Shown here piece after piece: positions 1 through 64,000 of a stretch of DNA of 64,000 nucleotides; the first letter of the stretch is position 1; each line of letters opens with the position of its first letter. The notes beneath the pieces were generated by a model. That model was not told the origin of the DNA, searched no databases, and saw nothing but the letters and a program-made list of their open reading frames with translations. The stretch lies in NCBI GenBank assembly GCA_037043015.1, contig CM073322.1, forward strand, positions 1,499,601 to 1,563,600, written 5' to 3'. Both the position numbers and the translations under genes were made by a program. The stretch comes from Bryum argenteum (lineage: Eukaryota; Streptophyta; Bryopsida; Bryales; Bryaceae).

Positions 1-82
1 TTGGAGTTCTTCGTCATCATCATCATCGTCTTAGCAATTGAGCATCCCCCGGGACTGATGCGAGGGTGCCTCCTGTGTGCAG

Positions 83-3000
83 CTACTTGTTCAATTTGAT
101 GGTAGGCACGGGATGTTTAGCTCTTCCATCAGTGTTGCTGAAAGGAGGCTGGGTACGCTACTAGATCGCCCTCTTGCAACAAGAATGATTTGCAATAAAC
201 CTACTCACAAACTGCAGATCTTGATCTTCTTTTAAATTTCCACAAGCATGGATTGCAAGTAACTTGGACTCCCTCGCAGGTTTTGGGCGTCTCCTTCATT
301 GGCATCGTTGCATTTCTCAGGTACGCAGATCGTTTGCGAGCGTACCTCAATCATTTGATTGAAGTTTTACATCAGGTGGTTTCCTTACTTTTCTTGTTTG
401 TGTGTGTGGGTGTAGCTATGTAAGCGTGACGTTTGTGCTGGAGTCCATGGCCACTGCGAATGCCTTCCTCCAACTCAAGAAGGTACCAAACTCCTCCAAA
501 CCCTAGCATGTAGAGTTTTCGTAAAGAATCGTAAAGACGTATTCCTTTCCATGCCGTTATCATTTTTTGCTCATTCCTCTTGGGTTTTCACGGTACTGTA
601 GTCTTCCTCTACAAGTGTGATGGAGCTATCATCTTCTTCTTTTTTTGCATTCAAATCTAGAAACATGTCTCAAACCGAATCCAAGACCCTTACGTCTGCA
701 ATGGTGATAGCCTTTTCCACTTCTTGAGCTTGTAGGCCACCACTTTCATCTCATATCCAGAGGTGCTAGTGGCAAGTTTTAATTTAAAATCTAACTGCGT
801 GAAAACCCTAGTTTCAAGCAAACTGGCAAAGATGGTAAGCTTAAAGCAGAGCATTCAATTGAGTGGAGCATTTTTAACATTTGGTGTGATTGATATTGTC
901 AGGACGGGCTGGATGAATCGCTTTTGAGTGAAGAGGCAGGAACACGAGGAGGCGATGGCAATCGCAAACAAAGTGCCGACGAAGGCGACATATTCCAGAT
1001 CTCGAAGAAGATAGAGTTTGGAGAAATGGCTGTACGCTCTTACGACTTAGTCTCATTTCTATTGAGCTTTGCTATGGAAAAGTGTTGTTTTCTGAGTGGG
1101 GGTTGAGCTTTGCTATGGAAAAGTGTTGTTTTCTGAGTGGGGTTGAGCTCTGATATGGAAAAGTGTTGTTTTCTTAGGGGGGTGTTGATCTGTGCATGTG
1201 CAGGGCATGTTTTTCAATCAGTGGGGCATCATCGTCTTCTACATTGCTCTCATTGTAAGTGTCTAGAGCATTGTCTATGTGCACACATTACTTGGGGCAG
1301 GAAAAGGGTGGTTGTCTTATAGACAAAGTTCTTGTTCATTTGTCAAACACAATTTAAATGAGCTGTACATTTAAGATGTCATCAAATGTACATCTCATTT
1401 AACAAATGAATAGGGATTCTGTCCGATAAGATAATGCTGGGTTAACCCATGTAATGTAAGATCTAAAAGTAATGACAAAGTAATGACAAGAGGCTGTATG
1501 TGGGGTGAATTACGGGGTATAAGATGATTCTGAATGAAAACGAAATGTCATGTCAAGATGTTTATGGTTAAGGCAAGACAATGTGTTAGGTCATAGGTAG
1601 GGGGCTTCCTTTCCGCTTCAAAACTCTTGATTGTTTGCATCTCTTATCACGATTGTTTGTATCAATCTCTAGCACATTTAGTGTGGTCAAAAAGATGGTT
1701 CTTTTCAAAATTGTGTTTGTGGATACTTTAGTATGTGCATTGCCCATTAGAACATTGTGGTAGAGTGGATGGCTCTTAGAATTCAGCAAAACTTGCACGA
1801 TTGAAAATTTAATCATACCTTTTACTCCATATAACTATTTTCAATTGACAATGTGACTACACCTAGAGTCACAAAACCCCGTTTCTTTTTCTTTTTTTTT
1901 TATTATTATTGATTAATTTTTAATTTTTTTAATTTTTTTTTTTCCATGTTTGTGTTCTCATGTGATAAGAATCTTGTATGCAGTTGTATTTGATGGGAGA
2001 CTCACTGATCTACAGCACACTAGTTGCTCGATCATTAGCTCAGTTTTTCGTCGACCTCACTCCAGCTTCGTGGGCATTCGACATGTACCTGGGTATCTTC
2101 TTTTTCTTCAGCTTGCCTCTCTGGTAATAATTCTACATACAATTTTTGCATCATCCCTGACTCCATCACTTTCTGTTTTAACAATTTCTTCAATTGTTCT
2201 TTTTTGTTGAAGTTAAAATGGGTTCGTGGCTTATGGCAGCTACTTCGATTTCCAGAAAACCAAGCTTCTGCAAATGACTACACTCGTACGATGCCCTTCA
2301 CTTGATGTCTCTTATTTCTTGCAGTAAATGAATAAGGGGGAAAATCCTTCGACTCAACTGTAAAGTGTTCTTTATAACAACCGTTTGAGTCATATGAACA
2401 TCTATAATAAAATACTGTACGGCGATCCTTCCTACCCACGAACCTACCAACCTTTTTTATGTTTTTTGGATTATGTTCAAAAAATACAAGCATATATAAT
2501 TCTGTTTCAGGAAATGGTAAACACGGGATACTCTTTTGAAAGTACTATATAAAGAGCTCCTCGTCGAGACGACGGGTACCTTACTAGTAATAAATTTCCA
2601 CATGGTAGACTTTCTAGAGTAACCTTGGTTTTCTAGCAAATGAGATCGGCTAATGTTCCATCACTTAAACTTGGTGTATGTAGATTTTACTCACTAAATG
2701 GTTCATTTGTTGTGCAGGCAATTCGGAATATATCATTGTACATGTAAGTGCAATCTTGTTAATTTACTGTTTTGTTACATGTTTCTTGTTACTATGTCTC
2801 CGTCTGCATTGTTAATTGATGTTTTGTTTTGCAGCATGATTGGTTTGGCAATTGCTAGAAGTGTGAAAGGAGGCCGGAAAGACTCGGATGTACCAACTAT
2901 CAACTTGTCGTAAGCACATTCATACTTTTCTTAACATACTCAAGAATATCTTCCACTAAATTGTGGATTCTAGAGAGTTTGAACTTTGGATATCTTTTAA

Positions 3001-6000
3001 AACTAAGGAATGTGGCTTTGTTAAAATCCTAGAACTTTGTTGGTAATAAGCAAGAGCTTTATTTTTTTAATTTTTTTTTTTCCAGGGCATTGCCGAACCT
3101 TTTTGGAGGAGCTGTTTACTCATTCATGTGCCATCACAGGTACACTTTTCTTCTTTTCACTAGAAAATGTATGAGCTCTTACTTTCTGCAGCTGCGTTAT
3201 TGTGAAAGACTTGAAAATTGCATGATATTATGCCAATTTTAAACTATTTTGGGGCTTACACTAATAAAAACATCTGCCCAATATGTTATAGTACGATTAT
3301 TTTGAGTCATTATGGACAAGTTGTATAAGACAATTTTCTTCTGTTGTTAGTTGAGAATAATTTCTTGAACGTTGAGATCTCTTCATGAATGTACAATGGT
3401 CAGGATCTTCGTTGTTGAACAGGATAAAAAAAAATAAGATGGAAAACTTCACCTGTTTAGTTTAAAAGAATTTGTCTTGATGTAGCATTATTGTATGTGT
3501 GTAGTTTGCCTGGTATTGTAACACCAATGCGTAACAAGGCCCACTTACAACGCATCGCGGGCATGGCATACGGGTTTGTTGTTGTTGTGTACCTGGCGTC
3601 CCTGATCTCTTGCGGCTTTGCATTTGGTATGTACTTGCTTCCTCTTTTTGCATAGCATTTGGTTCATGGTTATAGCAATAGTTCTTATTGATGAGAAGCA
3701 ACCTCTCTACTTAAGGACACCTATTTACTACATAAGGGCTACTTAATTTTCTTTGATATGTTTCCTTGTCTTTGTCATTCTACCCAATTTCATAGTGAAT
3801 AATGAATCCCATCTTACAGACAATGGATTTTTTTTTAAGAGAATCTTCATGTACTACTAGTTTTGAGAACTCTTGTTGCTTGTTATGTTTGAGGACGAAA
3901 AAGTTCATCATTGCGTGCACTGGTGGTGAGACATGGTATCACCACCAAGCTGAATGATTCATTCCACCAAGCTTGATGGAACAAAACATTCTTGGTGAAA
4001 ATACTGATAGAGAACTGGATGAAAATACCACTTATTCAATAATGTTGATCATGTGAATAAACTTCACAATGCTTAGTTCTTATGATTGTACATAATGTTC
4101 ACCCAAAATATTAAATGTTTGTCATGCAGGTGTCAATGTAAAGGATCCATTGACGTTCAATTTTCCTGCGGATGGTATCCACCTTGAAAAATAATAAGTT
4201 TTGTGTCTTTGTTTGATTTTCCTTTCTAAATGCATGTTACTATTCCTTGACCAAAGATGGCAGAGTATGGTTTCATCGGCAACTTTTTATTCTTATTCCC
4301 AGGTTTGTTTCTTACAAACCAAATATATCCAATTAAAAGTTGACCTCGTGTCTTTTTAGTGTTGAACTTATTATTGTGAGTTACTAACTTTTTTTGATAT
4401 TTTGGGGTTGCCAGTGTTTACATTGACATCAACTTTTCCTATGCTCTCTATCACATTGCGCAACAACATCGAGACTTTGATCCTCTACATTACAAACAAA
4501 GGTAAGACCTCAAAATTATATGATTTGTATCAATAATAAGAACATGTTATAATTATATGTACAATAGGTTACATAGTATGTCTTATTCCGATAACCATAA
4601 GCTAGGTTATTAGATTAGTTTTAAGATGCTGCAAAATAAACTATATTATGTGTAATTAGATTCTCATCATAGATAGTGTTGATATATATTGTAAAAATCA
4701 TAAATTACAGTGTCAAGATTTACTTTAGAAAGTTCTACTCAAGCAATTGAGAGAGCAAACGTCGAATGTACACTATTTGGTCAATGTAAGTCACAAACAA
4801 TGTCTCACTTTTTTACCGTATACCTACCTTGATCCTCACATAGATATCAACCATTCAGCATTGGTGTGATGGCCACTAATTAATTCTTGGAGTCAAGAAA
4901 CGATGTCAAAAGGTTGGGCGTGATTTGAAACCCATTTGCAATTTTTTATAAATACCATTTTACATTTGATGCCTAAAATGCATAGTAGAACATTCAAGTT
5001 GGAAAACAAACAAAATGGTTGTAATCAAAACATGAAGTACAAGATTACAACCATGACGATTAATGTAACCTCGACTTGCAAGATTTTACTTGATATACAT
5101 GCTATTACTCATTGACTACTTACTATTTATTTGTTTGAGTACAGGTTCAGACTCACCACCACAAAATAACAACATTCGGCAGCTGATGCTCACTTTGTTG
5201 GCTGTTGTGCCACCCACCCTACTCAGCTTCATTGCTCATGTACAATTCCATGCCAAGCTTATCATTGCTCTAATTTGAAGTACTCTATGTAGCAAGTCTA
5301 AAATCAGCAATGTATCTTTACCCTTAAATGCCTAGTCCCTCTGAAAATACACTAAAAAGCAAGCCCGAGGGGCATGCTTCGGCGTTTAAGGGTTAAACGT
5401 TAAAGGTTGTCAAATTACACCAAAATTCATGCCCATGAGACTTGGCGTTGAGGGGTTAAACAACTTCTATCACCTCAACATGTACTACTATTGTAGATAC
5501 CTCTGTTTTAACAGTATATTTTGTTGGTTGTTGGGTATGATTATGGTATTACAATTGGCTTTATTGACAAGTGTGTGAATCGGTGCAGCGTGCAAATGTG
5601 TCCGTGGATGAGCTCGTGGGCTTCACAGGGGCGTTTGCTGGATGTGCAGTTATGCTCATCATTCCTGCTGCCTTGGTTTATTGTTCTAGAAAGTGAGCTC
5701 TCTTTCCTCCTTTTTTTTCTTTCTTTCTTGCTCTTCTTCTCACATTGATCAAGTGGTGTACACTCATTTGCTCTCTCTATAGTAAGCCTTGACACAATTT
5801 TAGTTTCTTCTATGAAACTTCCTACAGTAGATTGGACACTAATTGTGACAGGACATAGTTTGACGATTCTTGTCTACTTATTGTTATATAACATTCATAG
5901 CGTCATTCTTGCAATAATTCAAAAAAAATTCTTATGGAAGTTGAAGGTAACTTAAAATATATTGCCAAATGAAGATTGATATAATTATGTGGGACAATGC

Positions 6001-6203
6001 AGAGTATTTGATAAAGCGTGGAACTCAACAAAAGGATCAAGTACTTCCAAGCCGGCCAACTTCCATCATTCTCCATTTTCAGGACAAGGTTGGATAATAG
6101 GGATTTTGGCATGGGCAGGTATCTCTTTGATTTTCAACTCTTATGAAAAGATTTTTGCTAAATTACCATCACCCTAATTGGCAGGGGATATGTATTTACT
6201 ATG
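83..6203 (+). CDS. TMEM104: TMEM104-like multi-pass membrane transporter homologue (5' partial)
   Basis: Eighteen exons can be read: 83-152, 280-320, 416-482, 903-1031, 1204-1254, 1984-2123, 2240-2285, 2718-2743, 2835-2909, 3086-3139, 3505-3626, 4130-4174, 4264-4302, 4415-4501, 5145-5239, 5589-5692, 6003-6118, 6184-6203. All have GT-AG borders and matching phases, giving 441 residues to the stop at 6201-6203. Family hallmarks are in order: YLFNLMVGTG and ALPSVLLKGGW (first helix), YVSVTFVLESMATANA, FGEMA, YLMGDSLIYS, FDFQKTK, LFGGAVYSFMCHHSLPG, TSTFPMLSITLRNN and a C-terminal WIIGILAWAG helix. The known family is a membrane protein related to amino-acid/auxin permease-type carriers; its substrate is not established. 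Human TMEM104 is about 500 residues, so only the first exon (about 20 residues) should lie left of the window. About ten membrane helices are expected. Its 3' exons recur, decayed, after both kinase loci. Confidence 0.92.
1063..1190 (+). repeat. Three-copy tandem repeat in a TMEM104 intron
   Basis: A unit of about 42 bp containing GCTATGGAAAAGTGTTGTTT is present three times head to tail. The third copy has diverged. It lies in the intron between the exons ending at 1031 and starting at 1204 and has no visible coding role. Confidence 0.8.
2401..2587 (+). mobile_element. Short non-autonomous Helitron in a TMEM104 intron
   Basis: The element begins with TCTATAATAAAATACTG directly after an A. 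It ends with a GC-rich hairpin (CGTCG-AGA-CGACG, about 2560-2574) followed by ACCTTACTAG directly before a T. A 5' TC, a 3' hairpin, a CTAG end and an A/T insertion point are the diagnostic Helitron features. Copies of the same family lie at 32068-32681 and 39631-40001 in the opposite orientation. The interior carries GTAGGTTGGTA-type short repeats read on the other strand. No coding capacity is visible. Confidence 0.72.
5316..5456 (+). mobile_element. Relic of a TTAA/CCCTTAAACGCC-type MITE in a TMEM104 intron
   Basis: An ACCCTTAAATGCC end faces GGCGTTTAAGGGTTAA about 80 bp away, and a second degenerate end (TTGGCGTTGAGGGGTTAA) follows. The termini match the better preserved copies at 38790, 45593, 52607 and 59562. 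It is much shorter than those, so it is probably an internally deleted copy. Confidence 0.5.
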
Positions 6204-6950
6204 AATGAAAGACCTTGTCCTAAAAGGTTTATTTTCAAGATGATGTACTTTGTCATTTTTTATCGTATTTTGGGTGATTTGGTGATTTGGCATAATGAAT
6301 TAGGGTCACTTTAAGTGGACAATGCCCTCTCAAAAGTATACGTTTACAAGAGAAAGAAGAGAACATGTCTCAATTTTCAAACAATCACCATGTTCACAAA
6401 GTACAAGGGAATTTAAGGATCACGATTTTCCAACTCAATGACCAAAATCATACAATACTTTGAAGCTTAGATCAAATTCTTGAAGTAGGTTCTACACCAT
6501 TAGTGGATCAATCCAATGAATCAACCCCTAAAGGTAAGGGAAACCCATTCAGGATCAAATTGACTTTGGTCACATTTTAAGATATGAACTTTAGATCATA
6601 TGAATTTGGGATTGGAGAGTAAAGTGCTCTTGGTCCCATTTGGTTTTACACTATGGACCTTGAAAAAAAAAGAGAATGGTCACTAACTTTGAGGTCTCCA
6701 AAGTATGCTAGAATTTCCATAGTGGATAATGTTATCATGTTCTCCTTGATTATAGTTGAGTCAAAGCAAATATTTCAACATAACTACAATCAAGAAGACC
6801 ATGAGGCTCAATATCATTGATTGGCAAGTAATCAATTCTTTAAAACAAAGGAGGAAAAAGGGGATGCTACAAGAGAAAATAATGAGATTTATATTAGAAA
6901 ATTGAGCTTAAACTTGTCCCGGTCCAAATCCACTTTACACTACAATTTTC
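6204..6950. other. TMEM104 3' flank, no gene seen
   Basis: The first part is the 3' UTR region. A stretch around 6205-6300 resembles 18180-18500, which follows the decayed TMEM104 tail there, so it belongs to the duplicated tail block. I see no other gene, RNA or clear repeat. Confidence 0.5.
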
Positions 6951-6954
6951 GATT

Positions 6955-7850
6955 GGTTGCTTAAAATTTTTCGATCGAGGATCAACTATGCAAGAGAAAA
7001 TTTCCACCAATGATTAGTTGCAATTTGGACTCAAGGAGCTGTCTGAGATGATTCTGGGAACGAGACGACCACTGATCGCTTTACACCTTGTCACTGTACA
7101 AAAACAATGTTGGAGTGATACGGTCGAAGTACCCATAACCACCAACATAAGAAAATTTGCCCATTTGTAGCTGGTCTATTTATAGTGGGTAATTTTTTGG
7201 GGGTGGCAAGATAGTTTTTAGGAAGGTTTGTAATTTTTTTATAAATACCGAATTAATACAAATTTTCAAACAATAAAGTACTACAGGACCCGTAATCAAC
7301 CTATAGGGTATGCAAAAACCACCTTAGCTGGTACAAATATCCATTCATGATTCGACACAAAACTACCAACTTTTTTATTGTTTTGATTGGTCAGTTTGAA
7401 TTGAGTGTTCTGACAATGCTAGTTCAGGCTAGGTACGGTTATGGGGAGACCTATAGGTTGATACTGGGGGTGCTGGTGGTTTTAGGTACTTCTACCTTAC
7501 TGTACTCAGGCCAACCAAGTCGCAGTCTGACGGAAGTAGCAATTTGATTAGGTTATTGTCCACCTTTTCAAAACAAAAAAAAAGTAATAAATAAATCTTG
7601 CCCTCAAGCTCATGAGAGATGGGGCTTGACTGAGTTTTGGAGGCCTTTGGCATCCTGCCTTCTGCCTTGCTCCTGATCTGTGCATGTATCTGTTCATTTA
7701 TGACCGTGCACCATGGTATATCCTGCACACATGCTTCGCACGAGGTCGCTCACAGCACCAAATTCGGAACAGGAGATGACTTCTCGGCTCCCTTCACCAA
7801 CAGCCAGAAGAAGAGAAACTCCAAACTTATTTAAGTTAGAGGTCAGCATG
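6955..7850. repeat. Left block of the duplicated kinase unit (partner at 26060-27165)
   Basis: Two stretches match the region near 26.1-27.2 kb in the same orientation. One is around 6975-7090 (containing GAACGAGACGACCA). The other is around 7500-7790 (CGCAGTCTGACGGAAGTAGC, then CTTGCCCTCAAGCTCATGAG). No long reading frame is conserved between the copies, so I treat it as non-coding sequence carried along with the kinase unit. Confidence 0.6.
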
Positions 7851-7930
7851 AATAGAGTGTTTGTTTAACCTATTCTTGAATGTATGTCCAGAGGTCATCA
7901 CACCAATGACGGGACTACTAACTCCTCTAT

Positions 7931-8205
7931 GGGGCGCTTGCATTTCAATGCTGCGAGCGTTTCTCGGAGCCCCCATCAAGCCAATGGGATTATTTTCTTC
8001 AGAGATCCTTGTAGTTTTTCATTCGGACCTCCTGACGGCCGTTATTGATAATCTTGAATTCAAATTTGAGGCATGCGACCCCAAATCACCCTTGAAGGCC
8101 TATTCTTTGGCATTTAAAGCATTCACATCAAAAAATTAGGGGCTCTTTACCCATCACCCTCCCTGGCTCCCGAAAAATGCTCGTAGCACTGAAATACGGT
8201 GATCC
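7931..8205. mobile_element. MITE with long imperfect terminal inverted repeats, nested in the SINE
   Basis: The left end (GCATTTCAATGCTGCGAGCG, then TTTCTCGGAGCC) is the imperfect reverse complement of the right end (GGCTCCCGAAAAATGCTCGT, then AGCACTGAAATAC). The SINE body continues on both sides. The target duplication is unclear, perhaps about 9 bp around CTCCTCT/CTTCTCT, so the superfamily is open. Confidence 0.5.
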
Positions 8206-8249
8206 CTTCTCTAGGGGTGAACACTATTCTAGTTCCTACCTAGCCACTA

Positions 8250-8465
8250 CACTAAATTTGATAATTAGTGTTAGATACACTAATTTACATGAACATGTTA
8301 TAAGTTTTTATTGTTGTTCAATAATTTTACCCACTGTATTGGCCAAGATGGGGGTCCTTATATAGTATCAGAATCAATGCTCTTGGTAAATTTTTTAAAC
8401 AAAAGTAAAAACTTATAGCATTTTCAAATCTTATAATAATCTAACACTAATTATCGAATTTAGTG
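8250..8465. mobile_element. CACTAAATTTGATAAT-type MITE with TA target duplication
   Basis: The 216-bp element has near-perfect terminal inverted repeats starting CACTAAATTTGATAATTAGT. It is flanked by TA on both sides and splits the SINE segment AGCCAC-TA-GTGCC. A second copy at 58246-58462 has the same size and ends. Confidence 0.85.
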
Positions 8466-8631
8466 TAGTGCCTTGGAGATATCCGACACGGAATCCTCCT
8501 AAAGGGCTTCAAGTACCTTGGGAAGGAAAATTGCCTGACACATTCACTCAACAATGGATTTTCTGCTTGCCACATGCCCCCATTTGCTTGCGTGGTGAGG
8601 GCCCACCATGCCCATAGAGCCAAGCGCCGGA

Positions 8632-8878
8632 CACTAAATCCAATCCATGTTCCCCCTTGGAATTTCCAAATATGGAGGGAGGCTATTAAAAGGCTGCCCG
8701 GTATTTTTTTGTGTTTAAGGCCTTAAAATTCCAAGAAGAGGCCCCGGGGGGTAAAGTGGGGGTGCAGACCCCAAATTTCAAAAAAAAAAATTCAAAAAAA
8801 TGACCTTAAGGGGGTCAAAAATGGAAAATAAAAAAACTGGGGCGCCCCCCAAGTGGGGAACATGGATTGGATTTAGTG
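8632..8878. mobile_element. MITE with terminal inverted repeat CACTAAATCCAATCCATG
   Basis: The two ends are inverted copies of about 29 bp reading inwards to CCAAG/CTTGG. The interior is GC-rich with oligo-A runs. The outermost bases CACTA recall En/Spm-type elements, but I cannot see a clean target duplication. Confidence 0.65.
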
Positions 8879-8949
8879 AGCGGCGAGCCAAGCAAGTTGG
8901 CTACCCATATGCCTCATGTGCGCGGGGTAATTATTATCTGTAAAATTTG

Positions 8950-10441
8950 ACACGATGTCCAAGACTGGTGGTATCCAAAGTCAAAATATGGTATTACTGT
9001 TCAGCCTGGGCCGAGCACTGTTTGAGCACTTACCGATTCTCACCCCCTTGTCAGGACTTCACATTTTTGTAACCCTCCCCACCAAGCCAACCTCTTTCTC
9101 TCTTGACTCATTGCGGCAGCGGCCGATCGATAGCTGATGGACGAGCTTTGACGCAAGCCGTGCTGAGTTGAAACACATCCTTCCACCGGCTAGACTGCAA
9201 GTGGCGGAGGGATTTGTATACGAGGTATATATTCAATCATCCATCCCGTGTATGTAAGATGCAGTTCAGACTCTTCACCTCCTAGCTTCCGTTGAATGTT
9301 TGTATGACTTCCGACGGAAAGTTTCGGACACAAAAATGATTCTCAGAGTTTGCTCAGTTTCTTAGTGTTTTTGACATCGTCGTTACGTACTGGTCAGCAC
9401 GGATCTGTTCACTTGTTTGCGAAAGGTTTTCGTGCATTTTTCTGTACATACGAGGCCGATCCTTTGGGGCTCCCCTTGCAGATCTAGTGTTGCTCGAAGT
9501 CAGGATATGCCTGACTCATGACCCATGAAAATTAATGTGTGAAACGATAGGCATGTGACGTGCTCAAATTTGTTTGCCCGTTGAAATGAAATGCAGAGGA
9601 GGTCTTCAGTCTTGAACACTGGTGCAGACGATCTAACGCGTTGAACGGTGCTTCTTGGGCGAACGCGCCCCCCTTGCACGGGTCACGGTTCAGATGCTCT
9701 CCATGCCGAGGCGCCCCGCCCGCCCTCACCTCTCTCTCTTACTCGGAGCTGTTTCATCGGTTAGCGCAAGGGTTTCGGAGGTTGTTAGATCAATCGACAT
9801 TATAATTTATATTGCAGACGCCATTTCGTAGCCTACCGATGCCGTTTGTGGCTGCGGCATTCTCCTGATCATTCAAGTGCTGGTCGACCAAGCAACTGCC
9901 TCACTGACGTGGTGATGGCTATGGCGAATCTGTTTCTTCACTAGTCGTGAGTGGTATCCTTGCGCCTACCGATGCCGTTTGTGGCTGCGGTATTCCCTAA
10001 AGCATTCCAGCGCTACATGGTGCTGGCTATGGCGGATCTGTGACAAAGCAACTGCTCCAATGAAATGGTGACATACAGGGCGGATCTATTCCTTCACTTG
10101 CCGTAAGTGGGATCCCCCCTCCTGTGATATCGACCTTCATATATGTTGGGTGCCGATCCCAAGTGTGCCATAGCATCTTCATATGATTTCTTAAGTTGCA
10201 GAGCCTATCATTTCTTATGTTCAGATGCTCTTGTTTGAGGAGTTTTACGCTAACTCTGGGCTTTTCCGGGTTCAACAGATCGCTCAAAGTTTACCGACAA
10301 GCTTCTACACACCCGGAATCGTCAGTGTCATTCTCTGCGCATGCAAGGGACTGATCTGAAGGTAGATAGCCGTTGCACAGGCTACAGCTCTTTATCGATA
10401 AGCGTACATTGTGTGACCCAGAAGAGGTTTCTAGACGGAAG
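8950..10441 (+). promoter_or_regulatory. Conserved 5' region of kinase gene A1 (promoter and leader)
   Basis: About 1.4 kb is closely matched by 30268-31785 upstream of B1, without a conserved reading frame. A pyrimidine-rich CTCTCTCTCTTACTCGG stretch near 9730 could mark the transcription start; no TATA box is obvious. Between about 9830 and 10120, a roughly 125-bp unit (GCCGTTTGTGGCTGCGG, later GGTGATGGCTATGGCG) is repeated in degenerate form. Immediately before the gene, ACACCCGGAATCGTCAGTGT and the following 90 bp look like leader sequence. Where transcription starts, and whether the leader has introns, cannot be decided here. Confidence 0.5.
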
Positions 10442-13114
10442 ATGGCCGCGAAGCAGAACGGTGCAAAGGAGCAGCAAGGCCTTAGGGCTGTAGCTGCTTC
10501 GAGTATCAGTGTGTCCCGGCAGTCGCATTTTGAGACCTCTCAGCTCACCGATGACAGGCTTGGGGAGAGTAATCCCGACGAGGGACAAGACTCAAGTATG
10601 TGAAGTAGAGCTCCTTGTGCATGATGACTTGTAACATTGTTCGTGTTGTTTGCACCAGCGTAGAGGAGAAGTATCATGCTGAATGACTTCTTTCACCAAG
10701 AAATGTATGCATGCAGCTTGGAGGAATGAGACATTGTTTGGTGAATATATTGATGTAAAGATTGGTGGAAATACTTGATGGAGAACTTATTAATTGCTTT
10801 TGTGACGATTCCATGTTAGTTTATGTGACTCATTTTGCTTGGACGTAGGGAGTGTCATGAAAGTATCTTTGTGAGACTTTGAGTGTAAATGAAGTTAATC
10901 TAGTATTTCATTTCATTATATTCTAAGCTGTTAATGTTGGGGTAATGAAGATGTTCATTTGTTCCATTTGTTTGTTGTTTTGTACAGGAGAAATGCTTGA
11001 GGAGCTTCGTAAATATTTGAAGCTTACAAAGGATTGTGTGGATGCAGTACATTCTATGTCTACTCCAAAATGTAACAATGAGCATTCTCCAAAATTCAAC
11101 AATGAGCAATGTGAATATCTTTTTGAGAAACTTAACACTTCTTTTGACGGGGCAAGGTCATTCATAGAAGAGTTCGAATCTCAACCAATGAGAATGATCC
11201 CGATTTTGGGCAAGGAAAGGTGGGCTCAAACATTCAGGCTTCTCATGGTGTCAGGCAAGCGAGTTATGCATTTCTTTGAAGAGTGTAGCAAGGATGCATG
11301 GATACAAACATCAATGATTTTAGGAAAGGTCGTGGAGTATGTTTTATACGTAGGGATGAACTTAGAGTTATGCAAACTTGCCTTTTCTGAGAAGGGAGTT
11401 GGGACTCAAACTTTAACCATGGATGAAGTGGACAAATTGTATGCAAACGAAATGATGATTGTGAAGAAGAAGGCTTTGGTTGATGCAAATGCCTTACTTG
11501 CCAAGGTTGTTAAAGAGGAAGAAACATTGGATGGTCAAGATTTGGAGTTGGCCAGGTATCTTATGTTCAAACTCAATGGCTATACGGTGAATCCAAGTTT
11601 TGCGGAGAAGGATCCAAATATCATCATGAAGATGTATGAATGGGTGAAGAACAAGGGAGAAAGAGTTGAGCAAATTGGGAAAGGAGGCTTTGCTAGAGTA
11701 TACAAGACGGAGTGGTTTGGCATACCCGTAGCAAAGAAAACATTTGATGGACCAAATGTTCAAGGATTCTTGCGAGAAGTGAAAGTGTGGGCACAGTTAT
11801 GTCATCCCAACATCACATCTATGTTTTGTTGTAATATGACGAAAAGAGAATGTTCCATTGTGATGGAATTGATGGATGGAAATCTTCATGACTTGTTGGA
11901 AAGTGGAAGAGGTGAGGAAGGGGAGTTTCTCTCGTTTCCACCTTTGGAAGGATTAGACCTAATGCTTCAAGTTGGAGAAGGAGTTGAGTACCTTCATGGC
12001 AAGGGAATTGTCCACAGGGATTTAAAGTCTCATAACATTCTCATGAAGAAGGTGGTAGTTCCGGAAACCGGGGATGTGATTGTAGCTTTGAAAGTGGCAG
12101 ATTTTGGAGAATCAAAAATGAAGGAAACGAGTTTGGCGTATACAACCATGAGCTACAATTTTGGTTCTAGTAGGTGGATGGCCCCAGAAGTTATAAAGTT
12201 CAAAAGAGAGAATCATGAAGTTGGTGAGAGGAAGATACCAAAGTATAACTTCAAAAGTGACATCTACAGCCTTGGGATGGTATTCATGGAGATATTGACT
12301 GGAGAACTACCATTTTCAAGCATTGAATTGGAAAGGGATGTAAAGAAGATGGTATTGGAGAATAAACGTCCGTCGATACCCAAGTATTGTATTCCAAGGT
12401 TGGGAGAGTTAATCAAGAAGTGTTGTAGTCAAGAGCCAAAGGAGCGTCCGTCCATTGGTGCTATTTGTTTGGAGTTGAAATACATCAAGTGCTTATTATT
12501 GATGAGTAAGTTATGACCAAAGTACATACCTTGCTAAAAATTTGTTACTAAAAAATGATGTAAAGAAGTGAGGTATGTTCATATATGCGTTCATGATTGT
12601 AAATAATTTGAGGTTGTGTTGAGTTTTAATATTTTTGATGAAAGTACAAAGAATCACATAGAACTTGTAATGATATTATTGAATTTTTTAGCTTTGTTGC
12701 AATAGGAATTATAAATCCCACATCAAATAAGTGAAGGGCAGTGGAGTAGTAGATCACACTATGATTACAGTTATTCAATAGTTGCCAATGCCTTCTTAGG
12801 CAATGATTTGTATGGAGTATTGTTGACTCCAATATGTTGAAAACTTTGGTATTTAAAGGGTTGGATTATATATTGTTTCCGAAGGTTTTTCCAACTCTTG
12901 TTTTGGTAACAAATTCTTAACTTAGTAACAATTGTCCGAACCTTGTTTTGAAGGTGGATTTTCTCAAGGAGGTCCAAGCCTTAGCATGGGAGAACCATAT
13001 GATGAGGAAAATCCACCCGAGCGAGAGACTCGCCTTCGGCATATGAATCACTTTCTGCGTTCTGAGAAACGCCTTCTACAATATGGTATTTGGATATCTT
13101 GCAAATCTTTTTGA
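10442..13114 (+). CDS. Kinase A1: DUF1221/plant-MLKL-type N-terminus plus complete protein kinase
   Basis: Exons 10442-10595, 10988-12505 and 12954-13114, joined by phase-1 introns, give 610 residues. Residues about 53-260 form an all-helical region of the DUF1221 kind that precedes the kinase in plant MLKL-like proteins. The kinase domain (about 277-550) has a GKGGFARV loop, the beta-3 lysine in VAKK (K301), the HRDLKSHN loop (D396), DFG (D423) and APE, so it should be catalytically active and of TKL type. The last exon (SGFSQGGPSLSMGEP, then an acidic-basic tail) is supported by the strong donor GA|GTAAGTT and by the same arrangement in B1. B1's start codon is absent here; ATG 10442 is the next in-frame one. 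A non-spliced reading would end at 12516. Tandem partner A2 starts 375 bp downstream. Confidence 0.85.
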
Positions 13115-13488
13115 GAATTCTTTTTAAGGATTTGATGTTATATGTGAGCTTTATGATCATGATCATTCACATTGGATAACAAAGTAGTTTTCACTTCAAA
13201 GTGTATACCATGCTACTTATATCAATGTGAGAATGATACTACCTCAAGTGTTAATATCCTCTTGTTATATGTGTTAATTTTGTCCATTCTTAGTATAGAT
13301 TAGGGTAATAATAAATGAAAAGCATGCATTATTGTGAAGGAAGATATTATTTTTGGGTTCTCAAACATGGGACATAGTTTACCATTTTTGTATTGGTGAA
13401 CAATGTTGGTGTAATTTGTGCTAGTCAAATCAATAGTTACCCATGTCTTACTTCATTACTTCATGTCTTGACGACAGTATTCGTGGTG

Positions 13489-15376
13489 ATGAGCATGGAG
13501 AACGTCAAGGGCTCAAAAGCGATTATTTGCAATGTCAGCGACAAAGCCGACCACGTGTCCATGAACAAGAACCAGTGCAAGTTGTTGGCTCGGCGCTTTC
13601 AACAAATGGGCCACGCACTGGAGAATGCCAATACCTCATCGTGGCATCTACATGCCTTGGAACGTATTTGTATGCTTTTGCAAAAAGGAGAGACGTTGGT
13701 TGATGGTTATAAGGGCAGATACAAGGCGCTAGCCAATGCACTGGCTCGAGGAGTAAATACAAAAGCTTTCAATGAGATTCACGAACTACTAGACCACTTG
13801 AAGTCCGTGCTCTACTGGTCGGATGATGAAAACGTCACTCAGGAGGTTGCTGCACAGAATGATTTGAACACGATCATTCAGGACCTGGACAACCTCAACT
13901 TGAATGAAGAGCTCGATGTCAACATGAGCGATGTGAAGAGGGTGATCCTCGACAGAGTCCACCAAGGTGAGCACATCAACTCGATGCAGTTAGCATGTAA
14001 AATTGATCGATTATGTTTTTCCTCACCAACCAAATATGTAAGTCGACCTAAGAAATTGTATCATGTCATTTTTTACGAAAACTCAACCACTGTCTCTATT
14101 CGTAACACGTGATGTCCAAATTTGATATGCAACGTGTGTTCGATTGGAGAATCATTTTGTTCAGGATATGAGAAACCCAGTTACAGAAAGTAATGGTAAC
14201 CTTGATACGAAGTCAATTATTGGCAGAGGTAGTTTATGTACAAAACTGATGGTTTGTTCAGATGCGGTACCTGACTACGACCTGAGCTACCTGCACATGC
14301 CAATGTCCGCAATCGTGCTGGGACCTCCCATCAAGCCCTTACCCGTTTTGATGAACATGCGAGATGCGCATTTGGAAGAACTGCCGGTGTTTCACAAGGG
14401 CACGTGGAATGGATGCGAGTACGCCATAGAGATGTTTATGTCCAGTGATCGGATCGAGGCATTCCAGAAGGTAATACCGTCTCTTGTGAAGCTCCGACAT
14501 CCTCATATCACGCAGGTCATCGGCTGCGCTCAAGAAGAAGACAAGACATACGTGTTGTATGAGATGATGGATAATGATCTGCGAGACCTCATGCATGCCC
14601 GCTTTCAGAAAACAAAATCTAGAAGTCGGCCTTTCAACCCCTTGGAAGAGAGGAGCATCATGTGGCAGATTGCAAAAGGAGTGTTGTACTTGCACCAGCA
14701 GGGGATTGTTCACGGTGAGCTCAAATGCGCCAACGTGCTGGTGAAACAAGTTGGTGACGACATCGACGTGAAATTATCTGGCTTTCACCGCTCTATGGAG
14801 CTCGGAAGTAATGAGCGGTACAAACCTAGACATCGAGCACGGTGGTTGCCTCCTGAAGCTTTTGGGCATTTTGATTTGGAGTGCCCACCTGCCCATGATG
14901 TGCTAAAGCAAGGCGATGTCTACAGCTTTGCCATGACCTGCTACGAAGTTCTGACAGGACATTATCCTTATGACGACGTCCGTGGGGACGACGTTATCAA
15001 GGAGATGGTTCTCAAAGGTACGAGGCCAATGCTGCCTTATGGTTGGAGGGACGAACTGCACAATCTCATTGCAGAGTGTTGGTCTGAAAAACCTGAGGAT
15101 CGACCGACTTTTGAGGAAATTTGTTACTCCTTGCAGTTGGTTTCTCTGTCATGGATAACAGGAGTGCCTAACCTTTTCTCCGGCTCCCCTGAAACTGGCA
15201 GTGCAGCAGCCGTTCTACCCGACAAAAATCAAGTGTGGCCGAAGTTGACAAGAGAGAGCACATCGAAAGCGAGTGGTGAACCAGAGAGGGTAGTGGAGGG
15301 TCTTCCTTGCTTTCTGAACATACAGCCGGCGAAGCTGAAACGGCTGAAAGAACTCGGTCGGGGGGATTCTGCATAA
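13489..15376 (+). CDS. A2: MLKL-NTD-like helical domain plus pseudokinase, cut short by a stop codon
   Basis: Exons 13489-13966 and 14262-15376 (phase-1 intron) give 530 residues. Residues 1-159 form a helical bundle with the NKNQCKLLARR signature resembling the MLKL N-terminal domain. From 160 on comes a kinase fold lacking catalytic residues: the beta-3 lysine is E (AIEMF; B2 has K), HRD is HGE, DFG is SGF, while PPE and DVYSF remain. The reading frame stops at TAA 15374-15376, where B2 has CAA; the frame then stays open to 16141. The product would therefore lack the second kinase domain. It could be a functional short form or an early pseudogene; the rest is well preserved. In the last intron the frame is open from 14144, so an alternative start there is possible. 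Confidence 0.75.
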
Positions 15377-16141
15377 GTGTGGGAAGTCACCTGGATTGGG
15401 TGCAAATTTGCAGCGAAATATCTGGAATCAGACCATGTGTCCAAGCTCCGTCACGAAGTGGACATGAGGATGAAGCTCCTGCACCCGCATGTGGTACGAC
15501 TGGTGGGATTCGCCTCTGAAGGCAACCGATGCGCGATCGTTATGGAGTTGATGGAGCAGTCCCTGCGGGACTTCATGAACGAGAAAACGAAGGAGGGCGC
15601 GAGCACACCATTCTCGGAAGCAGAAGCGATTGCCATCATGACCAAATTGGCACTTGGGATGGATTTCATGCATTCGCGAGGAGTAGCACACGGCGACCTC
15701 AAGTGTGCCAACGTCCTGGTTCGACATTTAGAGTCGATGAGCGAACACAACATACTGGATGTGAAGCTTGTAGACTTTCACTTAGCTCATTTGGGTAGCG
15801 TGGTGGATACTAAACCGCATATAGTTGGTCAGTTTCGAGCACCCGAAGTTATCAGGAGCATGAAATCAAAGACACCGCCGTATGACCTAAAGGCTGCGGA
15901 TGTGTTTAGTTTCGGATTGATGTGCTTGGAGATCATCATTGGCAAGCTACCTTTCTACGACATATTCGACGGCCTTGCAGAAGCTAGAAGTCTGGCCCAA
16001 TGGCTAGAACGCTTCGAAGTGCGAGATGAACTGTGGAACCTGCTGAGAAGATGCTGGTCCGTAGAGCCCGAAAGGAGGCCAAAGTTTCCAGAAATCTGCA
16101 CAATACTGACAACCATGTCCCCGAAGCCGCGAGAAAGTTAA
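15377..16141 (+). pseudogene. Stranded second kinase domain of A2
   Basis: The 254 codons continue in the same frame after the A2 stop and align over their length with the C-terminal domain of B2. They keep the beta-3 lysine (FAAKYL), HGDLKCANVL, a DFH in place of DFG, RAPEV and a DVFSFG helix. No promoter or start of its own is evident, so expression would need readthrough, re-initiation or an allele lacking the stop. The 650 bp downstream match the B2 3' flank closely. Confidence 0.75.
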
Positions 16142-16779
16142 CTCGTAACCAGCTCACTCTCTTGCCTCTTCTCATGTCGACGTGGGAAGATTTCGGTAGG
16201 TTACTATGTAGATGTGCTCACCTCAGGGCACAAAGGGGTTGTTTTTACTTACATATAGAAAACTTGTGCATAACGCGTGAGTGTGCTTGTAGCGTGGGGA
16301 CGAAACATGTGCTCTTGCACATGCTGTTCCAGATAAGTATCCAGTATCAATTTGACAAGCTTCTGTAGACAGATCCCTATCGACAGATTGTTAGCCGCAT
16401 TTCCCTCAATGTCGATTAGTGACAGTATGCCCTTGGAGACCTCTAATCATCTTGGTTAACGTATGTCGATGATCGACGACAGTCTCATGACATTCTCACT
16501 CTGTACAATCCTTTCGCAATGAGTGTTTGTAGCATTGATTTTTGATTATGGGTACCTGAAGCGAATATTTCCGGGAGTGATCATTCATCTCACTATCGAA
16601 GTAACAAATGGTGCAGAATAACCTAGAATTGTTATCGAGAAACATAAATTTTCTCAGGAAAAATCGTGTGCATTGATGTTTACAATTACGACAAATCGAA
16701 GTTTCAAACCCCAGTTTTTGGACAGTTTTGAGTACTTACTGAGCAAAGAATCTCTACGAAACAAATAAAGGTAAGTCAG

Positions 16780-18240
16780 TGTAGGCCTTCACCTACATTA
16801 TGTTAGAGCAACAAAGATATGTTTTTACTTGGTATGCCATAAGTTACAATTTATGTTTGTATGCAACTCATATTTAAATTTGTAGTGTGGTATTATTTGA
16901 ACTATGTCAATATAAAAACATCATGTGTCTCATCATGGTTGTAAAGGTTCAACTCATACCACCATAAAGTAGCAACAATCGAGATCTGATGCTCACTTTG
17001 CTGGATGTCAATCCTGCTGAGTTTTAATGCTCATATTCACTTCCGTACCTAGCTTATCTATTTTGGATATTTCAATCTAATTATTATCTGCTTGTTGATA
17101 TCTTTGCTCTAATTGAAGTATTCTCTACGATCATTTGACAAGTGTGTGAATGGGTGCAACGTGCAAATGTATATGTAGTTGAGTTGATGGGCTTCAAAGG
17201 GGCGGTTTGTTGGATGTGCAGTTATGCTCATCATTCCTGTTGCCTTGGTTTATTGTTCTAGAAAGCAAGGTCTTTCTCCTTTTTCTTCTTGCACTTATTT
17301 AAACAACTAGTTTCGACTTGTCTTTCTAATAACTTGCCTCATCAACTTATGTACGCGTATAGTCCAATGACGTATTGAATTATCAAGTTTTTGTACTCAC
17401 TTTTATGATAGATAACAATGAAAATGAATTATTTGATTCGGGTTATTCATTACTCTCTTGTTCCCTTCTACTAGTTTTAGTATGATAAAGCATAGCAATC
17501 CTTTTCTTCTTATTGCTTAATAACATTCAAACTTTTTAATACAGATGTTCTTTCAGTAGTTAAACTCTCTTGCATTAAGGAAGACTTACTTAAATTGGTG
17601 TTGTACCTAGATTTTTTTGACTGGCGCTCTAATAGATTCTAGTTTTGGAGCATGTGCTATAGCCTTAAATACAAAACTCATCATGTTTTAGATTTGAATC
17701 TAGAATCTTAATAACATTTGCATATGATTAGTTATTTGGTGTGTTTGGGATCCACTTACAAGGATGTGAAAAAAGGATGAGTTCAATAGGAAATAGGCAC
17801 AAAAGCAAAAGTCACAAATTTATGTGCTTCATACTTAAGTTTGTTTTGAAGTTAAGGATATCAACTAAATTATACTCAATTATGTGGCATTAAGATTCCA
17901 TGTATATTTTTTGCGAAAGTGCACAATGTTCCTTAGAGTGTGGAATTCAACAAATAATCATTATTCCGAAGCCGGTCAACTTCCATCACTCTCTCGTTGC
18001 AATTTTAACAAGGTTGGGACCCAGAGATATTAGAAAGACTAGAGTAGGTGCACAGATCGTTATTAGAAAAATGAGTGCACACATCTCCCACATTTTTAAC
18101 ACGTACGAATAGAGTTTCTTGAATTTTATTAGGGTAGTGCTCTAGGAATAAGCCCAAGCCCGTAGTGATACTTGCCATTAAAGACCTTGTTTTAAAAAGG
18201 TCTATTTTCAAGATATTGTACCTATCTTTTTTCACCATGT
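16780..18240 (+). pseudogene. Decayed copy of the TMEM104 3' exons (locus A)
   Basis: Three exon remnants can be recognised in order. About 16984-17035 resembles exon 5145-5239, about 17153-17268 resembles 5589-5692 (GGATGTGCAGTTATGCTCAT is identical) and about 17930-18015 resembles 6003-6118. The post-stop sequence around 18183-18220 resembles 6205-6240. Frames are broken by substitutions and indels, and the upstream exons are missing. It is the tail end of the duplicated unit. Confidence 0.75.
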
Positions 18241-20080
18241 TTTTAGTGATTTAAACCTGTTAGCAGGACGTTGGGTTTTCAGAAGAATATTCCATTTTGG
18301 TAAATGCGAGCTTTTCATCACTATTTAAAGAGTTCAGAAAAAAAAGTTGCATTTGACAATCCACGTATTAAGATGCATTCAAAAAGATAGTTTATTTTTC
18401 TCGTGGAGTTTTTGAAGGGGCACAATATGATCTTGAAGTTGCTCTTTGGAATCTTTTGGCATTGTGGCCGTCCAACAAATTAATTTATTCAATTTCTTGT
18501 AATATTAATTAGGGTCACTTTGACTCCTAGAGTTTTGTAAAATATGTATCGATCTTCAAGGGTTTTTATTAGCCTAGTCTCACCCTCTTTTGACCTTTGT
18601 GATCTCAAAAGCAAAAGGGCATTCTCGATTGAAAATTGAAACATAACTAGTAAATTTATTCTCCTTTGAGATCTTGGAGTTGAATTTATGAAATAAATAT
18701 TGAGGTTTAGAAGGCATGTACTTCCAAAAAGTCAGTTTTGACGATTCATTGAATTTGCAACACGAAAATTTAGGGGTCATGTGCACACTTTTGGTTGAGT
18801 CTTCACTCCCTTACACATTTTTTTTGAGCTTGCTCTTGCCAAACACATCGAGTGTTGACATTCAATATTTAGGATGACAAGTTGAAACTTGAAGAGACAT
18901 ACTTTTTCATCCAAAGCCAACTTTTCAACAATTGTTTTTGGATTCAGACCCAAATCAAGTTTAGCTTGTGTGGTCAATAATAAGTTTTCGTAAGTAAAAT
19001 GGTTTTGTATCAAAGAACTTAATAATGATTGGAATTACATAAAGCAATTAGCTAATAGGTAAGCAAGTAATTCTAAAAGGAAAGTTATCATGTCATACAT
19101 GTGCCAAGTCCTTTGTGAGTGATACTCAGTAAGACAATGATTGAGAGCACTTAAGAATTCTTAGAATCTTGTGTACAATGACCAATCACCAAGAAGACCT
19201 TTAGTTTTTCAAAGGTTGAATTGATTGATCATAGTTGCTTGGAACTCAATGTAAAAAAATACTTACTTCTTACTGTACAGCTAATCATTTACTAAGAGTA
19301 GATGTTAAAATCAAGTATAGTAGTCCTACAACTCATTAATACATTCTAAGCTCTGACTTCTCAAGTTCAAAATAGAAAGTTTGTTATTAACGAAATTTGT
19401 GTTGTTGAATCTCGAATCAAGTTTAAATTTTATATGTCGATTTATTAGAGGAGGAATATAATCTTAAGAAAGAGCTTCTAATTTATTTAACATAAGATAT
19501 CTTTGGAAGCCAATCATTTGAATCACAAATAGGTAATGAAAGTCATTGTATCAATTGACAAAAGTATGATTTTAACCCGGCACTTTGAATGAAATGCTGT
19601 AATTTTGAAAAGCCATACCTTCTTCATCTAAATTATGTTTTATGACGAAATCAATTGGGTTGGGTCTCAAAATAAGTCTAGTTTGTGTGGTAAAAATTGT
19701 AGAGTCATACTATAGAGTATGAATTGATTGCATGTATTTTAGTGAAGGCAACCTTCGGTAAAGGGTTTCAAACATAATGCAACCAATTACATGTAAAGAA
19801 ACATGGTTTCCATGAGTTTTATTTCATACAAATATGTTCTAGTAATGAATCCCAATAAATTATAGTTGGAAGCAGTTAAATCCAAATGATTATGGTATTG
19901 GATTTGCAATGAATGTTTCTAATTGGAAAAAAGTAAAAAATGGATGAAACCCATTTTTGGGATGAAACCCAGCTAGAGTCTTATTCTAGTGGTCAAGTTT
20001 GATCCAATCATAGGTGTTGTGAAGGGGCTTGTAAATTTTACTAGAAGGTTCACAAGTCAAAATACATGACTATACTTTAG
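18240..20080. repeat. 3' flank of the duplicated unit, paired with 40110-42060
   Basis: AT-rich sequence matches 40110-42060 in order and orientation, including GGATGACAAGTTGAAACTTG near 18870 and TTAGCTAATAGGTAAGCAAG near 19050. No coding frame is conserved. The part after about 19570 also resembles the dispersed repeat at 42.1-42.8 and 60.0-60.8 kb. Confidence 0.65.
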
Positions 20081-21100
20081 TCATCATAGTTTGTCATCCA
20101 TGAAGGAAACTTTAAGCATCGAGTTAAAAGACACGGCACTTGTAATGAAATTGAATCTATTAAGAGAAATCTAGACAAAATGCCGCATAGTTTACAAGAA
20201 TGTAAGGTTTGAGTTGTGCAAAAAACATATGTATTCACATGAAGCATACTCAAAAGATTGAAAACAAGCGAAGGGCTCTCATTTCAAAACTATTTCTAAG
20301 CCTACCACCTAGAAGATATGTGCTACTTACAGCATGAGCTAATGGAAGGTTAAATTTTCACAATGAAATATGATACATTCTAACGATCCAAAGTTTTACA
20401 ATGAAATATCTTATAGTACTCCCTATCACGTGTGAAACATAGCTTTACACACAAATCATTGATAACAATTTTAATCCAATGTACTTGAATGTATGTGAGA
20501 ATGTTTGTAAACTTATGCAGACTAAATAGGACAGGAAACAATGAAGAATGTTCTAAAAACAAAGTAAGTTCAAGAGATTATACTCAAATCAATCACCATG
20601 TGTGTAATATACAACAAAGTATGTTGTATGATATTCAATAGTTTTATTGTATTGTAGAAATTATATGCTATGTATAATATGTTGTATTCTTAACTATTTC
20701 AAGAGTTATACAACTCCAATTTATGATTATATTGTTGAAGACATGTTCATGTACAATTTGGCACATCCCTTGTGAATACGTTAAAGATTAGTTTGTAATG
20801 ACTATGATAAAATTCAATTGAAGCACTTGAATCTACCCACATTTGGCCTCCTCGGCGTTAAAAGGCTAACTCAATCAAATATGGTATGAATTCATGGCAT
20901 ACATCCTTTTTTGGCTATAAGATACCAATCAAATAATACATGATTTCAATACTCTTAAATGAACTGCATGAATGCAAAAGGATATCAAGTATATTCAGGT
21001 GAGTGATATTTTGGACAATGAACTATTTTCTCTTTGGTTGTTTCATCATTCTATAGATTGCTTCTATATCCAATAAAAACAAATGGAATGTGAAGAAAAT
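20080..21100. other. AT-rich stretch, nothing recognised
   Basis: No gene, RNA, inverted repeat or link to other parts of the window was recognised here. Confidence 0.4.
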
Positions 21101-21130
21101 TACGAATCATGTTTCAATCTTCTTACACTA

Positions 21131-22375
21131 TCAAAGAAGTGATGAATGTTTTGGAGTAATCCAAGCCCTCAGAGCTAATTGATCAAAGAAGCCACTTGGT
21201 GTATCAAAACTATGAGGCAAATAATGAATTGTTATTCCAAGTTGGCTTGTTGTGGGCACTCTTGGGCACTTTGACAAATGTCCTCTAATATTGACATATC
21301 CTTTGCTATTCCAACCTTTTAATTCATTTTCGTGCTTCTTTAACTTCAAAGTTTTGTTTTGGTTATTCACTAACCCACCTTGCATTGTACTTTCAAGGCG
21401 TTTTTTCTTTGCAAATCCATCAAGAAGCATCATAATACCAAAAAGTAAGAAAATCAATATAAATAATATGCAATCAATATCGATCACATCACCTATTCAC
21501 AGTGTCATAACACATGGCTAGTACAAATAAGTATAAGTAATAAGTATAAAATATATAACCTATGATTGGTCTAGAATTACCCATTAGAGACACAACATAA
21601 CAACCTAGAATGATGTCAGCTCTAATTACAATGATGTTAGCTATTACAAGCATATATTTAAATTTAGCTTGAGTAGGATCAGAGTTTACATACTTCACTC
21701 CATGGGCACACAAATTTCATCAAACTGCTGAAAATGAAACAAGAAATACAGGAACATGAAATAATAGGGTTCTTCGAAAGAATCAACACGTAGAAATGGA
21801 TCTGACATGTGAAACAAGAACAGTCAGAAAACTAAATTTAATATCAATGAACATGGATAATTCATGCAACCAAATAAGTGCGAATGGAGGGTGAATCTTT
21901 TAAAAGCTTGCATGTTTAAACAAAGAACAGACCCATGAACATTCAAGCAAAGTATGATAACGTATATATGTTAAAAACAAATCATACCATAGCACGCACA
22001 AATTGGGTATTTGAATAAGAAAAAAACAAACCAATCTATAGAATGAGCCACAAAGTCTAACACACTGGACAAATCCCTTTCTAAAGCACTACAAGTTGTC
22101 CATGATAACAAAGTGAGACTCTTCACTGATAACAAATACGCGGGGTAGTGGTAATTAGAAGGTAGATTTGTCCGAAAAAGTACATATTAAAATATTGTGC
22201 AGTAATAGAAATATAAAGTAACAACCTACATTGTGCCCGTGCTAGCAAAGGTGTCGCCCATCTCAATCCTGATCTCGCCTTTGGCAAGCTTACCTCCATA
22301 CCAAGCATTTCGACCTTTCAATAGCAAGCAATGGGCCAGCAAAGGGACTCGGATCCTCCGCCAATAAACACTCAT
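21131..22375 (-). CDS. Possible minus-strand gene fragment, unidentified
   Basis: Candidate exon 22230-22375 starts with ATG ([10 protein letters not shown], then [16 protein letters not shown]) and ends at a good donor (GTAGGT). It joins in phase to 21694-21727 ([12 protein letters not shown]), which ends at GTATGT. Farther down, 21131-21487 is open for 118 codons with one hydrophobic segment ([16 protein letters not shown]) and a basic stretch. Open pieces also lie upstream around 22600-23000. I do not recognise the family. The compositional quality of the first exon suggests a real or recently lost gene, but the joins are guesses. Confidence 0.25.
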
Positions 22376-23049
22376 CTCTCATTTTGATTGGGAGAAGTCT
22401 GTACACGGACTTGCCAGAGGTTTTTATCTACTCTATGGGTTCACCAAAACAAGTTCAAGTGACTCAAGAGTTTAATTACTCTTTCACCAAAGAATGCCAT
22501 GATCTTGTACACACATTCCGAGAGCATGTGTATTTTGAGAATGGCTTCCAGTCGATTGCTCACAAGTCTCCAACCACTCCGAATCCACATTGCTAACAAA
22601 ATAATCTTATTCCTCCAGGAATATATTTCTCCTTTTAAGCTCCTCCACATGCTCAAGCAAGTACTTTTGTGTTGTCGCACTTCTCACAACCGCAATTGAC
22701 AACACAGGTCGATCTCGTTGCTACTCAAGGCCTGTTGCCAAGACCCCATCTCCAACCTTGGAATAAGGTGGTACACAACCTGGCTTCCCAATTGCAAGCA
22801 AATGGTCTCAAGGTGCTATGTCTTCAAGTTCCTAGGCCACAAATACAGCGACATTTCGGCCACATATGGGCAAAGGAATAAATTAGAACATGATCAGTTA
22901 TACGAGCCTAATATCAAAATCACACCATTCTTGCAAATGATCTCTTTAAGCCACCTGCATCCAAAGGCTCCAAAGCCATGGCCACTGAAGTAGAACTTGG
23001 AATAGTGACGTAATATTCTCCTTCAAAATATATTTAATCCTCAATTCCG

Positions 23050-23983
23050 TTAACCCCTAAAAATCCAGGGGTTTCCTCGACCTCCAGAACCAAAAACTGC
23101 CATTTTTCACCTTCGTTGGGAAATGGGGAAATGGAGAAACTTTTTTTCCGGTTTTAGACTTTGAACCGTAAGATCTTGTACCTAACTTGTATACAAAGAT
23201 CTAGTCAAAATTTCAACCGTTGGATGTTTGTCATTTGTGAGATCATAACAATCAAAGTTTGACCAACACTTTTTTTTGCCGCTGCGTGAGAGGCATTGTC
23301 TAAATGGTGCCAAGGGCAACTTGATGATTGTTATTCCAAATATTTTTCCCTCATTTTTTTTCATGTAGGTAATCAAGTTGGGTATGCTCATGCAAAATTT
23401 TAGAGACCAATTCCACTTTTTGACCTTAACGTAAAATATTTTATGAAAGAAGGTCTAAAAACAACCATATAGTAAAACAAGCACCACGTATGATATATTT
23501 AGTTTGAAAAAAATCTCGACGGTGAGAAGGTGCATTTATGATCATGTGAATTTCGAAAAAAAAAATCTTGGAAAAAATCCAAAATCTCGAATTTTGGCAA
23601 TTTTTGAAAGAAAGAATTGTAAAATTACTAGAAATTGTGAAGATTGTTTTTGAAAGTTTTGGAGGCTGCCCTTGTAAAATTGGTAAACTTTTTGACTTCG
23701 GATACGTTGGAATTCGAATAGTAATTTGGTAATGAACATATTTCTAAAAAAAAAAAAATTAAAAAAAATAATTTTAAACTGCCCGTTTAGGACTTGAAAC
23801 CTAAAATTTCTAAGTGAAGGTTATAAAATTAAAATTTGACTTTGAAAATTTTACCACATACACATTATTGTATGGGGAGCACCCAATAAAAATCTTAGGC
23901 AAAAATATCAATTTAAATGCTTAAAATGAGCTGCCCGAAATCTCAGAAAACCGAATCGGTTTTCCTGGATTTTTAGGGGTTAA
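23050..23983. mobile_element. TTAA-flanked element, 0.93 kb, ends CCCCTAAAAATCCAGG
   Basis: Perfect terminal inverted repeats of at least 16 bp are flanked by TTAA on both sides. The interior has no transposase. It shares motifs with the elements at 51211 and 57859 (a segment like CAACCGTTGGAT with ATCATAAC, and CATGTAGGTAA), which have different ends. Confidence 0.75.
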
Positions 23984-25069
23984 AATAGCGTTATGCAGCT
24001 AAAATGGCACACCTCAACTTTCTGAACTGCAGTTCAAAAACCATGTGATATCATAGAATTTGAAGGTGATATTATAGGAAATGAGTGACAATATATATAA
24101 AGAAGTGATATTATCAAAAAAATGTGATATTACAGAATACACCATTCCATGTGAGCACATGTGTAAGATTTGGTGTGACAAGGCACATGACATAGTGCCA
24201 TTTTAACAAAATTGAGGTTGATTTGCTTTAAGCCCTGAATGAAGACTTTTTGACTTTTGCTTTCCATGTCCATGAAATCATGAATGGCTAGAAGATGCCT
24301 CATCAGGTTCAATGATTACCGATTCATTTACTCTATATACTTGTCCATGCCGAGGAGGGGGGTATAGTCTTCGACTGGAGGGCAAGTACACGTAATGTTT
24401 CCGTAGACTCTACATTAGAATTCGAGAAGGAAAGACTTGAATAGATGCACTGAAAAGAGGTAAAAGATCTTCCTGGAACCTTGCATGAAGACTCTAATAT
24501 GTTTGCAGATATAACCGTTCTGTCACCAAAAGTTTGGAGTCCAAGCCTTTCTTTTAACCTATATTTTTCTAATATTGTCGAATAAAGAAATCACAAGAGT
24601 GTTAAGTTGGCCTTCTAATATTCACAAGTCCATTTTGGAAAGTGACTAGACTTAAATCACTTAATGCATTTGCAGATCCATTTCAAAGTGACTTTCCGGA
24701 GTGATAGAGGAGTACTTAGAGCACGGAGTCACTAAGTGCAATTCATTCAATCATCGAGGAAACACTTCCTGCACGTGCTTGTTTAGGCATATTATAGTTT
24801 TGAATTGGACTTAGATAGTCACTCTATATGAAATGTGCATCGAATGTAGTTGTTGAGGTTTTGTTCATATTTGTTGAGGTTTCGTTCAAAGTTGGGTGTG
24901 TCTACTCGGATTGAGGTATTGATTGACAGCGAAATGAGTACATTGTGAAATTTGACCTTGGTAAAGAGGTCTATGACTTTACCATGTGATGAACATTCAT
25001 TTTTTTCTCAAGACACAATCATGTGGAATTCTATCCGCTTTTATGACATGCTAATGCCAATTTCTTTGC

Positions 25070-25134
25070 CCTCTTCTGAAGTCATGAAGGATTCATCATG
25101 ACCTCTTCTGAAGTCATGAAGGATTCATCATGAC
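25070..25134 (+). repeat. Two-copy tandem repeat
   Basis: A 31-bp unit (CCTCTTCTGAAGTCATGAAG, then GATTCATCATGA) is present twice in a row. It lies just upstream of a kinase exon relic and has no visible function. Confidence 0.8.
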
Positions 25135-25254
25135 GGAAAGTCCTAAGTTTCTCACGTGCGTGACATTTCACTTCTGCTTCATAAACATAAGGGGTAGAAG
25201 ATGATACTTTCACCCTTTGTCTAGAAGGGGATTTCTCCCAAAGTGTGGTCAGAA

Positions 25255-25560
25255 GGACAGATACAAGTTAGGCTCTAGCCAATGCACTGTCTTGAGAAGT
25301 AAATCATAAAGCTTTCAACGAGATTCACGAACTACTAGAATACTTGAAGTCTGTACTCTACTGATCGGATGATAAAATCGTCACTCACGAGGTTGCAGCA
25401 CAGAATGATTTGAACACGATCATTCAGAACCTGGACCGCCTCAACTTGAATGAAAAGCCCCAAGTCAACATGAGCGATGTGAAGAGGGTAATTCTCGACA
25501 GAGTCCACCAAGGTGAACACATCAACTCAATGCTGTTAACATATAGAATTGATTGATTAA
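25255..25560 (+). pseudogene. Relic of an A2/B2-type first exon (MLKL-NTD-like segment)
   Basis: The stretch matches the second half of exon 1 of A2 and B2, from the ALAN segment to GACAGAGTCCACCAAGGTGA and a little intron sequence beyond. Several in-frame stops interrupt it (for example TGATCGGATGATAAAATC). No kinase domain follows; a SINE does. It shows that at least one further kinase unit once lay between loci A and B. Confidence 0.8.
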
Positions 25561-25689
25561 TGTTTTTCCTGACCAACCAAATGTGTAAGTCCCCTTTTGT
25601 AGTGGGAGAAAAGAGGATTTCTCCTAAAATTGTAAAGGTGTTGAGTTTTAATGTATGCTTTTAGCAAAGGCGAGGTGATGTGAGTAAAG

Positions 25690-25985
25690 TGTTCCTCTGA
25701 CCTCTCCTTGAATGTATGTCGAGAGGTCATCCCTCCAATGGCGAGACTACTAACCTCTCTCGGGATGGACACTATGCTAATTCATACTCACTTGCTAGTG
25801 GCTTAGAGATAATCGACATGGTATCTCCTCCAAAGAGAGGTACCCATGCAACAAGGTCCAAGAACCCTGCCAGAGTTGGGTGGACTATGGTGGTGAGCAC
25901 CACGCCGGCATGGGGAGTAAAAACCACAAACTCCTCATTGGGATGTGCAAGACCTAATTAGCAAGCTATGTCTTGTGGTGCCTTA
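25690..25985 (-). mobile_element. tRNA-derived SINE, degenerate head
   Basis: The body matches the copies at 27170 and 57370. The tRNA-like head at the right end has decayed: box B reads GTTTTTACTCC on the minus strand. It is inserted directly behind the kinase exon relic. Confidence 0.65.
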
Positions 25986-26059
25986 GGTGGGAAGAGAGCT
26001 TTAAATCGAAACGATGGGGTTTGAAGATTTTCACAAGTCACTTTTCTGTTTCTGCTTAC

Positions 26060-27165
26060 TTAGTTGATATCGTAAACGAGGATTAACTATGCAAAAATAA
26101 TTATTCACCAATGATCAGTTGCAATTTGGCCTCAAGAACCTTTCTGAGATGATTCTCAGATGATTCTCGGAACGAGACGACCATTGATCGCTTCACACCT
26201 TGTCACTGGGTGATGGTCTGGTTGGGGTACCCAAAAAGGTTGTTTCATGAACAATTGCACTCTATGCTGGTATGCCAAACATATCCATTTTTATACTGTA
26301 ATACAATAAGACTTTATTATATGTGGTTTTGGTTGTCTATACTTTATAATGTATCAAGAAAAAATTTTTAAAAAATAAAAAAAATTGAAGTAATTTTATT
26401 TGATATTTTAGTTGAAAAGTAAGCTATGTCCCAATAACCTAAAATCCATAGAATCAAGCAAATAGAATATCAACCATTTTTATTTTGATAAATTTTTGAA
26501 TAAGACCTACATTTTCTTGTATAGAATATAAAATAATTTATTTAATTATCAAAAAATTCATTCATGATTGTGCACTATAATGCCTCCATATCCCCAAATT
26601 CATCATTTTTTCCCTCATCCATGAATGGATTCAAAAAAAATAAAAAATCTAAGAGAAACTCTATAGCCATATATACTTTGATTTCATTGAGGTGCATGAT
26701 ATTTTATTTTCCATTTTAGGGTTTTTTTACTTGATTAAAATGGAAAAATTAGACAAACTTTGGAGGCTTTCAATAAAAATAACCTAATTAGTGTGTCCAA
26801 AAAGTGATACCCCAAACTTACCATTGCCCAACTGTACAAATACAATGTTGTAGTGATACTGTAGTCAGGCCAACAAAGTCGCAGTTTGACGGAAGTAGCA
26901 ATTTGATTAGATTACTGTCCATCTTTTCAAAACAAAATTTTAAAACAATAAAAATTAATAGATAAATCTTGCCCTCAAGCTCATGAGGGATGGGGCTTGA
27001 GCTGAGTTTTGGGGGCCTTCGGCATCTGTGCATGTATCTGTTCATTCATGACCGTGCACCATGGTATATTCTGCACACATGCTTCGCACGAGGTCGCTCA
27101 CAGCAGCAAATTCGGAACAGCAGATGACTTCTCCGAAGAGAAACTCCAACCTATTTGAATAGGGT
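26060..27165. repeat. Left block of the second kinase unit (partner at 6955-7850)
   Basis: Same order and orientation as the block left of locus A: GAACGAGACGACCATTGATC near 26171, then CGCAGTTTGACGGAAGTAGC near 26880 and CTTGCCCTCAAGCTCATGAG. A 0.6-kb AT-rich stretch between about 26240 and 26820 is absent from the first copy or too diverged to align. Confidence 0.6.
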
Positions 27166-27169
27166 GTTC

Positions 27170-27462
27170 GTTCGACCTATTCTTGCATGTATGTTCAGAG
27201 GTTATCACATCGATGGCGGGACTATTAACTCCTCTGAGGGGGAATACTATGCTAATTCATACCTAGCCACTAGTGCCTTCTAAATACCGGACACTGTATC
27301 CCCAAAAAAGCCTTTCAAGTATTCAACAAGATCCAAGAACCTCCCACCAAAGTTGGGTGGACTATGGTGGTGAGCACCACGTTGGCATGGGGAGTAGAAC
27401 CCACGACCTCCTCACTGGGGGGCCATGAGCCCTAACCACCAAGTCAAGGCTTGTGGTGCCAA
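27170..27462 (-). mobile_element. tRNA-derived SINE, near complete
   Basis: Read on the minus strand it starts with a tRNA-like head. A box A-like GGTGGTTAGGGCTC lies near 27428-27441 and a box B GGTTCTACTCC at 27391-27401, spaced as in RNA polymerase III promoters. A family-specific body of about 200 bp follows. The Au-type plant SINEs have a similar head, but I cannot assign this copy to a named family without comparison. Confidence 0.72.
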
Positions 27463-27476
27463 TGCAAACAACCACT

Positions 27477-28090
27477 TTAACCCCTAAAGGTGAGTTGCCT
27501 CAAAACAATCAAAAACCCTCAAAACTACCCTTTTTTATATGCAAGATGGATATTTTTGAATTTTGACAAGCTTTTTAATATGTAACCCTAGGATCTAGTA
27601 CCTAACTTGTACATGTACTTGTATATCAAATCTTTGATTCAAGTTCCTTACCATTTGTGAGATCATAATGTTCAAAGTTGAAACATGTTGTAAATGACAA
27701 AGTAATGTTTTAGGGGTTGAAAAAAACCATTTTTGATAGAGAAGCAAGTATGTGGCTCTTTACATTCTTGTTTCGACATGCACATAAAACAAGACCAAAA
27801 AAAAAATTGGTGAAAATTTGAAGTTTCTGCGTTTTAATAAATTTTGTGAATAAATGAGCATATACTGCAGTTTGGGCAATTTTGGGCAAATTTTGAATAT
27901 TTTTTCAAACTTTGACTAAGAATATCTTTTCAAGTATAAGGAATTGTGAAGCATGAGATGACTTTTCCAGAAGATATGGAAAAACTCTACAACTTGCAAA
28001 AGGTCCTAACTTCATTTGATTCAAAAATAGTATGTCACGCCTAAAGTCACATTGAGACGACTTAGGCCTCACTCACCTTTAGAGGCAAAA
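27477..28090. mobile_element. Probable TTAA element, ends CCCCTAAAGGTGAG
   Basis: The left end is TTAACCCCTAAAGGTGAG. The best right end is CTCACCTTTAGAGG near 28070, with a damaged target site. The interior shares a segment with 23050 and 51211 (CTAGGATCTAGTACCTAACT, then ATTTGTGAGATCATAA). The boundaries are less sure than for the other copies. Confidence 0.45.
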
Positions 28091-28925
28091 TTCTAAGGTC
28101 GTCTAGCGTCAAAGCTGCCGAAGCGTCTTAAAATCGCCATAACCTACTCTCATTTTGATATGCGAGGTGAAAATTCTCAAATTTTGGTGTACTTCTAGGT
28201 ATGTTACCGTAGAATCTCATACCTAACTTATATGTATATGTGTATATCTTATGTAAGATGCAAATTGCATACCAATCGTGAGATCTTAGTGTTAAAAATT
28301 GGAGAACGGATGTCTCCCTATGTTGTAGAAAGGGTACATAGTTTTTGAAGGGCCAAGAAAACCATTTCTGGTACAAAATATGATATGAGGTTCTTCACAT
28401 TCTTGTTCCTAAAAGAGTTAGGTTCATGTCCATGCTATTTTTACCCTCAAACGACTTATAAAACCTAAAGAAAATATTCATCATTTACAGGGAGGATTGG
28501 TGAAATTCAACTACAAGGACGATCTTTGACAATGAAAATGGAAAATTTGGGTTGAGAATTTGAAAGGCAAGATAGTTCGTGAAGACCTTATTTACATGTA
28601 GAGAAAACAAAACTTGAAAAAAAGTTAAACCTCGAATTCTATTTGAGGTTTCTATGGTTTTATTGATTCTCGGCAAATTTTGAGAACATATAACCATATA
28701 CCAAAGATTTGCATAGTTTTCAAAATGCTCTACTATACAGTATTTTCAAAATTTGATTGACAATATTCATGAGGTAGGAGGAATTTAGAAGCGTAAATGT
28801 TCTTATTGGAAAGGTTTGACAAATCTTTACAACTTTTAATAAGTTGCAACAATATAAAACTTCAAAGTAGCAAATGAGAGGCTGACCAATGACAAAACAA
28901 CCTCCTTAGGGCTCTTTCTACCTAC
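28090..28925. other. Probable related element remnant
   Basis: It contains the same internal signature (CGTAGAATCTCATACCTAAC, then CGTGAGATCTTAG) as the TTAA elements. I could not find matched ends. No coding frame. Confidence 0.35.
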
Positions 28926-28933
28926 AGGCGTTA

Positions 28934-29324
28934 GAGCATGGCCACTCTAAAGGTGAACAACACAAAGCAAAAAAGAGGCCTTAGTTTAGAAAAGAGGGCC
29001 ACCGTTCAAGCATGTAATGCTATTCACCTTCAAAGTACACTCAAAATCCACTACGAGTCTCTTCTCCCGCCATGCATGGAAACCTCTCTGCAATCTTTTT
29101 CAATTCTAGTTATGGAAGTCATAACAAAAGCCATTGTCAGAAGCAAGAAGAGAAAACAAGCGACTTGGAAAGCGGTTGAGAGCCACTACGAACAAATAAT
29201 GGAAAACTTGTGATGGGAACGCATGCACTCTATGTATGGGTGGGGTTAGAAAAATATTGAGGGATGGCAATTTCAAAAAGGGCACGTAAGAGTGTCGATA
29301 TTCAGAGCAAGAGTGGCCATGCTC
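28934..29324. mobile_element. MITE with ends GAGCATGGCCACTCT
   Basis: The terminal inverted repeats GAGCATGGCCACTCT and AGAGTGGCCATGCTC are flanked by TTA and TCA, which would fit a decayed 3-bp PIF/Harbinger target site. A 91-codon open frame inside is not conserved elsewhere and is taken as chance. Confidence 0.6.
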
Positions 29325-29399
29325 TCAACCCTATACAACCTTGGGGTACTTAAATATAGCCAAAAATTCATGTTCGAAAAAGAGTCGTAGATAAAAACA

Positions 29400-30215
29400 A
29401 AGAAATGAACCATTCAGATTTTAGCCATACAAACTTATAATAGACTTGTTGTAAATTATGTGGACTTAACTCATAGGACCTTATAGATTGAGAGATCTTA
29501 ACGTTTCAGTGCGCACCAGAAGATTCAAAATACCATCATTTTCACATTCAAGTGGAAATACTACCAACATGAAAATTTCAATAAAAAATCTCCAACTAGA
29601 AAGATGTTCATCTTCATCTCTGAAAAACTCTTGTACCAAAAAAATATTCATCAAAAAAATATCATAGCTCAAATAGTAGCCTTGCAATGGTGAAAACAAC
29701 TAAAGACAAATAGTCTAAAACTAGACCCCTAGCACTCAATTCCATGCCTTACCTTCAAAATGTCTTTCATCGAAGGATTCTATCACTATAATTAGACAAT
29801 AATTTAAATCCATCCCAAAACTAAAGTGAAAATCTAACGGTGGATGAAGGAGATACAACTCTTCAAAAATTATCCATATTTTCTCTTATTTCATCGTAGT
29901 AACATCATTACAAATCAAATACCAAAGCTATCTAGATCAAAAACCTTCCATACACATCCGTTCGTTGCAAGGATGCATCTAAAGATCACATGTTCTCAAA
30001 AAATCCATGAAAAACCATTCTTGATCTCACTTAATTCACCTTACGATGGTAATACATGTCAAAAACATAAACTGCCTTCACTAAAATACAAACCATTTGT
30101 TTATATTCACTGTATGGGTTTACACTTTTTACTACACAAACAAGACGTGATTTGTACCTCAACCCAAATAATTTCGTCTCGTACGGAGCTTGGATGAAGA
30201 AGTTATGGCTCGTGA
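29400..30215. repeat. Unclassified dispersed repeat, about 0.8 kb
   Basis: Matches 60000-60760 in the same orientation (AGTAGCCTTGCAATGGTGAA and ATCTAACGGTGGATGAAGGA are landmarks) and about 41900-42810 inverted. No terminal repeats or reading frame were recognised. Confidence 0.5.
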
Positions 30216-30264
30216 AAGTTTCTACCCTTCATCCAAAATGTCGTTGGCCGGCTGACATTATTAT

Positions 30265-31785
30265 CTATCATAATGACGCGATGTCCAGGACTGGTGGCAT
30301 GCAAAGTCAGAATATGGTATTACTCTTCTGAAGCCTGGGCTGAGTACTGTTTGAGCTTATCGATTCTCACCCCCTTGTCTGGACCTCACATTTACGTAAC
30401 CCTCCCCACCAAGCAAACTTGTTTCTCTCTTGACTCATTGCGGCAGCTGCCGATCGATAGCTGATGGACGAGCTTTGACGCAAGCCGTGCTGAGTTGAAA
30501 CACATTCTTCCACCGGCTACACTGCAAGTGGCGGAGGGATTTGTACACAAGGTATCTATCCGATCATTCATCCCGTGTGAGTATGTAAGATGCAGTTCAG
30601 ACTCTTCACCTCCTAGCTTCCCGTTGAATGATTGTATGACTTCTATCAGAAAGTTGCGGACACAAATATGATTCTCAGTGAACGCTAAGTTTCTCTGTGT
30701 CTTTGACATCGTCGTTACGTAGTGGTCAGCACGGGTCTGTTCACTTGTTTGCGGAAGGTTATTGTGCATTGTCCTGTAAGGGCAGCAACACGAGGCCGAT
30801 CCTTTGGGGCTCTCCTTGCAGATCTAGTGGTGGTCAAAGTCAGGATATGCCTGATTCATGACCCATGAAAATTAATGTGTGAAAAGATAGGCATGTGACG
30901 TGCTCAAATTTATTTGCCCGTTGAAATGAGATGCATAGGAGGCTTTCAGTCTTGAACTCTGGGTGCAGACGATCTAACGCGTTGAACGGTGCTTCTTGGG
31001 CGAACGCGCCCCCCTTGCACGGGTCACGGTTCAGATGCTCTTCATGCCGAGGCCTCCCGCCCGCCCACACCTCTCTCTGTCTAACTCGGAACTGTCTCAC
31101 TGGTTAGCGCAAGGGTTTCGGAGGTTGTTAGATTAATCGACATCATCACTTATTACGCAGACGCCATTTTGTAGCCTGCAGATTCCGTTGGTGGCTGCGG
31201 CATTCTCCAGATCATTCCAGTGCTGACAGATCATTCTCCAGATCATTCCAGACCAAGCAACTGCCTCACTGACGTGGTGATGGCTATGGCGAATCTGTTT
31301 CTTCACTAGTCGTAAGTAGTATCCTTCCGCCTACACTGCTGTTTGTGGCTGCGGTATTCCCTAAAGCATTACACCGCTGGTCGGCGAAGCCACTGTCTCA
31401 CTGACATGGTGATGGCTATGGCGGAGTGACCAAGCAACTGCTCCACTGGAATCGTGGCATCCACGGCGGATCTGTTTCTTCACTTGCCGTAAGTGGGATC
31501 CCTCCTCCTGGAATATCGATCTTCATGTATGTTGGGTGCCGATCCCAAGTGTGCCATAGCATCCTCGTATGACTCGTCAAGTCGGGGAGCTTATTATTTC
31601 TTATGTTCAGATGCTCTTGTTTGAGGAGTTTTACGCTAACTCTGGGCTCTTCGGGGTTCTACAGATCGCTCAAAGTTTACCGACAAGCTTCTACACACCC
31701 GGAACCGTCAGTGTCATTCTCTGCGCATGCAAGGGACTGATCTGAAGGTAGATAGCCGTTCCACAGGCTACAATTTTTAATAGCC
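30265..31785 (+). promoter_or_regulatory. Conserved 5' region of kinase gene B1
   Basis: Paralogue of 8950-10441 with the same landmarks: TGGTGGCATGC near 30293, the pyrimidine-rich CACCTCTCTCTGTC near 31070, and the degenerate tandem block around 31170-31500 based on GTTTGTGGCTGCGG and GGTGATGGCTATGGCG. It runs without a break into the B1 start codon. Confidence 0.5.
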
Positions 31786-32471
31786 ATGAAGCGTAAGCGT
31801 CCATTGTGTGATCCAGAAGAGGTTTCTAGACGGTGGATGGCCGCGATGCAAAACGGTGCAGAGGTGCTGCAAGGCCTTAGGGCTGGAGCTGGTTCGAGTG
31901 CCAGTGTGTTCCTGCAGTCGCATTTTGAGACCTCTCCGCTCACCGATGACAGGCTTCGGGAGAGTAATCCCGACGAGGGACAAGACTCAGGTATGTGAAG
32001 TAGAGCTCCTTCATTGTGCATGATGACTTGTCACATTGTTTGTGTTCTTTGCATGGTATTTTATTCACTAGTAAGGTCCCCGTCGGCCGGACGGAGAAGC
32101 ACTTTACATGGTACTTTAAAAAAGTCTCTCTTGTCTTCCATAGTTCCATTCCATATTATTTTTATATAAGCCCATGTTTTTAAGAAAAATATACAATTCT
32201 AATTTACATAATCCAAACAACATAAAAGTAGGTAGGTAGATAGGTTGGTTGGTAAGTTCATAGGATGGTAGGTTGGTACATTGGTGGGTAGGAAAGTTTG
32301 GTTGGTAGGAAGGTTTGGTAGGTAGAAAGGATATCCAGATGAGGATCTAATTCTGTTATATATATACTAGTAAGGTCCCCGTCGTCTCGACGGGAAATGT
32401 CTTTTCATGGGAATTTTAAAGAAGTATCCCGTGTCTACCATTTCTCAAACCATGTTCTTCTTTCTTTCTTT

Positions 32472-32551
<80 letters not shown>

Positions 32552-35066
32552 ATAAGCCAAAAACATAAAAGAAGGTAGGTAGGTTGGTAAGTTCGTAGGT
32601 CGGCAGGTTTGTCTCTTGGTAGGTTGGTACATTGGTGGGCCAGAAGGATCGCCTTACAGTATTTTATTATATATAGATAGATGTTGAATGACTTATTTCA
32701 CCAAGAAATGTATGCAGCTTGGAAAAACGAGACATTTTTTTGGTGGAAATATTAATGTAAAGAAATTAATATTGGTGGAAATACTTTTGGAGAGCAAAGT
32801 GGAATGTATCACACTTTCCTACTACTGTTGTGACGTTTCCATTTCCTACTACTATTGTGACGTTACTATGTTAGTTTGTGTAACTCATTTTGCTTGGACA
32901 TTGAGAGTGTTATGAAAATATCTTTGTGAGACTTGAGGTGTAAATGAAGTTAATCTAGTATTTCATTTCATTTTATTCTAAATTCTTAATGTTGGGTTAC
33001 TTAAGATCTTCAATTGTTTCATTTGTTTGTTGTTTTGTATAGGAGAAATGCTTGAGGAGCTTTGTAGTCTATATTTGAAGCTTACAAAGGATTGTGTGGA
33101 TGGAGTGCAATCTATGTCTGCTCCAAAATTCATCAATGAGCAATGTAAATACCTTCTTGAGAAACTAAACATTGCTTTTGAAACGGCAAGGTCATTCATA
33201 GAAGAGTTCAAAGCTCAACCAATGGAAAGGTGGGCTCAAACATTCAAGCTTCTCATGGTGTCAGGCAAGCGAGTTATGCATTTCTTCGAAGAGTGTAGCA
33301 AGGATGCATGGATACAAGCATCAATGATTCTAGGAAATGCGGGAGAGTATGTTTTTTATGTAGGGATCAACTTAGAGTTATGCAAACTTGCCTTTTCTAA
33401 TAAGGGAGTCGTGACTCAAACTTTAACCATGGACGAAGTGGACAAATTGTATGCCAACGAAATGATGATTGTGAAGAAGAAGGCTTTGGTTGATGCAAAT
33501 GCCTTACTTGCCAAGGTTGTTAAAGAGGAAGAAACATTGGATGGTCAAGATTTGGAGTTGGCCAGGTATCTTATGTTCAAACTCAATGGCTATATAGTGA
33601 ATCCAAGCTTTGCAGAGAAGGATTCAAATTTTATCATGAAGATGTATGAATGGGTGAAGAACAAGGGAGAAAGAGTTGAGCAAATTGGTAAAGGAAGCTT
33701 TGGTACAGTATACAAGATGTCATGGTTTGGCATACCAGTAGCAAAGAAAACATTTGATGGACAAAATGTTCAAGGATTCTTGCGAGAAGTGAAAGTGTGG
33801 GCACAGTTATGTCATCCCAACATCACATCTATGTTTTGTTGCAATATGACCAAAAAAGAATGTTCCATTGTAATGGAATTGATGGATGGAAATCTTCGTG
33901 ATCTACTGAAAAGTGGAATAGGTGAAGGAGGGAATTTTATCCCATTTCCACCTTTGGAAGGATTAGACCTAATGCTTCAAGTTGGAGAAGGAGTTAAGTA
34001 CCTTCATGGCAAGGGTATTGTCCACAGGGATTTAAAGTCTCACAACATTCTCATGAAGAAGGTGGTAGTTCCGGAAACCGGGGATGTGATTGTAGCTTTG
34101 AAGGTGGCAGATTTTGGAGAATCGAAGATGAAGGAATTGAGTGTTGCGTATACAGCCCAGACCTACAATTTTGGTACTAGTAGGTGGATGCCCCCAGAAG
34201 TTATAAAGTTGGAAAGAGAGAATCGTGAAGTTTGTGAGAGGAAGTCACCAAAGTATAACTTCAGAAGTGACATCTATAGCCTTGGGATGGTATTCATGGA
34301 GATATTGACAGGAAAACTACCATTTGAAGGTATTAAAGAAATGGATGTAAAGAAGATGGTATTGGAGAATCAACGTCCCTTGTTACCGGAGTATTGTATT
34401 CCAAAGTTGGGAGAGTTAATCAAGAGGTGTTGGAGTCAAGAGCCAAAAGAGCGTCCGTCTATTGGTGATATTTGTTCGGAGTTGAATTATATCAAGTGCT
34501 CCTTATTGATGAGTAAGTTTTTAACAAAGCATGTACCTTGCTAATAGTTTGTTATGAAAAGATGATGTAAAGAAGTGAGGTATGTTCATATGTGCGTGCG
34601 GTTATGGTTGTAAATATATTGAGATTCAGTTGAGTTTGAAAATTTAGTGATGAAAGCACAAATCATCGTAAAGAATTTGTAAAGATATTGTCATTTTTTT
34701 AGTTTTATTGCAAAAGGAATTATACATCCCACTTCAAATAAGTCAAGGGCATTGAAGTTTTAGTAGCTCACACTATGATCACAATTACTTAATAATTGCC
34801 AATTGATGTGTTTTTTAGGGAATCATTTGTATGGAGCATTATTGACTCTAGTATGCTCCAATATGCTGAGAATCTTTGTGTTTGAAGGGTTGAATTAGAT
34901 TTTGTATCCAATAGTTAGTCCAACTCTTGTTTGACAGTTCATAACATAGTAACAATTGTCCAATTTTTGTTTTGAAGGTGGATTTTCTCAACAAAATGCA
35001 AGCCTTAGCATGGGAGGACCATGTGTTGTGCAACATGGTAAGGATCGTAGGATGAGCAGTGTGTGA
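31786..35066 (+). CDS. Kinase B1: DUF1221/plant-MLKL-type N-terminus plus complete protein kinase
   Basis: Exons 31786-31990, 33043-34512 and 34978-35066 (all phase 1) give 587 residues. The start MKRKRPLCDPEEVS is well placed after the conserved leader. The helical N-terminal region is followed by a full kinase: GKGSFGTV loop, K303 in VAKK, HRDLKSHN (D398), DFGES, a PPE in place of APE, and DIYSLG. It is a close paralogue of A1; B1 lacks about ten residues that A1 has near PMRMIPILG. Intron 1 is about 1.05 kb because two Helitrons and an AT microsatellite have entered it; A1 has 392 bp. The third exon tail differs from A1 after SLSMGGP. A plain open frame would end at 34544, but the GA|GTAAGT donor is shared with A1. 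B2 follows 397 bp later. Confidence 0.87.
32068..32681 (-). mobile_element. Two adjacent Helitrons in intron 1 of B1
   Basis: On the minus strand both end in a hairpin plus ACCTTACTAG (plus-strand CTAGTAAGGT at 32068 and 32367). The second begins TCTATATATAATAAAATACTG near 32677-32681. The first lacks a clear 5' end, as if the second had inserted into it. Neither is present in the A1 intron, so they arrived after the duplication. GTAGGTTGGTA-type minisatellite units fill the interiors. Confidence 0.68.
32473..32547. repeat. (AT)n microsatellite
   Basis: An uninterrupted run of about 37 AT units lies inside the second Helitron of the B1 intron. It is likely to vary in length between individuals. 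Confidence 0.95.
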
Positions 35067-35462
35067 GATGGTATTTGGATATCTTGCAAATCTTTACAAG
35101 AATTTCTCTAAACAATTGGATGTTGTATGTGAGCTTTATAATCATGATCTTTCATATTGAATAACAAAGTAGTTTTCACTTCAAAGTGCACACCATGCTA
35201 CTTATATCAATGTAGAATGATCATACTACCTTGTTGATATCGTGTTATTAAGATGTGTTAATGTTGTCCATAGTATAGATTAGGGTAATAACTAAATGAA
35301 AAGCATGCATTTTTGGTGAAGGAAGCTATTTTTTTTTGGTTCTCAAACATGGGGTATTGTCTCCCATTTTTGTACTCGTGAACAATATTGGTGTAGTTGG
35401 TGCTAGTCATTTCAAGAGTTAGGCATACCTTACCTCATGTTTTGACGACAGTATTGACGAGG

Positions 35463-38160
35463 ATGACGATGGCGTACGTCGAGGGCATAAAAGTGATTAT
35501 TCGCATTGTCAGCGACAAAGCCGACCGCGTATTCGTGAACAAGATCCAATGCAATTGGTTGGCTCGGCGCTTTCAACAAATGGGCCAGGCACTAGAGAAT
35601 GTCGATATTTCATCTTGGGATGTATGTGCCTTGGAACATATTCTTTGGGTTTTGCAGAAAGGAGAGACGTTGGTTGATGAATACAAGGACAAATACAAGG
35701 CGCTAGCCAATGCAATGTCTCGAGAAGTAAATCAAAAAGCTTTCAACGAGATTCACGACCAACTAGACTACTTGAAGTCCGAACTCTACTGGTTGGAAGA
35801 TGAAAATGTAACTCAGGAGGTTGCTGCACAGAATGATTTGAACACGATCATTCAAGACCTGGACCACCTCAACTTGAATGAAGACCCCCAAGTCAACATG
35901 AACGATGTGAAGAGGGTGATCCTCGACAGAGTCCACCAAGGTGAACACATCAACTCACTGCTGTTAACATATAAAATTGATTGATTATGTATTTTCTGAC
36001 CAACCAAATATGTAAGTCTAAGATGTTGTATCATGTCATTTTGAGAAACTCAACCATTCTATTTGTAACACGTGATATCAAATTTGATTTGCAAAGTGTG
36101 TTTGATTTGTGAATGATTTTTTAAAAGTTTAGAACATGAGGAACCCAGTTACCGAAAGTAATGGTAATCTAGATACAAAGTGAATTATGGGCAGAGGCTG
36201 TTTATGCACTGCATTGTGACCTTCTACTGATGGTTTGTTAGAAATCGGGGGTTCAGATGCGGTACCTGACTACGACCTGAGCTACCTCCACATACCGATC
36301 TCCGCAATCGTGCTGGGACCTCCCATCAAGCCCTTATCCGCCTTGATGACCATGCTAGGTGCGCATTTGGAAGAATGGCCGGTGTTTCACAAGGGCACGT
36401 GGAATGGATGCGAGTACGCCATAAAGGTGTTTATGTCCAGTGATTGGATCAAGGAGGCATTCCAGAAGGTAATACCGTCTCTTGTGAAGCTCCGACATCC
36501 TCATATCATGCAGGTCATCGGCTGCGCTCAAGATGAAGACAAGACATACGTGCTGTATGAGATGATGGATGGTGATCTGCGAGACCTCATGCAAGCCCGC
36601 TTTCGGAAAACAAAATTTAGAAGTCGGCCTTTCAACCTTAGAAGTCGGCCTTTCAACCCCTTGGAAGAGTGGAGCATCGTGTGGCAGATTGCAAAAGGAA
36701 TGTGCTACTTGCACCAGCAGGGGATCGTTCACGGTGAGCTCAAATGCACCAACGTGCTGGTGAAACAAGTTGGTGACGACATCGACGTGAAAGTATCTGG
36801 CTTTCACCGCTCCAGGGAGCTCGGAAGTTATGAGCGGTACAAACCTACACATCAAGCACGGTGGTTGCCTCCTGAAGCTTTTGGGCATTTTGATTTGGAG
36901 TGCCCACCTGCCCATGATGTGCTAAAGCAAGGTGATGTCTACAGCTTTGCCATGACCTGCTACGAAGTTCTGACAGGAGATTATCCTTATGATGACGTCT
37001 GTGGGGACGACGTTATCAAGGAGGTGGTTCTCAAAGGTACGAGGCCAATGCTGCCTTATAATGGTTGCGACGACCTGAACAATCTCATTGCAGAGTGTTG
37101 GTCTGAAAATCCTGAGGATCGACCGACTTTTGAGGAGATTTGTTACTCCTTGCAGTTGGTTTTTCTGTCATGGATAAAAAGAGCGCGTTCCTCTTTCTCC
37201 GGCTCCCAAGAAACTGGCAGTGCAGCAGCCGTTCTACGCGACAAAAATCAAGCGTGGCCGAAGTTGACAAGAGAGAGCACATCGAAAGCGAGTGGTGAAC
37301 CAGAGAGGGTAGTGGAGGGTCTTCCTTGTTATCTAAACATACAGCCGACGAAGCTGAAACGGTTGAAAGAACTCGGTCGGGGGGATTCTGCACAAGTGTG
37401 GGAAGTCACCTGGATTGGGTTCGAACTTGCAGCGAAATATCTAGAATCAGACCATGTGTCCAAGCTCCGTCACGAAGTGGACATGAGGATGAAGCTCCTG
37501 CACCCGCATGTGGTACGACTGGTGGGATTCGCCGCTGAAGGCAACCGATGCGCGATCGTTATGGAGTTGATGGATCAGTCACTGCCGGACTTCATGAACG
37601 AGAAAACGAAGGAGGACGCGAGCACACCATTCTCGGAAGCAGAAGCGATTGCCATCATGACTAAATTGGCACTTGGGATGGAATTCATGCATTCGCGAGG
37701 AGTAGCACACGGCGACCTCAAGTGTGCCAACGTCCTGGTTCGACATTTAGAGTCGATGAGCGAACACAACATACTGGATGTGAAGCTTGTAGACTTTAAC
37801 TTAGCTCATTTGGGGAGCGTGGTGGATACTAAACCGCATATAGTTGGTCGGTTCCGAGCGCCCGAAGTTATCAGGAGCATGAAAGCAAATACACCGCCGT
37901 ATGACCCAAAGGCTGCGGATGTGTTTAGTTTCGGAATGATGTGCTTGGAGATCACCACTGGCAAGCTACCTTTGTACGACATATCGGACGGCCTTGCAGA
38001 GGCTAGAAGTCTGGCCTATTGGCCAGAATGCTTCGAAGTGCGAGATGAACTGTGGAACCTGCTGAGTAGATGCTGGTCCGAAGAGCCCGAAAGGAGGCCT
38101 AAATTTCCAGAAATTTGCAGAATACTGACGGCCATGTCCGGGAAGCCGCGAGAAAGCTAA
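35463..38160 (+). CDS. B2: MLKL-NTD-like domain, pseudokinase and second kinase domain in one protein
   Basis: Exons 35463-35940 and 36257-38160 (phase 1) give 793 residues. Residues 1-159: helical bundle with the NKIQCNWLARR signature, similar to the MLKL N-terminal domain. About 175-450: pseudokinase with lysine (K216) but HGE for HRD (318-320) and SGF for DFG. About 525-790: second kinase fold with GRGDSAQV loop, K553, E566, HGDLKCAN (D646, N651), DFN (D672) and APE; the key acidic and lysine residues survive, so weak activity is possible. Pseudokinase followed by kinase in one chain is the layout of JAK kinases and plant tandem kinase proteins. A 24-bp tandem duplication (36619-36660) adds a second RSRPFN. 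Paralogue A2 is truncated at residue 530. No separate promoter is evident in the 0.4 kb after B1. Confidence 0.88.
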
Positions 38161-38789
38161 TTCGTAACCAGCTCACTTTCTTGCATCTTCTTACGTCGAC
38201 GTGGGAAGATTTCGGTAGGTTACTATGTAGATGTGCTCACCTCAGGGCACAAGGGGGTTGTTTTTACTTACATATAGAAAACTTGTGCTTAACGCGTGTC
38301 TGAGTGTGCTTGTAGCGTGGGGACGAAACATGTGCTCTTGCACATGCTGTTCCAGATAAGTATCCAGTATCAATTTGACAAGCTTTTACAGTAGCCCTAT
38401 CGACAGATTGTTAGCCGCATTTCCCTCAATGTCGATTAGTGACAGTATGCTCTTGGAGACCTCTAATCATCTTTGTTAACGTATGTCGATGATCGACGAC
38501 AGTCTCATGACATTCTCACTCTGTACAATCCTTTTGCAATGTGTGTTTGTAGCATTGGTTTTTAATCATGGGTACCTGAAGCGAATATTTCCGGGAGTGA
38601 TCATTCATCTCACTGTCGAAGTGACAAATGGTGCAGAATAACCAAGAATTGTTGCTAGAAACATAAATTTGCTCAGGAAAAGTCGTGTGCATTGATGTTT
38701 ACAATTATGGCGATTCGAAGTTTCAAACCCCAGTTCTCGGACAGTTCTGAGTACTTACTGAGCAAAGCTTCTCTACGTAACAAACAAAG

Positions 38790-39172
38790 TTGACCCTTAA
38801 ACGCCCAAGGTGACCCGAAGGGTCACCTTCCAAGAGAATCTTCTCTTCTCTGTAGCTCTCATTGTACTCAACTTCTCACTTATATTTTGATGTCAAACTG
38901 GTCACCTACTTGTGATGCATTCAAAAAGTGAAATTTTACAATTCAAATTACAATTTGTATTAGTGATTTTGTGCTTTGAAAGGATTGTGGTAGGTAGGTT
39001 GGGGACTTGGGGTTGTACATAACCTTGTAGGAGGTTGCAAGCTCATCATTGATTAGTGCATTCATGATGCCCTTGTTCAAAAAGTGCACTATTCATGATG
39101 CCCAAGTCCAAAAGATGTTGTGATCCAATTTTGGGGTGCCCGTTTCACACCCCATGGGCGTTTAAGTGTTAA
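38790..39172. mobile_element. TTAA-type MITE (CCCTTAAACGCCC ends), locus B only
   Basis: The ends CCCTTAAACGCCCAAGG and ATGGGCGTTTAAGTGTTAA face each other. The target site reads TTGA on the left and TTAA on the right. Locus A has the matching empty site at about 16770 (AAATAAAGGTAAGTCAGTGT), so insertion followed the duplication. It is similar in length and sequence to 45593, 52607 (inverted) and 59562. Confidence 0.85.
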
Positions 39173-40110
39173 GTCAGTGTAGGCCTTCACCTACATTATG
39201 TTAGAGCAACAAAAATATGTTTTTACTTGTATGTCATAAGTTACATTGAATGTTTGTATGCAACACATATTTAAAATTGTAGTGTGGTATTATTTGAACT
39301 ATGTCAATATAAAAACATCATGTGTCTCCTCATGGTTGTGAAGGTTTAACTCATCACCACCAGAAAGTAGCAACAGATTGATAACTCATGCTCACGCTGA
39401 TGATTGTCCATCCTCACTTTCAATGCTCATATTCACTTCCGGCGTACCAAGCTTATCTACATTTAAAATTTCAATCTAATTATTATCTTATTGTTGATAT
39501 CTTTGCTCTAATTGAAGTATTCTCTATGATCTTTTGAAAAGTGTGGGAATGGGTGCAATGTGCAACTTGTGTGCGTATAGTCCAATGACGTATCCATTCA
39601 TCAAGTTTTTGTACTCACTCTTATGGTAGACTAGTAAGGGCCACGTCGTTCTGACGGGAAAGCTCTTTATATGGTACTTTTAAGAAGGTATCCCGTATTT
39701 AACATTTTCTTAACCAATATTATGTTTGTAATTCTTATAGATGCCCCTATTTCTTTTTTAGAAAATAATAAAATAAAATTTATTGTTATTTTGAATTTTT
39801 TGAATACATAATCAAAAAACATAAAAGAAGTTAGGGAGTAGGTTGGTAAGTTCGTAGGTAGGTAAGTTCGTAGGTGATAAGTTTGTAGGTTGGTAGGTTG
39901 GTAAGTTCGTAGGTTGGTAGGTTGGTAAGTTCATAGGTTGGTAGGTTGGTACGTTGGTGGGTAGGAAGGATCGCCGAACATAATTATGTTATAGAAGTAG
40001 ATAACAATGAAAATGAATTATCTGATCCGGGTTATTCACCAAGCCCGTAGTGATACTTGCAATCAAAGACCTTGTTCTAAAAAGGTCTATTTTCAAGATA
40101 TTGTACCTAT
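39172..40110 (+). pseudogene. Decayed copy of the TMEM104 3' exons (locus B)
   Basis: Matches 16780-18220 but is more eroded. The remnant of exon 5145-5239 is near 39370-39430. The next exon remnant is reduced to its first bases (GGGTGCAATGTGCAA near 39549) by a deletion, and most of the last exon is missing. The terminal stretch TAAAGACCTTGTTCTAAAA-like sequence is near 40065. Confidence 0.65.
39631..40001 (-). mobile_element. Non-autonomous Helitron with an exact empty site in locus A
   Basis: On the minus strand it runs from TCTACTTCTATAAC to a hairpin (CCCGTCAGAACGACGTGG) and CCTTACTAG. It sits between A and T. Locus A at about 17400 reads TTATGATAGATAACAATG with no insert, so the junction is A|T with no target duplication. 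The interior holds TAGGTTGGTAAGTTCG-type tandem units (about 39830-39965). Confidence 0.82.
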
Positions 40111-42060
40111 CTTTTTACACCATGTTTTTAGTGATATAAACATGTTAGCAGGACCTTGGGTTTTTATAGGAATATTCCATTTTGATAAATGCGAGCTTTT
40201 CATCACTATTCAAAGAGTTTGGAGAAAAAAAGTTGCATTTGACAATTCGCGTATTAAGATGCATTCAAAAACATAGTTTATTTTTCTCGTAGAGTTTTTG
40301 AAGAGGCACAATATGATCTTGAAGTTGCTCTATGGAATCTTTTGGCACCCTGGGTGGCCAGCAAATTCATTTGGTCGTTTCCTCGTAATATTGATTAGGG
40401 TCACTTTGACTCCGAGAGTTTTGTAAAATATCAGTCGATCTTCAAGGGTTTTCATTAGCCTATTCTCACCCTACTTTGACCTTCATGATTTCAAAAGCAA
40501 AAAGGCATTCCCCGTTGAAAATTGAAACATAACTAGAAAATCAATTTTCCTTTGAGATCTTGGAGTCAAATTCATGAAATAAATATCAAGGTTTAGAAGG
40601 CTTGTACTTCCAAGAAGTCATTTTTGAAGATTCATTGAATTTGCAACACAAAAATTTAGGAGACATGTGCAAACTTCTGGTTGAGTGTCCGCTGTCTCAA
40701 ACATTTTTTTGAACTTGCTCTTGCCAAAGACATCGAGTGTTGAAATTCAATATTTAGGATGACAAGTTGAAACTTGAAGAGACATACTTTTTCATCCAAA
40801 GCCAACTTTTCAAAAAAAAAAATTGGATTCATATCCAAATCAAGTTTCGCTTGTGTGGTCAATAATAAGGTTTCATAAGTAAAATGATGTGAATTATACA
40901 ACCTAATAACGACTGAAATACATAAAGCAATTAGCTAATAGGTAAGCAAGTAATTCTAAAAGGAAAGTTATTATGTCACAAATGTGCCAAGTCCTATCTA
41001 AGTAACATTAAAGACAAGAGTTTAGAGCACTTAAGAAAACTTAAAATCTTGTGTACATTGACCAATCACCAACAAGACCTTTATTTTTTTAAGGTTGGAT
41101 TAACTGATCATAGTTGCTTGAAACCCAATGTACAAAAGAATGTTAATTGTTCCTGTAAACCTAATACTTGACTAAGAGTAGATGTTAAATCAAGTATAGT
41201 AGTCCTACAAATCATTACTACGTTCTAAGTCTTGTAAGAAAGCCCCGACATTGAAACTTTGAAAAGCTCTAACTTCTAAAGTTTAAAGTCCAAAGTTTGT
41301 TACTGAAAACACTTGTGTTGTTGAATCTTGAATCAATTATAAATTTTATATGTTGATTCATTGGAGGTGGTATGAAATTAATGGCATGTAATTTTATGAA
41401 TGCAGCTTTTAATTTATTTTAACATAAGATATATCTTACCTTTAGAAGCGAATCATTTGAATCACAAATAGTTAATTAGAGTCATTGTATTTATTGACAT
41501 AAGTATGATTTTTACCCCTAAGCGTCCCTAGTATTGAATATTGCATTTCAGATGAAGGGTTGAAAGTCTAAAGAGCCATGCCTACTACATCCAAGTTCTC
41601 TTTTTCGACAAAATCACTTGGGTTGAGTCCCAAATCAAGTATGGTTTGTGTGGTACAAGTTGCACAACCATACAATAAAGTTTCAATCAGTGGCATGTAT
41701 TTTAGTGAAGGCAACTTTGGTTTAGGGTTTCACACATAATGCATGTTTTACCATTGCAACTAATTATATGTAATCAAAAGTAGTTTCCATGAGTTTTTTT
41801 CATACAAGTATGTTCTAGTAATGAATCTCAAATAAATTTCTAGTTGGAAGCATTAAGATCGAAAAGATTTTCGTATTGGATTGGCAATGATGTTTCTAAC
41901 TGTAAAAAAGTGAAAAATGGATGATCTTTGAGGAGTTATATGACTTATATCTCCTTCATCTTTATTCATATTTCAACTATATTTGTGGAATGAATTCCAA
42001 CTAGAGTTGTATCCTAGTGGTAAAGTTCGATCCAATCAAAGATGTTTTGAAAATAAGGCA
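40110..42060. repeat. 3' flank of the duplicated unit, paired with 18240-20080
   Basis: Colinear with the flank of locus A (GATGACAAGTTGAAACTTGA near 40759, TTAGCTAATAGGTAAGCAAG near 40930, CTAGTGGTAAAGTTCGATCC near 42014). No coding frame is conserved. Confidence 0.65.
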
Positions 42061-42830
42061 TGGATGTGAGTGCAAAAATTTAATATTGGACTAGTTTTTC
42101 TTTATAAAATTTTGGCATTTTACACCATTACAAGGCTATTATTTAAGCTACAACTTTTTTTGAGAGATTTTGAGATGAAGGTGAACAACTTTTTAATTGG
42201 AGATTTTTTCATTGGAGTAGCTATGTTGGTAGAATTCCACCATGAAGTGAAAATGATGAAATTTTGTTGCATGTTTTGAAGACAAATATGTTTTGATCTT
42301 ACAATCAATAATTCTTTATGACTGAGTTTCGACTCCATTGAATCCATCTCATCTGCAATAATTCCACTATAAGATCGTGTGGTTAAGATTTGAATAACTT
42401 ACCTCTAATTTCATCTATCATTTTTAAAAAAAAAATATTTTAAATGCGTCTTTTGGCCTTGATTTCAAAGAAACAACATTTTGGATGTAAAGCTAAAACT
42501 TGAAAGAGCGATAACTTCTTTATTTGGAGTCAATTTTTTGTAAAGTGGCTTAAGTTGGATCCAAGATCAAATCTAGTTCGTGTTATACAAATTTCAAACT
42601 CATCTAGTGAAGTATCAATTCATGAGATGCATTTTAGTAGTGACAATTTTAATTTTGGAATTTCAAACATGGGGCATGTCTTATCATTGCAAGCCAATTA
42701 TGTGAAATCAAAAATAGTTCTTTGTGAAAAAAAAATGTTTACTTATGAGCTTGAGATGATTTGCAAAACCTTTGAGATTGGAATTCTTTTCATCCAAATA
42801 CTTTTGTATTGAATTTGCAATGATGTTCTT
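42060..42830. repeat. Inverted copy of the 0.8-kb dispersed repeat
   Basis: TTGGAGATTTTTTCATTGG near 42200 and neighbouring sequence are the reverse of the block around 29510-29600. Sequence around 42500-42640 also resembles 19600-19720. Confidence 0.45.
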
Positions 42831-43640
42831 TTAATAAATATACTCAAAAGCATCCCCTTTATCCTTCTCCGATACACGAGACAATATAATAGCCTCATTC
42901 CTGTGCAAATTGACTACGATTTTGCATTAAAAATATCTAGGGGTCAACCATATTTTGGAAACCCAAAACTTAAGGGTGACATATAAGCAAATAAAAGTTG
43001 TTGCATATGCCTTGCATGTCAAAGTTTATATACAATGTCTGTGAGGTGGTGCTGCTCGGGGACAGGCTTCAAACTTACATCGTTTAGCCCCGAACTCATG
43101 TCGTTAGTCTCAGTATACCAAATCAGGCTCCAAACTCATGTCCTTCGGCCTCAAATTTCCACTTATATTTTGTGATAGTCCACTTATTTTGTGATAACAA
43201 ACACCTCTCCATGTCTTGTGTTGTGTCGACAACTTCACAGTCTTTATTCATCACCCTCGCACCTCATATTCCGCGGCGAACCATGCTAGTTGTATATGAA
43301 GTATGTGGTTACAATTATACAAAGTAGTATCATCTCATCAATTAAATGCTTTACTTTGGGGTAATTTTATAACATGACAATGATATTATGAAGTATCGAG
43401 AACAAGTTCTAATTTGTATGATTTCATGATGTGAAGTGAACTATCAAGTCTTTCCTACATTAGTTTCTGAAACTATTCAAAGTAAAAAAGATTTTAAGCT
43501 GATAAAAATTATCCATCCAAGGTTTATCCAAGAACAAATAGTAGTTAGACCTAATTAAACTTTATCTCAAACAATGAACAAGATTGAATTACGGTAACAA
43601 GGAAAAACAAAGAAACTTACAAAAAAAACAAAAAATCTAA
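42830..43640. other. Upstream flank of RPL35, nothing specific seen
   Basis: No gene or clear repeat. The final part becomes A-rich and leads into the RPL35 promoter. Confidence 0.4.
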
Positions 43641-43745
43641 CAAAAAGTGTTACATTAGTCTTGTCATAATCCACATAGGACTCTCATATTCCATATGTAA
43701 AAGACTAAAATGGAGGTGCCAAAGGGTCAGTGTGAACGGGGTAAT

Positions 43746-43764
43746 CAAAATTAGGGTTAGGGGT
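43746..43764 (+). promoter_or_regulatory. Telo-box-like element upstream of RPL35
   Basis: TTAGGGTTAGGGG lies about 115 bp before the start codon. In plants, telo-boxes (AAACCCTA or its reverse) near the transcription start are typical of ribosomal protein genes and are linked to growth-coordinated expression. The role here is inferred from position and motif. Confidence 0.5.
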
Positions 43765-43877
43765 CGTCGTCTCCAGCTACTAGGATCTCTTCTCCGCCAT
43801 CGAAGCTCTTTTCCGCCCCGGCTTGTCGCGGTCGCTTCCATCGCTCGAACTTCGCCAGTGTTCGCGTCTCCTCCACA

Positions 43878-45057
<1,180 letters not shown>

Positions 45058-45592
45058 ACATTCATGTCTAGTAACCGAAACTTTCTTACATTCAAACTGC
45101 GAATTTCAGTTTTCAGCCTCAATTGTGTCCACTTCAAGTGTCTGTTGGATTCACTCACACAAGCTTCTTTATCAATGAAACCTTATGGTCTTTCCTCCGT
45201 TTGATCTGTAGATTTCTCTCCGTAAATCGATGTCCATGTCAAAATCTTCACTTCAGTCTGCATGAATCTTCAAAGCCTGAGACTCAAAAGTCTTCAGCGA
45301 ATCCTAACCTCGTGGTGCAAATCTATCATGTTCAGTTACATCCACATATGGTCTTACCTAGAATGTCAGTATCTCATCTAGTCTTCTGGAATCCTTTACT
45401 CCGCTTCCGATGCAAATCTACTATTTCGTCGAATTATTCTTACACCAGGAGTGAAAGGACCATTCTTCCAGTTTCTGTCTCAAAAGTCTTCAAATTTCGA
45501 CATTTCAGGGACTTTTTGGTGAAGCTCTTTCTTTTGGATTGCTCTTGATATTTTGGTACTTTTTGCACTACCAGGTACAGTAGTGGAGGATC

Positions 45593-45959
45593 TTAACCCT
45601 TAAACGCCCAAGCAAGCCTGAGGGGCTTGATTCCAACATTCCAACAGAATCTTCTCCGTGGCTCTCACTGTAATCAACATTTCACTTATATTTTGATGTC
45701 AAACTGGTCACGTCTTGTGATGCATTCAAAAAGTGAAATTTTACAATTGAAATCACAATTTGTATGTATGATTTTATGGTTTGAAAGGATTGTGGTAGGT
45801 AGGTTGGGGTTGTACATAACCTTGCAAGCTCATCATTGATTGGTTCGTTCATGGTGCCCAAGTTCAAAAAGTGCACTATTTATGATGCCCAAGTTCAAAA
45901 GATGCTGTGATCCAATTTTGGGCTGCCCGTATTAGACCCCATGGGCATTCGAGGGTTAA
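45593..45959. mobile_element. TTAA-type MITE (CCCTTAAACGCCC ends)
   Basis: TTAA flanks both ends; the termini are CCCTTAAACGCCCAAGC and, degenerate, GGGCATTCGAGGG. The interior has the family landmarks TTTTGATGTCAAACTGGTCA and GGTAGGTAGGTTGGGGTTGT. Confidence 0.85.
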
Positions 45960-45997
45960 CGTGTACAGTCCCAGTAGATGTCGTGGTACGGTCCTGT

Positions 45998-46207
45998 TAC
46001 GGTAGATTAGTGTTAGATTTTTATAATATTTGAAAATGCTATATGATTTTACTTCTGGCAAAAACAAATTACCAAGAGTATTGACTCCAATACTCTGGAA
46101 GGATCCACATCTTGATGGATGTAGAGGGTAAAAATATTGACCAACAACAAAAACTTATAACATGTTCATATAAATTAGTGTATCTAACACTAATCTATCT
46201 ATTTAGT
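45998..46207. mobile_element. Diverged member of the CACTAAATTTG MITE family
   Basis: Inward-facing GATTAGTGTTAGAT and ATCTAACACTAATC ends and an interior AACTTATAACATGTTCAT stretch match the elements at 8250 and 58246, mostly in inverse order. The outer TA/CACTA bases are damaged. Confidence 0.5.
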
Positions 46208-46841
46208 GGCGGTTCACACATGGAATAGAGCTCCCTCATTGATTGAGGAGGTGAAGACAAGATCCATTGAGTTTACACTAACATTGAGGGTCAGTATTGT
46301 TGTCTTAACAATGTTTATTATGTATTTGGTGGTGGAGCTTGACTTGACCCCAAGCCAAGGAAAATGGAGGGTTCTTCTCTTCTTCTTGGAAGCCATGTCA
46401 GGACATTAAATGCACTTGAGGCATTATTCCATGGCAAGCACAGGATTGGCCTCCATTCTCCAATGGCCCTTTGTCCCAGGGAAAACCCACCCAGCAACTG
46501 TGTCGAGGTACTGCAGATGTGATCTTCATGCAATCTTTCATTTGAATCTGTTTACTGCAATAGAAAACAAAAGCTTGATGAGACATATAATTATTCTGTG
46601 GATGGAGATATTTGCCAGTTTCTGGGACACTGAAAAGGAATTTAATCGGCAGACTTTGTCCGTCTTACTGGCATATACGGATCCTCTAATCATATTGTTG
46701 ATTCTTTGCATTCTGTACTTCCACGTCTCAATTTGCATGTACCAAGTGCAAGTGCTTACAAAACCATTCTCTGCTTCTTTTCTTACATTGGAGAAGTCAT
46801 CGAAGTTTTGGAATATGCTTTTGGGTAGCGCATGTGCGCTA

Positions 46842-47430
46842 TAGTGAGTGGTCTAAAATGGAGCAGATCCCTCAATGGAGCTCTAGGCATCTTCACTTAC
46901 GAGTACATAATAGTTTTTCCACTATGGATCTATAGTAATCTTCACTCACAAGTACATAAGAGCTTCTCCTTACAAGAGTACCATATACTCGTTGCAGACA
47001 TTGTAGGGTATCACTTTAGGGCACCATTTTAGGAACACTTATGTCTCTAACTTTAAAAATCATAACTCATCGTAGAAGAGATCAAAAGTAAGAGTTTTTC
47101 CTTACAAGAGTACTATATCCTCGTTGCAAACATTGTACGGTATCACTTTAAGGCACCATTTTAGGAACACTTATGTTTCTAACTTTAAAAATTCATGACT
47201 CATTGTAGAAGTGCTCAAAATGATAACTCCACTTCCTCTAGCTTTCTACTCCCTCCGTCCCATTCTTATTGTCTAGTGAATTCTCACAAATCTACCTCCT
47301 AAGGTAGATTTGAGAGAACCTACTTGACAATAATAAAGGGACAGAGGGAGTACTATTTTTCCTCACGCACAAAAATTGCTTGCACTCGTAACATTTGTGT
47401 AGATTTCCCGTGCTGAAAATTGTGTTGTTC
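46842..47430. repeat. Dispersed repeat with an internal 150-bp tandem duplication
   Basis: Blocks such as TAGTAATCTTCACTCACAAG, CACCATTTTAGGAACACTTA and AAAATTCATAACTCA-like sequence recur at 48165-48415 and 50690-50970. Here the middle section (CAAGAGTACCATATACTCGT to about 47095) is repeated directly afterwards. It carries a Stowaway MITE. Confidence 0.6.
47249..47350. mobile_element. Stowaway MITE, 102 bp
   Basis: Classic CTCCCTCCGTCCC termini, TA on both sides and an almost perfectly palindromic interior. The related repeat at 50690 reads CTTTCTACTAATTT at this point, which is the empty site. Confidence 0.93.
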
Positions 47431-47871
47431 TTGACCACTTTACTATATGTAAGTATTTCTTTAGTAGTAGTACTTGCTTCATTGATGGAGGCAAGTTGTA
47501 TACAAAACCATTCACTATTTCTTTCTTTGCACCTAAAGGAACATTAAATCACCACACCATCCACAATGTCCTCTCTTTGTTCTTTCTCTTGCTTTTCCAT
47601 CCACTATCTACAAGAATGCTAAGACCATATCCTTTCTCTAACTAGTTCAACCATCCACTATCTATGAGAATGCAAAGTCCATGTAAGGAATGAATAAACG
47701 CTATAAACGAGAACTATGATTACAACTATCATTATACAATCTTGACTTGACTTTTAGGTCTTCACTTAAATACGACATGTTTAATGCTACAAAGTTCTAC
47801 AACCACTCAAACACATAGTAGGCATAACAAAATTGAATCAAATGTATTCTCTAAGAGTCCCTCCTTGATGG

Positions 47872-47972
47872 TCAACCCTTTACCACCGGCAAGGCCTCCG
47901 ACATGCTTTGAAATGTTCAGTCGTAGGACATTTCTTGACGGGAAAAGGCCTTCCTAGTGGTAAAGGGTTAAC
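47872..47972. mobile_element. Small MITE with ends AACCCTTTACCAC
   Basis: AACCCTTTACCACCGGCAAG faces the inverted GGCCTTCCTAGTGGTAAAGGGTT about 100 bp later. The right flank reads TTAA and the left TCAA, so it may be another TTAA-target element with distinct ends. Confidence 0.6.
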
Positions 47973-48164
47973 GTACTTAGCCTACTTCAACAATAATTTG
48001 CAAGATCTACAATTATTTTCCTACTTCAATAACATCTTATAATGTTGTACATTTTTACCGGTATTTGCCCCCACATGCCAATTTCCTACATCTCCCCCTT
48101 GCAACAAAGAGGCTTATACGTTTATACAAGTTCAAGGGTTTTTTCACCAAGTTCCTATCGCTTA

Positions 48165-48415
48165 GTGCTCAAAAATGTTGCACGTTCGATAATAGAGCTC
48201 TAGTAACCTTCACTCAAAGGTACACAATAGCTTCCCAATTCAATGGTACCATGTATTTATAGCAAACATTATAGGGTGTCATTTTGGAAACATCTATAAG
48301 TCTAGCTTCAAAAATTCATAACTAATTGTACAAGATTCCAAAATTGATGATTCCACTTGCTCTAGGTTTTTACTAATCTTCTCCATGCACGAAAATTGCT
48401 TGCACTAATAAAATC
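48165..48415. repeat. Second copy of the 46842 repeat family
   Basis: Shares TAGAGCTCTAGTAACCTTCA-type and AAAAATTCATAACTAATTGTA-type blocks with 46842 and 50690, plus GCACGAAAATTGCTTGCAC at its right end. Confidence 0.55.
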
Positions 48416-48419
48416 CTTG

Positions 48420-49480
48420 TAGATATCCGACACCAGAAATGGAGCCATTATTGAGCACCATAGAGCATCGCATTTGCAACTCGGCAAGCGCCCTGTGAAC
48501 GGCACTTGCAAGAAGCACTTCACTTTTCTCGGCCCAACACAACCGCCAAGCCTCACATCGTTTTCCCATCTCACACCAACCGGCTCCCAGTCTCATAAAA
48601 TTCACCTGACTTGTTGTGAGTTCTCGCTCTCTCTATAGTAGCAAGGCAACAAACCCTTGTTAGTCCTATTGAGTATGAAAAATTGTTACTTTATTAAACA
48701 CCTTTCTCGCTAGTCAAATTGAAGTTCAAGAAGCCGTTGCTTGCAGAGAGCAGTTCGCCATGAGCGTTGAGGAAAATTCTTGTAAACCACTTCTGGGACC
48801 TTGAGGCTGACGAAAAAGCTCACCATTTGGAGGAACTAGTTTGCGAGCACCATAAGCGATGCTCTTAGGGCTCCTTTTACGTGAGGGGTGAAGCCATTGA
48901 TGGAGCCAATTCATCGCAAAATCCTCACTTGTGATTGGTCTTCTTCTTGAAATTGGCCCAAATTGCTTTACGTGGGAAATCAAGGCCAATTTTCTGAAAT
49001 TATATTTTAATGAGTAGGGAACAAGTTGTGACACGGCCCGCTCTCCAAGAGCTGGGAGACACAAGAATAAAAGGCTAATTCATGGCCTAGAGGCAATTGC
49101 TTAATTACATTACAAAAGTATCATCTCAATAAAATATTTTATTGTGAACAAATCAAACACTTGGAATGTAACTAACAATACGGATTGACCCCATGGCCTT
49201 GCTTTTCCTTTTACAAATCAGCTCCAGGGACTTTACACATGGGAGAATTGGCTTGCACCATATTAAGTTATGTATCCTCCAAGCGGTCCATTGAACCAAT
49301 TGGGCTTAGAATCATCGTGGAGATTTGTTGACTCGACTCCCCATGTAAAGCGTCTCTTACTAGCATTGGCAGGTTCACAATAGCAACATGTGATAGAATA
49401 CGGTGTCCTTCTATTAAGGAGAGTCAGAAGGTGAATTAGTAGTTGGAGATTTTGTGTGGGGCCCTTCCACATCAGCCATG
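48420..49480 (-). other. Open minus-strand segments, no gene recognised
   Basis: Three minus-strand frames are open: 48362-48605 (with ASAVHRALAELQMRC), 48726-49064 (112 codons, with SRRRPITSEDFAMNWL) and 49263-49472 (with RFTWGVESTNLHDD). None matches a family I know, and the splice joins are unclear. Part of the 48.9-kb stretch resembles 59040-59110, which argues for repeat origin. Confidence 0.2.
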
Positions 49481-49605
49481 GTACAGATTTTTGTTTTACA
49501 CTTTGATACTCTCTTGAGATCCATCATGGTACAGTACGAGACTTTGAGAACATGTACACAGTTTGCGGAATGGTCTGAAGTGAATGCATGTTGTCCCCGG
49601 ACGGG

Positions 49606-49650
<45 letters not shown>
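49606..49650 (+). repeat. Poly(A) run of 45 bases
   Basis: An uninterrupted A run follows 150-200 bp of unique-looking sequence (from about 49440). It could be the tail of a retroposed transcript. No target duplication was identified. Confidence 0.85.
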
Positions 49651-49653
<3 letters not shown>

Positions 49654-49736
49654 GCAACACGTAAGGAATTGGTGATGTGACATTCATTGGTTTTGCTATA
49701 AAAAAGTTTGTGTTGTAGAGCATGGCCACCCTTGTA

Positions 49737-49838
49737 CTCCCTTTGTCCCATTATAATTGTCCAGTAGGTTCTCTAAAATCTACCTCTCTCGGTGGATTTG
49801 AGAGAACCTATTGGACAACCATAATGGGACAAAGGGAG
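49737..49838. mobile_element. Stowaway MITE, 102 bp
   Basis: Ends CTCCCTTTGTCCC and GGGACAAAGGGAG with TA on both sides. It is the same length as the copy at 47249 and can fold into a near-perfect hairpin. Confidence 0.93.
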
Positions 49839-49929
49839 TACAAATTATGACCGTGCAAGAACAGATTCCATGCCCTTTTCGAAGCTGAGAGTCATGAAAA
49901 TAAGAAATAAGAGAAACTCCAATCTAGAG

Positions 49930-50345
49930 GATGGTGTGAATGGAGTGTTTGTTCGATCTATCCTTGTTTGTATGCGTGGAGGTTATGGCGCTAATGGCGG
50001 GACTACTAACCCCTCTCCGGGTGAAGACTATGCTAGTTTCTACCTATCCACTAGTGCCTTAGAGATACCCAACGTGGTATTACTTCAAAGGGCTTTGAGG
50101 TACACTAATCCCTCTCGAGGTGAACACTATGCTAGTTCCTACCTATCCACTAGTGCCTTAGAGATACCTGACATGGTATTCCTCCAAAGGGCTTTAAGGT
50201 ACCTATACAACAAGGTTCAAGAACCCTCCACCACAATTGGGTGAACTGTGGTGGTGAGCACCACGCCCGCATGGGGAGTAGAACCCACGACCATCTTATT
50301 GAGCGCCATGAGGCCTAACCACCAAGCCAAGGCTTGTGTTGCCTT
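49930..50345 (-). mobile_element. tRNA-derived SINE with a duplicated body segment
   Basis: The head at the right end (minus strand) has GGTGGTTAGG and GGTTCTACTCC. A body segment of about 107 bp (CTAGTTCCTACCTATCCACT, then AGTGCCTTAGAGATACC) is present twice in tandem, making this copy longer than the others. Confidence 0.72.
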
Positions 50346-50689
50346 TGAAAGTCTTGATAAATATCCCCTACAAGTGAGAGGAGTCGATAGCAGCAGTGGA
50401 TTTTAAAGCGAGCCTTAAACTGAATATATAGGATTCTATGCTTGGACAATGACCCTCCTTCCTAAAAGCAAACGTGCGATAGATGTGTTTTCTTGTGTTT
50501 TCGATTGACTAATGGCTATGCTCTTACAAGGAAGAGTGTAAAGGTTTGCCATTCTATCAAATTTTTATTAATGACATAAATATGTTTGAGGGTGCTTCTA
50601 TGATATTGTTTCTGGAGCTTCAAAGATGAACTTTTTTTGCTTGTCACTTGTCCTTGATTACCCTTGTTCATATACAATGTGAATATAGT

Positions 50690-50970
50690 AGAGTGATCTA
50701 AAATTGAGCAAGTTCCACAATAGAGCTATAGTAATCTTCACTCAAAGGTACATAATATTTTCTTCATACAACATTACCATGTACCCACTGCAAATATTAA
50801 AGGGTACCATTTTAAGAACACTTATATTTTCAACTTCAAAAATTCATAACTCACTGTAGAAGGGTCCAAAAATGACGATTCCACTTGCTATTGCTTTCTA
50901 CTAATTTCCCTCACGCACTAACAACATCCCGCACCGAAAATTGTAAATTTCCCGTGCTGAAAATTGCGCC
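50690..50970. repeat. Third copy of the 46842 repeat family
   Basis: Contains TAGTAATCTTCACTCAAAGG, TTAAGAACACTTATATTTTC and AAAAATTCATAACTCACTGT. It lacks the Stowaway insert and so serves as its empty site. Confidence 0.6.
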
Positions 50971-51210
50971 ATTACTATACATCCTAAAATATATTTTCAT
51001 GAAAACTTGTATGTTGCATGGGGGGCAAGAAAGAATGGTAACACAAATATATGCAAGTATGAATGGCTTTTGCAGTTGTTTTTGTGGTCAGCATGAATAG
51101 AACATAAAAAATGCCAATAGTATCCAGTGTTGCCATTCTCAAGGAGTGCGAAAAAATTGCAATACTACTTTACAATCATGTCTGTATGGTGGGTGCATTT
51201 TGTTTTTTTA

Positions 51211-52146
51211 TTAACCCCTAAACGACCATGGTGTTTTGAGAGCTCCAAACTCCAAAACTGCGATTTCATACCACCTTGTAAACTTTGGTGTATGAGAATT
51301 TTTTTCACAATTTTTTGAAACTATTAACCGTAGGATCTTAAAGATATCTATCATAAGCAATAGTGTTTAAAATTTCAACCGTTGGATCTTTTCCATTTTT
51401 AAGATCATAACATTCAAAGTTGATGCAAACTTTTTTTCAGCAGACATAGTTTACTTTGTGCAAACAATATTGTGATGCTTAACACCTCAAACATCTTGCT
51501 TATATTTTTTTCCATGTAGGTAACTAAGTTGAGCATTACCATGCAAAATTTTAGACACTCATTTGGTTTTTTGAACCTTCATGCAATTTATTTACTAGAA
51601 GAAGGTAGAAATCAAGGATTCGGTAAAACATGCACCACATTTGTCGTATTTGGTTTAGAGGGAAAATGAATGGTGAGTAGGTGCCTTCATGAGTTTGTGA
51701 ATTTTGAGAAAAAAGAAATTCAAAAAATTCCTAAATCTCAAATTTTAGCAAATTTCGAAAGAAAAAATTGTAATATTACAGAAACTTTGGATCTAGTTCT
51801 TGTAATTTTTTGAAGGGTGCCCTTGTAGAATTAGTAAAAGTTTTGACTTGGGTCACTTGGAAACCTAAGTAGGAAATCAGTCAAGAAAAGAAATTTTTAA
51901 AAAAATCTCAAAAAAAAGTTAAAAATAAAAAGTTTTTTTCTGCCCGCCCCAAAGCTGAAAACGAAAATTTGCGTTTTTAGACTCCAAAAGTGGAGTTTGA
52001 CTTTGCAATTTTTCCCACATACACCTTGAAGTATAGGGAACATCCAATAAAAATCTTAGGCAAAAATATTGATTCTAACCCCTTCATCTAGGCTGCCCGA
52101 AATAGCAAAACAGCCAAATCGGAGGCCTTGGTCGTTTAGGGGTTAA
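51211..52146. mobile_element. TTAA-flanked element, 0.94 kb, ends CCCCTAAACGACC
   Basis: TTAA on both sides with inverted ends CCCCTAAACGACCATGG and CCTTGGTCGTTTAGGGG. The interior is AT-rich with the shared motif CAACCGTTGGATC and no transposase frame. It is highly similar to 57859-59016. Confidence 0.85.
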
Positions 52147-52606
52147 TCCACTCCGAGAGCCATCATTATTACCCCTCGCTCAAACTTACTCGAAATCAGC
52201 TACGTGCGGCGGTGGCCTACGACAACAATATTCATGCTTGGCGGTGACCTACGAAAGCTCGTGCACAAGTGAATACTCTTTTTACTACAAACGCGCCAAT
52301 AGCGTAATAGCGTCCTCTTGTTATAGTCGAGAATAGTGTTCGAAATGACGTGTCCGTAATGACATATGGGAACTTCTAATTTTATGTTCTTGAATTATTC
52401 ATTAACATTTCCACCTTTTCTTAGATTTCTTTTGTTGTAATATGACCCACTTTATACTAAAAAAACAAATAAAAATCTACCATTGTGAGAATATTTAAGG
52501 GACATAAAAGCTATAGAAGATAAAACGCGCTTTTATGTCATTATGGATATGACATCCCGAACAATTTTTTGAACAGTGTGTAAGCTGCACTATAATGATA
52601 ATTTTC

Positions 52607-52976
52607 TTAACCCTTAAACGCCCATGGAGTCTGAAACGGGCAGCCCAAAATTGGATCACAGCATCTTTTGGACTTGGGCATCATGAATAGTGCACTCTTT
52701 GAACTTGGGCATCATGAATAGACCAATCAATGATGAGCTTGCAACCTCCTACAAGGTTATGTACAACCCCAACCTACCTACCACGATCCTTTCAAACCAT
52801 AAAATCATACATACAAATTGTGATTTGAATTGTAAAATTCCACTTTTTGAATGCCTCAGAAGAAGGTGACCAGTTTGACATCAAGATATAAGTGAAAAGT
52901 TGAGTACAGTGAGAGCTACATGAAAGATTCTGTTGGAATCAAGCCCCTAGGGCTTGCTTGGGCGTTTAAGGGTTAA
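52607..52976. mobile_element. TTAA-type MITE (CCCTTAAACGCCC ends), inverted orientation
   Basis: TTAA flanks are intact on both sides and the ends CCCTTAAACGCCCATGG and CTTGGGCGTTTAAGGG are well preserved. The interior is the reverse complement of the copy at 45593. Confidence 0.9.
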
Positions 52977-52979
52977 TGG

Positions 52980-55070
52980 TTGCAACAAATCACGCTCCAA
53001 TGTAGTTAAGGACATCTCTCCTACTTCATCCGTTATTAATTTCATGCCTTTTTAAATTTAGATATCCTAAATTAATTGCTAAATATGTTAGAACTTCAAA
53101 CATCACTTTGGGATTAAGAGTCAAGATTTATTTTTTTTTGAGTTTGATGTTTAATCTAGATTAGACCAAAAGTTGATTAGGGAAGAGTAAACAAGTACAA
53201 ATTGGGGACACAACCACTTCTTATTGTTACAATTCTCAAGTAAGAAAGAACGATTGTGTCCAAATTGGAGTTTTCTCATTTGGCTCAATCTCTTCTCTTC
53301 CCACAAACAATGTTTACACTGTTAATTCAATACAAATTTGTCCTATTCACACCATTATACTACTCCAATGGAACCCTACAAACATTTCTCACTTGCTAAA
53401 TTTACTCTTTTTGATAATATGTTCAAAATGTTGTTTTTTCGACACTTGGGATGTTTAAGGGTTAGCACCTTACAATTAAATCTTTCGTATAATGCTTCGA
53501 ATAAGTTTAGTTGGACCCGCAGTAGACAAAAATCATTTCTTGTAATTTAGGTAATTTTGCACAAAGGATCTTTAGGGGTGGAAAGTTCCAATCGAAATGG
53601 TCTTAATGGGCAGTCCACCTCAAGAATGTAAGACTTTGACCGCTCTCAAAGAGACTTAGTGAATCCCAGTTTCACTTTCACTTGTTTCACAACATCCTCA
53701 CTCCGTAATTCAACCTTCATGAATTTCAATAGGGCCTTCACTGCCAATGTCTGATTCACTGAATGATCGACACATGACATGTTATCACAGAATAGTTGAG
53801 TTTTTAGTTTATTCATGAACCCAATTCTGGGAAATGGTGTTTTTCGGAAGTGTCCACCACAAAATCCAAACTTTTGAATGGCAGGTTGCCTTTTCTTGAA
53901 GACCAGCATAACAAAAATCTCAAGTATGAAAGGAGAAGAATGTAGGTCATATGTGGACCACCTTCACTACGGCAATACATTTTTGCCACTTTTTACGCAA
54001 TTTCTAGTATAAAGATACCACTATTTCTCACCCCTATTTCTATGCACTCAAAGACACCAACCGATGTAGGAGCACATTACACGTCCCTTGTAATTCTACC
54101 CGAAAGGGATAGTAAGTACACTCAAACATGGATTCTAGTCTCACAATACGAATTTTCTATTCATTCTTAGAACATATCTACACCCCTACTGTAGTGCTTA
54201 ATTAGGTGATAAATAACCAACTAGTCTTGTATGTTGCAAACCATCCACACCAGACATTCCTCGTGAACTATTGGCTCTTCTATATGAACATTCCACTTTC
54301 ACATTGAGCACCAATGTGAGATTCTTGCTCTATGAAATTTTGAGGTTCTTCTGTAGCAAACACCACATTCAAAAGGTCAAACTCTTTGTATTAGAAGTTA
54401 ATCAAATTTGGTACGATCCGACAACCTATTCCGTCACAGAATTTGGGTACAAAACTTCATGATATTTGTATCGCAATTGCCGAGCCTTCCCACCGGAGAT
54501 GGTTCTCCACACATTGTTAGATGACCAATTTCAATATGCCTACTACTCTCAATTCAACATAATTGAATTCTCGTCTTTATAGAAGCTCACATGAAATACC
54601 ACAGGAAGGATACTAAAAAATATTGTCAAGCCTGATGACAGAACAGTCTGCAGGACTGTAGTGCCAAAAAGCTGAAAACTGGACAACAAATATGCCAAAC
54701 ATTTCATACTGCTTGCCACCTCAGCTTCCTTTTTCCCCACAATAGCTTCGGCAATGAACACGCACTACACCTGGCCCTTAGATACAAAAGCACCCATATA
54801 ACCGCTTGCATACTCAATCAAGCCAAACCATCACTTCATCATCAACCTCCCCAACAACATCGACCGCTTCCTCTTCTCCTCCCTAAAACACAAAACTGAT
54901 CCATCTTCTGGAAGAAGATAGAACTCTACTCTTTCTCTGCTGGAGATGGTTGATCATCAGTGATCATACTCTCACAAATGCCAATTGGGCCATTCATCAC
55001 TCTATTTACAAATGATACTCCATTAATTAAAAAATGGCCCCATTGAGTACCATGACGAAATTCAAGGGAC
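52980..55070. other. Intergenic region downstream of the bHLH gene
   Basis: No gene or clear element was recognised. The part after about 54950 is probably the bHLH 3' UTR and flank on the minus strand. Confidence 0.4.
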
Positions 55071-55076
55071 ACAGCA

Positions 55077-56550
55077 CTACCCTTGCACTAATCCATACTG
55101 TGCTGCTACATTGAATATCGTCCGTCGCACATCCTCCGTCTCCACCTCCGGATCCTTCATCTGCACGTCAACACTCTGCTGCTCAGCTCTTGCTTACGAC
55201 ACTCACAACCCTAAATTGAGATACAGGTGATGAAGAGAGTGATCCTACCTCGGCGATGAAGCTGTTGAGAATATTCTCCTGGAAAGCTGTGTGATGAGCA
55301 TTCAGCACTTGCACGCCCAACGACTCCACTGCTTGCACTAGTTGCACTAGCACCCCCGGTCCTCTCTGGCAAAAGATCCGAAGATGGTACGTCTGCTCCT
55401 CCAGTCTCGTCACATCCACCTGCAATACCTTCCGCCATAAGCACAACAGGGAAAAACGATTGGAATGCCAAGAGAGAAGAAGCTTGAGCACTAGATGGAG
55501 CTTGGAGAGGGTAATTCAGGATGGTGGGTGCTTACTTCGAGGATCTTCTGGGCCAGAGGAGCAGCCATTGAATCGCCGCTACCTTTGTCGGCACAGCTTT
55601 CAATAGTAACAGCAGTCTCCAGTGCGTTCTCCACAACCTCAGGGTTCGAGCTTGTTGGACCGGAGAAATTCTCCCCAGTTGCAGCTTCCACTGATCCCGC
55701 CTCGTCGTTGATTGACCCCGTGCACTTTTGCTCCAGATCGTCGATCTCCGACTCTATCTCCTCCAGCTCCTTCTGCAGCTCGCGAACGTAGTCTATCGCA
55801 TCCCCTATAATCGATGCCTTGTCCATCTGCACCACCAAACGTCCGTCTTTTCTCTATCATTCTTCTATCCATACATCACTCACTGCACCTTAACCCCAAC
55901 CTTCCACTCACAACTTCGATATTCGATTCAAACTACCACTGCAAATGTGCAGCCCTTGCACAAGTTCACAATCCTACGCTCACGCAGTATCAACATCCAT
56001 AGCTGTTCCAGTATCGATCAAAACTAGCACTCCAACACTCGTAGTGTGCACAACAATTCTAACGTCCGTCGGTATCGATATCCCTGATCGACATTGTGGC
56101 TTGAAAGAATGAAAGCAGCGCGGTGACATTGGCACTTGTACGGTGTGCACAAGGGAGGAGTGTGGCTACCTTGCTGATTTTCGGCACTTGCGACCGGAGC
56201 TGGAACAGCCCTTCGTTCAGCTTCTTGCGCCGTTTCCGCTCAGAGACCAGATTCTTTGACGCCACGCACCGAGAGTGCGACCGTTTGTTGGAGTGGGGTG
56301 CGCCGGCCTCGCCTTCCGCAGTGTCGGACGAATGAGCGGGAAGGTTGGAGTCATCGCCTAGTGCGGAATTGTTATTGCTGTGACTGCCTGCTAGCGCTAC
56401 CTTGGAGTCTACCTCACTCGGTTGATCCACAACCTCGCGTCCCCACAGTCCCCTACTCGGACCATTCTGGTCCGCCGCCTGCATAAAGTCTTGCACCAGC
56501 CAGAAGCTGGGGTCGGTGAACTGCGGAGGCTGTTGCTGTTGCGGCTTCAT
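55077..56550 (-). CDS. bHLH transcription factor with ACT-like C-terminus, AMS/DYT1-type (subfamily III(a+c))
   Basis: Exons, in coding order: 56550-56170, 55826-55536, 55419-55249 and 55160-55077, all phase 0, giving 308 residues. The N-terminus is Gln-rich (MKPQQQQPPQ). The basic region and first helix (SERKRRKKLNEGLFQLRSQV) and the second helix (MDKASIIGDAIDYVREL) form a complete DNA-binding and dimerising bHLH with the E-R-R residues for E-box contact. An acidic linker follows, then an ACT-like fold (TYHLRIFCQRGPGVLVQLVQ) and a tail with EDVRRTIFNVAAQ. The bHLH and tail are closest in my memory to ABORTED MICROSPORES, which acts in the tapetum; SCRM/ICE1 types are less close. It lacks the long N-terminal MYC_N-like domain of angiosperm AMS. 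Family assignment is firm, the orthologue is not. Confidence 0.9.
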
Positions 56551-56848
56551 TGCCGGTGTCTGATGCAGATTCTACACAGTGAAGGGAACTCCTATATTGT
56601 CACGCATGGTTATAGACCCTTCCGAACATCCCCTGCACACACATTCTGCAACTTTCAATTCCACGCCATAGCCACTCCAAAACTCTGCAACTACCTCAAC
56701 GCTCGAAAACACACTTTCTAGATGAGGCTACAGAAGACATGCAGATTTGGCATAGCGAGCAACGGGTGAACCTTGCGAGAGATCGAGTACGAGAGTGGAG
56801 TTCGACGATTGTGAGAGCAGTTCTAGCAGATGAGGGTGGGCACTGTGG

Positions 56849-56856
56849 CTTATATG
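56849..56856 (-). promoter_or_regulatory. TATA-like box for the bHLH gene
   Basis: CATATAAG on the minus strand, about 300 bp upstream of the ATG, with a pyrimidine-rich stretch (CTCTCGTACTCGATCTCTCG) starting about 45 bp downstream. This would give a leader of roughly 270 bases. Confidence 0.4.
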
Positions 56857-57094
56857 AATGTGAGAGGAGTCATCGACCATTGGTCGGCGGTCGTTACTGG
56901 CACGTTTTCTGTAGGCCGGAGTGTAGACTAGGCTCACCGCGGACATTCGGTAGGTTCTTGGTTTACAGTGAGTGTGGATCTGCAGGAACTGGAGTGTAGG
57001 TGATTTACTGTGGGTGTGGAAATGGGATGGGTGTAACGTGCATAAAATGCCTCACGCCAAGTATGTCTAAAAGGTTGCATCTTCCGGGTAAGCG

Positions 57095-57293
57095 TTCGTA
57101 GCAGCTACCAAGGAGGATGGAGGAGGGGTAATGAGCCCCTTAATTTTTTGATGTATAGACATTAAATGCCAAGGAGTAGGCTTCCATAGGTAATTTGGGG
57201 TCGCAGACCTCAAATTTGAATTCAAAATTATCAAAAACGGCCTTGGCGAGGTCCCCACGGATTGTAGGGTGCCTCCTTGGTAGCTGCTACGAA
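57095..57293. mobile_element. MITE with ends GTAGCAGCTACCAAGGAGG
   Basis: Nearly perfect inverted repeats of about 22 bp (TTCGTAGCAGCTACCAAGGA and its inverse) bound 199 bp. The target site is unclear. It is the only copy in the window. Confidence 0.75.
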
Positions 57294-57364
57294 CCATTGC
57301 CCGCATCTTCCCACAAATGTGCCAACCTGATTTGCAAGAAGAAGTGAAACTCCAACCTATTTAG

Positions 57365-57682
57365 AGGTCAGGGTGAAAAGTAAGCTCGTTCGACCTATCC
57401 TTGGATGTATGCCTGGAGGTTATCACACCAATGGCAGGACTACTAACTCCTCTCGGGGTGAACGTTATGCTAGTTCCTACCTAGCCACTAATGCCTTAGA
57501 GATACCTGATATGGTATTCTCTCAAAGGATTTTGGGACGCAGACAACGAGGTCCAAGAACCCCACGCCATAGTTGGCTGGACTATGGTCATGAGCACCAC
57601 GTTGGCATGGAGAGTAGAAGCCACAACCTCCTCATTGGGAGCCATGAGCCCTAACCACCAAGCTAAGGCTTGTGGGGCCTAC
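57365..57682 (-). mobile_element. tRNA-derived SINE, near complete
   Basis: Body landmarks GACTACTAACTCCTCTCGGG and TGCTAGTTCCTACCTAGCCA, and a head with GGTGGTTAGGGCTCATGG and a box B reading GGCTTCTACTCT on the minus strand. Confidence 0.72.
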
Positions 57683-57858
57683 CAGATTTGCAACATTAAG
57701 TGATTACTTTTGTGCCAAATGTATCTACTCCAATTGCAACTTGGTGTTCAATTTATTGTTATTTGTTTTTTTTATTTTTGGCAAGTAGCTTGAGACTAAG
57801 ATGAGATTTGTATGGATTTTTGTGGCATCAATCTCTCTTGGTTTCTATAAGGTATTCA

Positions 57859-59016
57859 TTAACCCCTAAACGACCATGGTGTTTTGAGAGCTCCAAACTC
57901 CAAAACTGCGATTTCATACCACCATGTAAACTTTGGAGTATGAGAATTTTTTTTACAATTTTTTGAATTTTTCAACCGTAGGATCTTAAAGATAACTACC
58001 ATCAAAAGTAGTGTCTAAAAATTCAACCGTTGGATCATTGCCATTTGTAAGATCGTAGCATTCAAAATTGATGCAAACTTTTTTCAGCAGACATAATTTA
58101 CTTTGTGCAAAGGATAATGTGATGCTTAACACCTCAAACATCTTGATTATATTTTTTTTCCATGTAGATAAATAAGTTGAGCGATACCATGCAAAATTTT
58201 AGACACTCATTGGGCTTTTCGAACCTTCATGCAATTTATTTACTACACTAAATTTGATAATTAGTGTTAGATACACTAATTTACATAAACATGTTATGAG
58301 TTTTTACTATTGTTCAATAATTTTACCCACTATATTCGCCATGATGGGGGTCCTTATATAGTATTAGAATCAATGCTCTTGGCAAAAAAAAATTTAAAAA
58401 AGTAAAAACTTATAGCATTTTCAAATCTTATAATAATCTAACACTAATTATCAAATTTAGTGTAGTGGAAGGTAGAAATTAAGGAATTGGTTAAACATGC
58501 ACCACATTTATTGTATTTGGTTTAGGGGGAAAATGAATGGTGAGTAGGTGCCTTCATGAGTTTGTGAATTTTGAGGAAAAAGAAATTCAAAAAATTCCTA
58601 AATCTCAATTTTTAGCAAATTTCGAAAGAAAAATTGTAATATCACAGAAACTTTGGATCTAATTCTTGTAATTTTTTGAAGGGTGCCCTTGTAGAATTGG
58701 TAAAAGTTTTGACTTGGGTCATTCGGAAAACTAAGTATGAAATCAGTCAAGAAAAGTTTTTTTTTTTTTTTAAATCTAAAAAAAAAGTTAAAAATAAAAA
58801 GTTTTTTTCTAGACCGCCCCAAAGCCGAAAACAAAAATTTGCGTTTAAAAACTCAAAAAATGGAGTTTGACTTTGTAAGTTTTCCCACATACATCTTGTA
58901 GTATAGGGAACATCCCATAAAAATCTTAGGCAAAAATATTGATTCTAACCTCTTCATTTAGGCTGCCCGAAATAGCAAAACAACCAAATCGGAGGCCTTG
59001 GTCGTTTAGGGGTTAA
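57859..59016. mobile_element. TTAA-flanked element, ends CCCCTAAACGACC, carrying a nested MITE
   Basis: Sister copy of 51211-52146 with intact TTAA target sites. Removing the 217-bp nested MITE and one TA restores the uninterrupted length of about 0.94 kb. Confidence 0.87.
58246..58462. mobile_element. CACTAAATTTGATAAT-type MITE with TA target duplication
   Basis: Same ends and length as 8250-8465. The sister element at 51211 reads TTATTTACTAGAAGAAGG at this position (about 51590), giving the empty site with a single TA. Confidence 0.92.
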
Positions 59017-59561
59017 CTTTGGTCCATTTTACATGAGGAGTTAAGGCGGTTCTCGAATCAATGAAAGGCAAAATCCTCTTAGGTGATTGGTTTGGGAGGT
59101 CAAAACCATTTTTCTTAATCACCCTCATATTATGACAAACTTGATATCAAATAGATTTTACTGAACATATCATCTAAATAGATATTCAATCTTGTAAAAT
59201 GCTCTTAATCTATATTTGGAAATGGAGTCTAAAACTAAACTCTTTTATCTTTTTTTTCTTTTTTTCTTCTTTTTTTACACAAGTGTGTTGATGAAACACA
59301 TCGCAAGAACTCGTCATGTAAGATGTTGATTTTATGTTAAACGACTTGTTGCTAGCAGGTTTCAAAGTCCCAACGGCATGTTTAATAAAACTTCATTCTC
59401 TCATTCGACATCCTCAATACCAACTGAGCTAATAACATATGACCAAGGATTAAATCCTATTTAACCCGAAGAATGGCGTCGGGCGATGTATGTAGGGATA
59501 GACTTGCTCCTTTACAAAAATACTTAAAGGTTGGTAAAGTTGTTCAAGAATCGTAAATCTA

Positions 59562-59953
59562 TTAACCCTTAAACGTCTAAGGTGACCCGAGGGGTCCTTT
59601 TCCAACAGAATCTCCTCTGTAGCTCTCTATGTACTCAACTTTTCACTTATATTTTGATGTCAAACTGGTCACCTTCTTGTGATGCATTCAAAAAGTGAAA
59701 TTTTAGAATTCAAATCACAATTTGTATGAGTGATTTTGTGCTTTGAAAGGATTGTGGTAGGTAGGTTGGGGTTGTACATAACCTTGTAGGAGGTTGCATT
59801 GATTGGATCATTCATGATGCCCAAGTTCAAAAAGTGCACTATTCATGATGCCCAAGTTCAAAAAGTGCACTATTCATGATGCCCAAGTCCAAAAGATGTT
59901 GTGATCCAATACTGGGCTGCCCAAATCCGTATAGCTAGGCGTTTAAGGGTTAA
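59562..59953. mobile_element. TTAA-type MITE (CCCTTAAACG ends)
   Basis: TTAA on both sides; ends CCCTTAAACGTCTAAGG and CTAGGCGTTTAAGGG. A 35-bp stretch (AGTTCAAAAAGTGCACTATT) inside is duplicated in tandem near 59820-59885. Confidence 0.87.
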
Positions 59954-59999
59954 GAATAAGTCGATGAAAACATTTAGTTTTTTTCTATGCAAATGTGAG

Positions 60000-60765
60000 C
60001 CAGTTGAGAAAAATAATGTTTCTACATGTAGGAGGTTTTGACTATAATGAGATATTTGAAGTGAAAATGCTATGAACAAACAAATTGCAATGAAAAAAAA
60101 TTGTTTACAAGGTTGTTCAACCTCATATGAACAACACTCTTGTACAAAGAATATTCTTCAACAAAAATTCTTGGCTTAAATGATAGCCTTGCAATGGTGA
60201 AAACTGCCGAAATATTTATAAAGGAAAAAGGGTCCAGATCTACACTCCTTGCTCTGAAATTATTGCCTTATCTTCAAAACACATTCGATTGGGTCAAGGT
60301 TTTTACCACTTAAACTAAACTCTATTTGGAATCTATCCAGAAAGCAAAGTTAAATCCAATGGTAAATAAAGGAGATAGCTGCTCTAAAATCATCTACTTC
60401 TCCACTTTTTTCAGCGTAGAAACATCACTGAAAATCCAATACCAAATATATCTGGATATAAAAATTTCAAATACAAAGTTTTTAGATTTCATCTTGAGGT
60501 CATGATTATGTAAAAAATTATGAGAACTGTTTCTAATTTTGCATTATAGGCTTGCAATGTTTGAAACCCATATACAATAACTGCGTTCGCTAAAATGCAT
60601 GCCATTGTTTTATACTTCATTTTATGGATATGAAATTTTTACTACAGAGACTAGACTCAATTTGGAACTCAACATAAGTGCTTTCGTCTAAAACAGAGAT
60701 GAAGAAGTTACAGCTCTTCAAAGTTTTTGCCTCTCATCTTAAATGTTGTTTATATGTTTATATGT
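60000..60765. repeat. Copy of the 0.8-kb dispersed repeat
   Basis: Colinear with 29400-30215: GATAGCCTTGCAATGGTGAA near 60182, AATAAAGGAGATAGC near 60365 and CAATACCAAATATATCTGGA near 60440. Confidence 0.5.
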
Positions 60766-61111
60766 TGTCAGTCGACATATTGCGCGTTCAAGTTTTAACT
60801 CAGTCTACACAATTTTGTTAATTGCACTAATTAAAAACTAATTATAAATGATAGTTTGATGTGGGGACTACTCTATACAAGAATACCCTAAAGAGAGTTA
60901 GTTAGTTATCACTTTTCTCAAGAAGAAACGGCCTTAAGTCGTGGTAATTCATGTGCATTTTCCAAAATTGGAGATATAATGATTTGGTTGAGTTGGATGC
61001 AAGGAGTGTTGGACTACATTCTTGGATTGACGCAAAATACACAATATCATTGAAATAATGATGTATATTACATACTTAAGTATAGAGTTTTTGAACACTG
61101 ATTTTCTGATA

Positions 61112-61661
61112 CACTAAGTTTGATAATTAGTGTTGGATTCACTAATTTTCAACCATAACACAAATTCTATTTTTTGAAGTTGATGTTAGATCAATAAATG
61201 AAAATTCCAACACTATATTAGTTCTATGATAAATAAAGGGGACTTCAACATTTTAGAAGAGTACATTTTGTGTTAGATGGAACCAAAATGTGAAAACTGG
61301 AAACTTTGTTGTGCATGTACAGTACATATGGGAATTGAAGAAAAACAAGAATATCCATGGAATGCTAAATATAATAACAATCTAAATATAGAATCAGTCT
61401 ACATGTACATTACTATAATATCAAAATATTGATAAAATACGTTTTATATATTATTAATAGATGAATATGATATAATAATATTATTATAATATAGATGTGA
61501 CATTATAATATTAATATTATATTAATACAATTATTATATTAACATTATAAGCATCAATAAATTACGTAACATCAACTTTATACGTAATGAAAATTAAATT
61601 CATAACGTAAGTTCAAGGGACAACATTAAATATCATTCAACCCTAATTATCAAATTTAGTG
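61112..61661. mobile_element. Long member of the CACTAAATTTG MITE family
   Basis: The ends CACTAAGTTTGATAATTAGT and ATTATCAAATTTAGTG are flanked by TA. At 550 bp it is more than twice the usual length, with a very AT-rich interior (61430-61600). It could be closer to the parent element, but shows no transposase. Confidence 0.65.
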
Positions 61662-61669
61662 TATTGGTA

Positions 61670-62680
61670 TCTATCCATGATCATGATCAACATTGGCACA
61701 TGTTTGGTATAGTTACATAGTGAGTGTAACGCTACAAGTATGTATGGATGCAAGCTTTGAGACAATAAATTTTTCATGAGCTTTTTGCAATTGAGTGTTT
61801 TAATTCCAGAAAAGAAAGAAGAGTATTAAACACCTGCTTCGTTAAAAGTGCACGTGGCATTTGAAAAGTGCACATGTAATTATTTTTGCAATTGGATTAT
61901 AAAATTAGAAGGCAATTTGGGGCCAATTTTTTTGGAAAATAACATTCATAAATAATGTCTGTTTTAGAAAATCGTCGTATTCAATATCAACATGGTATAG
62001 GTTGTAAGAGAAAGAATTCAATTCATGACATTTGATACCGTATTGAAATTAGTACGAAGGTATGAAAATTCTCTCTAAACTAATTAAATTGCAATACAAC
62101 ATGATGCAATGATAGAATATAAATTTCTAAGTTTTCATTAAAGCTAAATGACTTTGAAGATGAAGGTTCAAATGCCAATCCATGTTAATACTCCCCATGT
62201 ATTGCCATTCTATTGACTCTAAATGCCTATACATATATAGCTTCTTGCCATCAAGCATCTTCAACTCCTTCTCTATTCTTATCCTTCTCTGTTCTTATGC
62301 AACTAACACTTGCAAGGTTTCTAGACCTTATTGGAGTCCTACACATGTGCACCTCCATCTAAAATGCTCTTTACACAAACTACTATATCTATAATTTGTT
62401 TTCAACGACCTACAACAATACTTCCAACTCTTACTTCGTGGACCACACCGCGAGCAACCTATGTGCGTGCCATCAATGTTAAATAGAGAAACAAGTTTTG
62501 AATTCTCAAATTCAGATCATGTTCTGAACGATGCAGATCCTTCATTCCTTCTCCACTTCGACTAGGGCCACCACCCAAAGATAAACTACTAGGTAAAGCC
62601 CCATTCATATCTACATAAAACAAAATGAATGTCGAACAAGTAAGTGGTTAAGTATGTGCCCGCCTAAAACATGTGAAGAT
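61670..62680. other. AT-rich intergenic stretch, nothing recognised
   Basis: No convincing coding frame, RNA gene or paired repeat ends were seen. Confidence 0.35.
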
Positions 62681-62689
62681 ACAAATATC

Positions 62690-63230
62690 AAGATTCATGT
62701 ACAAGAAGTAACAAAGAAGGTACAAGAAGTAACAAAGAAGGTACGACTCAGCCGAGAATCCAAGCCCAAGTGACCAAATTCTATAAGAGTGGGCATGTGC
62801 CTACCCGGCTACCCCTCATGTAACTTACAAATATATAATTATTTAAGAGGTGTGTATTGTATTCACCCCACATTTAGTAATTGTAAAGTAAATGATGTAA
62901 GTTGGAGAGTTACAAAGTGTGGGGACAACTCAATGAAAGCTCGAAAATACAAGCGAATATTTTTTATAAAGGTGGGCATGTGCCTACTTCTAATGTAACA
63001 TACAAACATACAATTATTGAAGGTGGGCTAGGCACGTGCCTACCTCATATCAAACATATGAACATATAAACATAAAATTTCATGTAAAAGAAGTAACAGA
63101 GATGGTACTACTCCGCTTAAAATCCAAATCCAAGTGCCTAAATTTTATCGAGGTTGGCATGTGCCTACCCATCATGTAACTTACAAATATATAAATATTA
63201 AAAGCGGCTTCAATAATTAAAACATAACTG
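62690..63230. repeat. Tandem repeats around GGGCATGTGCCTACC
   Basis: A 20-bp unit GTACAAGAAGTAACAAAGAA occurs twice at about 62699-62741. A larger diverged unit of about 180 bp (GCATGTGCCTAC, then TGTAACTTACAAATATATAA) occurs three times, near 62795, 62970 and 63150. Confidence 0.65.
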
Positions 63231-63753
63231 ATTTTACAAGTAGAAATTACAAAATGGATACAACGTGAGTTTTAGCGTTGTACCTATGTCACTTAATTAT
63301 CCAACAAGATATGATATGAATGTAATTACCTTGCGGGGGTTTTGTATGTTATACAGTCGAATCCAGTAACTCAGTGACAAATGAGTGGAACTCACTCGCT
63401 ATCTCGCAGAAGACAGTCGTCGACCGGGGTCCCATTAAAACTCCAAAACTGTCCTTGCTCCAACTATGACAGCACATCGACGTCAATGGAGCTGGTCATT
63501 CTTCGAAGGAGGATATGCTCTCGAAATCTGAAGGTGGAATACTCACTATGTCGGAAAGCGTGGCCGAGAAGGTAGGTCGTTTTGAACCAGGATCTCATTC
63601 GTCGGAGATGTGCATACTGTTCCTGGATAGTCGTGACTGCATTGCCCCGACATCTGCATAGTATTTGTAGCGGGAGAAGTGATGGCCTCCTGAAACCAGG
63701 CTTTGGGGTTGGGATCAGCCCTCCTCTGATTCATAGCTTGGTATCGACAACGG

Positions 63754-64000
63754 CTAGGAGGCCACCGAAGGTAGGAGGCCACCGAAGGTGCTCGCGACGA
63801 TGACTCGGCCATAGTTCAGAATCTGCAGAGTCATTTCGGGGAAGTTCAGCAAGTTTGGCCTGCCGTAGTAATGAAACACTGCATCCGCACCGAGGGCAGC
63901 TTCGAGTTGAGTCTTGAACGCACAGAAGTCGACTTTGCTCCAGGAACTTGATGGCTTCCAGGTCAAGATGAACTAGGTTTTGTGGTCCTTGCTGCCGCGG
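63754..64000 (-). CDS. Right-edge minus-strand reading frame, unidentified (possible 3' exon)
   Basis: The frame is open from the window edge through LEAALGADAVFHYYGRPNLL and TLQILNYGRVIVASTFGG, then stops at 63754-63756. The hydrophobic beta-strand-like pieces (GADAVF, GRVIVAS) faintly recall Rossmann-fold oxidoreductases, but I cannot name the family. A 17-bp tandem duplication (AGGAGGCCACCGAAGGT, about 63759-63792) changes the final residues; with one unit the frame would run on to AVVDTKL and a stop. Only part of the gene is inside the window, if it is a gene. Confidence 0.3.

Follow-up and report, generated by a model that had tools for sequence, protein, structure and literature searches.

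The closest described relatives of the two genes reported here are the MLKL proteins and the tandem kinase-pseudokinase proteins. The MLKL family is described as spanning seed plants in the available part of a review (PMC9950082), and MLKL is listed among the NLR-associated proteins of the species tested in a second source, also accessible in part (PMC11218826). According to the sections available of PMC10951266, the Arabidopsis MLKLs are termed pseudokinases, and Pm13 of Aegilops longissima is a fusion of an MLKL_NTD with a kinase carrying all key residues, this kinase being receptor-like and of the LRR_8B kind. Additional conserved domains occur in none of 92 tandem kinase-pseudokinase proteins in the accessible portion of PMC6170490. 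The window analysed here, i.e. the whole stretch of 64,000 nucleotides, carries two neighbouring genes, called B1 and B2, which can be compared with both groups.

Organization and duplication of the locus

Sequence comparison within the window identified the B1+B2 unit twice, both times on the + strand (Table 1), as a tandem duplication of about 11 kb. Positions 10676-16770 and 32681-38789 are 86.5% identical across 6,245 columns, and the flanks of the unit also match (8930-10654/30257-32053, 16772-17166/39170-39565 and 18154-19947/40039-41924). The preliminary description of two loci that share a pair of same-strand genes is thus borne out by this match. The gap between the genes, given there as about 0.4 kb, measures about 0.95 kb (0.97 kb in copy 1 and 0.92 kb in copy 2, counted between the B1 stop codon and the earliest in-frame ATG in the bundle exon of B2). 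A short frame at 12990, which would narrow this gap as an additional B2 first exon, is absent from copy 2 and was dropped.

Table 1 Features of the B1 and B2 genes in the window
Feature	Positions	Strand	Remarks
B1 copy 1, exon 1	10442..10595	+	51 codons plus 1 base, GT donor; in-frame splice; no indel relative to copy 2
B1 copy 1, exon 2	10988..12516	+	Putative helical N-terminus of the MLKL/DUF1221 type, then brace and a kinase carrying HRD and DFG
B2 copy 1, bundle exon	13489..13966	+	159 codons plus 1 base; MLKL_N-like
B2 copy 1, exon 2 before the TAA	14262..15373	+	Kinase 1 (pseudokinase: AIE, HGE, SGF) and linker
B2 copy 1, in-frame TAA	15374..15376	+	At the kinase 2 glycine-rich loop; copy 2 reads CAA
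B2 copy 1, kinase 2 remnant 3' of the stop	15377..16141	+	HGD, DFH
Third, broken B2 bundle-exon fragment	25246..25591 (about)	+	87.6% to 13704-14044; 3 internal stops
B1 copy 2, exon 1	31837..31990	+	In-frame splice; from alignment to copy 1
B1 copy 2, exon 2	33043..34544	+	Putative N-terminus of the MLKL/DUF1221 type, then brace and a kinase carrying HRD and DFG
B2 copy 2, bundle exon	35463..35940	+	73% identical to copy 1; no MLKL_N match at E<=1
B2 copy 2, exon 2	36257..38160	+	Kinase 1 (pseudokinase: HGE, SGF), kinase 2 (HGD, DFN); stop-free

The two B1 exons join in frame in both copies and give proteins of 560 AA (copy 1) and 551 AA (copy 2). B2 copy 2 is open throughout (793 AA). Copy 1 (13489-13966 joined to 14262-16141) is interrupted by an in-frame stop, and 13489-16141 therefore does not specify a single chain containing two full kinase folds. 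The layout proposed for both loci, an MLKL-NTD-like bundle followed by two kinase folds, applies to copy 2 and not to copy 1, where the stop had been overlooked.

Between the window copies, B1 looks constrained (dN/dS 0.47-0.55) and B2 exhibits no clear constraint (0.96-1.47 for the bundle, 1.17-1.43 for kinase 1). Outside the window, all five B2-type pairs have point values below 1 (0.34-0.66 by NG86 and 0.34-0.84 by YN00, taken without a significance test). The window B2 genes might be the decaying products of a birth-and-death process and the pair might have no present function. The ratios near or above 1 for the B2 bundle and kinase 1, the TAA of copy 1, the third broken bundle fragment and a TAG carried by the B2 relative at C2:992k agree with such decay. 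However, B2 copy 2 is open over all its codons, B1 looks constrained, and diversifying selection on an immune gene would give the same picture, so that we regard this account as possible but rather unlikely.

N-terminal and kinase domains

The Pfam profile MLKL_N (PF22215, curated cut-off 27 bits) matches the bundle of B2 copy 1 below its cut-off (E=0.0014, 18.6 bits), and the copy 2 bundle has no match at E<=1. Three of the six B2-type proteins in the set tested, each a single open frame with two kinase domains, score above the cut-off (L043, 39.6 bits; L044, 32.8; L045, 29.4); MLKL_N is unmatched in the other three (L046-L048). The sister gene of the window B2 genes, at C2:965369, also exceeds it (29.2 bits). 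In a PDB search, a profile of nine B2 bundles has animal MLKL as its top match (E=0.0023), and MLKLs account for 8 of the 15 matches at E<=10. The assignment of the B2 N-terminus to the MLKL_N type is therefore supported through its family members, the window copies themselves lying under the Pfam cut-off; the bundle fold itself is putative. AlphaFold, given a two-sequence alignment of the B2 bundle, produced helices only (mean pLDDT 45.3), and a fold search with this poor model returned nothing useful. In NCBIfam, the two kinase proteins matched only kinase models of a generic kind, and the bundle had no match.

For B1 the route is more indirect. Neither Pfam DUF1221 nor MLKL_N matches any of the 19 members of the B1 set at E<=1, and the top DUF1221 score in the genome scan (21.9 bits, Pfam cut-off 25) belongs to another gene. 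A profile restricted to B1 N-termini (A2) finds no PDB match at E<=10. A profile of a wider set of related N-termini (A6) ranks both solved Arabidopsis MLKLs first (6ka4, E=2.3e-6 over residues 12-216; 6lba, 5.4e-4), the next match having an E of 0.19. Since A2 alone finds nothing in the PDB and the Pfam profiles are unmatched, the B1 assignment rests on a bridge profile, built without any B1 or B2 row but including three rows that themselves weakly match DUF1221. This profile recovers two B1 bundles (6e-18 and 5e-20), two B2 bundles (2e-5 and 3.5e-8) and 6lba (1.8e-7), and none of 1000 shuffles reached the real score in any of these cases. Direct comparison of profiles A1 and A2 is weak (cross scores reached by 15, 1, 83 and 132 of 1000 shuffles). 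The plant-MLKL/DUF1221 type of the B1 N-terminus, proposed in the preliminary description, is supported by these indirect profile comparisons, as is its homology to the solved plant MLKLs.

These N-termini could instead be generic helical regions that match through composition and form no MLKL-type bundle. The low-confidence models (that of the B1 N-terminus, also from two sequences, is poor and helical only, with a mean pLDDT of 39.8), the failure of A2 to match anything in the PDB and the 10 of 24 shuffle tests in which the real score was reached by one or more shuffles are in line with this. Against it stand the family members above the Pfam cut-off, the clear lead of the two Arabidopsis MLKLs in the A6 search, and the 14 other tests, in which none of 1000 shuffles reached the real score. 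A match by composition therefore appears very improbable.

Brace and kinase of B1 have their best match in the solved Arabidopsis MLKLs. The full profile retrieves 6ka4 (205 bits) and 6lba (200) ahead of the next match (158), and brace and kinase are collinear with AtMLKL (profile 153-491 on 6ka4 183-513, 202 bits). In the kinase tree the Arabidopsis MLKLs are not grouped with B1, the forks being weak and open. Of the 18 B1 proteins read, 17 carry HRD and DFG, as do both window copies; as first described, the B1 kinase looks active from these motifs.

Kinase 1 of the window B2 genes lacks both catalytic aspartates, which agrees with its earlier description as dead, and kinase 2 retains both. 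An exact DFG is absent from kinase 1 in all 10 B2 proteins read. In six of them, from C10 and C5, kinase 1 keeps both aspartates (HGD, GDL) and is for this reason better called degenerate than plainly dead. L043 lacks the HRD aspartate of kinase 2. B2 copy 2 thus combines a dead and a second kinase domain in a single chain. In the tree, all 20 kinase domains of B2 proteins fall into one group (100/98), divided into a kinase 1 group (100/98) and a kinase 2 group (94/90), the latter flagged for long branches. The two folds most likely arose from one old duplication inside the protein.

Genomic distribution of the B1 and B2 types

Adjacency was assessed across the genome from lists of the two N-termini and of kinase 1. 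A B1-type gene lies within 370 kb of only 2 of the 11 B2-type genes, namely the window copies. No B1-type neighbour was found within this distance of the nine B2-type genes outside the window, and the 19 other B1-type matches therefore have no B2 nearby either. The B1 sister genes are located on C6, where the B2 type was not found. A conserved pair of catalytic kinase and pseudokinase, as postulated initially, consequently does not hold up within this genome: the two window pairs represent one adjacency event, later copied.

The B2-type gene at C10:2475k is preceded on the same strand by an LRR frame and, after 0.3 kb, a kinase frame 28-34% identical to the B1 kinases. Because the B1-like matches that precede this kinase are only short (17-27 residues at 41-62%, with E no better than 0.01), it was not counted as a B1 type.

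B1 and B2 could nevertheless constitute a working pair comparable to paired immune receptors, with B2 phosphorylated by B1 and the linkage kept by selection and duplicated as a unit. The genes lie on the same strand less than 1 kb apart, were copied together, and B1 looks constrained; one such adjacency is expected at about 0.001 under uniform chance, so that it is rarer than that model predicts. However, the superfamily N-termini are numerous (39 matches to one of them in the genome), which makes such neighbours less surprising than uniform chance suggests. Moreover, the relatives of both types are unpaired, B2 is broken in one pair, and a single duplication accounts for both pairs. We consider a working pair quite unlikely.

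B1 and B2 are, in our view, probably neighbouring members of a large superfamily combining an MLKL-type N-terminus with a kinase, which became neighbours a single time and were copied together by the later tandem duplication, each probably being an MLKL-like switch of its own. B1 would be the single-kinase form, with an intact-looking kinase, and B2 a rarer form in which an MLKL_N bundle precedes a degenerate kinase and a kinase. After the duplication, one B2 copy would have lost its second kinase through the stop codon.

Possible function and comparison with known systems

Each protein would most likely act alone. The kinase part may restrain the helical bundle which, upon activation, would assemble at a membrane and drive an output in cell death or immunity. 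In B2, the degenerate first kinase might regulate the second or sense an attack on kinases. B2-type proteins may function in cell death. The mechanism by which tandem kinase proteins trigger cell death is not known to be settled. It is conceivable, though we hold this tentatively and find it doubtful, that B2 types are one-chain death switches of a seedless plant, with a HeLo/MLKL bundle as executor and a degenerate kinase plus kinase as sensor and trigger, uniting the roles of a tandem-kinase resistance protein and an MLKL, and that the B1 type is the general executor of the same system.

The B2 layout, with MLKL_N, degenerate kinase and kinase in one chain, is a notable feature. Such a fusion is not named in the titles and abstract openings of the literature searched, a scope mostly outside subscription journals. 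With an MLKL-type bundle naturally joined to a tandem kinase module, B2 would connect MLKLs with tandem kinase proteins. If the genome is that of a bryophyte, expanded and kinase-active MLKL relatives (the 39 matches above) would exist outside seed plants.

Among known systems, B1 is closest to the Arabidopsis MLKLs (6ka4 and 6lba, DUF1221-kinase proteins), its best PDB matches, in which the N-terminal domain is likewise followed by brace and kinase. Unlike these pseudokinases, B1 retains HRD and DFG, and it is unmatched by Pfam DUF1221. Pm13, as far as the available text describes it, resembles B1 in joining an MLKL-type bundle to an intact-looking kinase in one protein; it is set apart by its receptor-like LRR_8B kinase and differs from B2 in its single kinase. 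The RIPK3-MLKL pair of animals, suggested earlier as a parallel, is a poor analogy because the neighbour B1 is itself MLKL-like, with its own MLKL-type N-terminus, rather than RIPK3-like. Animal MLKL resembles B2 in carrying an MLKL_N-matching bundle (in the B2 family) followed by a pseudokinase (in the window copies), but B2 has a second kinase behind it. Tandem kinase-pseudokinase proteins such as WTK1/Yr15 and RPG1, in the accessible part of their description, share with B2 the two kinase folds per chain, of which one is dead in the window B2 genes, and the probable internal duplication; B2 differs from this class by the extra MLKL_N bundle in front.

The duplicated gene couple

The window spans C2:1499601-1563600 of the genome. 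Its comparison with itself shows a tandem duplication in which the two-gene stretch is 86.5% identical between copies over 6,245 columns. As the preliminary description had stated, each copy carries the same gene couple on one strand, here the + strand: B1 (a helical N-terminal bundle and one kinase) followed by B2 (a bundle and two kinases). However, the 0.4 kb gap it gave is too short, the distance from the B1 stop to the first in-frame ATG of the B2 bundle being 0.97 kb (copy 1) and 0.92 kb (copy 2). The two exons of B1 join in frame in both copies, giving products of 560 aa (copy 1) and 551 aa (copy 2). The intron measures 392 bases in copy 1 versus 1,052 in copy 2, through insertion or loss. 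B2 is split into one exon for the bundle and a long one for the kinases. Its copy 2 is open throughout 793 codons, and copy 1 has 530 codons, as computed from coordinates, before a stop. dS (NG86) is uneven along the unit, about 0.15 for B1 and the B2 bundle and 0.06-0.08 for the B2 kinases, a pattern that gene conversion might leave.

Coordinates of features (window positions unless a contig or locus is named)
Feature	Position	Strand	Remark
Duplicated unit, copy 1	8930-19947
Duplicated unit, copy 2	30257-41924
Stretches compared for dS	10988-16141 and 33043-38160	+
B1 intron, copy 1	10596-10987	+
B1 intron, copy 2	31991-33042	+
Stop in B2 copy 1	15374-15376	+
Second duplicated stretch	51207-52146 and 57855-59016		91-92% identity
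Helix-loop-helix frame	56062-56550	-	PF00010, 28.1 bits, cut-off 20.7
L064 locus	C2:16228800-16232600		frame at 335-3013
LRR frame, then kinase frame	L053 6819-8600 and L043 3-2156		C10:2.47 Mb

N-terminal bundles

For the bundle of B2 copy 1 the Pfam MLKL_N match is weak (E=0.0014, 18.6 bits, below the cut-off of 27), and copy 2 has none at E<=1. The assignment is decided by the family members. Six of the nine aligned bundles match MLKL_N at E<=1 (top value 1.1e-11). Three B2-type relatives, L043, L044 and L045, are single-frame proteins above the curated cut-off with two kinase domains apiece, and are the top three of the 22 MLKL_N matches in the genome, 7 of which exceed the cut-off; the C2:965k gene, sister of the window B2, is likewise above it. 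The remaining three relatives examined alongside (L046-L048) have no match at E<=0.1. Against PDB, the B2 bundle profile ranks MLKL structures first (E=0.0023), MLKLs representing 8 of the 15 hits at E<=10. The MLKL-type N-terminus proposed for B2 thus holds through the family profile and relatives, although the window copies themselves lie below the Pfam cut-off.

For B1, the proposed DUF1221/plant-MLKL assignment holds by an indirect route: none of the 19 members matches Pfam DUF1221 or MLKL_N, but wider profiles reach plant structures. The B1-only bundle profile (A2) retrieved nothing from PDB. A6, which combines 8 of the 19 B1 N-termini with five from other kinase genes of the genome (of these five, three match DUF1221 weakly themselves, E 2.8e-5 to 0.0015), retrieved five hits: 6ka4 (2.3e-6), 6lba (5.4e-4) and three more at 0.19 and above. 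These entries, named F22L4.1 protein and Protein kinase family protein in PDB, we take to be the two solved Arabidopsis MLKLs. The full B1 profile maps brace and kinase onto 6ka4 183-513. A bridge profile built from just the five non-B1 rows matches both window B1 bundles (6e-18, 5e-20), two B2 bundles (2e-5, 3.5e-8) and 6lba (1.8e-7), with 0 of 1000 shuffles at the real score in each test. Over the whole series, 14 of 24 tests gave no such shuffle. In the other ten, counts per 1000 were 2 for A2 against locus L008, 3 and 6 for the B2 bundle profile (A1) against loci L006 and L008, 54 (A2), 300 (bridge) and 8 (A6) against human MLKL, 15 and 1 for A2 against B2 bundles, and 83 and 132 for A1 against B1 bundles. 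With a 6lba piece picked beforehand by a B1 profile, 7 of 2000 shuffles equalled the A2 score and none of 2000 the A1 score.

Models built from window sequences only are all-helical (mean pLDDT 45.3 for B2, 39.8 for B1). A fold search with this B2 model found nothing at E<=0.001, and the 50 matches listed include no MLKL; the models of both bundles speak neither for nor against a bundle fold.

Kinase domains and selection

HRD and DFG are both present in 17 of 18 B1 proteins and both absent from L026, a count that leaves out the broken or partial L013, L028 and L029. In the window, kinase 1 of both B2 copies carries HGE together with SGF(H), and that of copy 1 also has AIE in place of AIK; two C2 relatives have HGE and SDFH. 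The six C10/C5 relatives retain HGD and GDL; their kinase 1 is therefore degenerate, not plainly dead. Kinase 2 of copy 1, which lies downstream of the stop, has HGD and DFH, and that of copy 2 has HGD and DFN. Both C2 relatives carry HGD with DFG there; among the six C10/C5 relatives, five combine HRD with DFG, and L043 has HRN.

In a tree of 52 kinase domains, the 20 from B2 types form one group (support 100/98). Since kinase 1 (100/98) and kinase 2 (94/90, flagged for long branches by the tree program) group apart within it, the topology points to one internal duplication as the origin of both folds. Arabidopsis MLKLs are unplaced in this tree and not joined to B1. Against PDB, the B2 kinases retrieve 6ka4 and 6lba first by a small margin (109.8 and 103.2 bits; next 102.2). 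An 893-codon frame at C2:16.23 Mb (L064), with a weakly DUF1221-like N-terminus, has the opposite order to B2: an HRD/DFG kinase precedes an HGE-type kinase-like stretch identified by eye. It is perhaps a second, independent origin of the two-kinase layout.

Between window copies, dN/dS (point estimates by two methods) is 0.47-0.55 in B1. Within B2 it is 0.96-1.47 in the bundle, 1.17-1.43 in kinase 1 and 0.64-0.77 in kinase 2. Five B2-type pairs elsewhere (8 genes) give 0.34-0.66 (NG86) and 0.34-0.84 (YN00). Because of this contrast, the B2 form seems to be maintained outside the window and relaxed or diversifying inside it.

Extent of the pairing and known kinases

Across the genome (258.8 Mb, 25 contigs), the B1 bundle retrieved 21 hits (E<=0.01) and the B2 bundle 11, one of them a fragment inside the window. 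With B2 kinase 1 as query, 11 genes precede a drop from 7.6e-47 to 7.8e-41. The couple had been presented as a conserved pair. Within this genome this does not hold: a B1-type neighbour occurs for the window genes only (2.4-2.5 kb start to start), and all nine B2-type genes outside lack one nearby, the closest lying 375,526 bases off. On C6, home of the closest tree relatives of B1, no B2 type was found. Because only the window B2s adjoin a B1 type, the pairing is one event. The probability of such a neighbour under uniform placement, about 0.001, speaks against pure chance. However, a related N-terminus (L050) matched 39 sites over many contigs, 32 of them within frames at least 500 aa long; such genes are therefore numerous, and one event cannot show selection for B1-B2 linkage.

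The L050 matches form a large MLKL/DUF1221-type superfamily, as judged from N-terminus and frame length. At C10:2.47 Mb, a long LRR frame and an HGD/DYG-type kinase frame lie directly upstream of a B2-type gene, on the same strand.

We consider it likely that both genes are of MLKL type, that they were paired once and that B2 comprises a bundle and two kinases; confidence is slightly lower because kinase 1 keeps both aspartates in the C10/C5 relatives and Arabidopsis MLKLs do not group with B1 in the tree.

MLKL_NTD-kinases, DUF1221-kinases and the fusion Pm13 are described in PMC10951266, and PMC11218826 lists MLKL among the NLR-associated proteins of its species. B1 adds one member to an already known kind of protein. 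Tandem kinase-pseudokinases were defined in PMC6170490, whose survey included Physcomitrella; there, 0 of 92 carry a further domain, whereas B2 has an MLKL_N bundle. A fusion of MLKL_N with a tandem kinase was not found in the literature searched, and B2 is a new form of known kinds.
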